DNA from: a virus
Strand: one strand, 5' to 3'
DNA length: 39,540 nucleotides
Virus record (IMG/VR): IMGVR_UViG_3300043772_002119
Location: 1 to 39,540 of that record
This document shows positions 1 to 39,540 of the stretch, one piece after another (within the stretch, counting starts at the first letter, position 1; every line of letters begins with the position of its first letter). The notes beneath the pieces were generated by a model, which was not told the origin of the DNA, searched no databases, and saw only the letters and a program-made list of their open reading frames with translations. The position numbers and the translations under genes were made by a program.

Positions 1-105
1 GTGAATCCTGCCATGACAAATGCGCGGCGGATGCTATCGGCGGAAATGGTTGGGCGAATATCTGACAATGCCCCGCCGTCTGGTCAAGTTGTGGATATGG
101 GATGA
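1..105 (+). CDS. 3' end of an upstream gene (partial, unknown)
   Basis: Frame 1 is open from the window edge to a TGA at 103-105 and reads as 34 residues ending SGQVVDMG. It is probably the C-terminus of a gene that begins outside the window, because the operon to its right has the same strand and the same overlapping style. Too little is visible for a function. It overlaps the next reading frame by about 38 bases if that gene starts at 68. Confidence 0.35.
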   Translation: MNPAMTNARRMLSAEMVGRISDNAPPSGQVVDMG

Positions 106-358
106 TCTACCCATCCCTGCGAAAGTCCGATCCTTTCCCACATTCACCCATCCCCTCCATGACATGCTGAAGCTTTTGGAGATCGGTCAGTCGATGGATT
201 GGCCGAAAGATTTAAACGAACAAGACCCAAACAAGCTTCGCTCCATCATGCAACGCCATCAAAAATCAACTGGAAAAAGATTTACCATGCGGACTATCTG
301 GCCTCGCCCGTGGTCAGGTGACAAGGGGAAAACGATCCGCATCTGGAGAACCGCATGA
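68..358 (+). CDS. Small unknown phage protein
   Basis: A reading frame of about 96 residues that ends in a basic, tryptophan-rich tail (TGKRFTMRTIW, then IRIWRTA). Short phage proteins ending in a K-F-T-x-R ... R-I-W-R pattern are familiar in early regions, but no function is known to me. The start is uncertain: ATG 68, TTG 89 and ATG 164 are all possible. The stretch WIWDDLPIPAKV to HDMLKLLEIG looks like part of the same domain, so I favour a start upstream of 164. The stop overlaps the next ATG as ATGA at 355-358, the junction style used along this operon. Confidence 0.5.
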   Translation: MPRRLVKLWIWDDLPIPAKVRSFPTFTHPLHDMLKLLEIGQSMDWPKDLNEQDPNKLRSIMQRHQKSTGKRFTMRTIWPRPWSGDKGKTIRIWRTA

Positions 359-600
359 AAAACTATTTCCCTTTTGTTGCCCACTTCTTTTCTCCCGCTC
401 GCCGTCTGGCTCCCCGTCCCTTTCTGTCTGGTCGATTCCGCAAGGCCGCAAAGCGGATATCTGCCTTCTCTTTACTGGTCAAAGGCGGGGGGACAAATGG
501 TTTCTCCGCCACTGGAGCGGGAGCCTCGCCTTCTTCAGGCGGAAAATCGTGGATTGACCAACTACTTTTCATTGAACGTCAGGTGACGGACAATGTCTAA
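355..600 (+). CDS. Small unknown protein, frame uncertain
   Basis: An ATG overlaps the previous stop as ATGA, and the frame stays open for 81 residues, ending 8 bases into the next gene. The protein is basic and rich in F, S, R and G, with no motif I recognise. Two other plus-strand frames are also open here (318-557, and 374-586 starting at TTG), so the coding frame cannot be settled by eye. I prefer this one only because its two junctions fit the operon pattern. Confidence 0.35.
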   Translation: MKNYFPFVAHFFSPARRLAPRPFLSGRFRKAAKRISAFSLLVKGGGTNGFSATGAGASPSSGGKSWIDQLLFIERQVTDNV

Positions 601-829
601 CACAACAAGCACACCCATGAAAACAAAAATACAGAAATACAGACCTCCAACCAGTGGCTATACAGTTCGGTTGGGTTTCTCGGAAATCACCACCATCAAG
701 ATGGCACTGGAGGACAAGCTGCGGAAGCATATGTCCAACCGATCCTCTTCAAGGATTGCCAGAAAAGAGGCAAAGCTTACTACCAAAGCCCTTCGCGGCT
801 TGAATGAGAGGGAGATATATGTGGACTGA
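593..829 (+). CDS. Small basic unknown protein
   Basis: 78 residues, lysine- and arginine-rich. The middle part (ITTIKMALEDKLRKHM) looks like an amphipathic helix, followed by a basic KEAKLTTKALRGLNERE stretch. ATG 593 is chosen because it overlaps the preceding frame by 8 bases; ATG 617 is an alternative. The stop TGA (827-829) lies just inside the next gene. A small early regulatory or nucleic-acid-binding role is possible but is only inference. Confidence 0.6.
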   Translation: MSNTTSTPMKTKIQKYRPPTSGYTVRLGFSEITTIKMALEDKLRKHMSNRSSSRIARKEAKLTTKALRGLNEREIYVD

Positions 830-1037
830 TGCCTGTGGCAATGACCACTACGAGTTCTGGACGGGGATCAGAATCAATGGGAAGACCCATCAGTCTCGCC
901 CATTGTTTGCCCTGTGCCAAGAGTTCGGGGACGCCCAAGTCTTGGGTGCTTGTATCCACCTCGGATGCTTGCCCTATGTTCAGGATCTGTCCGCGATTCG
1001 GGCCGAATGTCAACGTCAGGAGGATTCCTATGTCTAA
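819..1037 (+). CDS. Small unknown cysteine-containing protein
   Basis: 72 residues beginning MWTDACGNDHYEFW, with four cysteines (residue 6, then FALCQEF, GACIHLGCLP). The cysteine spacing is not a standard zinc-finger pattern. ATG 819 is preferred over ATG 804 because a GGAG sits at 811-814, a few bases before it. It overlaps the genes on both sides, consistent with translational coupling. I do not recognise the family. Confidence 0.6.
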   Translation: MWTDACGNDHYEFWTGIRINGKTHQSRPLFALCQEFGDAQVLGACIHLGCLPYVQDLSAIRAECQRQEDSYV

Positions 1038-1224
1038 AACTCAAGTAAGATTTGTTTGTGACCTGTGGCATGATCTTATGCTACTTGTCAGAACCCCGAA
1101 ACAACCTTCGCTTCTGGCGGAAGGAATCTCATGGTGCAGCAATGTATCTTGGGTTCCTCGTCTGGACGCATACCAACAAACGGAGGATTGGATCTCCATC
1201 AAACACACAAACCATGAAAACTAA
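1030..1224 (+). CDS. Small unknown protein
   Basis: 64 residues (MSKTQVRFVCDLWHDLM...). The start is well supported: AGGAGG at 1018-1024 lies 6-7 bases before ATG 1030. The frame is open upstream to 829, but that part is out of phase with the preceding gene and is not expected to be translated. It overlaps the previous gene by 8 bases and the next by 11. Function unknown. Confidence 0.6.
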   Translation: MSKTQVRFVCDLWHDLMLLVRTPKQPSLLAEGISWCSNVSWVPRLDAYQQTEDWISIKHTNHEN

Positions 1225-1351
1225 AACTAAAAAGAAAAAGTCGGGCTCTTCGCAGCGCGAAAAGCAACTAAAGAAAGCCATTACCAATCGTCTTGCCGAA
1301 AAGGGAATTAGCAAAGATTGGATGAAGAAAAACCTAATCGTGATTTGCTGA
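1214..1351 (+). CDS. Tiny highly basic protein
   Basis: 45 residues; the first ten are mostly lysine and threonine (MKTKTKKKKSG), followed by a basic helix (QREKQLKKAITNRLAEKGI). The frame is open back to 1052 but ATG 1214 falls in the tail of the preceding gene, which is the junction style here. It may bind nucleic acid by charge; nothing more specific can be said. Confidence 0.5.
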   Translation: MKTKTKKKKSGSSQREKQLKKAITNRLAEKGISKDWMKKNLIVIC

Positions 1352-1353
1352 CC

Positions 1354-1599
1354 ATGATACATCGTCACATAACTAAAGCTGGCCTCAACGCCGAAAAGCG
1401 TTGCAGGGGAAGGGTCACAATCTGGAATGACTCAAGTAACATTGAGCTAACCCTGAGTGTGGCAGAATGCAGAAAGCTGGAACGCCAATACTTTATCGAC
1501 ATTGAAGACATCGTCTCCAATGATTTGATGGGTAAACTCTTGGAGCATTTCCGCGATCTCGGTCAACTCTACGATCAGGAGGATCTATGTTTGGTCTGA
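1354..1599 (+). CDS. Small unknown protein
   Basis: 81 residues from ATG 1354, two bases after the previous stop; a TTG at 1318 would add 12 residues. The protein is mixed-charge with a predicted helical middle (VAECRKLERQYFIDIEDIV) and an acidic C-terminus. It overlaps the next gene by 13 bases, and the next gene's AGGAGG lies inside it. Family not recognised. Confidence 0.55.
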   Translation: MIHRHITKAGLNAEKRCRGRVTIWNDSSNIELTLSVAECRKLERQYFIDIEDIVSNDLMGKLLEHFRDLGQLYDQEDLCLV

Positions 1600-1706
1600 T
1601 CCTGTCGTGGATAATTAATGTATTGTTTATCCTTATGACTGTAACAGTCTTTGGATTTATTATCATAACCAACATTCAAGAAACCAGAAAGTATAAAAAG
1701 AAATGA
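1587..1706 (+). CDS. Tiny single-pass membrane protein
   Basis: A 39-residue gene. It begins MFGLILSWIINVLFILM, continues through VFGFIIIT as a hydrophobic helix, and ends in a short basic tail (ETRKYKKK). It therefore looks like a one-helix inner-membrane protein with a cytoplasmic basic end. The start is firm: AGGAGG at 1577-1582 is placed correctly for ATG 1587, and the stop overlaps the next ATG as ATGA (1703-1706). A role such as superinfection exclusion is possible but unsupported. Confidence 0.6.
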   Translation: MFGLILSWIINVLFILMTVTVFGFIIITNIQETRKYKKK

Positions 1707-1861
1707 AACCTTACGCATTCTTGGCACTCATCGTGGCTATCTCCGCATTTTTGTGTGTGGTGACCGCTGTCGAAGCCCCGCGCAAACCAACGAAGGACAA
1801 GATCTATGTCTTGCCTCGCGTTGAAGAGATGGAAACAAATCCTAATCCGCTTAGTTTTTGA
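1703..1861 (+). CDS. Tiny membrane-anchored or secreted protein
   Basis: 52 residues with an N-terminal hydrophobic segment (YAFLALIVAISAFLCVV) behind a short basic start, then a charged tail (PRKPTKDKIYVLPRVEEME). It is either a signal-anchored or a secreted peptide. The Cys at residue 18 is not in a clear lipobox. It starts in an ATGA overlap with the previous gene, and its TGA (1859-1861) overlaps the primase TTG as TTGA, so primase translation may depend on it. Confidence 0.55.
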   Translation: MKPYAFLALIVAISAFLCVVTAVEAPRKPTKDKIYVLPRVEEMETNPNPLSF

Positions 1862-3450
1862 TCTCTGAAACAACCATTGCTTCGATAGCGGCGAACGTCC
1901 GTCTCTCTGAAGTAGCGGGGGATTACTTCCCTGTGAAACAGAGGGGCGGACGATTCTCTGCATTGTGTCCCTTCCATCGGGAGAAGAGTCCATCCTTCTT
2001 TATTAACGATGAAAAGAACACCTACCATTGTTTTGGATGCGGGGCGGGAGGGTCGGTCTTCCGCTTCGTCATGGAGATGGACAAGATCAACTTCCCAGAG
2101 GCTGTCCGCAAACTCGGAGCCAAGGCTGGTATCGCCATTGAGGAGCAGGAATCCGAAGCCGACAAGCTACGAAGAGGCTTGGTATCCGTAGTCTATAAAG
2201 CCCACCAACAATTTTTCAGTTTGCTTTTAAGTAAGGAGGAAGTCGAGGCCCGAAAGATTCTCAAGGAACGGGGATTCAATAAAGAGATCTGCGAAGAATG
2301 GAGGATAGGATTCGCCCCGAACAGGTATAGCCTTTTTGGTAATACAGAGAGATCAGCAGATCATCATACCCTATCGGGTCTAACCTACGACAACGGGACG
2401 CTGCGTTTTACTAATCGTATTATGTTTGGGATAGCGGATGAGTCGGGAACTCTGGTTGGATTTAGTGGGAGAACCACCGACAACCATCCCGCCAAGTATC
2501 TCAACAGCCCTGAATCCTCCATCTTCCACAAGGGAAAGCTTCTCTACGGGCTGGATAAGGCCAAACGATCCATCATTGATTCGGGTCAGGCTGTCATTGT
2601 CGAAGGACAGATCGATACGATCAGATGCCACTTGAGCGGGATTACCAATGCCGTTGCTCCTTTGGGAACGGGGTTCACCGCCATCCATGGGGCCACCATT
2701 CGCCGTCTATGCGAAGAGGCTGTCTTGGTATTCGATGGAGATAAAGCGGGGCGAGAGGCGTCATTTAAGGCGTTTGCGGGGCTGGCAAGCCTCGGTGTTA
2801 GGGTTAGATCCGTCATGTTGCCAGATGGAGATCCCGATTCCTTCTTAGTTTCGGGCGGGGATCTTGCGAGTCTGATCTCAAATGCCAAGATCTATCCTGA
2901 AGCATTGGCAGAATCGCTGGATAAAAACTCAATTGAGGATAAACAGATTGCCATTGGCAAAGTCGGACAGGCTCTATCAGTCTTGGAAGACGGGATTGAG
3001 CGAGACGAATTGGCTAATCGGTGTGCGAAGCTGCTTGGCATTAAGCCTTCACAACTAAAGAAAAAGATGGCCATGGGCGGGGGACACATAGCCCTCCCCA
3101 CCGAAACCCGCTACGGAGAGCAGAAAGGAGAGGCTTGGAAACAGTTAGTTGCCCACCTTTTACTATGCGGCAAGGACATCGCATCAAATTATAATTGGAA
3201 TTTATTGTCGGATAGCGACATTCAGACCATCATGGACTCGGACTACGAGGCAGGGAATCCGTCATCTATAGCCAAGATTGTTTCCCAGTTGGATAATAAT
3301 GCGGAGGCGGCGATAAGTGGGATATCGCACCAAGATATATCCGATCTGGATATACATGGTATATACAAGTCCATGTTGGAAGTGGAGATCAAACGCCGAA
3401 CCTCTATGGTTGACCTCCTTCCTCTTTTGGATACGCTCAAAAAGCTATGA
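1858..3450 (+). CDS. DNA primase (DnaG type)
   Basis: 530 residues. An N-terminal CHC2 zinc-binding domain has ligands C37, H40, C58 and C61 (CPFHREKSPSF ... YHCFGCGAGG). A DnaG catalytic core follows (YLNSPESSIFHKGKLLYGL), then a TOPRIM domain with VEGQIDTI near residue 248 and FDGDKAG near 291. It makes RNA primers for phage DNA replication. The C-terminal 150 residues are helical, where a helicase-interaction domain would be; no helicase motif is present. The start is TTG 1858, which fits the usual short lead-in to the zinc finger and overlaps the previous stop. Length is near that of cellular DnaG, slightly short. Confidence 0.93.
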   Translation: MISETTIASIAANVRLSEVAGDYFPVKQRGGRFSALCPFHREKSPSFFINDEKNTYHCFGCGAGGSVFRFVMEMDKINFPEAVRKLGAKAGIAIEEQESEADKLRRGLVSVVYKAHQQFFSLLLSKEEVEARKILKERGFNKEICEEWRIGFAPNRYSLFGNTERSADHHTLSGLTYDNGTLRFTNRIMFGIADESGTLVGFSGRTTDNHPAKYLNSPESSIFHKGKLLYGLDKAKRSIIDSGQAVIVEGQIDTIRCHLSGITNAVAPLGTGFTAIHGATIRRLCEEAVLVFDGDKAGREASFKAFAGLASLGVRVRSVMLPDGDPDSFLVSGGDLASLISNAKIYPEALAESLDKNSIEDKQIAIGKVGQALSVLEDGIERDELANRCAKLLGIKPSQLKKKMAMGGGHIALPTETRYGEQKGEAWKQLVAHLLLCGKDIASNYNWNLLSDSDIQTIMDSDYEAGNPSSIAKIVSQLDNNAEAAISGISHQDISDLDIHGIYKSMLEVEIKRRTSMVDLLPLLDTLKKL

Positions 3451-4760
3451 CCATCCTGAATCTTGGGAGACTCGGAGACAATATCAACCTCCTGCCCGTG
3501 GCTTACGCCAACAAAGGAACCACCTTTGTAACATCGGAGAAATACTCTTCGATCTTTGAGGGGACAAGCTACTGTAAGACAAAGAAGTATAGCGGAGATC
3601 CCGTGGAGTTGCAGCATTGCATCAATCTTTGCCAAGGACTACCAGACCTGCGGGTTGCACAGGTCTTCATGCACCCAAATGAGACAAGGCAGGAAAAGAA
3701 CTATGCCTTGGAGAGTTACCGCTTGGGAAGATTTCGGGATATGTGGAGGAAGTTTCCCTATGTATTTGATCGGCGTGATCCCGAACGGGAACAAAAGCTA
3801 ATCCCAGAAGGCCCGTTCATTGCCGTGGCTACCCATGGGGTAAGTTCGCCATTCGTGCATAGCGAACATTTGATGCGCGGCCTTAAGGCGAGGCTCCCTG
3901 AATACAAAATCGTAGACCTCTCCACCATCCAAGCAGAAAAGCCATTTGATTTATTGGGGGTTCTGGATGCGGCATCCTGTCTGGTGACCATTGACACGCT
4001 CCACCTATGGCTGGCTAATGCTGCCAAGTGTCCGACGATTGCTTTGATTAATGAAGGATGGCGCGGGAGTCCACCTCCAGTTACCGCTACCTCTACCTTC
4101 CGATATCGGGACTACAACGTAGACCAGATCTGTGACGAGGTGGAAAAAACCCTGCTTCCAGTTGGTGAAGTCTGGGCGATTGTGGATCGATTCGGGCAGG
4201 AAAAACGCCATAGAGAGGCTTTTAAGAGCCAAAAAGCCCACTTCGACCACATGCTGACAGCAGATAATATCCATCGGACAGCCAATAATATCGGGGATCG
4301 ACGCCCACTACCTATGCTGAAGGAGATGCTGGCCAAGGCTCTCAAGTTTACCAAGGGTCGGGACATCATTGTCTGGACTAATGATGATGTGCAGATCATT
4401 AACCTCCATAAGGTAGTCGAACATTGCCGTAGGTTCGGGGCTGTCGGGGTGAGGCGCGATCCCGCCCACATTGGCAGGGAGCTATTTGCCTTCCGCTGGG
4501 ACTGGTTGGCAGACCGAATCTACAATTTCCCTGACTGTGCCGTGGCTTCTCCTTGGTTTGACTTGGCCGTAGCCGCTTGGATTAGGCGTCAATTTGGATG
4601 GGTTTCCACGATGGACAACCTGATCGAAGACCGCTATCCTGCCGAAATCCCGAATGAAAAAATCCTCCACCATCAAGACCACCCATCAAGCTGGACAGAT
4701 TCCATGGATCGTCCTGCCTCAAAATGGAATGAAAGAATATTCAAAATGCTATTAACATGA
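3447..4760 (+). CDS. Fusion of a GT9-like and a second glycosyltransferase-like domain
   Basis: 437 residues. The first about 245 resemble the heptosyltransferase (GT9, GT-B fold) family: ILNLGRLGDNINLLPVA at the N-terminus and LLGVLDAASCLVTIDTLHLWLANA ... PTIALIN near residues 170-200, the usual nucleotide-sugar-binding end. The last about 150 residues form a different domain with GRDIIVWTNDDVQI, a DxD-like motif as in GT-A enzymes. It would transfer sugars onto a cell-surface or virion glycan; donor and acceptor are unknown. It is joined to the primase and to the next methyltransferase by ATGA overlaps. The GT9 part is fairly clear; the second domain is inference. Confidence 0.65.
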   Translation: MTILNLGRLGDNINLLPVAYANKGTTFVTSEKYSSIFEGTSYCKTKKYSGDPVELQHCINLCQGLPDLRVAQVFMHPNETRQEKNYALESYRLGRFRDMWRKFPYVFDRRDPEREQKLIPEGPFIAVATHGVSSPFVHSEHLMRGLKARLPEYKIVDLSTIQAEKPFDLLGVLDAASCLVTIDTLHLWLANAAKCPTIALINEGWRGSPPPVTATSTFRYRDYNVDQICDEVEKTLLPVGEVWAIVDRFGQEKRHREAFKSQKAHFDHMLTADNIHRTANNIGDRRPLPMLKEMLAKALKFTKGRDIIVWTNDDVQIINLHKVVEHCRRFGAVGVRRDPAHIGRELFAFRWDWLADRIYNFPDCAVASPWFDLAVAAWIRRQFGWVSTMDNLIEDRYPAEIPNEKILHHQDHPSSWTDSMDRPASKWNERIFKMLLT

Positions 4761-5290
4761 ACAAACATATCTACGCAATAAGAGAAGCACTATCCCGTGT
4801 ATGCCAAGGATCAAAATCCTATTTGGAAGTCGGGGTCAACGAAGGAACAAGTCTGGAAGTTGTGATCAATGAATGTCCGACAATTGAAAGCCTGACACTT
4901 GTTGATATGTGGGGCCGCGAATACGGGGGAACGGGGCGCGGGAGCCATGACCACATTATTGATCTGTTAAATCGTCTCGGATATAAAGGAAAAACCAGAT
5001 TTATCGATGGCAACTCCCACGATATCCTGCCTCAATTGATTCAGGAGGGAGTATCATTTGATCTTGTCACAATCGATGGCGACCACTCCCATGAGGGCGG
5101 ACAAAAAGATCTGGTTGATGGATGGAAGCTGGTCAGGTCTGGAGGGTGGGTTGTGTTTGATGACATCACCCACGAACAGCATCAATACCTCATGGACATG
5201 ACCAAGATATTTGAAAAGGATTACAATCCAGCGCAATCTATTTGGATTGTGGATGCTATTAACGGGGCCGTTGCTTTTCAAAAACCATGA
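4757..5290 (+). CDS. Class I SAM methyltransferase (Methyltransf_24-like)
   Basis: 177 residues. Motif I is YLEVGVNEGTS (residues about 23-33), and an acidic pair follows at LTLVDMWG. FDLVTIDGDHSHEGG with WVVFDDITHEQH is typical of the Methyltransf_24 group, where D and H residues can bind metal. Members often act on sugars or small molecules beside glycosyltransferases, which matches its neighbours. The substrate cannot be read from sequence. Start and stop both lie in ATGA overlaps. Confidence 0.8.
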   Translation: MNKHIYAIREALSRVCQGSKSYLEVGVNEGTSLEVVINECPTIESLTLVDMWGREYGGTGRGSHDHIIDLLNRLGYKGKTRFIDGNSHDILPQLIQEGVSFDLVTIDGDHSHEGGQKDLVDGWKLVRSGGWVVFDDITHEQHQYLMDMTKIFEKDYNPAQSIWIVDAINGAVAFQKP

Positions 5291-5796
5291 GAAAACTAAA
5301 CCTAGGCTGTGGCGGGAACATTCTGGCTGGCTGGGAGAACCATGATGCGGATCTGGACATTACCAAACCCCTTCCATATAAAGACAATTCAATTGATTTT
5401 ATCTTTGCGGAGCATGTGGTCGAGCATACCACAACCCCTGATGCCGTGAGGTTTTTTACTGAATCCTACCGAATCCTAAAACCAGATGGGATACTACGGA
5501 TTGCAGTTCCTAGCGTAGATAAGATCTACGATTTGGCAGACGGGCCGTATCTCAAATGGCACGGGCAATCTGGATTCGGGGATGGATCGAAACGAAAAGC
5601 TGTTCAGTCTATCCTATTGGATCACGGCCATCTCTCGGCTTGGAATCATTCGATTCTTGAAGCTTGTTTCTTTGCTGCTGGATTTGATCCAGATAAGATT
5701 TGTGGTTGCGGATTTAGTGAGTTGGAAGGCCATGGAAAAGTAATTGGTGATCACAATAACGAAATCGAAACCATTATTATGGAGGCAATTAAATGA
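5287..5796 (+). CDS. Class I SAM methyltransferase (Methyltransf_11-like)
   Basis: 169 residues. Motif I is LNLGCGGNILAGWEN at the extreme N-terminus, followed by HDADLDITKPLPYKDNSIDFIFAEHVVEH, a textbook short methyltransferase of the type used in surface-polysaccharide clusters. The C-terminal third (LEACFFAAGFDPDKI) matches the usual end of this fold. It is the second of three methyltransferases in a row, each ATGA-coupled. The low similarity between them suggests three different acceptors rather than a recent duplication. Confidence 0.8.
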   Translation: MRKLNLGCGGNILAGWENHDADLDITKPLPYKDNSIDFIFAEHVVEHTTTPDAVRFFTESYRILKPDGILRIAVPSVDKIYDLADGPYLKWHGQSGFGDGSKRKAVQSILLDHGHLSAWNHSILEACFFAAGFDPDKICGCGFSELEGHGKVIGDHNNEIETIIMEAIK

Positions 5797-6356
5797 TTCT
5801 CGTACAAGACGGCCACCTCGGAGGGTTTGTTCAAGGCGGCGACCCAGATACTTACGATCCAATCGTATGGCAAAAACTAATCGATACCTTCCAGCCCAAA
5901 AACCTAATTGATATTGGGTGCGGCGAGGGTCATGCAATCAAGTGGTTCATGGACAATGGAGTGGACGCTATCGGGATTGAGGGATCTTACAAGGCTCTTG
6001 AGCATAGCCCTGTTAAGGACAAGATAATGATCCATGACTACACCCAAGGCCCATACAAACCAAATAGATCTTTTGATCTTGCTTGGTCATGTGAGTTTGT
6101 TGAACACGTTGAACAACAGTATGTGAACAACTACATGGCTACCTTCAACTCTGCCCAGATCGTGGCCATGACCTACTCGGAACCGCAATGGTCTACGGGC
6201 GGTCACCACCATGTTAATTGCCAACCACAATCCTACTGGAATGATATCTTTGAATTCTGGGGATATCAATGGATGGAAGACTTCTCGCGGGACTTGAGGT
6301 CTATTGCTACGGCGCGTTGGATAAAGCCCACCCTATCCATCTACCGCAAGAAATGA
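5793..6356 (+). CDS. Class I SAM methyltransferase
   Basis: 187 residues. Motif I is NLIDIGCGEGHAIKWF (about 36-51), then AIGIEGSYKAL, a post-I acidic residue, and RSFDLAWSCEFVEHVE, the usual motif IV region. GGHHHVNCQPQSYWNDIF near residue 135 looks like a substrate-side loop. Probable role: methyl capping or decoration of a glycan made by the adjacent transferases. The start overlaps the previous stop and the stop overlaps the next ATG as ATGA at 6353-6356. Confidence 0.8.
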   Translation: MILVQDGHLGGFVQGGDPDTYDPIVWQKLIDTFQPKNLIDIGCGEGHAIKWFMDNGVDAIGIEGSYKALEHSPVKDKIMIHDYTQGPYKPNRSFDLAWSCEFVEHVEQQYVNNYMATFNSAQIVAMTYSEPQWSTGGHHHVNCQPQSYWNDIFEFWGYQWMEDFSRDLRSIATARWIKPTLSIYRKK

Positions 6357-6997
6357 ATTACATCATTGGTTCGGGCTACCATCGGCGCTGCGATTGGGAC
6401 GAGATGATGCTTGGGGTTTGGAAGACCAACACCGAAAGGTATTCCAACAACTACTATATCATGTCCACGGACTACAGTAGCGGATTAGAAGGGGATATCT
6501 TTTTAGATAACAACGTGGGCCATGTCGGAGATCTGATCAAAGAGGGTCGCGAAGGGTTGTGTGGATGGTCGGCCTCTGTCTGTGCGCTGGCTATGATTGC
6601 CTACAACTGTGGTAGAGATTTCATTTACAAAGAAGCTGATTGCCTGTGGTTTGGGTGGGTTCCTGAAAAGATGTACGAGGATCTTGGCGACAGGGGCATG
6701 GTCTTTGGGGCGAAGATGGATGCTGCACCTTGGATGAGTTGCGCCCAATCCACATTCCTTATCCGCCATAGTTTTATTCTGGATTTCTTGCGGGGATACC
6801 TGTTCCTTCCACATGACAAGGACATGCTTCCAGAGGATAAGTTTGTGAAGCTGGAAGAGAACAGTCCCAACAACTATGGAAGACTTTCTTTCGGGGTTGA
6901 CCGCATGAGACCGCTGCCTTGGGAATCAGAAGTCTGGTATGCCCAGCAATGGACTCAGGAAGAATTGGACGAGGCTAAGAATCGCGGACTGATCTAG
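6353..6997 (+). CDS. Glycosyltransferase-like protein (putative)
   Basis: 214 residues from ATG 6353, chosen for the ATGA overlap; the frame is open upstream to 6269. The sequence has YYIMSTDYSSGLEGDIFLDNNVGHVGDLI and later DFIYKEADCLWFGWVPEKM, a layout seen in GT-A-like proteins where an acidic motif ends a strand and E-A-D could bind metal. No family is certain. It closes the plus-strand operon, and its TAG shares the palindrome CTAG (6994-6997) with the stop codon of the opposing giant gene. Confidence 0.5.
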   Translation: MNYIIGSGYHRRCDWDEMMLGVWKTNTERYSNNYYIMSTDYSSGLEGDIFLDNNVGHVGDLIKEGREGLCGWSASVCALAMIAYNCGRDFIYKEADCLWFGWVPEKMYEDLGDRGMVFGAKMDAAPWMSCAQSTFLIRHSFILDFLRGYLFLPHDKDMLPEDKFVKLEENSPNNYGRLSFGVDRMRPLPWESEVWYAQQWTQEELDEAKNRGLI

Positions 6998-9900
6998 CGG
7001 CCAGCGCGGATACGCGCCAGTTCTTTTTCCCGCTCTTCGGCGGATTTAATCATGTCGCGTCGAGCCTTTTGAACAAGGCGAGCAAAGTCAGTGTCGTTTA
7101 GGCGCATGAGATAAAGCCAATCAGATAGCGCAGAGAAATAAAGAAGTCGTTTTTCTTCAGGGGTAAATGCTTCCATCTCTTCTTCGGAGGCCACCATTTT
7201 AGTACTAAGTGCCACTTGCTTTGCCTGATCAAAGCCGATCTCCAACATACCAAGACTCATCGCTCCACCATAGGTCTGATAACGATAGAGGGGTGAACGC
7301 TCCTTTTGATACTTGTCAAATGAGATAAGTTCTCCGTCATCACCCATGACCGATTCATCCTCAAGCTGCATGGCCGTAAGATAAGCGGCATAGTTGAAGG
7401 ACTTAATAAGTTGGGATTCAATAACTTGCGGCATGCCGCCAACGAGCAAGTTGGAACTCGCATCGGCAAGGAACTGGCGGAAATTCTTGCTGGCCTGCTC
7501 CTTCTGCTTCTCCTCGTCTGGCTCTTCGACATCCACACCCATCAAGCTGTAGAGTACTCCAATTGCTGATCCAGAAATAACAGGAAGGACATATCGCTTG
7601 GTAGCGTGGAAAAGAATGAGGCCACCGATTGTTCCTGCAAGCCCGCCCCGCGAACGCTTGTCCCCGCTCAAAACGTCTCGGACATCGGAATAAAGCCTCA
7701 TGCGTTGCTGAACAGCAAACGAGTTGAAGGGAACAAACATAGCCTTAAGAAGATTCTCGGCACCAGATTTTCCGCTTTGGGCAAACACCGCCATTTGGGT
7801 GGGGTCGGAAGATCCCTGATAGATGTCGGTCATCTGCTCGGCATAGGCTGCGGCTTCCTGCCTGTCATTATCGCCGTCAATTAGTTCAGACTCTTTATTC
7901 CAATCCGTAATTTGGATATTGCGCTTATTAAGTTCGGTCTCGTAGTAGGTCATCCAAGCTGCGGATGCGGCAATGAAGTCGGACTTCTTGAGGCCAATCA
8001 TCCAGACATCAGCAATCTTGCCAGCCTGCTCTTTGGCCTGATCCCATTTACTTTCAGAGAAGTAACGCTCAAGTCTGTTTTGATGGCCCTCCATTTGGTT
8101 GATATATTTGTAACCAGCAGATGCGTCACCGCGCCGTCCGATTGAGAATTTGTTAAGCAGGGTTCGGGCGGCTCTCTGATTAGATGGTGCGATATTACGG
8201 GCCAAAACCTCACCTCGCGCCCCACTACCCCAAGCTGTCACAAGCTGATCTGGGGGCTGTTTGATCCACTGATAAACGCCACCAAGGGCAATGCCTGTAC
8301 CAAGCTTTCGGGAGATAACGCCAACAGCATCGGCGGCTTTTTCAAACGCTCCGCGACTCATGGCACCTCGCCGCATCCTTGAAAGACGCAAACGATTGAG
8401 GCGATCCACAAAGAAGTCTTTGTTTGCCTGCCCACCAAACACCTGAGTCGATTCAGGGGTTTTCATAAACGAAGCTATTTGCTGCCAAGCTCCAGAAGTA
8501 TATGCCTTGTTAATCTGGTCTGACAGACTATTGAACGCACTGCGGCGAAGATTGAATTCAATTTCTTTTGGTGTTCCCGTAGTGCGATCCTTGGGAAGTG
8601 TTGAATAATCAACACGCTTAATAGTGTTGGCCGATTGTTTAGGGCGAAGAGAAACCTGATCGTAGAACACCTGTTCTTCCTCTTTGGTGATAGCAAGCGA
8701 AGGCCCAGCCGAATTAAAAGCAATCGGAAGATAGTCAGGGTTATCGTAGTTGTTTGCTTGGTCGTTGAAGTTCTCGTCAAAGCTTTTTAGGAAGTCTTTG
8801 TATTTAGGAAGTAGCGTATCCTTATACCAAATCAATGAATCGTAGTTAGGGCGATAGGTCTCTTTAAGTTTATCCAAAATATCTTGGGTCGAGGTTCCGT
8901 CGATCTGATTCAGGATTGCTTCAATTCGATCGGCCATTGCCACGCGATCAATCTCTCCAGATTGGCGGCGGTTAGAAATGTCCTGTCTAATCAGGTCTCG
9001 GCGCTGGGCAATGGAATCGGCATCGTCTTTTTGTGGAACGCGCTGAATCAGGAATCCCGCTATACCTTCGGCCAACAGACCATCTTGATTGCGCGAAGCT
9101 GCACCATAGTCCTTTTCAAGCTTGTTATGGAATCCCGCCATCTCTTCCTGAATCTGATCAATGGTGTTGTTGGCTTGTGTGAAACTTGAATTGAGATCAA
9201 GCATGCCCATGGACTTGTAGATCTTGGCCATAGATTTAAGACCGAAAGCATTGCGGAATGTGTCAGATACAGACTGGAGTTCCAGCGCCCATCCCCGCAT
9301 AGTCTTCTCAGCACTGATTGATCCAAAGGTCGGAAGGAGGTTTACCCAAGCCTTATTGCGGGATACCATCTCGCTATCTTGTGCTGCAATACGGGCATTC
9401 TGCTGGCCGTTGGCTACAGACATAAAGTATTCCGCGCCATTGGTTTGGTTGTTGAAGATTACATTGTTGGCAATGCGGATAAAGCGTTGGCGCTCCTCGG
9501 CATCCAAGGCCGCTGGATCAACCTTGGCCATAGCATCAACCACCTTGCGCTGGTCTTGTCGAAGTGGGGTAGAGTCATAAGCCCGCAACCCATCGCGGGT
9601 TTCAATGGCTTTCTCGGTCAAAAGATTGTCGATAGCCTCGCGATTTTCATTGGCTTCAATCTCTTTAATGACATCGAACGCCGCCAAAACCTCATTCACT
9701 TCCTCGGGATCAACCCCATATTTCTCGGCAAGGCGGAGGTTTACAGCACGATCAAGCTCGCGTTGGCTTTGAATCTCTTCATCCTTCGCGCTTGAAATAT
9801 AGCCCTTAATTTCAGAATCAGGAACAACCACATAGTCGGGAGATGTGACAGCTTTAAATCCCCGCATGTAGTAGTTTACCATCTCAGCAAACATTCTCGG

Positions 9901-12900
9901 ATCATCAAGACGATTAACGGCAATCTTGCCAATACTTTCCAATATACCTCGCTGCGGAGACATTGCGACCTTCGGTTGTGTGGAAAGTGCCTTGGCTCGC
10001 TTCTGTGCGTCTCGCGCTGCCTGAACATCGGCATCATAGTTGGTATTCTCAACAACCTTTGCGGCATAATCAGTGAAAGATTCGATGGACTTCTCGCTAG
10101 TCCAAATGACTTTGGCTGCACGTTTGGCAAGGGCTTGGGCTTGTTTCGGACGAACGGGGCCGCGAAGCTCCATAGCTTTGATAATCTCAACCACTTCATT
10201 AGCTGTCTCTTGTTGGGCTTTCTTGGCCTCGCGGGTAGCTGCTGCTTTGAGGCGGATCTGCTGATTGAGAGCGGTCTTCTCGTTGACTGTGATCTTGACG
10301 GGCGGAACCTTGACCCCCATAAACACATCGAACAGACGCTGCATGACGGGGCGCGGACGATCAGGATCAACCTCCTTGGGAAGCGTCACACCTTCAGGCA
10401 ATGCCTCCACCGAAAGACCAGTCTGGGTTTCAAGGAATGCAGTGGCGATAGATTGTTGGATATCGTATTGCTTGGCAATGGCATTGGCAACTTTCTTGGC
10501 ATTGGCTGGGGTGAGGTTGGTATTCTCCGTAATGAGATCTTGGAGTTGACGGGTATCGCCACCCTGATCCATCCAGATAGAAGCTATCTCGCTGATCTTG
10601 TAGGTGGTCGGGCCTTTAGCCTCGGACGCCGCATCCACCTTGGCCATAGACGCCGCCATAGTAGATAGAGTAGATGCTTCGGGGCTTCCATCGGAGAAGC
10701 TAATAACTCTTTCTGGCTGCTGTTCTGGCTCTGCCTCGGATTCAGCATCTATTCTTTCTTGAACTGTCATTCCAGTGGTAACGGGAGCTTCAAGTTCTGC
10801 AACTTGCATTGAGACATCAATGATCGCACTGGCCATGGAATCTGTGGGGAATCCAAACAAATCCCGAATAATACGAGTAAATTTAGTCCAGACACTTTGC
10901 TGGTCTGGAGCCTTTATTTGCTTAAGAAGGTCTTGAAATGACTGACTACTCCAAGCCTGCGCCACAAATTCATCAATATTGGCCAGACCATAATATTGGC
11001 TCCAAGTAAATGGATTTCCCGTAAGATTATTTACAATTTTTTTATCAAAAGCTTTTCTTTGTGAGTCTCTGGCTCTTCCGCCAGCTAATCCATTTTTTCC
11101 AAAGTACTCTTTTTCAAGTCCAAGTTGATTAATGGTTGTCTTATAAAGATTGATAAGATCTTTAACTGGCTGTGGAGTTGGTTTGTTTTTGAAAGCCCTA
11201 TCTAGAGCCCTTAAATATTCAGATCCTTGGGGATTTTTTGCTGTAATGTATTTATTTACGGCATCAGCGGTAAGAGTATGTCCAACTTCGTGTACGAGTG
11301 TTGCAACATTTAATGGCTTTTCAACTGACCTTCTTACAAAAGCTCCAGTGGCCGTTTGAATCCTGACCGTTTCCGTTAACGGAATTCCTATATCTCCATC
11401 ACCAAATCGCTTGGCTCCACCCTTGCGATTTCTTTCAGCATTTGAAATAATTTTATCAGCATCAAGAAGCTTAAGTGGAAGCTTTGAAAGTATTGCTGCC
11501 GCATCTTGAATCTGTGCATAAAAAGGCTTTGGAATATTGGGATCTTTTCTCCATCTTGCAATCCCGCCCTCGGCGTCCCAGTCTCTTGACTCAACAAGAT
11601 TAAGGCTGGAAAGATAAGTAAGTGCCTCGCGAGCCGTTTTACCAACAATGCTTTTTGGTTTTAAAGCTCTGGCTGGACTAATTCTTTCTTTATTTGCTCT
11701 TGCTGTGTCTTCTGCTGCGAGATCAACTTCCGTTGGCGATACCTCTCCCGCAACTGGTTGAGCAGTTCTAGCCGCTGCGATTTGTTGATTGAATTTTTCA
11801 TCGGCGGATGTTTGGGCATCTCCGATTTGCTGCATGGAGAATCCTCCAGTTTTTTCACTGGTTGCCTCCTTAACGAATCTGTCTGCTGTTCTTCCATCGA
11901 TATATCCTTCTTCTAGCAACTTACCAGCAACTGCGGCTCTTTCAAGCACTGTGAATTGATTAATGATCTTGGCAACATCTGGCTTTCCTTGGTTAACCTG
12001 TTCTTGTTCAACTCGCGCAACTGGAATAACTAGCTCTTGTTGTTCTGGAACAACTTGTTTTTCTGGAGTAATTGGTTCCACCGTTGGAACAACAGCTTCT
12101 TCGGGGACAACTTGCGGGGCTGGCGGCACATAGATCTCTCCTTCCAGCGTCCATCCCGTTGGTAGCGTGACGTTTGGCCCTACCTGATCCACTCCGATAC
12201 GAAGATTTTTTGAGATGGCTTCGGCTACTACTTCGTTTGATCCTGTGTCGATTTGGATCTTTCGGGCTTCGGGGTTCAGCCTTGGGCGCTCTGCTTCGGG
12301 CAACGCCTCTAGACCCGCTTGCGTGATCACTGGTTGGCCATTGTATAGCTCGACTAGTCCTTGACCGACCAACCCCGAAACATCCTCTTCTGTTTGTTCT
12401 GCTCTTGCTACTCGGCGTAGAGGTTCAAGATTCGGGGTTTCGGGAGTAGGGGTCACTTCGGGAGCCACCTCGGCTGGAGGGGTTGCTGCGGGGGCAGCTT
12501 CGGGGGTTGGGGCCAAAGCGGCGGTGGCGATATCTGATACAGGGTATCCCTCTTGAATCATCCGTTCTGTAATTTTTTGAAGAGCAATGGGATATCTCTC
12601 TTTCAAGAAGTCAATATCCTCCTGAGACCCCGTTATGATTAGGGAAGCGGCTTCTGCAATGTTCTCTGCTGGAGTGTCTTGTCCGTTGATTCCTTCAGAA
12701 AGCTTTCCTGTTTCGGGATTTTTGGGGCCGAATGCACCCTCGTCTGCCAAGTCAAACGCCGAAAGATCTTTCAGCATTGAATCAGAAAGTCTGTGCGAAA
12801 ATTCGTGACCTATGATTTCAAGCCTTTGCGCTTCAGTCTTTTCAAAAAACTTGGGGCCAACTGTAATCTTCTTCTCTACATCATGGACGTTAGCTTCTTC

Positions 12901-14457
12901 TTTTAGGTCGGGATTGTATGCGAAAAATTGTCCGCGCCCTGCCTTCACATCGCCTTCCGAAAGTGAGGCGAATTCTGTTTTGATTTGATTCCAAGCCGCT
13001 ACGTTTTCGCTGGCCTCTGGCGCGACTTCTGCGACAGGCTGCGGCTCTGTTACTACTGGCTCAACAACTGGCTCCACAGGGGCTACTGCGCCTTCGGGAG
13101 CGGGTTCTACGGGCGGGGTTACGGTAACTGTCGGCTCGACCCCGACTCCCTCCTCTTCTAGTTCTATTCCTGCTGCTGCGGTAGCTTCTTCTTGGAGGCG
13201 GGCTACTCGCTGTTCGGGGGTTTCTTGGGTTTGGACAATCTGTTCTGCTTGGCCTTCAACAAGGGATGCGGTAGCGGGAGCCACATCTTTATTCTGCCTT
13301 GCCACATCTTGGGTTTCAGACGCTGCGGCGGCTACCTGTTCTTTGGACGGAGGTTCGGTAGTGGGTCTTTGGATGCGGGGCTCGATGGCTCCAGCACCCA
13401 TACCAAGACCAAGTCCAACCAACCCCTCCATAGCGCCTTGAGAGAAGATGCCTTGAGTGAGAGAAATATTCGCGCCCTCGCGTTGAAGAGCAAGGTTGGA
13501 AGCAAACTTTTCTTGTGCTGCTTGAGCAAACTCAGGAACCGCCTCAGTCAATCCCGTCTTGAGAATATTGCCAACTCTGGTAGTCGTAGCATCAAGCCCG
13601 CCCTTGGTCAAAACCTTGCTGATAATCTTTTCAGCGCCAGTATAGGCTGACGCCGCACCCAAACCAGCGGCAACCAAAATCTGATCCAGATTCTTTCCAC
13701 CAAAAGACTGAGCCTCCATGGCGACCTGACGAGACTCTTCTTCGGTCTTGCCTTGCGCCAGCATCTCGTCTTTTACGGATTGGTAGATCTCACCCTTGGC
13801 AATACCCGCCCCCATACCAGCGCCCAATCCAGCTTGCACAGCTTGGATACCTCTAGCCCCAAGTCCAGCAGCCCTACCAGCCAAACCGCCAGCAGCAAAC
13901 ACGGCAAGCGATCCCAAGCCCGAAGCCACAAAATCAGCAGGAGCAACGGTAAATGCTTCAAGACCAGCCGACAACTGATCCAACATTCCCTTATCTTCTG
14001 CCTCTTTAAGAATGCGCCCAACCTCTTCCTCGTCTTGTTTGGAGGACGCCGAAAGTAAAGAACGATACCAATCTACGTTCTGGCTAAGATTTTGAGATAC
14101 GGGATTGTCTGCACCAAAAAGATCGGTCAACCCCTTAACGGAGTTATTAATACCAACAGCAAATTGAACTGGAAGATCGGCGGCTTGACGAAGAACACCT
14201 TCGCTGGGAGCTTGTGTAGTAAACTCTGGAGTCTTTGGGGCTTCTGGAAGTTGAAGGAGTCTTGATGTTGGAGTGGTCGGCTCCTCATCTAAAAACGTAA
14301 TCTTGCGTCCGCTTTGGGTAGTGAGGACTTCTGGCTCTGGCTTAACCGCCTCCTCGGCAGTCGGTTCTTCCTCGTCTAAAAAGGTAATCCCGCGCTTACC
14401 AGTCGTTGGCACAGCAGGAGCAATCTCGTCTTCTTCATCTAGAAACGTGATGGCCAT
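6994..14457 (-). CDS. Giant multidomain virion-type protein with two zinc-metalloprotease motifs
   Basis: 2487 residues. Seen in order: three copies of ITFLDEE (3-9, 24-30, 53-59); a hydrophobic, glycine/alanine-rich section (about 165-345) that could enter membranes; a proline/glutamate-rich linker; a zinc-protease-like domain with HEFSH at 551-555 and a later E in AENIAEAASL; more linker; a second one with HEVGH at 1056-1060 and IDEFVAQAW downstream; then about 1200 mostly helical residues. The end has a hydrophobic helix pair (GGLILFHATKRYVLPVI, SAIGVLYSLMGV). Proteins of this kind ('polyvalent' or internal virion proteins) are carried in phage heads and ejected with DNA. The exact role is inference. 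It starts in a TAATG overlap with the previous gene. Confidence 0.75.
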   Translation of the reverse strand: MAITFLDEEDEIAPAVPTTGKRGITFLDEEEPTAEEAVKPEPEVLTTQSGRKITFLDEEPTTPTSRLLQLPEAPKTPEFTTQAPSEGVLRQAADLPVQFAVGINNSVKGLTDLFGADNPVSQNLSQNVDWYRSLLSASSKQDEEEVGRILKEAEDKGMLDQLSAGLEAFTVAPADFVASGLGSLAVFAAGGLAGRAAGLGARGIQAVQAGLGAGMGAGIAKGEIYQSVKDEMLAQGKTEEESRQVAMEAQSFGGKNLDQILVAAGLGAASAYTGAEKIISKVLTKGGLDATTTRVGNILKTGLTEAVPEFAQAAQEKFASNLALQREGANISLTQGIFSQGAMEGLVGLGLGMGAGAIEPRIQRPTTEPPSKEQVAAAASETQDVARQNKDVAPATASLVEGQAEQIVQTQETPEQRVARLQEEATAAAGIELEEEGVGVEPTVTVTPPVEPAPEGAVAPVEPVVEPVVTEPQPVAEVAPEASENVAAWNQIKTEFASLSEGDVKAGRGQFFAYNPDLKEEANVHDVEKKITVGPKFFEKTEAQRLEIIGHEFSHRLSDSMLKDLSAFDLADEGAFGPKNPETGKLSEGINGQDTPAENIAEAASLIITGSQEDIDFLKERYPIALQKITERMIQEGYPVSDIATAALAPTPEAAPAATPPAEVAPEVTPTPETPNLEPLRRVARAEQTEEDVSGLVGQGLVELYNGQPVITQAGLEALPEAERPRLNPEARKIQIDTGSNEVVAEAISKNLRIGVDQVGPNVTLPTGWTLEGEIYVPPAPQVVPEEAVVPTVEPITPEKQVVPEQQELVIPVARVEQEQVNQGKPDVAKIINQFTVLERAAVAGKLLEEGYIDGRTADRFVKEATSEKTGGFSMQQIGDAQTSADEKFNQQIAAARTAQPVAGEVSPTEVDLAAEDTARANKERISPARALKPKSIVGKTAREALTYLSSLNLVESRDWDAEGGIARWRKDPNIPKPFYAQIQDAAAILSKLPLKLLDADKIISNAERNRKGGAKRFGDGDIGIPLTETVRIQTATGAFVRRSVEKPLNVATLVHEVGHTLTADAVNKYITAKNPQGSEYLRALDRAFKNKPTPQPVKDLINLYKTTINQLGLEKEYFGKNGLAGGRARDSQRKAFDKKIVNNLTGNPFTWSQYYGLANIDEFVAQAWSSQSFQDLLKQIKAPDQQSVWTKFTRIIRDLFGFPTDSMASAIIDVSMQVAELEAPVTTGMTVQERIDAESEAEPEQQPERVISFSDGSPEASTLSTMAASMAKVDAASEAKGPTTYKISEIASIWMDQGGDTRQLQDLITENTNLTPANAKKVANAIAKQYDIQQSIATAFLETQTGLSVEALPEGVTLPKEVDPDRPRPVMQRLFDVFMGVKVPPVKITVNEKTALNQQIRLKAAATREAKKAQQETANEVVEIIKAMELRGPVRPKQAQALAKRAAKVIWTSEKSIESFTDYAAKVVENTNYDADVQAARDAQKRAKALSTQPKVAMSPQRGILESIGKIAVNRLDDPRMFAEMVNYYMRGFKAVTSPDYVVVPDSEIKGYISSAKDEEIQSQRELDRAVNLRLAEKYGVDPEEVNEVLAAFDVIKEIEANENREAIDNLLTEKAIETRDGLRAYDSTPLRQDQRKVVDAMAKVDPAALDAEERQRFIRIANNVIFNNQTNGAEYFMSVANGQQNARIAAQDSEMVSRNKAWVNLLPTFGSISAEKTMRGWALELQSVSDTFRNAFGLKSMAKIYKSMGMLDLNSSFTQANNTIDQIQEEMAGFHNKLEKDYGAASRNQDGLLAEGIAGFLIQRVPQKDDADSIAQRRDLIRQDISNRRQSGEIDRVAMADRIEAILNQIDGTSTQDILDKLKETYRPNYDSLIWYKDTLLPKYKDFLKSFDENFNDQANNYDNPDYLPIAFNSAGPSLAITKEEEQVFYDQVSLRPKQSANTIKRVDYSTLPKDRTTGTPKEIEFNLRRSAFNSLSDQINKAYTSGAWQQIASFMKTPESTQVFGGQANKDFFVDRLNRLRLSRMRRGAMSRGAFEKAADAVGVISRKLGTGIALGGVYQWIKQPPDQLVTAWGSGARGEVLARNIAPSNQRAARTLLNKFSIGRRGDASAGYKYINQMEGHQNRLERYFSESKWDQAKEQAGKIADVWMIGLKKSDFIAASAAWMTYYETELNKRNIQITDWNKESELIDGDNDRQEAAAYAEQMTDIYQGSSDPTQMAVFAQSGKSGAENLLKAMFVPFNSFAVQQRMRLYSDVRDVLSGDKRSRGGLAGTIGGLILFHATKRYVLPVISGSAIGVLYSLMGVDVEEPDEEKQKEQASKNFRQFLADASSNLLVGGMPQVIESQLIKSFNYAAYLTAMQLEDESVMGDDGELISFDKYQKERSPLYRYQTYGGAMSLGMLEIGFDQAKQVALSTKMVASEEEMEAFTPEEKRLLYFSALSDWLYLMRLNDTDFARLVQKARRDMIKSAEEREKELARIRAGR
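7004..7028 (+). terminator. Possible rho-independent terminator of the plus-strand operon
   Basis: GCGCG (7004-7008), loop GATA, CGCGC (7013-7017), then CAG and a T-rich run TTCTTTTT (7021-7028). It lies 7 bases beyond the operon's last stop, inside the coding end of the opposing gene. The stem is only 5 bp and the T-run is interrupted, so this is tentative. Confidence 0.3.
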
Positions 14458-15650
14458 TAGTCTATTCTAGCTCGCCGTCCTCCGATTTCAACAATTGTTC
14501 CAGCCTGAAGCCCCGCCGCCTCCGCCTCTTCAAGAGTGTTAAATTTAGGAATTTCAGGTTGCGTTTGTTCTGATCCTTCGGCTGGTTTTTGTGGCATCAG
14601 TCCATTAAATCGCTCAACCAAAACATCTCGCTCGCTACGAAGGAACTCGGCCTTGGCGACATTTTCTTCACGAATCGTCCCCTTGGTTCTGCCAGCATCA
14701 AAGTTGGCCTTACGAATTTCGGAGTCAGTTTTGTTGATTTCATCCAAAACGGAACGCGCCAATCCCTTTGTTTCCTCGTCCAATTTTGCTGATGCAATTT
14801 CTTTGTTTTTATTTTCCAAGTCTTTGCGTTTTGCCTCGCCAATTGCTTTGGAGAGTCCAAGTTGGTCAACCTTTGAAATGGTTCCAGTTTGTGGATCGGT
14901 TGTGAAAAATTTTGTGGCATCAATGCCTAGCGTAGCAGCCTCTTCTTGCTGTCCAATAAGCCAAGACTGTTGTTCTTGAACACCTCTTTCGGCTTGTGTT
15001 GCGCGAGACTCTTGTGCCCTTAAGGCATCTTCATACAGCCTCATTACAGCCTGTCTTGCCGCCGCATTTTCCATTCCATATTGAGACCCCATCAAGTTTG
15101 TTATCCTTTCAAGATCCCTTTCATTTGATGGATTAATTGGTTCGGAAAATATTGGATTACCAGCTTCATCGGTTCCTGTTTGAACACCCCCACGGATTGA
15201 ATCAAAAATAAATTTTGCTTCGTCCCTGATCTTTGCTTGCCTTGCCTTTTCCATTTCTTGCGCCTCACGCGCAAGTCCAACTTCTTCCATTCGTATAGCA
15301 GATTCTTCCATTTGTTGCCCAATTAATTGGTTACGAAGATAATCCTGCTGTCGCTTATCCCACTCTTCTTGCATCCTGATAGCTCTGCGGGTGGTTCCAG
15401 TGGGGCGACCGCCGTATTCAACAGGCATTTGTTCCACTGGCCCACCACGCTCAATAACTTCTGCTGCCTGAAATGCTTTTTGTTCTTCTGGTGTAGACGG
15501 CCCCCATCCCCAGTCTCTACGAATTCGTTCACCTGTAGTAAGCGGGGAAATGCCAGCTTCAACTGCGCGGCGGCGGCTTGCTGTATCAGGAGCAACCCCG
15601 AATCCAAGGCGTTGGCGATTTAGATCAGAATCTGTTAGTCCATTTGCCAT
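14457..15650 (-). CDS. Predicted virion-associated coiled-coil protein
   Basis: 397 residues, rich in E, R, Q and A, with long helical stretches between about 80 and 350 (EEWDKRQQDYLRNQLIGQQ, KRKDLENKNKEIASAKLDE) suited to coiled coils. It ends in FNTLEEAEAAGL ... GTIVEIGGRRARID, a short C-terminal module I have seen on various phage virion proteins, though its function is not known. It lies directly upstream of the giant gene with a one-base TAATG overlap, so the two are probably made and packaged together. No enzyme motif is visible. Confidence 0.55.
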   Translation of the reverse strand: MANGLTDSDLNRQRLGFGVAPDTASRRRAVEAGISPLTTGERIRRDWGWGPSTPEEQKAFQAAEVIERGGPVEQMPVEYGGRPTGTTRRAIRMQEEWDKRQQDYLRNQLIGQQMEESAIRMEEVGLAREAQEMEKARQAKIRDEAKFIFDSIRGGVQTGTDEAGNPIFSEPINPSNERDLERITNLMGSQYGMENAAARQAVMRLYEDALRAQESRATQAERGVQEQQSWLIGQQEEAATLGIDATKFFTTDPQTGTISKVDQLGLSKAIGEAKRKDLENKNKEIASAKLDEETKGLARSVLDEINKTDSEIRKANFDAGRTKGTIREENVAKAEFLRSERDVLVERFNGLMPQKPAEGSEQTQPEIPKFNTLEEAEAAGLQAGTIVEIGGRRARID

Positions 15651-15656
15651 AATATT

Positions 15657-16634
15657 TTAAACAGGAATATACCTTCCAGACTCTTCATCATACACAACAT
15701 CTCCGTTACCAGTCGGAATACGAACCATAGGTTGTCCGCTACCTGAAAATCCATAAAGGCTGGAAGGGGTGTTGTTATATGTGCGCCCACGAATTGGGTT
15801 GTTTCCTGTATAGTTGCTCCAAGAGCGTTGGGTCGTTTGACCGCCAGTGGTTGGCCGCGCTCGTTGTGCTGTTTGGGATTGTGCAACTGTTTGTTGCTGT
15901 GGTTGCGGCCCGCCACGTTGAGACGCAAAATAATCTTCATTTGCTTTTGCTATTCTTTTTGCCATCTCTCTTCCACCCTGTCTAGCCCGCTCAAGCCGAT
16001 CTTGTTGAGTAAGCTGCTCACGAACATTCTGTAACCTTGCTCCCATTTTTGGCATTTGAGCCAAACGCTGTGCAGCATCCTCTTGACCCCTTGTTGGATA
16101 AACCATTCCGTAGGCGGTTTGAACCCCAACTCTCTGGGGTGTAGCTGGCGCAACAGGGGTGGTTGGCTGTGGGGCGTATGCACCCCTGCCGTAAAACGCA
16201 TCAATATCGTCTGCCGTGGCTGGACGGGGATTTGCGGCGGCAACTTGCGCTGGCTGGGTACTCGGCATAGTTGGCGGCATTTGCGGAACCGTAGGATAAA
16301 TATCAAATCCACCGATTGGAGTTCCGCTCGGAAAGGTTGGAGTTACGGGAGTTGGGAGTTCTTGACGAGGCCCGCGCCCCTGTGCTGCCCCGCCAATTAA
16401 TGGCGTATTGGCAAGTGGATTAAGGCTCTGTAAAAATGGAACAGGATTTAGGTTGGGAGCTTGGGCTCCCTGTGGAATCGGGCGAATACCAGCAGGCATT
16501 GGAGGGTTGGCTCCCATTGACTGCCCCATAGAGGAAAACATACTGGAAAGTGCGCGACCAACCCTTGGCAACAATGGTTGCCCCAAAAAAGAGTTTTGAT
16601 CGGCAAATGAAGAGAATGGATTTTGCGGGGGCAT
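15657..16634 (-). CDS. Proline/glutamine-rich predicted structural protein
   Basis: 325 residues, low complexity and likely disordered: repeated PxxP and Q runs (PTVPQMPPTMPSTQPAQ), a basic helical middle (RLQNVREQLTQQDRLERARQGG) and a C-terminus ending DVVYDEESGRYIPV. It sits six bases upstream of the 397-residue gene and four bases after the 115-residue gene. Position and composition suggest a minor virion or ejectosome component. No family recognised. Confidence 0.5.
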   Translation of the reverse strand: MPPQNPFSSFADQNSFLGQPLLPRVGRALSSMFSSMGQSMGANPPMPAGIRPIPQGAQAPNLNPVPFLQSLNPLANTPLIGGAAQGRGPRQELPTPVTPTFPSGTPIGGFDIYPTVPQMPPTMPSTQPAQVAAANPRPATADDIDAFYGRGAYAPQPTTPVAPATPQRVGVQTAYGMVYPTRGQEDAAQRLAQMPKMGARLQNVREQLTQQDRLERARQGGREMAKRIAKANEDYFASQRGGPQPQQQTVAQSQTAQRARPTTGGQTTQRSWSNYTGNNPIRGRTYNNTPSSLYGFSGSGQPMVRIPTGNGDVVYDEESGRYIPV

Positions 16635-16637
16635 ATA

Positions 16638-16985
16638 TTAAGAATATGGAAATCTAAACGTTTGATTTTGATTCCACCAATTACCCTGTTTCATTTGACC
16701 GCCAAGTTCCGCTGGAACGCGCTGACCAGCAAACATTCCAAGCATTCCTCCACCAGCCGTAGATCCACCTGTAAATGTTGCGCCTTGTGGGAAAAATGAT
16801 GTGGCATAGGCTCCAGCGCGAAATTGTTGCATTGGGTCTGCTGCCATTGGGGAGCCTCCTTCCATTTGTAGTCCGCGAGAATACAGATTTCCAAACGCTT
16901 CTTCACGGGCGCGTTTTTGCCAGTCTTGCTGGCCCATAATGCCCATTCCTCCAGTCATAAAATTTCCTAGTCCAGATCCAACCAT
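16638..16985 (-). CDS. Small glycine/methionine-rich predicted structural protein
   Basis: 115 residues from ATG 16985 (MVGSGLGNFMTGGMGIMG), rich in G, M and Q. A TTG at 17024 would extend it into the upstream gene but has no Shine-Dalgarno. The chosen ATG lies 5 bases after the preceding stop (16991-16993). The middle has a short helix (QQDWQKRAREEAFGNLYSRGL). Probably a small virion protein of the same module; function unknown. Confidence 0.5.
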   Translation of the reverse strand: MVGSGLGNFMTGGMGIMGQQDWQKRAREEAFGNLYSRGLQMEGGSPMAADPMQQFRAGAYATSFFPQGATFTGGSTAGGGMLGMFAGQRVPAELGGQMKQGNWWNQNQTFRFPYS

Positions 16986-16990
16986 AATAA

Positions 16991-17965
16991 TTAAGTCATG
17001 TTTACGAGTCGGCGGGTAAGCCAAGGAGCGATTTGCATAACCCCTTCTTGCCCTGCGTTATACTCTTTTAGTTCGGCGTTGAGAAGTAAAATTGCACGAT
17101 CCATATAATATTGTCCGCGCTCGACATCAGCCTTCTCTTCGGCGTTGAGGGCCATAAGGCCAAGCTTGATGGCTTCCAGTGAGTCAGGATAAAGCGGATC
17201 ATTGTCGCTAATCGCCCAGCAATGCTTGCGCTTGAAGATGCCTTGTACCCCATCCCAATTGCGGTCTACCAGATAGCGGCGATAGCTGATTACCCTCTCG
17301 CCCGATTCGTATTTTGCCAAAGTGGTCGCCCCAGCCGATAGAGAGACAACGCCCGTGGTAGGGGTTTTCTCGACAGAATAGATCTCCGCAAATGTTTGGG
17401 TTGTGGTTTGGGTTCCATCTCCAAGGTCAAGACGAATTCCCTCCACTCGTTCTCCATCCACTGTAGAATAAATTTTATTCCCATTTGAGTCCTTTCCGCG
17501 AATCCAGATGTAGCTTCCTGCACACTCTGTTTCACTGCTAGATAGGGTAAGTTGGGACGGCGTCTCAATGTCCCGAAACGTAACAAACCCCTCGCCCATG
17601 TCTTGAATCGGGCCAAAATATTTCTCGTCAGCCTTACGGATGCCGCGACCTTGAGGAAGATACTGATACCACTCGCTCTGAACGGAAGTGGTTTTATAGC
17701 CCGCTTTACCCGCCCGAATACAGGTCTCCAGATGACGAGGGAGGGTAATGAACTTGTTGTCGTTGGCGTCCTCGTAGGCCGTGATCATGGCCTGAACCAA
17801 GGTGCCGACCCATTTCCCTTCCGAATGCACTCGCTCACAGAAGCGATTGATGTTGTTGCGGAGTTCGGCCTCTGCATCAAAACCCGCCAGATCGGGAGGA
17901 TCGGCAACTGGTTTTACTGATGTGGGGATTCTCTCGCAAGCGAGACCTAGACTTAATGAGGACAT
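16991..17965 (-). CDS. Predicted virion structural protein (neck or tail-tube candidate)
   Basis: 324 residues. N-terminal helix (AEAELRNNINRFCERVHSEG), a beta-rich centre (GSYIWIRGKDSNGNKIY, GIRLDLGDGTQTTTQTF), then a helical C-terminus (YPDSLEAIKLGLMALNAEEK ... YYMDRAILLLNAELKEYN). The helical end resembles that of podovirus head-tail connector or tubular proteins, but only in general character. It heads the five-gene virion block ending in the giant gene. ATG 17965 has 49 bases before the glycosyltransferase stop. Confidence 0.45.
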   Translation of the reverse strand: MSSLSLGLACERIPTSVKPVADPPDLAGFDAEAELRNNINRFCERVHSEGKWVGTLVQAMITAYEDANDNKFITLPRHLETCIRAGKAGYKTTSVQSEWYQYLPQGRGIRKADEKYFGPIQDMGEGFVTFRDIETPSQLTLSSSETECAGSYIWIRGKDSNGNKIYSTVDGERVEGIRLDLGDGTQTTTQTFAEIYSVEKTPTTGVVSLSAGATTLAKYESGERVISYRRYLVDRNWDGVQGIFKRKHCWAISDNDPLYPDSLEAIKLGLMALNAEEKADVERGQYYMDRAILLLNAELKEYNAGQEGVMQIAPWLTRRLVNMT

Positions 17966-18014
17966 TTTGCCCGCGAAGTTACCATGCCATCTCTAGAAGG
18001 TCAATAGCAGATTA

Positions 18015-18797
18015 TTACTTGAAAAGTAAATCTGCCGAAGCCCCGCTTCCCACCCATGGCAAAAACTGTTTAAGATCTTTTACGGGCCATTCCGTATTAT
18101 TCTGTAATCTTTCCCAATCCTCACAAGCATTCTCGTATCCGCCTTTGTATATACGTTGCTTCTGGGCCACTTGTTGCGGCGTCACCCATGCCATATGGAG
18201 AATGCTTCCGACTGTCGCAGACGTTGCCTTACGATCTAGCAGTTTGCCTTTATTTCCATTGAATACGGGAGGTTCATGGCGTTCCATCCAGAGTCCAACA
18301 CTATACCTCCAAGCCCGCACCCACTCATTGGCTCTATTCCCATAACCATCTGTGGATGTGGATATTACGTTGGGCCCAAGCATGTAGTCCATTTCAAACT
18401 GAGCGGTGTTGGCTTCGGGATTTTTCTCAAACAGATAAAGCAGTTCAATCATCTGATGGAACGTCCACAACTCATCACTATCCATTTGAAGCAAGACGCC
18501 ATCCTTCTTGAATGCCGTCAACGCCGCATTAATCATCTCCGTCTTTCCACCCCATTCCGCTTTGGAGTTAACCGTGATTCGGGGATGAGGTGCCAGTGCT
18601 TGTAGGAACTGGTTAGTACCATCATGTGATACTTTCCCAGTCTGATTGCCCATCCAAGCGGTATCTTTCTGCGGCATCGCCGCCCCCTCAACAATCGACC
18701 AATGCCAGTCGGTATCCCTTAATCGGCATAGTTCGGCAAACTGCGCCCCGATCCACGGAGAGCCATCAAGAACAATAGTAAAGATGTTTAGGGTCAC
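18015..18797 (-). CDS. GT2-like glycosyltransferase
   Basis: 260 residues. GKTEMINAALTAF followed by GVLLQMDSDELW is the nucleotide-sugar-binding region with a DxD motif of GT-A, family-2-like enzymes. The N-terminus (TLNIFTIVLDGSPWIGAQF) matches the first strand of that fold. GTG 18797 is chosen because it overlaps the upstream stop as GTGA (18794-18797); TTG 18809 is the alternative. It lies outside the plus-strand glycan operon, so it could act on a different acceptor, such as a virion protein encoded next to it. Substrate unknown. Confidence 0.65.
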   Translation of the reverse strand: MTLNIFTIVLDGSPWIGAQFAELCRLRDTDWHWSIVEGAAMPQKDTAWMGNQTGKVSHDGTNQFLQALAPHPRITVNSKAEWGGKTEMINAALTAFKKDGVLLQMDSDELWTFHQMIELLYLFEKNPEANTAQFEMDYMLGPNVISTSTDGYGNRANEWVRAWRYSVGLWMERHEPPVFNGNKGKLLDRKATSATVGSILHMAWVTPQQVAQKQRIYKGGYENACEDWERLQNNTEWPVKDLKQFLPWVGSGASADLLFK

Positions 18798-19018
18798 AGC
18801 CCGTCCCAAAGATCTCCCTGACCAAGCTCGTCTAGATATTCTCCAAAGGTCACCATCTTTTGGTCGTTGTAAACGTAGTCAAATAGATGATCTTTAAGTT
18901 CTCCCTCACCCAATTCAAGCTCAAAGCACAATGACTCAAAGTAAGCATCTTGAACCCGCGAGAGTTCATTAATAAAGTCTTTGACTTTAAAGATACTATC
19001 GTCTGGATGTGGTTTCAT
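18794..19018 (-). CDS. Small acidic unknown protein
   Basis: 74 residues, acidic, helical (FKVKDFINELSRVQDAYFESL, then FGEYLDELGQGDLWDGL). ATG 19018 overlaps the upstream stop as ATGA, and the stop overlaps the glycosyltransferase GTG. Nothing is recognised. Confidence 0.55.
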   Translation of the reverse strand: MKPHPDDSIFKVKDFINELSRVQDAYFESLCFELELGEGELKDHLFDYVYNDQKMVTFGEYLDELGQGDLWDGL

Positions 19019-19152
19019 TTTTCTTTGAACCCGCCCTTTTTGCTCTTCATCTTCTTATAGACCTTGGGGTCTATAGTAGATTTGGATTTAGGGCGGCTAG
19101 TGCCAGCCTTTTTCCTTGCGTTGATATTGTCGTATAGTCCTCGTTTTTTCAT
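19015..19152 (-). CDS. Tiny basic protein, GLYxNI type
   Basis: 45 residues, KKRGLYDNINARKKAGTSRP followed by a lysine-rich end. Very short basic proteins with a GLY/GLW-x-NI-x-x-x-x-K-x-x-G pattern recur in many phage genomes, usually among structural or packaging genes; their job is not known. ATG 19152 has AAGGAAAA upstream and is preferred to the TTG at 19227. It ends in an ATGA overlap. Confidence 0.6.
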   Translation of the reverse strand: MKKRGLYDNINARKKAGTSRPKSKSTIDPKVYKKMKSKKGGFKEK

Positions 19153-19156
19153 AGTA

Positions 19157-19825
19157 TTATTTTCCTTTCTTAACTGATTTGCTTCCGCTGCAACCCCACT
19201 TTTTTGAATCGATGTATAATTTCTCAACTTCTTCTTTTGTCATGTTATTTTTGATCCAATTGGCTCTCCATGATACAACACGAATATTTCCTTTAACATA
19301 ACCAAGATCTGGAATTATTCTGTCAAGGGATGGGCTATTACGCTTGTCCCCACAAGTAGAAATAGGAATGTTTAAAATTGGACATGTTTCAGGAACAATA
19401 ATATCATTCACATCCAAGTCAAACGGAAGTTTGTTTTGTTTTGCTCTTGCTCTAGCCGCGAACAACATGGACTTGTTAATGTTTTTTCGTCTGTATATTT
19501 TTGAATAAGCGTTTATTTTTTTCATGTTTTGAATTCGATAAGACGTTTCGCAGTGTTTGCAAGGACGACCCGTTCCATCGGTTCTATTGTAAAAAAGATC
19601 AGATGGCTTCCACTGTTTGCACTTACTACACCAAGTAACATCTCCGTCTGGCTTGTCTGGTCTTTTAACTTTGTGATGACACGAAAAACAACTTTTAATA
19701 GTGTGGATTATTTCCCTTCTAATTTTAATATGTTTCTTACATATTGGACATTCAAACATGTAAAGTGTTCTACCCTTCTCACGAAATGGGCCGCTAATGA
19801 TGTTTTTAGGCAAATCTAAGTTCAT
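19157..19825 (-). CDS. HNH-type endonuclease with N-terminal zinc fingers
   Basis: 222 residues. Four CxxC pairs (C26/C29, C46/C49, C66/C69, C89/C92) suggest two zinc-binding modules. The catalytic part reads SPSLDRIIPDLGYVKGNIRV ... RANWIKN (about 165-193), the signature of phage HNH nucleases related to homing or recombination endonucleases, with D168, N180 and N189 as candidate active-site residues. It is visibly richer in A+T than its neighbours, consistent with a mobile gene. It sits 4 bases before the tiny GLYxNI gene, so any insertion did not leave a broken gene there. Homing is possible but not shown. Confidence 0.75.
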   Translation of the reverse strand: MNLDLPKNIISGPFREKGRTLYMFECPICKKHIKIRREIIHTIKSCFSCHHKVKRPDKPDGDVTWCSKCKQWKPSDLFYNRTDGTGRPCKHCETSYRIQNMKKINAYSKIYRRKNINKSMLFAARARAKQNKLPFDLDVNDIIVPETCPILNIPISTCGDKRNSPSLDRIIPDLGYVKGNIRVVSWRANWIKNNMTKEEVEKLYIDSKKWGCSGSKSVKKGK

Positions 19826-19831
19826 AGATTA

Positions 19832-19984
19832 TTACCATACACCAAATTTAGCCATTACACCACCACTATTTTTTGATGCTTTTATTTCCTCGGCAAGACC
19901 ATTTGGCTCTGGAAAGTTTGTTCGGTGAATTTGGGTCACTTCGCCAATCGCCCTTAATTTTATTACTACGGGCGCAATAGGCAT
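19832..19984 (-). CDS. Candidate overlapping small gene
   Basis: A 50-residue frame starting MPIAPVVIKLRAIGE and ending GGVMAKFGVW. Its first two thirds overlap the next gene (19866-20096) out of phase. The last third fills the otherwise empty 19826-19865, and its TAA lies 6 bases before the HNH ATG. The composition reads like normal protein and it explains the only gap in this stretch. It may still be chance. Confidence 0.35.
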   Translation of the reverse strand: MPIAPVVIKLRAIGEVTQIHRTNFPEPNGLAEEIKASKNSGGVMAKFGVW

Positions 19985-20096
19985 CGGCACGGGGGCTACC
20001 GATGGGGCCAATCTTGCTCCCCTTCTCTCCGTATTTCACGGTTTTTTTACGCCCTGTTTCAGGGTTGGTTACAGTTTTGCTGAATTTCTTTTTCAT
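19866..20096 (-). CDS. Small basic conserved phage protein
   Basis: 76 residues: KKTVKYGEKGSKIGP ... DAYCARSNKIKG ... DPNSPNKLSRAKW, ending CRGNKSIKK. The pattern Y-C-A-R-S followed by D-P-N-x-P-N-x-L-S-R-x-K-W and a C-x-G-N-K-S tail is a frequently seen small phage protein of unknown function. The two cysteines and basic charge would suit nucleic-acid or metal binding. ATG 20096 overlaps the upstream nuclease stop as ATGA; the TTG at 20123 is rejected. Confidence 0.7.
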   Translation of the reverse strand: MKKKFSKTVTNPETGRKKTVKYGEKGSKIGPIGSPRADAYCARSNKIKGDWRSDPNSPNKLSRAKWSCRGNKSIKK

Positions 20097-20962
20097 TTTT
20101 TTAGGTTTCTCCAGTAGTTGCAATGGCCTCTAACACGGCAGTAGTCCGCGCAACGTTTATCTTCCCCAAGCCGTTCCTCAACAATACCTCCGATACTTTT
20201 GGCGTGAGACTCAGCCTGTAGTCGGTCTTCGTAAGTCCCATTGTTAACCGCTCGCTTGGCTCCCTTTTTCGGGAGGACGGCATAGAGGTCTGGGACGCGC
20301 CAACGTTCGGATTCGGTGCAGATCGGTATCTGGTCATCGGGAAGGTCTTTTGCTTGTTGGTGGAGATTAATCCGACTTTTGATATATGCAAATGTTTCTT
20401 CGGGCTTCCATGGATCTAACTTAATTTCCACAATAGCGCACTTGGGGTAATCAGCTTTGATTTTGGAGTCGCGCAACTTCCAGTCTTTCATTACAAGAAT
20501 GATGGCCGCACGTTTTACTGGATATCCATTGTGCCCAAGCAGGAGCGTGTTGATGGCGGCTTGTGCCGTCCAGTCAAACCTGTCATCGGACAAGGCTTTA
20601 TAAACGCTACTGACCTTGTAGTCATAGAGGACTTGCTCTTGCCTGTCATAGAGATCGATCTGTCCACCAAGCTTCACGCCATCTATATCCATATAGAAGC
20701 GCTCTTCCGTAAGGTAGCGTTCAGGATTGCGTTTGGCAATCTGTTCAAGAACGTAATGATTAGCTGTACCAAGCATTGTCCATACGCGATCCGAAGCATC
20801 CTCAGTAACCTTGTCTCCGTGGCGCTTCATCAACTCCCGAATCTTCGGAGGTTGGAATAGGCTGGTTGTTGTGATATCGGCCTCGCCAGCCGAATAGCTA
20901 GATTCGCTCACCAAATCCACAAAGGGCTGGGGTAGTCCGAATATATTGGTAATAGTAGGCAT
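20093..20962 (-). CDS. PD-(D/E)XK exonuclease, Cas4/RecB-like
   Basis: 289 residues. The nuclease core shows LGGQIDLYD (D103), VLYDYKVSS (D114, K116) and TAQAAIN (Q134), the order of RecB/Cas4-type enzymes. H69 near the N-terminus fits the early histidine. Four cysteines at 215, 271, 275 and 281 (CADYCRVRGHC) could hold an iron-sulfur cluster as in Cas4 and AddB. It probably trims DNA ends in phage recombination or replication. The neighbouring possible ssDNA-binding protein and SWIM protein support a recombination set. No CRISPR array or cas1/cas2 is present. Confidence 0.8.
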   Translation of the reverse strand: MPTITNIFGLPQPFVDLVSESSYSAGEADITTTSLFQPPKIRELMKRHGDKVTEDASDRVWTMLGTANHYVLEQIAKRNPERYLTEERFYMDIDGVKLGGQIDLYDRQEQVLYDYKVSSVYKALSDDRFDWTAQAAINTLLLGHNGYPVKRAAIILVMKDWKLRDSKIKADYPKCAIVEIKLDPWKPEETFAYIKSRINLHQQAKDLPDDQIPICTESERWRVPDLYAVLPKKGAKRAVNNGTYEDRLQAESHAKSIGGIVEERLGEDKRCADYCRVRGHCNYWRNLKK

Positions 20963-20984
20963 ATACCCCAGTGTGATTGTAGAC

Positions 20985-21146
20985 TTAGCGTTTCTTTTTC
21001 TTTTTGCTCATGCCAGCCTCGCTGAGTGCGATAGCAATGGCTTGTTTGGGATTCTTGACCTTCTGGCCAGAACTGCTTTTGAGTTTACCACTGCCATACT
21101 CGCGCATGACCTTACTGATCTTTTTTTCTCCTTTGGATTTTTTCAT
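20985..21146 (-). CDS. Tiny basic protein resembling DUF6496
   Basis: 53 residues starting MKKSKGEKKISKVMREY and continuing GKLKSSSGQKVKNPKQAIAI ... ALSEAG, ending in a lysine run. This matches from memory the short 'KVMREY ... GKLKSSSGKKV ... QAIAIALSEA' family (DUF6496), found in phages and bacteria with no known function. ATG 21146 lies 3 bases after the SWIM gene's stop. Confidence 0.7.
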   Translation of the reverse strand: MKKSKGEKKISKVMREYGSGKLKSSSGQKVKNPKQAIAIALSEAGMSKKKKKR

Positions 21147-21149
21147 ATA

Positions 21150-21404
21150 CTATGCTGCTATTAGTTGGTTGTTTGTTGGTTTCGGCGTTTGGACGCCCAA
21201 GAGTTTACAGAGATATCGGATGTGGAAGCACTCTTTGCGGAATTGATAGCCTGAACAAGTGCAGGAACACCCTGTGATATCCCCGATTTCATCGGTAGCG
21301 AACTCCACCAAGTAGTAGTCTTCGCGATTCGTCCGACTTTGAACGAGGAATGATCCCTTATCATGCGACAGAATTTCGATGCCGCGCTCTCGTCCATCAG
21401 TCAT
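21150..21404 (-). CDS. SWIM zinc-finger protein
   Basis: 84 residues from ATG 21404, overlapping the upstream stop by 8 bases. It carries C48-T-C50, then C59-F-H61 (CTCSGYQFRKECFHIRYL), the CxCx(n)CxH pattern of SWIM domains that bind zinc and often DNA or protein. Stand-alone SWIM proteins can act with recombinases and nucleases. Its position between a possible ssDNA-binding protein and a RecB-like nuclease suggests a role in DNA recombination, which is inference. Confidence 0.7.
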   Translation of the reverse strand: MTDGRERGIEILSHDKGSFLVQSRTNREDYYLVEFATDEIGDITGCSCTCSGYQFRKECFHIRYLCKLLGVQTPKPTNNQLIAA

Positions 21405-22023
21405 TGTTTGGTTCGGGGTTTTTGAGGGATTCGGCCTTGCTCGCCCCGAAACCAAGTTGTTCGGGGGTGTACGCAGTGATCGGCATAACTTGAATGAAGC
21501 CCTGTCTATCCGCTTGGATAAACATCGTCGTTGCTATCCCCTGACGGTGCTGTTCGGGAAGGTTCAACTCCACTGCAATATCGTTGGCCTTCTTGACGCA
21601 CAGACGCATCAAATTTGCCGCCTGACAGAGGAATTGCTTGGCGTCCTTGTCTGGGTGGGCTGGAGCCGTAACAACCTTTTCTGCGGGCTTCTGGGCCTGT
21701 TGTGGGGCACTCTGGGCTGCGGGTAGGCTGGAAGCGGGAACTCCAGCAGGCTGGATCTCCATGGAATCGGTCTTTTGCTTGGAGTTACCAGAGGCAATCA
21801 GCACTACAGACTTACCCACATATTGCTGGAACTTCGACGCAATGTCCTTGTTCTCAGTAAAATACACATGGGCCGCGCCATCAACGATTAATTCGATAAC
21901 GCACAACGAGTTGTTCTTCACCCACTTGGGTGGCGATTTGACGGCTACAAGTTTCGGCCCATTCTTGGCCAAGGTGAAGTGTGAGAGGACTGGTGCTTTG
22001 GGTTGGTTTGATTGATATGCCAT
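21397..22023 (-). CDS. Unknown protein, possible ssDNA-binding protein
   Basis: 208 residues. The first about 80 are beta-rich (PKLVAVKSPPKWVKNNSLCV ... HVYFTENKDIASKF ... VLIASGN) and could be an OB-like fold. A proline/alanine/glutamine linker (about 93-125) follows, then a helical section (AANLMRLCVKKANDIAVEL). The layout resembles some phage ssDNA-binding proteins, but the match is only structural in character. First gene of the leftward operon, with a promoter-like site 15 bases before its ATG. Confidence 0.4.
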   Translation of the reverse strand: MAYQSNQPKAPVLSHFTLAKNGPKLVAVKSPPKWVKNNSLCVIELIVDGAAHVYFTENKDIASKFQQYVGKSVVLIASGNSKQKTDSMEIQPAGVPASSLPAAQSAPQQAQKPAEKVVTAPAHPDKDAKQFLCQAANLMRLCVKKANDIAVELNLPEQHRQGIATTMFIQADRQGFIQVMPITAYTPEQLGFGASKAESLKNPEPNND

Positions 22024-22037
22024 ATAGGTAGATGTTC

Positions 22038-22064
22038 GTTATATCCGACAACCCAGCTTGTCAA
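22038..22064 (-). promoter_or_regulatory. Promoter-like site for the leftward operon
   Basis: On the minus strand TTGACA (22064-22059), a 15-nt spacer, then TATAAC (22043-22038). The hexamers match bacterial sigma-70 boxes 6/6 and 5/6, but the usual spacer is 16-18. The ATG of the first gene is only 14 nt beyond the -10, so the leader would be very short. Two similar sites share the same spacing (34440-34466, 36105-36131). Confidence 0.55.
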
Positions 22065-22070
22065 GCGTTC

Positions 22071-22107
22071 AAAAAAAAGCGGGGCCGAGTTTTTAGCCCG
22101 ACCCCGC
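22071..22107 (-). terminator. Rho-independent terminator, leftward
   Basis: On the minus strand GCGGGG (22107-22102) pairs with CCCCGC (22084-22079). The stem is extended by a few pairs with mismatches and is followed by eight T (22078-22071). It lies just upstream of the promoter-like site at 22038-22064. It would stop leftward antisense transcripts coming through the plus-strand fibre genes before the operon promoter. Confidence 0.6.
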
Positions 22108-22232
22108 CCCACACACATGAAAACAGGAAGGCGAATGCCCTCCAAGCAAGCAACTTATCATCTTTGTAAATCTATGCAAGCGGAAAATGATCTTGCCGCC
22201 ACCTTATTTTTGAGTTAGATTTTCGTGATTCT
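22108..22232 (+). other. Rest of the divergent intergenic gap
   Basis: No gene is assigned. A 33-codon frame at 22117-22218 begins MKTGRRMPSK but has no clear Shine-Dalgarno. No good promoter boxes are visible for the plus-strand gene at 22233. The region is A/T-rich near its right end (TTATTTTTGAG). Confidence 0.3.
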
Positions 22233-25200
22233 ATGGCTGAACAACCACCCCTGAACCGCTCCTATGTTATTTCGTATGCGGGCAATGACAGAGATTACCC
22301 TGTAATTGGATTAAGACTTGATCCCCGTGTTGCGGGATATCGGGTGCCAGAGGATCTAAGCCCGCATCCAGATTCCAAGCGGTATCCTAACCATGTATTT
22401 ACTGGATCACAGCCCTCCAATGGGGATGAACGGGTTACTCATGTCTATGAAATTCTTCCCGCTCCTTGGGTGCCCTTTACCCGCTACGATGATGATCTAG
22501 GCCCAGTTCAGGGACGTAGACGTTCGGTTAAAAATGAAGGTCAAGAAGCTGATTTAGCAGCAGATAAGAAGATTTCCTACGAGGGGCGCGAAGGATCAGC
22601 TATTGTTTCAAACGAAATCGAAGAGACTTGGTCGATTAAAACCGACGAAGATGGCAATTCTCTTTTTCCGATTAAAGATCGGGATTTTTATGATGCGTCT
22701 CGCGGGGCCGTTCAAGAGCGCCGTCAACTATTTGTTCCCACTGGAGAAGAGGTTGGATCTCTAGAGAATATCAACGGGGTTATTACTCAAACCTCCTACG
22801 AACCATACAATGAATTTCTTTCAGTTAAGATTGTCCAGACCTACAAAGTAGACGGGCCACAACTGGTTGGTTTGGCGACCGACAATGATGGACAGCTAGT
22901 CACGGTCACCACCCAACGCAAGGGATCGGATGGGTATGTACCTCCGAATCCTACGGCCACCAGAACAGTTGAGGTTAACCGCGAGGACGCCGAATCCCTA
23001 GTTGAACGGATTGTCGATACTCCCGAAATCTTTACCGCCAAGACTTTTTCGGTCGAACGTCCCGACCCCATTCCCCAAAAGTTTCGTGTAGCAGTTCCGC
23101 TTGAAACCGATCAAGAGATCGTGATAGGAAATGCGGAAATTCCCGTCCTGCAAGACGGAGATATTTCCCGCTCCGAAGAACAGCGAAATAAGTTTCTTAA
23201 AAGAGTTTCTTCCACCTCGCGGGATCAAACCGTTTTACCACAAACGCTTCTTCAAAAGTCTACCGACAACGACAGGCAAGAAGTTACCATTACTGAAACG
23301 CTTCAAGTTGGTAATACAAACGAGGTTCCCACGGCAACCAAGACCGTCGAAAGCGAAGCATTAGGGGATGGAAACTATGTAATTCGCAAGACCGAAGTTC
23401 CCGAAGTGTTTGCTGAAAAAACTTTTCGTAAAATAAAAGAAGATCTAACCCCACAAAAATTTAGGGGCGCACAAGAGAGTGAAGTATTTGAACAAACGGT
23501 TGAAGGTATTGCCAATTTTCCAGAATTAGCTTCTGGGGAATTTGAAAAATCCGAACAGCAGATTAATAAGTTTGTAAAAAGAATATCCGCCACCACGCGA
23601 TCAACAGAAGAGGAACAAGAGCTTACCGAGAGTGTTCTTACTTCTGATGGACAAATAGGGGTTAGAAGGCTCACCTTGTCTGATGGCCCACAAACAATAG
23701 AACAATCAGAGCTTGTTGTGGATGCCAGCGTTGAGGCATTGGGTGACGGAAGGACTGTTAAAACTGAGGTCAAGGTTCCAGAAGTTTTTGATGCCCGTGT
23801 TTTTTCGGTCGAAAAGCCAGACATAACTCCCGCAAAATTCAGGGTTAAAATTCCTGTAAAAACAGAACAATTTACAGAAAAAGGAACAGCCGCCGAACCA
23901 ACCCTTCAAGACGGAGACATTTCAAAATCAGAACAACAACAGACTAAGTATGTAAAAAGGGTTTCAGTTTCTTCAAGAGACCAAACAAAACTTCCGTCTT
24001 CTCTTGAACAAAGAGCCACCAATGAATTCAAACAGGTGGTCAACATTAAAGAAACGCTGCAAAACAGCGAAACATCAGTCACCCCAACAGCCACAAAGAC
24101 CGTAGAAAGCGAAGCACTTGGTGATGGAAACTACATTGTAAGGACTTCCGAGGTAGACGATTTTTTCAAAGCAAAATCTTTTTCCGTAGAATCGCCAGAC
24201 GTTGTTCCTGCAAAGTTTCGTTCAAAAACGCCCACCGAAACAACCCAAGAAATTGTCGAGGGAAATGCGGAACTCCCCACACTTGAAGAGGGGGATATTT
24301 CAAAATCAGAACAACAACAAGATCAGTTCCTTAAAAGGACTTCAACTACCACACGGGATAAAACACAGTTGCCCGCTTCTCTTTCCCAGAAGACAACAAC
24401 TAATGATGGGATTTTGGCAACAGTTACAGAAACCTTAAAAAGTAATGATACATCCGAACAGCCAAGCGCAACAAAGATAGTTGAAAGCGAGGCCATTGGC
24501 GATGGACTTTTTGTAGAGCGGATTACCGAATTGGCTAAAATTTTTGAAGGAAAGTCATTTTCTGTTGAATCTCCTGACGTTTTGCCAGCCAAGTTCAGGG
24601 CTAAACTCAAAACGACCACAGAGCAAAAAACTATAGAAAAAGAGGGGGCAGAAGTTCCCTCTCTTGATGATGATGAAATTTCAAAGTCCGAACAAGAAGT
24701 CACAGATTTTTTAGTCAGAGAGACAAAAGTTTTTAGAGATATACCAGAAGATGTTTCGCTGTCCCAAAAGATAACGAATGAAAATCTCCAACTAGCCACC
24801 GTAACTGAGAAGCTTCAAAAGACGGACACAATTGAACAGCCAACGGCCACCAAAACTGTCGAAAGCGAGAATCTTGGTGATGGTAATTACATCGTACGAA
24901 CAGTTGAGGTTGGAGAACTTTTTGACGCCAAGTCATTTTCCTCCGAAAAGACCGATACCATACCAGCAAAGTTTAGGGCACAAGTTCCCACTAAGACAGA
25001 GCAAAAAAACATTGCGGGACAGGCAATAATCCCAAATCTTTCAGGTAATCAGATTTCCGCAACCAACCAACAAATCAACGATAAGGTTTATAGAGAGATA
25101 ATTGCTTCAAGGGAAACATCATTCCCGCCACTGACTCAAAAAGTAACAACCAATGAAAGGCAACTAGCTACTGTTACCGAAAAAATTGGAAATAGCGACA

Positions 25201-26960
25201 CAAATGAGCAGCCATCCGCAACAAAAGAAGTTCAAAGCGAAGCTTTGGGAGATGGAAAATATTTAATTAGGACAACAGAAGTTGGTGAAGTATTTTCAGA
25301 AGCAATAACCAGAGTTTTAAAACCTGATTTAACACCAGAGAAATTTAGGGCAAAAAATGCTTCCACCACCAAAGAATTTACAGAAGCTGGTGAAGTTGAT
25401 GAAAATATCACCCTAGAATCTGGTGAGTTTGAAAAATCAGAACAACAAATTAATAAATTTGTAAAAAGAGTTTCAACAACATCTAGAGAGGTAGAAACAA
25501 TTTCTTCGCTTGAAGAAAAAATTTTAATAAGCAGCGGACAGCTTGCCACAAGAAGCCTTACACTTTCTAAAGATGAACAGGAAATTAATCCAGACGCCCT
25601 ATTGATTGATGGATCTATTGAGTCTCTTGGAGATGAAAGGACTATTAAAACTGAAGTAAGGGTTGATGAAATTTTTGCTGCGGAAGTATTTTCTATTAAT
25701 CGACCCGATCCAGCGCCAGAAAAATTCAGGGTAGATCTTCCAGAAAGAACCACCCAAATAACAGTTGAAGGAACGGCTGAAGAGCCCGCCCTTGAAAATG
25801 ATCAAATTTCCAAATCCGAGCAGCAACAAACAAAATTTACCAAAAGAGTAATAACTACCTCCAGAGAAGAAGCAGAGGACGGAACGCTTATTGGAAAAAG
25901 ATTAGGAACTTGGGGAAAAGAAACCGTAGTAGAGTCCTATAATGAAGATGATGATATTGAGCTAGGATATAAAATTTTATCCAACTCAAAAACACCGCTT
26001 GGTGGTGGAAAATTTTTGGGCGAAAAAGTGACGGTTGAAGAACCTCAACGCATCGAAGAAACAAGACAAGATCCAGAGACTGGAATTACATTCAAAATTA
26101 CAAAAGAACTTGTTGAAAGCAACTTCCAATTGCCGCCATACGATCCTTCTTTTACTGGTTCTCACGAACTCTCACCAATAGACCCAAACAATTCAGTTTA
26201 CATAAAAACAGAGGTAATTGACCTCCCAGAGAATGAAGTTTTTTACACTACAACAAATTTCACATTCCCAGATGAAATGGTATCGATAGATGTGATATGG
26301 GAACAGTCTACTGAAAAATCAAGCGAGCAAGGAAGAACCTATAACAATGATAGGATAATTGAGGAAAGTCTTAGCTGGAGAGCAAACTCACAATCAGGAG
26401 CCTCAAAAAACTTTAATGCATCACCAGAGTTTGATATTAAAAAAGGATACTCTGGACAATGCAAAACACAAGTTAATAGAACCTATCACTACGGATATCC
26501 AGAAGTTAATGAGGTCATTTTTAATGTAAAATCTGGTTATGGAACTCTTGTAATAAATGGAATAGAAGAACAAAAAACAAATTCTACTTCTATTGGAGGG
26601 AACGGTGATACAGCCTTGTCAAAAAATGTAGCATTCCAGTCTTCGCAAAATGTTGTTTCCAAGAGTTTCACGTTCGGGCCAATCATATGTGACGATTCGC
26701 TAGAATTGGAAAATACAGAGCCAGAAGGATATAACGAATTAACCCAACAGTCAAATGGCATACCAAACATTCCCGATGGTGCTGTAGGAGCGGCCTCATT
26801 TGTAATTCTTGATAAAGCAAAAGCACAAGCACTATTAAAGCTTCCGACTGATACAAGCAATCCAAGTGAAATCAAGAATGGAATAATAACAAATATACAG
26901 GTTCAAAAATGGAAATTCAATATATGGATAAAAGAGGTTTGGACTGTTTATCATCCATAA
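22233..26960 (+). CDS. Large repeat-built fibre/appendage protein
   Basis: 1575 residues. About 215 unique N-terminal residues (probably the attachment end) are followed by about eight copies of a 126-residue unit and then about 350 C-terminal residues rich in beta-strand-like and aromatic sequence. Each unit contains a pattern LGDG...EV...F..K.FS, then P-x-K-F-R, then S-E-Q-Q-x-x-K-F-x-K-R, ending near T-E-x-L-Q. The protein is acidic overall with almost no cysteine until the C-terminus. A long repeat array with distinct ends, next to two further appendage-like genes, suggests a tail fibre or a surface appendage; alternatively it is a giant decoration protein. No enzyme motif is seen. A/T content rises along the gene. 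Confidence 0.65.
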   Translation: MAEQPPLNRSYVISYAGNDRDYPVIGLRLDPRVAGYRVPEDLSPHPDSKRYPNHVFTGSQPSNGDERVTHVYEILPAPWVPFTRYDDDLGPVQGRRRSVKNEGQEADLAADKKISYEGREGSAIVSNEIEETWSIKTDEDGNSLFPIKDRDFYDASRGAVQERRQLFVPTGEEVGSLENINGVITQTSYEPYNEFLSVKIVQTYKVDGPQLVGLATDNDGQLVTVTTQRKGSDGYVPPNPTATRTVEVNREDAESLVERIVDTPEIFTAKTFSVERPDPIPQKFRVAVPLETDQEIVIGNAEIPVLQDGDISRSEEQRNKFLKRVSSTSRDQTVLPQTLLQKSTDNDRQEVTITETLQVGNTNEVPTATKTVESEALGDGNYVIRKTEVPEVFAEKTFRKIKEDLTPQKFRGAQESEVFEQTVEGIANFPELASGEFEKSEQQINKFVKRISATTRSTEEEQELTESVLTSDGQIGVRRLTLSDGPQTIEQSELVVDASVEALGDGRTVKTEVKVPEVFDARVFSVEKPDITPAKFRVKIPVKTEQFTEKGTAAEPTLQDGDISKSEQQQTKYVKRVSVSSRDQTKLPSSLEQRATNEFKQVVNIKETLQNSETSVTPTATKTVESEALGDGNYIVRTSEVDDFFKAKSFSVESPDVVPAKFRSKTPTETTQEIVEGNAELPTLEEGDISKSEQQQDQFLKRTSTTTRDKTQLPASLSQKTTTNDGILATVTETLKSNDTSEQPSATKIVESEAIGDGLFVERITELAKIFEGKSFSVESPDVLPAKFRAKLKTTTEQKTIEKEGAEVPSLDDDEISKSEQEVTDFLVRETKVFRDIPEDVSLSQKITNENLQLATVTEKLQKTDTIEQPTATKTVESENLGDGNYIVRTVEVGELFDAKSFSSEKTDTIPAKFRAQVPTKTEQKNIAGQAIIPNLSGNQISATNQQINDKVYREIIASRETSFPPLTQKVTTNERQLATVTEKIGNSDTNEQPSATKEVQSEALGDGKYLIRTTEVGEVFSEAITRVLKPDLTPEKFRAKNASTTKEFTEAGEVDENITLESGEFEKSEQQINKFVKRVSTTSREVETISSLEEKILISSGQLATRSLTLSKDEQEINPDALLIDGSIESLGDERTIKTEVRVDEIFAAEVFSINRPDPAPEKFRVDLPERTTQITVEGTAEEPALENDQISKSEQQQTKFTKRVITTSREEAEDGTLIGKRLGTWGKETVVESYNEDDDIELGYKILSNSKTPLGGGKFLGEKVTVEEPQRIEETRQDPETGITFKITKELVESNFQLPPYDPSFTGSHELSPIDPNNSVYIKTEVIDLPENEVFYTTTNFTFPDEMVSIDVIWEQSTEKSSEQGRTYNNDRIIEESLSWRANSQSGASKNFNASPEFDIKKGYSGQCKTQVNRTYHYGYPEVNEVIFNVKSGYGTLVINGIEEQKTNSTSIGGNGDTALSKNVAFQSSQNVVSKSFTFGPIICDDSLELENTEPEGYNELTQQSNGIPNIPDGAVGAASFVILDKAKAQALLKLPTDTSNPSEIKNGIITNIQVQKWKFNIWIKEVWTVYHP
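22880..25860 (+). repeat. Array of about eight 378-bp coding repeats
   Basis: The K-F-R motif recurs near 23078, 23457, 23834, 24212, 24590, 24967, 25344 and 25722, a period of about 378 bp (126 residues). The second and seventh units share a variant (GEFEKSEQQINKFVKR, then LTLS and a D-G-x-x-E-x-L-G-D stretch), indicating a higher-order repeat of five units. Units have diverged well beyond identity at the DNA level. Confidence 0.8.
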
Positions 26961-27011
26961 AAGCTTGCCAAATATGATCACCTCTTGATTCGTGGCTAAA
27001 TACATATCAAA

Positions 27012-27662
27012 ATGAATAAAGAGCTTTTAGATATTCTTAAAAACACAAGGCCGTCTTGGGAAAAGGCTGAACAAACAACATTCGATAAATTTCAATCAAA
27101 GGTTAAAAGCATTGAAATCGAAATTGAAAATTTGCTTGCAAAAAAACAAACCGAGTCTTTTTCAATAACAAGCGAAACGACAGAAGATAAAAAACGAGTA
27201 CTACAACTACCACCAGATCCAGATGTTCCAGACACATTACAGATAGGAGAAGATCTGATTCCAGATCATCCTTGGAGAATAAGAATTAGAACCATACCAG
27301 AAACAGATCCTCCAGAATATGAATACTTAGTTATGGAAGGAACGCTTTATACTGGTATAGGATCTTGGGATAATATTGCTGTTGATGGTGTTGACGAGTG
27401 GAACGCAGCAGAAAATGGAAACATAATTCTTTTTGGAGAGGTTGTAAATGGAGCGTGTGCAAACGCTTCAATAAAAAATGAATCTACGCTTCCTGATCGT
27501 ATTGTATACGATGACTTGAATCAGACAGAATTCAATACCATAATTGGAAATTTATCAATAATTGGTGGTAGTATTTCTTTAAAACAAAATGCATTTCAAG
27601 ATTTTACACTGAGTCAATTCTGTGTTGATTCAAAACCTGCAATATACCCAATTTCAACCTGA
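27012..27662 (+). CDS. Unknown appendage-associated protein
   Basis: 216 residues. The N-terminal 60 form a probable coiled coil (DKFQSKVKSIEIEIENLL). The rest is beta-rich and acidic (WRIRIRTIPETDPPEYEYLV; ENGNIILFGEVVNGAC). ATG 27012 follows the large repeat protein by 51 bases, and its TGA overlaps the next ATG. It shares low G+C with its neighbours. Probably a partner or baseplate/fibre component of the repeat protein; not recognised. Confidence 0.5.
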   Translation: MNKELLDILKNTRPSWEKAEQTTFDKFQSKVKSIEIEIENLLAKKQTESFSITSETTEDKKRVLQLPPDPDVPDTLQIGEDLIPDHPWRIRIRTIPETDPPEYEYLVMEGTLYTGIGSWDNIAVDGVDEWNAAENGNIILFGEVVNGACANASIKNESTLPDRIVYDDLNQTEFNTIIGNLSIIGGSISLKQNAFQDFTLSQFCVDSKPAIYPIST

Positions 27663-28510
27663 TGGGAAAAACATCACACATTAATTTTTTTAATAATTGT
27701 TCCACCGTAACTTCTTATCCCCCAAGTGGAATAAATGGAACCCCAGCAGGAACTGGAGACTACGAATATTATTGTATAAAAATGCCAGTTGGAGAATGCC
27801 TTAGATTTTTTTGGGGCGTCAAAAAGTGGAAGCTATCGTATGATTATGATTTTCATGTACTAATAGATGATGACTCCACAGGTGAATCAAATGGCAATTT
27901 ACTCGGAAGCGAAATAACCAGTTCTGGAAGTGTTGAGCTTATAAGCGGGGATATTTATAATACAACCCAAAGTAATTTTATACATGACTCTTCAGAAAAA
28001 GAAACCGACTTGTTCTGTAAAAACATAGAAGCAGAAGGAGACTTGATAAATTATATATGGACTTATCCAGCAACCTACACTCGCAAAACCATTAAAAATG
28101 AAGGAACCGAAGAAGATCCCGAAATTGTTACAACAATTACTAACTTTCAAAGCAACCTGATTGCCCGATTTGGTGCTGGCGAAGCGTTACAAGACGATTT
28201 CTTACCAAGATTTTCAAAGACGCAAAACGAGTCAAATGAATTCTGGATTAATTTAATATTGCGCGTAACGGTTGGGTCTGGTGCTGGTGTTGGCGCTAAA
28301 GATTTTAACACACCAATTTCGCCTTACACAGAAAGCATATCAGCTTCGTTTAATTTTCTTGATTACGAAATTCCAATTGCATTAGGCGCTAATGCTGGAA
28401 CCATCCCAGAACGTGTTTTAGTGTCAGAGGTTTCTAATGTCGTTATAGAACCATACGAATGGTGGACATACGATGGAAAATATAATTCAGAAACTGGGCT
28501 TGAAAATTAA
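27662..28510 (+). CDS. Unknown beta-rich protein
   Basis: 282 residues, beta-rich and rich in N, S, T, G (YEYYCIKMPVGECLRFFWG; TTITNFQSNLIARFGAGE). It starts in a TGATG overlap, so it is coupled to the previous gene. It looks like a structural appendage protein; no family recognised. Its TAA shares the palindrome TTAA (28507-28510) with the stop of the opposing gene. Confidence 0.5.
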   Translation: MGKTSHINFFNNCSTVTSYPPSGINGTPAGTGDYEYYCIKMPVGECLRFFWGVKKWKLSYDYDFHVLIDDDSTGESNGNLLGSEITSSGSVELISGDIYNTTQSNFIHDSSEKETDLFCKNIEAEGDLINYIWTYPATYTRKTIKNEGTEEDPEIVTTITNFQSNLIARFGAGEALQDDFLPRFSKTQNESNEFWINLILRVTVGSGAGVGAKDFNTPISPYTESISASFNFLDYEIPIALGANAGTIPERVLVSEVSNVVIEPYEWWTYDGKYNSETGLEN

Positions 28511-28797
28511 ACTTTCGGCCTGACAAATACCATTTCTCTGGTTTTGCCACTGTAATTAATTTTTCTCTTGGTTGATTCCACCATATCTTTAGAGATAAGG
28601 TCGAACATTGCCTGTCTTGAAAGACCAACCTCTTTAGCGGCTTGGAGGGCAAGCTTCCATCCCTCTGCCTCCATATCTTCTTTGGTGGTCTTGGTTCGGG
28701 CTTCTTTGAAAGAGTCCCAGACACTATCCCAAGATGGGACTACAATTTTAGGAGAGGAGCCTTTTGTTCTTCCAGATGTGCTATGATGGGTTGCCAT
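28507..28797 (-). CDS. Small unknown protein, possible helix-turn-helix
   Basis: 96 residues from ATG 28797, which has AAGGA upstream; the frame stays open to 28857 but that part lies inside the phosphoesterase gene. The section WKLALQAAKEVGLSRQAMFD then LISKDMVESTKRK is compatible with a helix-turn-helix. The C-terminus (YSGKTREMVFVRPKV) is basic. It overlaps the upstream metallophosphoesterase by 58 bases. A regulatory role is only a guess. Confidence 0.5.
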   Translation of the reverse strand: MATHHSTSGRTKGSSPKIVVPSWDSVWDSFKEARTKTTKEDMEAEGWKLALQAAKEVGLSRQAMFDLISKDMVESTKRKINYSGKTREMVFVRPKV

Positions 28798-29528
28798 GTG
28801 TATGTTCCTTTTTTTACTTGAAATACGAGAAATCCGAAGTCTACTACGCCAGTGCATCGTCTAGCCCCGAAACGTGAACCAAATCCCTGAAGAGCAGGGG
28901 TGGTGATGGCCAGCCAGTCTGGGCCTCCCGCGAAGTTGTGGTAGTGGACATGAGAGCGGATAAAGATGTCTCCCTTGGGCTGTAACTCCTTTTCAGACCA
29001 TATGAGGTTCCATAGACGATCTCTGGCAACTCCGCTATGCCGACCATGGGGAATGCCGCTGGAGCCCGCTGGGTGGTGTTTAAGGTCAAATACAACACCC
29101 TCTACCTCCACCCACTCATGCTCTCCGATTGTGGCGTCTACGCGCTCTGCAATAATGTTCTCCCAGTCTTCTGAATCACCCGTATGGTAGGGCGTTCCTC
29201 TGGTGATAACAATCTTGCAGTTTTTGGATTTCGGGATTTCGCGGATAATCTTGACCGCCATATCGCACTGTTCCTCCATGTCGGTGGTGATCTGTTCTGT
29301 TCCGCCCGACTTCTTGCCCGTACCGTCCACAAGATCCCCGTTGATAAAGATGATATCGTAGGGGCCGTTTTTGCGGATGTTCTGGCTATACCAGTTGTAG
29401 TAGGCTTTGTTGGCATTGACCCAGCGTGACCGCTCTTCGGCTGGTTCTTCTGGGAGGTAGCCCTTCGGGGTTAACCCTACTTTGTGGCCGCAGTGGAAGT
29501 CCGATAGGACTGCTATTTTTTTGCTCAT
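28740..29528 (-). CDS. Calcineurin-like metallophosphoesterase
   Basis: 262 residues. Metal-site motifs in order: LSDFHCGH (D10, H12), INGDLVDG (D65), GTPYH (114-115), HH at 151-152 and SHVHYH (H193, H195). The expected third motif GNH[DE] is replaced by GTPYH, so the usual Asn is missing. It may hydrolyse phosphodiesters or nucleotides; several phages carry such an enzyme near nucleotide-metabolism genes. The start overlaps the DUF4406-like gene's stop as ATGA. Confidence 0.75.
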   Translation of the reverse strand: MSKKIAVLSDFHCGHKVGLTPKGYLPEEPAEERSRWVNANKAYYNWYSQNIRKNGPYDIIFINGDLVDGTGKKSGGTEQITTDMEEQCDMAVKIIREIPKSKNCKIVITRGTPYHTGDSEDWENIIAERVDATIGEHEWVEVEGVVFDLKHHPAGSSGIPHGRHSGVARDRLWNLIWSEKELQPKGDIFIRSHVHYHNFAGGPDWLAITTPALQGFGSRFGARRCTGVVDFGFLVFQVKKGTYTWQPIIAHLEEQKAPLLKL

Positions 29529-30127
29529 AGAGAGGTTGCTTGGTTACAGAGATCTAAACACCGCGCATAGCCGCAGATATCGGCCACGCTGTCACGATGG
29601 CGCGGTGAATTGGTGAGTCTGGAAAGCTTGACCGCAATCATGCACATGGCGATTTGTTGCGGGGTCACATTGGTTCCAAGAATAGCTCCCCACATCTTGG
29701 CTTGTTTAGTAAAGTCTTCAATGGGGCTTCCGTAGTCGGTTTGGCGATCATAGGAAGTAAGGCGCTTGGCAATGTCGCACACATCTTCTTTATCTAACCT
29801 AACCATTGATGGGTAGATACGCAAGGGTTTTTCTAGCCATTGGGCTACAGCGACCTCCGCTCTCGCTCCTTTGGACTTCTCCCACTTGGGAAGAAGTACC
29901 AACTCATCGCACTCAAAGACTGCATCAATATCCCTTTTGGCACACTCCTCAATGAATTTGCTGTCCATTTGTGAGTTGTGGGGATCTAGCCCAAGATCTT
30001 GATCCATCCTTGCTGGATTGATCACTTTGTGCCCCGCCTTCATTAGGGTTTCTTCAGCCTCAAAAAAAGCAGGATGGTTGAGGTTCTTGTGACCGCGCAT
30101 AGGGCCACAGATGTATACTGTAGTCAT
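29525..30127 (-). CDS. DUF4406-like protein fused to a DUF6378-like domain
   Basis: 200 residues. The N-terminal half (VYICGPMRGHKNLNHPAFFE ... INPARMDQD ... VLLPKWEKSKGARAEVAVA) matches DUF4406, a nucleoside 2-deoxyribosyltransferase-like fold, in which G-P-M at the start and the E in ARAE are conserved. The C-terminal half (VTPQQIAMCMIAVKLSRLTN then RDSVADICGYA) matches the short DUF6378-like domain found next to phage nucleotide enzymes. It probably acts on or senses nucleotides or modified bases; the reaction is not known. Start and stop lie in tight junctions. Confidence 0.65.
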   Translation of the reverse strand: MTTVYICGPMRGHKNLNHPAFFEAEETLMKAGHKVINPARMDQDLGLDPHNSQMDSKFIEECAKRDIDAVFECDELVLLPKWEKSKGARAEVAVAQWLEKPLRIYPSMVRLDKEDVCDIAKRLTSYDRQTDYGSPIEDFTKQAKMWGAILGTNVTPQQIAMCMIAVKLSRLTNSPRHRDSVADICGYARCLDLCNQATSL

Positions 30128-30147
30128 GTGTTGTGTTGGTGTGGTTG

Positions 30148-30411
30148 TTAAGAGTCCTTAATGATCTTCTTCAGATCCCCGTCATCTAGATCGTCATCCC
30201 CGCCCTCATCCTCTTCTTGCCCGTAGAGGATGTCATGGATATTGGATACAATGCCTTCGATGGCGTAATCATTTCCGAATTTAAGGAAAGCGTTTTTGGT
30301 TTCGGGGCCATCTTGAAAGGTGGCAACGACAAAGCCCGAATCAAAGTATTCAACCAGATCCCGACATAGTTTGTCCAATACCTTCTGGAGTCTCTGATCG
30401 TGAGAGGCCAT
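30148..30411 (-). CDS. Small acidic unknown protein
   Basis: 87 residues. A helical N-terminus (RLQKVLDKLCRDLVEYF) and a very acidic end (GQEEDEGGDDDLDDGDLKK). ATG 30411 lies 4 bases after the zinc-ribbon gene's stop. DNA-mimic behaviour is conceivable from charge but unsupported. Confidence 0.55.
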   Translation of the reverse strand: MASHDQRLQKVLDKLCRDLVEYFDSGFVVATFQDGPETKNAFLKFGNDYAIEGIVSNIHDILYGQEEDEGGDDDLDDGDLKKIIKDS

Positions 30412-30415
30412 AGAC

Positions 30416-30571
30416 TTAGTCTAGCTGTTCTTTGCAATCTTTGCATGTCCGAATAACTCCGACATGCGCCACTCTGATTTGTTCAATATTATTTGACCCG
30501 CAATAGTAGCATGATTTGACTTCGGGCTTTTTCGGGTAGTGCTTCTTCTTGGGCTTCAACGGCTTGCTCAT
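30416..30571 (-). CDS. Tiny zinc-ribbon protein
   Basis: 51 residues with CYYCGS (C21, C24) and CKDCKE (C43, C46), a four-cysteine zinc ribbon, after a lysine/proline-rich start (MSKPLKPKKKHYPKK). It starts in an ATGA overlap with the amidase stop. It probably binds nucleic acid or protein; partner unknown. Confidence 0.6.
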   Translation of the reverse strand: MSKPLKPKKKHYPKKPEVKSCYYCGSNNIEQIRVAHVGVIRTCKDCKEQLD

Positions 30572-31161
30572 TTTACTGCTTTTTTAAGACGGGTGATAAA
30601 TTTTCGGTATTCTTCGGGATTGAGGTCATTCTTCCTTGGTGAGGAAATGATACGATGATCCAACACCATGTCTAGTCCTATTCCCCATTTTTCCATCCTT
30701 GGCTTGATGTACTCAATAGCACTTTCAATCATATCATCACTTAGGGGCTCCTTGTAGCTATCACCCTCAAAGCTCACCCCGATTGACCAACTATTGGCGT
30801 CCTTCTTCCCCTTGTAGCTACTGACCCCCGCATGCCACATCCGATCCGTGTCGTTACCAAAGACCGTCCTACGCCCATCTCGCGCAATTAAACAATGGTA
30901 GGAGACCTTACTTACGGGGTTTTTGATCCAGCTTACTCCCCCTGCGTAGGTTCCCCCGCTGTGGTGGAGAACGATGGCCTGCGGCTTTATGGGCTTTCGG
31001 CTTTTGTTCGGGGTTGTGACTCTTGTCTCCCGATAGGTTTTCTTTTCGGGATTCGGCTCTGTCATGGAGTTCGGCTTGGATGCGGATGGCGAATTCGGCA
31101 AGGACGGCACTGGGCCACTTTTTGACTCTAGCCCAAGTAGTTTCAGGATTGATTTCCACAT
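30568..31161 (-). CDS. Endolysin: N-acetylmuramoyl-L-alanine amidase (Amidase_2)
   Basis: 197 residues. AIVLHHSGGTYAG (H66/H67), YHCLIARDG (H89), MWHAGVSS (H110) and VLDHRIIS (H169) give the zinc-amidase layout of the Amidase_2/PGRP family that cuts between muramic acid and L-alanine. There is no signal peptide, so it should wait for the holin. The first about 60 residues are a linker (MWKSILKLLGLESK then P/S/K-rich). A second ORF overlaps this part out of phase, so ATG 31065 is an alternative start. TGGGG lies 7 bases before ATG 31161. Confidence 0.85.
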   Translation of the reverse strand: MWKSILKLLGLESKSGPVPSLPNSPSASKPNSMTEPNPEKKTYRETRVTTPNKSRKPIKPQAIVLHHSGGTYAGGVSWIKNPVSKVSYHCLIARDGRRTVFGNDTDRMWHAGVSSYKGKKDANSWSIGVSFEGDSYKEPLSDDMIESAIEYIKPRMEKWGIGLDMVLDHRIISSPRKNDLNPEEYRKFITRLKKAVK

Positions 31162-31204
31162 GGGTAGACCCCATCAGGTTACCAGCAACACTTACGCCGA
31201 CCAA
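30908..31204 (-). CDS. Candidate overlapping gene inside the amidase start
   Basis: 98 residues from TTG 31204, open to 30908, with an N-terminal hydrophobic stretch (VGVSVAGNLMG) and a long charged, helical body (WARVKKWPSAVLAEFAIRIQ; RAESRKENLSGDK). An AGGA lies about 9 bases before the TTG. Spanin genes often overlap lysis genes, and a membrane anchor plus charged helix would fit. Equally, it could be a shadow of the amidase linker. Confidence 0.3.
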   Translation of the reverse strand: MVGVSVAGNLMGSTHVEINPETTWARVKKWPSAVLAEFAIRIQAELHDRAESRKENLSGDKSHNPEQKPKAHKAAGHRSPPQRGNLRRGSKLDQKPRK

Positions 31205-31215
31205 TATCCCAATTC

Positions 31216-31392
31216 CTAGAAATCCGCTCTACCTCCGATTCGGTAGGACTTGGCAACCTTTCCATCATGGCCCCGCTTGATTTGGATACCGACTTTGAGG
31301 GAACTGAATAAACGGACAAAGAAATTTCTGCGATCTTCTTTGGGCGGGATTGGGACGAGTATTGCTTTGAGGGTTTCATGGGATAATCTCAT
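31216..31392 (-). CDS. Small basic unknown protein in the lysis cassette
   Basis: 58 residues (MRLSHETLKAILVPIPP ... FFVRLFSSLKVGIQIKR). It starts in an ATGA overlap with the upstream holin-like gene's stop (31389-31391). The basic amphipathic middle could touch membranes. The longer frame 31179-31379 in another phase is less likely because it does not fit this junction. Confidence 0.55.
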   Translation of the reverse strand: MRLSHETLKAILVPIPPKEDRRNFFVRLFSSLKVGIQIKRGHDGKVAKSYRIGGRADF

Positions 31393-31721
31393 TTCTTCTT
31401 GCGGCGAACGGGCTTCTTAATAGCGATAGCCCGACGAACCTCTGTATAGGTAATGGGCCCAGCCACCCCATCCTCGTCAGTATGAACCAAGGCTTGGATC
31501 TTCTTGACACCCCTGACGTTCACTTCGTTTGTAACGTAGTTAACGATAGAAATAAGCAGAGCCACAATGAAGCCAGTAAGACTGACCTGATCAACGGACT
31601 CTGCCAACTTGGGATCAACCATGGCGAGACGGGAGACAATGGCGGCAACAGCCATAGCAATGAGAGGGGTGATGACTCCGCCCAGCTTGCTAACTAGAAA
31701 TGCGAGGATTTTATCTTTCAT
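31389..31721 (-). CDS. Holin-like protein with a peptidoglycan-binding-like tail
   Basis: 110 residues. Two predicted membrane helices: about 13-33 (GGVITPLIAMAVAAIVSRLA) and 48-65 (LTGFIVALLISIVNYV). The cytoplasmic or periplasmic tail (VKKIQALVHTDEDGVAGPIT, then YTEVRRAI) resembles half of a PG_binding_1 repeat (I-Q ... D-G-V-x-G-P-x-T), followed by a basic end. Position beside the amidase supports a holin. The tail is unusual for a holin. Confidence 0.65.
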   Translation of the reverse strand: MKDKILAFLVSKLGGVITPLIAMAVAAIVSRLAMVDPKLAESVDQVSLTGFIVALLISIVNYVTNEVNVRGVKKIQALVHTDEDGVAGPITYTEVRRAIAIKKPVRRKKK

Positions 31722-31725
31722 TTGG

Positions 31726-32010
31726 TTATTGCTCTAGCTTGTAGCGTTGAACCGCCGATTCAACAGTAAAACGAATCAGGGACTCAGAGGCACTAACTCC
31801 CTGCTTTTTAGCAGCAGCAGTGAGCTTCTTGACTGCGGCCTCGCGCTTTTCCGCTCCCGTCTTGTCGGTAGAGGCCAGCGATTGGACGATCTCCAAGGCA
31901 ATCGGGAGAAGAACTGCCACCGAAGAGGAGGCAATTTCCCGAAGGACAGGAAGGAAGAAGTTGAAGACATTTGAGGTAATCCCCCAGATTTTGGCAAAGA
32001 ATGATTTCAT
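31726..32010 (-). CDS. Holin-like protein (LLH/holin_6 type)
   Basis: 94 residues. One hydrophobic section (NVFNFFLPVLREIASSSVAV, continuing LLPIALEIV), then a basic helix (GAEKREAAVKKLTAAAKKQG) and SESLIRFTVESAVQR. The 'KREAAVKKL ... SESLIRxxxExAV' end is characteristic of the phage LL-H holin group. It forms membrane lesions that release the endolysin. Two holin-like proteins in one cassette may be holin and antiholin. Confidence 0.65.
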   Translation of the reverse strand: MKSFFAKIWGITSNVFNFFLPVLREIASSSVAVLLPIALEIVQSLASTDKTGAEKREAAVKKLTAAAKKQGVSASESLIRFTVESAVQRYKLEQ

Positions 32011-32025
32011 AGATTTAAAGCTAGA

Positions 32026-32310
32026 CTAGAATCCCTTGGATTTCAAGTAATCTTCGATTCTTTTTGTGCGCTCGTCAATTCTGGCTAGGGTCTCAGACCT
32101 CTCTTGGTTTTCCTTGTTGATCATTTCAATCCGCGCATCCTGTTTAGCATCATTGGCTTGGATAGACCGCATTTGTTCTGGGAGGACAACCCACCCATTA
32201 AGCGCCGAAAACAAAGTAACCATCAGGGCAATGCCAGCAATCAACTCGCTCATCGTCAGCTTAACTCCCCGCTCCATCCCCCTACGTCTTGGTATATCTT
32301 CTACGCTCAT
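32026..32310 (-). CDS. Membrane-anchored coiled-coil lysis accessory
   Basis: 94 residues from ATG 32310 (ATGA overlap); TTG upstream is rejected. One membrane helix (MSELIAGIALMVTLFSALNG) and then a long charged coiled coil (AKQDARIEMINKENQERSET to RIEDYLKSKGF). The shape is like XhlA or an inner-membrane spanin. It sits upstream of the two holin-like genes, in the same operon. Confidence 0.6.
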   Translation of the reverse strand: MSVEDIPRRRGMERGVKLTMSELIAGIALMVTLFSALNGWVVLPEQMRSIQANDAKQDARIEMINKENQERSETLARIDERTKRIEDYLKSKGF

Positions 32311-32702
32311 AGTGCTGTAATAATTGAAGCCACTTGATAGCGCCAAGGCCAGTCAATATAGGTGGCTAGGTTTGCGGGGTTAGCCGTGTCTCCGCGATAG
32401 GCGGCGGCAATATGCCCCAAAGCTTGTTTCTCGCTCCAGTCTGTAGTACCAAGGCTCGACCCCAAAACAGCATCATAAATAGCCTTCCATGCATACTGTT
32501 TTGGAAGAGATATGTAATCTGCTTCGCTTCTAGGTGCGCCTGCGGCCACCGCAATCTTGGCCCAGAGATAGCGTTCTGGTAGGGTAACGTAATCGGCAAT
32601 AGATCCAGATCCCAATTCTTCTATCAACCATTGGGCAAGCATGTACCTTCGGGGCTGATCCGCCGCCGAAGCAAACACCGCATCTAAAGTGGGGAGAGCC
32701 AT
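32307..32702 (-). CDS. Unknown protein with fourfold internal repeat
   Basis: 131 residues. Four similar segments: QPRRYMLAQWLIEELG (16-31), LPERYLWAKIAVAAG, LPKQYAWKAIYDAVLG and WPWRYQVASIITAL at the end. Each is about P-x-x-Y-x-x-A/W-x-I followed by a gap. Likely a small helical repeat protein in the virion or between capsid and lysis genes. Function unknown. The stop overlaps the next ATG. Confidence 0.5.
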   Translation of the reverse strand: MALPTLDAVFASAADQPRRYMLAQWLIEELGSGSIADYVTLPERYLWAKIAVAAGAPRSEADYISLPKQYAWKAIYDAVLGSSLGTTDWSEKQALGHIAAAYRGDTANPANLATYIDWPWRYQVASIITAL

Positions 32703-32721
32703 AGCCTATGGTCTCCGTCCT

Positions 32722-32964
32722 TTAAGCCATGCCCATGATTCGCTCACCCATGCCAGCCATCGGGGACACGCCCGCTTCCATTTCGTCGGCGGCCTCGTCC
32801 TCCATCTCCATGTCCTCTTCCTCGTCAGCGGCGATCTCAACGCCAGCAATCATGGTAGGAACAAGGGAATCTCCTTCGACACGGAAGGTCACAAGCTCTT
32901 CAAAGGTGTCGCCATCAGCAACATCTTCAGGCAGGGTATAATCAGTCGGTATAGTTAGTTTCAT
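32722..32964 (-). CDS. Small acidic protein downstream of the capsid
   Basis: 80 residues. A beta-like N-terminus (LTIPTDYTLPEDVADGDTF) and a very acidic, methionine-rich end (EEEDMEMEDEAADEMEAG). The start has a strong GAGGAG about 10 bases upstream. A head decoration or maturation protein is plausible from position but not shown. Confidence 0.5.
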   Translation of the reverse strand: MKLTIPTDYTLPEDVADGDTFEELVTFRVEGDSLVPTMIAGVEIAADEEEDMEMEDEAADEMEAGVSPMAGMGERIMGMA

Positions 32965-32987
32965 AATAGTTATTCTCTCCTCATAGA

Positions 32988-33017
32988 GCTTGCCTTAGAT
33001 TTTACTCCAAGGCAAGC
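32988..33017 (-). other. 9-bp stem-loop downstream of the capsid gene
   Basis: GCTTGCCTT (32988-32996) pairs perfectly with AAGGCAAGC (33009-33017), loop 12 nt. It lies 23 bases after the capsid stop and before the next gene's Shine-Dalgarno. No T-run follows on either strand, so it is more like an mRNA-stabilising or processing hairpin than a rho-independent terminator. Confidence 0.55.
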
Positions 33018-33039
33018 CTTGATGAATAGAGACTAGCTA

Positions 33040-34266
33040 TTAAGCAAGATACCCGTATCCGCTATTCGTGGGGCAAGTCACCAAGTCAGCCGCAAGGTTG
33101 CAGCGCAAGTGGAGGATGTAATAGCCGAATTCAGGGAACACCTGTTTCGCGGCACACGCCATCTTCGCCCGCCAGTAACCGCTGTTTTTGTCAGGGTTAC
33201 AATTGCGGTCGAACTCGTTGATCCAGCGGAAATCGCCACGATAGTTTTGGGCATCGTAAACGAGTTTTCCAACTTTCAGGTTAGGATTCGGAACCAGCCA
33301 CTCAACGGCCTTCGGGTGGAAAACAACCGTGGAGGTGTATTTCGCAGCCTTGTAGGCGGGGTTGATGATGAACTTCGTGCCTTTGGTCGCGCCAGTCGTG
33401 GAGACGTAAGGAGCAACTTCGGTATAACCACCAGTTCCGTTGTCGTTGAAACGCTTCGGGAACGGGCGGCTATGGAACACAAATCCACCGTAAGCCTTAC
33501 GGGGCAGGAGCGAGGAGCCATTAGCACCAAGCAGATCGTTAACGCGATCACTCCAGCGGATATCCTGACGGACATCTTCGTTGAGTTTGATCAGGTTCTC
33601 AATCGTGGCGCGTTCGGCAAACACGTTGAACACAGGCGATCCGTCATCGGTCACCGCATCACCGTCATCACCAGCGTTGTTCTGGTAGAGACGATCATAG
33701 AGTTCGCGAAGGACGCCAACCGTGAGGACGGAGGTCGGGTTCGGCAGCGAACCAAAAGTCGATCCCGTGGACTCGGCAAGGCCAGGTTCCACAGAGACTT
33801 TCGTCACGGCTGCGTAGTAGTCATTATCATAACGCTCAACCCACTCTTTGTTGACGTTGTCGGCAAGGATCTTGATGTAGTTGTTGACATCGTCAATCGG
33901 GAACGCCGAAGTACGAACGTCTTCCAAGCAGATCCAGTTCGACTCAATCGCCTGATGGCGGAGTTTGAAGGTTTTCTGATCGAAGGCATAGCCAACGGTT
34001 TTGACGGGGGCCAAGCAGGAGTTGGCTTCGCCTTCAACGCCAGTGACGCCGACATCTTCCCATCCACTGCCAACGGCAACAGTGCGCTGGGCGATGGTGT
34101 TGGTGATAACCGCGCCCATGTTGTCGGGGAAAGCGGATTGCGTTACGAAACGCATATAGGGATCCTTATAAAGACCCAAGCGATGTGTACCAAGAGCGAT
34201 ACGTCCAGTCTCGCGTTGAAACTGATCACTAATGGCTTCACAGGTGGTAGCAGTTTGTGCTGACAT
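33040..34266 (-). CDS. Major capsid protein
   Basis: 408 residues. The call rests on position directly after the scaffold-like gene and two genes after the portal, its length, and its composition of mixed beta and helix without enzyme motifs. The protein starts SAQTATTCEAISDQFQRETG. The leader is A/T-rich with no Shine-Dalgarno. A 384-codon frame runs antisense through it but is considered a shadow. The large upstream gap (34267-34476) holds promoter-like and palindromic sequence, fitting a highly expressed gene. The family assignment is inference. Confidence 0.7.
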   Translation of the reverse strand: MSAQTATTCEAISDQFQRETGRIALGTHRLGLYKDPYMRFVTQSAFPDNMGAVITNTIAQRTVAVGSGWEDVGVTGVEGEANSCLAPVKTVGYAFDQKTFKLRHQAIESNWICLEDVRTSAFPIDDVNNYIKILADNVNKEWVERYDNDYYAAVTKVSVEPGLAESTGSTFGSLPNPTSVLTVGVLRELYDRLYQNNAGDDGDAVTDDGSPVFNVFAERATIENLIKLNEDVRQDIRWSDRVNDLLGANGSSLLPRKAYGGFVFHSRPFPKRFNDNGTGGYTEVAPYVSTTGATKGTKFIINPAYKAAKYTSTVVFHPKAVEWLVPNPNLKVGKLVYDAQNYRGDFRWINEFDRNCNPDKNSGYWRAKMACAAKQVFPEFGYYILHLRCNLAADLVTCPTNSGYGYLA

Positions 34267-34421
34267 ATTAGTATATTTTTTCTATTTAGTTTAAGGGTTA
34301 GGTTTGATTGATAGGCATAGGATGCCCGTCTATCGGTTGATTTTCTGGGCCGCGACCAGAGATTTACGGCTACAAATTTTGAAGGCTAACCAGCCAGCGA
34401 GGCGTCTGCGACCAACTCAGA

Positions 34422-34454
34422 CTCAAGTCTTGAGCGCAAACTATTACATTTGCG
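34422..34454 (-). promoter_or_regulatory. Two tandem inverted repeats upstream of the capsid gene
   Basis: CTCAAGTCTTGAG (34422-34434) is a perfect palindrome around one base. CGCAAA (34435-34440) pairs with TTTGCG (34449-34454) across 8 bases, starting on the very next base. The second overlaps the -10 region of the promoter-like site. They could be operators for a protein or RNA structures at the 5' end of the capsid mRNA. Confidence 0.45.
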
Positions 34455-34466
34455 TTAAATTGTCAA
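34440..34466 (-). promoter_or_regulatory. Promoter-like site for the capsid gene
   Basis: Minus-strand TTGACA (34466-34461), 15-nt spacer, AATAGT (34445-34440; 4/6 to the -10 consensus). It is placed 10 bases after the scaffold stop and would give a leader of about 165 nt. It shares the 15-nt spacing with two other sites. Confidence 0.4.
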
Positions 34467-34476
34467 TAGCAGAATT

Positions 34477-35796
34477 TTAACGGAATATAGATTTTCCGAA
34501 ATTCATCAAGCTATCGGGATTTTCATCCCCATCGTCATTGCTATCGGTTTCGGTGGCCTTACCCAAGCTGGGGGTGGCTCCGACCAAGCCTTCTAGCTGA
34601 GTTTGAAGTTCTTTGATCTTGGCGTCTTTTTCGGAACTTACCTTCTCCATCTGAGTGGTATAGTGGTTGATTGCCGACTCAAGGAAGGGGACTACAGCAG
34701 CCCGTGCGAGGATGGCGCTTCGGTCTTCGACGCTCAAGCGATCCAGATTGGTCTCTGCGGCGTTCTTTTTGGCACTACGGATATGGCTATTCCAGTCATC
34801 CTGCCCGTCGATTTCTTGGAGGAAAGAATAGCGATCTTCCAGATTTGTCCAAGTTTTGGCCGTGAACGCCTTCTGGAGCCTTTGATCGTTCTCAATAAAC
34901 TCCTGTTCGGATTGGGCCTTGCGGGCGTTTTCGGCCTCTGCGAGGGATTCTGCCTCCTTCTGAAACCGCTCATGGTATTGGGCCAACTCATGGTATTTAT
35001 CGGCCATCTTGACGATAGATAACTGCTCCATACGCTTGAAGTCAGTCGTGAGGTCTTCCAGTGAGTCGATACGTTTGCGAGCGTCTGGTTCGGTCAAGGC
35101 TTGCCAAAGTTTAGAGAAGTCAGCGTCATTTGCTTCTGCGATAGCCTTCAAATCGCCTTGAAGGCCACTTAGGGGCTTTTTGATGGTTTCGACGTATTCG
35201 GGGCTCCGCTCAAAGTTTGCGGTCTTTAGCTCGCGATTAAGCTCTGCCATGCGAGTTTTGTAGCTCTCAAGTTCTTCTTGGAGGGTCTTGACTGTCTCTC
35301 CCTCATATTTACCCACCTTCTCTTTGGTGGCGTCCAATTCGGCTTTCAAGCGATCCCGCTCCTCGCGGGCTTTTTTCATTTCGCTTTTAATCTCTTTCCA
35401 GCTTGAGACACCCTTCTCAGAATCATCACCTTCAGGCTTATCGGAGACGGGCTTATCGGAGAAGTGGGGATTCAATGGCAGATCATCATCTGAAGCATTT
35501 TCATTTGATTTCTCTGTAGTGTTCTCCGAAGACACTTCTTTAGTAGCATCTGCAACCTTCTTCTCTATCTCTTCCTTAGTTGCTTTGGACTTGGTCTCCG
35601 CCTTAACGGGAGCTTTTTTCTCCGTTTTGGGAGTTTCCTCTTTCGGGGTTTCGGCTGCTGGCTTTGGTTCTTCTTGCTGGGTTTCGGGTGCGGGGGTTTC
35701 ATTAGGTTGAACTTCTGGTTCGGCGTTAGCCCCTCCAAAAATGGTTCCAGCGAAGTCTGCATCACCCGTAAGGGCGGAGTTAAGTATATTAGCCAT
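34477..35796 (-). CDS. Scaffold-like protein
   Basis: 439 residues, acidic, with an N-terminal disordered region rich in E, P, K and T, then a long coiled coil (KKAREERDRLKAELDATKEK; LQEELESYKTRMAELNREL) and a further helical part. The C-terminus is a short tail (DSLMNFGKSIFR). This composition and its position immediately upstream of the capsid gene are typical of scaffold proteins, which guide procapsid assembly and then leave. No protease motif is seen. Confidence 0.75.
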   Translation of the reverse strand: MANILNSALTGDADFAGTIFGGANAEPEVQPNETPAPETQQEEPKPAAETPKEETPKTEKKAPVKAETKSKATKEEIEKKVADATKEVSSENTTEKSNENASDDDLPLNPHFSDKPVSDKPEGDDSEKGVSSWKEIKSEMKKAREERDRLKAELDATKEKVGKYEGETVKTLQEELESYKTRMAELNRELKTANFERSPEYVETIKKPLSGLQGDLKAIAEANDADFSKLWQALTEPDARKRIDSLEDLTTDFKRMEQLSIVKMADKYHELAQYHERFQKEAESLAEAENARKAQSEQEFIENDQRLQKAFTAKTWTNLEDRYSFLQEIDGQDDWNSHIRSAKKNAAETNLDRLSVEDRSAILARAAVVPFLESAINHYTTQMEKVSSEKDAKIKELQTQLEGLVGATPSLGKATETDSNDDGDENPDSLMNFGKSIFR

Positions 35797-35804
35797 AAGT
35801 TATA

Positions 35805-36092
35805 TTAGTTGGTTTCTTCTGAAGTTATATGGGAGAAGGGTTCTGGCAAGTCAAATTTAGGTTTATTTACCTGTCCCTGACCCAAGGTATCAATGAGATC
35901 CAGAACCTCTTGACTGCCCTCATAAAAACCCGCGCTCTTAATGAACACTGGCGACAGATCAAAACCCTGCGCCACAGGACTACTGCTCCGCTTCGGGCGA
36001 ACCCGCTTGGAGATAAGCTTAAGCCCCTTTTGCATATGGGGCATAGCCCAAGTTTTGCTCCACTCACGCGAATCCTGATCTGTCCAATCCAT
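35805..36092 (-). CDS. Small unknown protein between portal and scaffold
   Basis: 95 residues, basic N-terminal half (QKGLKLISKRVRPKRSSSP) and acidic end. No family recognised. The start has almost no leader, 12 nt after the -10-like hexamer of the upstream site. It may be a minor head protein. Confidence 0.5.
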   Translation of the reverse strand: MDWTDQDSREWSKTWAMPHMQKGLKLISKRVRPKRSSSPVAQGFDLSPVFIKSAGFYEGSQEVLDLIDTLGQGQVNKPKFDLPEPFSHITSEETN

Positions 36093-36104
36093 TAATAAAG
36101 TCTA

Positions 36105-36131
36105 ACTATACGCAGATTCTAACTTTGTCTA
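36105..36131 (-). promoter_or_regulatory. Promoter-like site between portal and scaffold genes
   Basis: Minus-strand TAGACA (36131-36126, 5/6), 15-nt spacer, TATAGT (36110-36105, 5/6), in the 57-base gap after the portal stop. Same spacing as the other two sites. Confidence 0.45.
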
Positions 36132-36149
36132 GTATAAATATATTAAAAA

Positions 36150-38426
36150 TTAAGCTGTTTGTGCAGCCATCGGGGGTCGGCCTGCGGGTCTGGCTGTTTT
36201 CTCAAGAATAGAACTGCGGGTTTTAAGATCATTGAGAGCCATCTGCTGACGAATAGTCTCCATCTTTTGTTGATGAGTTTCTTGGTTCATCATTCGCTTC
36301 TCTTGCATTTCTGCCAACTTGAGTTGCGCTTTTTGCATTTCCATCTCCATCTTGGGATCGATCTGTCCCTGCGGCTGTTGCCCAGCCTGCATAGCTTGTT
36401 CTTGAGCTTTGCTCTGTTGGGCCATCATACGATTAATGACCTGTTGTTCAAGCTCATCTATATAAGCGGTGAGGTTTTGGATTTGACGCTTAAGTTCGCG
36501 AACTTCCTGTGCCCGATAGCTATTATTAGAGAAGAAGACAAGATGCTCGGTCACATGGTCAGAAGCAGGACGCAGGATCTGCATTGCCTGCTCGTCAGGA
36601 ATCTGCTGCTGGCGATGGGCCTCAATAATTTCGGCAATCATCGGGATATGAGCCTCAATGTGAACAGCGTGGTTCTGGCTATCGTGAACCATCTGCGGAA
36701 TACCTTGACGGAGGTTGCCGTTCTCAAGGTTGGCGATATCAAAGTCAACCACACGGCGCGGGCCTTTGTCAGACACAAAGAGATTAACCTTCTGCCAACC
36801 CACACCAGAGATGCCAGCAATGACGGAACGCAGGGTGTTTTCTTTGCCCTTCTCGTCCATCAAGGAATAAAGTTCCATCAATTGCTTGCTGGCCATTTCG
36901 GTCATCACGGGACTTCCATCACCCATGGCGCGGAAGGCTGTGACCTTGAGGAACTGGCGCATACGCTCAATGGAAACTCCTCGACGCGCACAGCGGCGGC
37001 GGAATTCAAGGGCAAGCTGCCCACCCTTGTCGTTGGCTGTAAGCAGAGGATTGACCGCCCTGCGGTATTGTTCTGTCAAAAGCTTATTGTAAGGAGTGTA
37101 GAAAAGTTCCAGTGCTGCGGCATTGAGCGTGGACTCTTGGCGGGCTTGCTGGACAACTTCAGTAGCAGAACGTGCCTGTCCGTCTGGAGTGGCCTGACGG
37201 GAACGATAGCTGCCCGTGTTGTTTTGTAAAACTTGGCTCATCAAATTGTAAACGGGAAGACCCTGAGTAGCAATCGACGGCGGTTGAAGTTGGATCGGGG
37301 TCAGTCCACTAGGGATGAACGTGTAAGGCCCGACCTCAATATATTGAAAGTCTTGGATGGCTTCGGCGTCACCCTGCAACTGGATCAAGCCAGATGTGAT
37401 TGCGGCTTGGGCCGACTGGCAAAGAACGCGATTGGAAATTTGGATCTGGTTGTAGATCTTTTGTTTGAGTCCGCGAATCGTGTGAAATGTTCCCTGTCCC
37501 ACTCCGTAGGTAAAGATGACAAAGCATTGGTTCACATTTCCATAGCGGCTATAACGCTCGTAGAGAAAGTCCGAAGAATCGCGGGAACCGATAAGCTGGG
37601 TGAACTTGCCGTCGAATTCGCGGTTGTAGCCGTAGATCAGTTGTGCGCGGTGGTAGGCCGACTCCCCAGCATATAGGTCATTCTCTTTAATTTCGCGCTC
37701 AAAGTCTTCCCAATGGGCGGTATAATTTTTCCATTGATCGCGCTTAGTCGAAGCTTTCCAGATGGCTTGCTTGACTGAGTTGATATTCCATCCCAGATCT
37801 TTCGCGGCTTTGGGATTACGGATATAGCGGTAAAGTTCACTCACGCTCATGGAGCGTTGTACGATAGCTACTTCAATAGACTCATCTGATACTTTGGTAT
37901 CACGGGCTACCTTGAAGTCTTTAAGTCCGCAAGGCTCCCAAAATATGGAGCGTTCGTCGGGCCACATGGCCACCCCGACTCCGTCACCCACAAATTCGCG
38001 GGAAAGAAGCTGCATGTTATAAGCATGGTCGCTCCACTCCTTAAGCATCCAATCAAACTCTTCAGAGATGATCTCAGAGTCCTCGTTGGAATCTCCACTA
38101 TAAGAGTCCATAATGACGTTGGCAATGCGCGGCACCCCATTCTGGAGTTCGATATACGGAGCCAATGCGGATTCCATGATGGCATTTGCCTCTCCGAAGT
38201 TGGCGTTGACCACATGGGTTAACCCCTTACTTTTCAGTTCTTCGGCATCGTATGGGGCTTCGCCGTTGACTAGGGCTTGCGCCCGCGCCCGAAGATACGC
38301 CGCATCCTCATCTTGTTCGATATACTTGTTAGCGATTGCTACAAGGCTATCCGATGATTTGATCCTTTTTTTCGGGGGATCACCACTCTCTGGTAGGTTT
38401 TCCAGTTCTGCGTTGCCTGTTGCCAT
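36150..38426 (-). CDS. Portal protein
   Basis: 758 residues, large for a portal and in the size range of podovirus-like portals. The N-terminal half is the mixed portal core (YIEQDEDAAYLRARAQALV; NANFGEANAIMESALAPYIE). The C-terminal 150 are helical and Q/M-rich (MEMQKAQLKLAEMQEKRMM), as in the crown or barrel of such proteins. It forms the DNA gate at one capsid vertex. The gene order portal, small gene, scaffold, capsid supports it. It ends 57 bases before the next start, in a gap with a promoter-like site. Confidence 0.85.
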   Translation of the reverse strand: MATGNAELENLPESGDPPKKRIKSSDSLVAIANKYIEQDEDAAYLRARAQALVNGEAPYDAEELKSKGLTHVVNANFGEANAIMESALAPYIELQNGVPRIANVIMDSYSGDSNEDSEIISEEFDWMLKEWSDHAYNMQLLSREFVGDGVGVAMWPDERSIFWEPCGLKDFKVARDTKVSDESIEVAIVQRSMSVSELYRYIRNPKAAKDLGWNINSVKQAIWKASTKRDQWKNYTAHWEDFEREIKENDLYAGESAYHRAQLIYGYNREFDGKFTQLIGSRDSSDFLYERYSRYGNVNQCFVIFTYGVGQGTFHTIRGLKQKIYNQIQISNRVLCQSAQAAITSGLIQLQGDAEAIQDFQYIEVGPYTFIPSGLTPIQLQPPSIATQGLPVYNLMSQVLQNNTGSYRSRQATPDGQARSATEVVQQARQESTLNAAALELFYTPYNKLLTEQYRRAVNPLLTANDKGGQLALEFRRRCARRGVSIERMRQFLKVTAFRAMGDGSPVMTEMASKQLMELYSLMDEKGKENTLRSVIAGISGVGWQKVNLFVSDKGPRRVVDFDIANLENGNLRQGIPQMVHDSQNHAVHIEAHIPMIAEIIEAHRQQQIPDEQAMQILRPASDHVTEHLVFFSNNSYRAQEVRELKRQIQNLTAYIDELEQQVINRMMAQQSKAQEQAMQAGQQPQGQIDPKMEMEMQKAQLKLAEMQEKRMMNQETHQQKMETIRQQMALNDLKTRSSILEKTARPAGRPPMAAQTA

Positions 38427-38453
38427 TAAAGTAGAAAGTGTAAGGTGTTAAGT

Positions 38454-39473
38454 CTATTGTGTCCAGCCAGTAATAATACCATTGGAGATAGACACTGTAT
38501 TGGTGTTGGTTGCGGCGTCAACGAAGGTTACGTTGGTGGTGACCCCGTTACCGAGGCCGAGGTTGGTGCGGGTCGTGGCCGCGTTGGTGGTGTTGTCAAA
38601 GCTGATTGCTCCGTCGATGCGGGTGTCACCGCCAAGCTGAACGCGAGCGGCGGCAGATGAAGCGAAAGATCCGCCAATGATCACGCCGTTTGTGACCGAT
38701 TGAAGCACATGAAAAGAAGGCGAATGGTTTGCATACATCTCAAATTTATTTTGCTTGGCAAAAAAAGCCATTGTGCTGGCCGAGTTGATAAACTCCAAAT
38801 GTGCATATGTTCCGCTGTTAGTTGCCATGTTGCGTATTTGCATAGTCGATCCTGCGGCGGGATTGGCAAAATCCACCGTGAAAGCGTGTGTAGCGTTAAA
38901 TCCCAAATTTGTAGTTTGAACGGTGAATGGATAATAAGATCCACCGTAACCAAGAACTGGATTTGTTTGGCTTCCAACAAACATCAGCGGGCGGAATTGA
39001 GTGCCATCGGCGCTGTCCACGCGAAAATACATTTCGGCAACGGTGCGCGGCGGATTATTGGTGTTTTGCTCAAAGTTGTATTCGTTTTCCAAAACAAGAG
39101 ACACAGAACCAAAGTTGGTGTTTTTTCTGGTGAAATTGTTGCCATCCGCAGTCGGTTGAATGTTTTGCCCCCACACCCCCTGCGACCAGTTTGTTTGGTT
39201 GATGCCAAACCATAGGTTAGTCGCATGGCGACGAGAAAAAGCCAGCATGCTTCCATCTCCTACACCGTCAGAAGTTTGCCAAAACAGTGTTGGGATGTTT
39301 GTGGTGTCAGATCCTTTTATCTGAATGTTTTTTAAGAAGGTCAGACTGTTCGTGTTTGTTGGGGTAAATACCACCTGATTATTGCTGACATTGTATCCAA
39401 GCGTCTTGATTGTCTGCCCGTAGACACCGACTCCCAAAATCCCAAATATAAGTGTAATTGCTAGTTTCTTCAT
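38454..39473 (-). CDS. Signal-peptide protein with fibre-like repeats
   Basis: 339 residues. The first about 20 (MKKLAITLIFGILGVGVYGQ) look like a cleavable signal peptide. The rest is N/T/G/F-rich and beta-like (SVSLVLENEYNFEQNTN; GTYAHLEFINSAST), ending with ATTRTNLGLGNGVTTNVTF, a motif common near tail-fibre ends. Either it is a secreted phage-coded surface protein or a fibre-type protein with an odd leader. It starts in an ATGA overlap with the upstream gene. Confidence 0.55.
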   Translation of the reverse strand: MKKLAITLIFGILGVGVYGQTIKTLGYNVSNNQVVFTPTNTNSLTFLKNIQIKGSDTTNIPTLFWQTSDGVGDGSMLAFSRRHATNLWFGINQTNWSQGVWGQNIQPTADGNNFTRKNTNFGSVSLVLENEYNFEQNTNNPPRTVAEMYFRVDSADGTQFRPLMFVGSQTNPVLGYGGSYYPFTVQTTNLGFNATHAFTVDFANPAAGSTMQIRNMATNSGTYAHLEFINSASTMAFFAKQNKFEMYANHSPSFHVLQSVTNGVIIGGSFASSAAARVQLGGDTRIDGAISFDNTTNAATTRTNLGLGNGVTTNVTFVDAATNTNTVSISNGIITGWTQ

Positions 39474-39540
39474 GGTAATACCTCTGTTAGCGGGGTTCCG
39501 TCTGTGTCGATTCGGAGTCGGCGTCTGACCCCGTTGGAAT
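39470..39540 (-). CDS. 3' end of an upstream gene (partial)
   Basis: The frame ending TGA at 39470-39472 overlaps the next ATG as ATGA and reads RRRLRIDTDGTPLTEVLP at its end. The beginning is outside the window. Packaging genes would be expected upstream of the portal, but this fragment is too short to tell. Confidence 0.4.
   Translation of the reverse strand, partial: SNGVRRRLRIDTDGTPLTEVLP

Follow-up and report, generated by a model that had tools for sequence, protein, structure and literature searches.

What kind of protein carries eight long tandem units in a phage, and how did its array arise? The question is raised by an ORF of 1575 aa (22233-26960, plus strand) in the virus record IMGVR_UViG_3300043772_002119, whose 39,540 bases are the whole stretch of DNA analysed here (the window). 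We infer that the product, termed the fibre-like protein below, probably serves as an adsorption fibre or tail appendage in a tailed phage whose genome is about 70 kb. In this reading the protein has a conserved base, an extensible stalk of beta domains and an exchangeable tip, and its gene belongs to a hypervariable island.

Repeat units of the fibre-like protein

The motif KFR occurs in the protein at residues 283, 409, 535, 661, 787, 913, 1037 and 1164, at spacings of 126 residues (five times), 124 and 127. Ungapped self-comparison of the protein scored 973 at offset 126, 891 at offset 252 and 571 at offset 378, with at most 45 at offsets unrelated to the period. The 126-residue repeat with eight units, originally predicted from the sequence, is thus confirmed by both the motif spacing and the self-comparison diagonal at 126 and its multiples. 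The eight full units are 124-127 residues long and far above chance. The count needs one correction, as profile comparison detected two additional half-units: one closes the N-terminal domain and the other opens the C-terminal domain. No mutual homology was detected between the two halves of a unit (hhalign probability 0.7-0.8%).

The N-terminal base domain (residues 1-266, 22233..23030) is the most conserved part of the family and includes the first, divergent half-unit at residues ∼176-266 (E 4.7e-5, probability 68%). The units follow on the same plus strand. Five of them are of class A: unit 1 (residues 267-392, 23031..23408; 80% identical to unit u1 of the related locus L002), unit 3 (23787..24164; 85% to L002 u5), unit 4 (24165..24542; 82% to u6), unit 5 (24543..24920; 71% to u7) and unit 6 (24921..25292; 73% to u8). 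Unit 2 (residues 393-518, 23409..23786; 74% to L002 u4) carries the variant boundary DLTPQKFR and is of class B1; unit 7 (25293..25673; 61% to L002 u9) carries DLTPEKFR and is of class B2. Unit 8 (25674..26051) belongs to a terminal class with a divergent second half and groups with unit u7 of locus L005 (SH-aLRT 100, 59% identity). The C-terminal domain (residues 1274-1575 plus stop, 26052..26960, plus strand) starts with the second half-unit (E 3e-7) and is the proposed tip.

Identity among the eight window units is 26-58% at the protein level, and Tandem Repeats Finder reported no DNA tandem repeat in the array, the DNA copies being too diverged. The array therefore does not consist of highly similar repeats, and we consider it old.

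Origin of the five-unit spacing

Within the protein, unit 2 is most similar to unit 7, and unit 7 to unit 2. Their identity of 52% exceeds that to the other window units (26-37% for unit 2, 28-38% for unit 7), so they are more alike than the rest (52% versus 26-38%), as originally predicted. The further claim, of a five-unit block duplication later than the basic unit, is about evolutionary origin and does not bear on the functional readings. It is consistent with the similarity of units 2 and 7 and with a self-match at offset 629 that spans residue 432 to 603. Such a duplication should also pair unit 8 with unit 3, but unit 3 is not the closest unit to unit 8 (35% identity, versus 38% to units 1 and 4).

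Comparison with related loci also argues against the block. In L002 we found one-to-one orthologues of window units 1-7 (u1, u4, u5, u6, u7, u8 and u9; 61-85% identity), with one additional B-A pair between units 1 and 2; the last four L002 units (u10-u13) have no window orthologue, window unit 8 being of another class. Units 2 and 7 each have orthologues of their own: L002 u4, L005 u2 and L012 u2 in class B1, and L002 u9, L005 u3 and L012 u3 in class B2. In a tree of 68 units, unit 2 grouped with its three orthologues and L003 u1 with moderate support (SH-aLRT 81), and unit 7 grouped with its three orthologues, again with moderate support (SH-aLRT 87). In a larger B-class tree L020, L023, L024 and L033 each had their first B unit apart from the second, and the first ones were placed in the group of unit 2 (support 89/85), the branching around unit 7 being without resolution. 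A tree constrained to unite the window and L002 copies of units 2 and 7 as a clade was worse by 24.9 log units and was rejected (p-AU 0.024, 46 units); this test followed inspection of the first tree and is to be weighed accordingly. Another selection, of 68 units from all classes, gave p-AU 0.079. Units 2 and 7 thus appear to belong to separate classes common to other phages, and the block duplication is highly improbable.

The two B units are adjacent in L005, L012, L020, L023, L024 and L033; in the window four A-class units stand between unit 2 (B1) and unit 7 (B2). Given an old B1-B2 pair and the lack of pairing between units 8 and 3, the five-unit spacing is most simply, and best, read as four A-class units lying within that pair, either by insertion here or by loss elsewhere. 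More generally, an apparent higher-order repeat can arise from units placed between members of old classes, without block duplication.

Relatives share the base and differ in unit number

A profile of the N-terminal domain detected this domain in 65 loci on viral contigs, all of uncultivated phages, mostly at 54-93% identity. A profile scan with the unit alignment alone failed, since no stretch is sufficiently conserved. The N-terminal profile found no relative in representative bacterial genomes, and none was found in plasmids or cultured phages. The domain family is unnamed and, although common among environmental phages, did not appear in the collection of cultured phages that was searched.

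Among the 65 loci the number of units ranges from 0 to 13, and protein length mostly from about 580 to 2230 residues. Near-identical relatives differ as well, a length variation of the kind seen in Periscope proteins: L007 and L008 have identical N-termini (100%) with six and eight units, the difference being a clean gap of ∼753 bp (two units) with 93%-identical DNA on both sides, and L005 and L009 (97.4% N-terminal identity) have seven and two units. The window and L002, with N-termini 96.1% identical, have 8 and 13 units. Assembly collapse is an unlikely cause of the varying number, because the units differ too much from one another. The units evolve under purifying selection (dN/dS 0.03-0.25, taken only where synonymous sites are unsaturated). 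The same base with 0-13 units provides a natural series for asking whether stalk length affects adsorption, such as to hosts that differ in their surface layers.

C-terminal exchange within a hypervariable island

One terminus of the protein is far more conserved than the other, as in modular fibres: the C-terminus of the window protein has 22-35% identity to its relatives (∼33% to the nearest), compared with mostly 54-93% for the N-terminus, and as a single query it found no relatives. Close relatives show exchange of the tip with sharp breakpoints. L008 and L065 are 90-100% identical over units 1-7 and then unlike in unit 8 and the C-terminus, with no match after the seven units until past the island. 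In the L007/L008 pair the C-terminus is replaced beyond the two-unit gap and the shared DNA. DNA of the window and L002 is 82-89% identical on both flanks of a non-matching part that extends from 25.84 to 28.51 kb and covers the C-terminus and the downstream ORFs. The C-terminal ends and the downstream genes diverge fast or are swapped together.

The gene is best read as sitting in a hypervariable island whose borders are shared. The left border is a small divergent gene (21397..22023, minus strand); of 57 testable loci, 54 have it as the upstream neighbour. The right border is a convergent gene of a calcineurin-like phosphoesterase (28740..29528, minus strand; Pfam PF00149), which lies on the same, downstream side in 51 of the 65 loci, 546-4561 bp from the fibre-like gene.

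Two plus-strand ORFs lie between the fibre-like gene and the right border. The first (216 aa, 27012..27662) has relatives downstream of the fibre-like gene in L050, L047, L051, L052, L062, L040 and L028, and the first five of these loci also have the C-terminal class of the window; its product is probably a partner protein. The second (282 aa, 27662..28510) is island cargo with one weak relative, in L018, and no DNA match in L002 or L003. In twelve loci examined the cargo is often a protein of about 220-290 residues followed by one of about 390-700 residues. A gene that matches tail-fibre PHROGs is found just upstream of the fibre-like gene in L004, a distant relative, where a single small ORF separates the two.

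The cargo of some phages includes a sugar-isomerase-like gene with Pfam FdtA and Polysacc_synt_C matches above cut-off (L012 14553-16006, minus strand; also in L014, L030, L048 and L063). A 343-residue cargo gene of some phages is read as a putative glycosyltransferase, a reading that no profile confirms. Possible targets of these island genes are glycans of the host surface or the fibre itself. Small cysteine-rich proteins end the cargo in L025 (7649-8086), L007 (8856-9317) and L022 (6341-6829), all on the plus strand; the L025 protein has a weak DUF6171 match.

The phage and its other genes

Several related records, 66-73 kb in length, may represent nearly whole genomes. One such record, G001, encodes a recognizable terminase, DnaB-like helicase, tail-fibre protein and tailspike-like protein. 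Since the phage group thus has an ordinary fibre and tailspike-like cluster elsewhere, the fibre-like protein need not bind the receptor. A clear tail-nozzle protein was not identified in the 72.8-kb relative.

In the window, gene size, gene order and inspection of the sequence point to candidate portal, scaffold, capsid and adaptor genes, the Phage_scaffold match being sub-threshold. A protein of 2487 residues (6994-14457, minus strand) with no Pfam or PHROG match adjoins genes read as those of the adaptor and internal virion proteins; its counterpart in G001 (15032-24262) has about 3,000 residues. The minus strand also carries a possible glycan-modifying gene (18015-18809) with a weak Glycos_transf_2 match under the Pfam cut-off, and a gene (29525-30127) whose single product combines DUF4406, deoxyribosyltransferase-like in PHROGs, with DUF6378.

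Predicted structure and similarity searches

AlphaFold2 single-chain models predicted the units and the C-terminus to be all-beta, with confidence: pLDDT was about 83-93 for units 1 and 2, and its mean was 87.3 for unit 8 with the C-terminus. The base domain was modelled more poorly (pLDDT <50 at residues 76-137). The low pTM of the whole model (0.40) combined with good unit pLDDT is what is expected of beads on a string.

Searches of Pfam, PHROG, PDB and cultured phages produced no meaningful relatives of the protein, in agreement with the original prediction of a fibre-like repeat protein without a named family. When 31 units were compared with Pfam, there was one weak match to Big_9 (E 0.052); nothing was significant among BACON or Ig-like (Big, I-set, FN3) profiles, and BACON was not among the families listed. 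Weak PHROG matches to the repeats (phrog_27818 and others) are without function, and none passes as a stand-alone stretch. Trust levels for structure matches were Z 8 and Foldseek E 0.001. Among PDB matches no fold of the nozzle, fibre or pore type was prominent, and the prolyl-oligopeptidase and pore matches in Foldseek were non-significant. The C-terminal model did match A0A6J5RCY2 of an uncultured Caudovirales phage in BFVD (Foldseek E 7.3e-17, probability 1.00), a protein of 728 aa without assigned function; the match is partial (TM-score by query 0.49, rmsd 10.0).

The C-terminal domain is predicted to form two very long beta-hairpins with strands of 14-27 residues, and the best PDB matches of these hairpins are mostly beta-barrel pores (non-significant, Z up to 5.9). 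Along with the 72.8-kb relative, which has no other identified nozzle candidate, these features would suit the tail nozzle, or the tube of the tail tip, in a podovirus-like phage, with a barrel built from the hairpins of several subunits and with repeats that decorate it outwards or lengthen it. We regard such a nozzle as unlikely: the pore matches are all under the trust levels (Z <8; Foldseek E >0.001, no better than 0.0069 for pore- or nozzle-type matches), a fast-changing C-terminus swapped with downstream genes would be unusual in a channel, and a number of units from 0 to 13 fits a ring poorly.

Some 60-residue stretches of the model can be superposed loosely on single Ig domains (Z about 3.4-4). 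Small tandem beta domains of this sort, in a phage group with other fibre and spike genes, might instead belong to a whisker or capsid decoration that attaches to surfaces such as mucus, particles or cells but does not determine specificity, comparable with multi-Ig Hoc proteins. A whisker is quite improbable here, since exchange of the C-terminus with the downstream genes points to a tip with partner proteins and since the window gene is distant from the head genes.

Proposed adsorption by an extensible fibre

The adsorption-fibre reading is preferred because the base is constant, the units number 0-13, the ends are swapped, the island borders are the same and the models are all-beta. The gene with tail-fibre matches in L004 and the low dN/dS of the units also speak for it. 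We count against it that no homologue of known function was found at any level and that the gene lies in the window between DNA-metabolism and lysis genes, away from recognized tail genes. The ordinary fibre and tailspike-like cluster of the group weighs against it as well, as does the 72.8-kb relative, where no clear nozzle protein was identified. In the proposed mechanism the N-terminus would dock on the virion and the units would build a rod with joints; the tip, which would contact the host, would consist of the C-terminus and the downstream proteins. Units would be gained or lost by recombination within the array, with a change of reach, and recombination would also swap tips with the dock retained. 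Arm length and tip seem to change rapidly.

Comparison with known systems

Two known systems come closest. Tandem BACON arrays of crAss-like phages were proposed to aid host binding; they have grown by domain duplication, and the C-terminus is poorly conserved in one lineage (PMC6949934). The likeness to the crAss-like BACON ORFs lies in tandem beta domains within a phage protein (PMC6949934). The window units differ in having no convincing Pfam match, BACON included, in varying from 0 to 13 copies among close relatives, and in forming classes common to several phages in a partly fixed order.

How far the binding domain of Periscope proteins projects from the bacterial surface is set by their domain number (PMC8201768). 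As in these proteins, the number of tandem folded domains varies here among close relatives and would set the reach of a terminal binding domain (PMC8201768). Periscope proteins are bacterial, with a C-terminal wall anchor and highly similar repeats (PMC8201768), whereas the window protein is viral, would be anchored by an N-terminal base and has repeats 26-58% identical.

By analogy, the fibre-like protein may work like BACON arrays or Periscope proteins, though by sequence its units belong to neither family. A more specific proposal, which we put forward tentatively, is that this phage family tunes its adsorption reach by gains and losses of entire beta-domain units, drawn from old and distinct classes, in the stretch that joins a constant base to a replaceable tip. 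The protein might then be a viral counterpart of Periscope proteins, with a class order that is partly preserved and positions along the rod that may have roles of their own.
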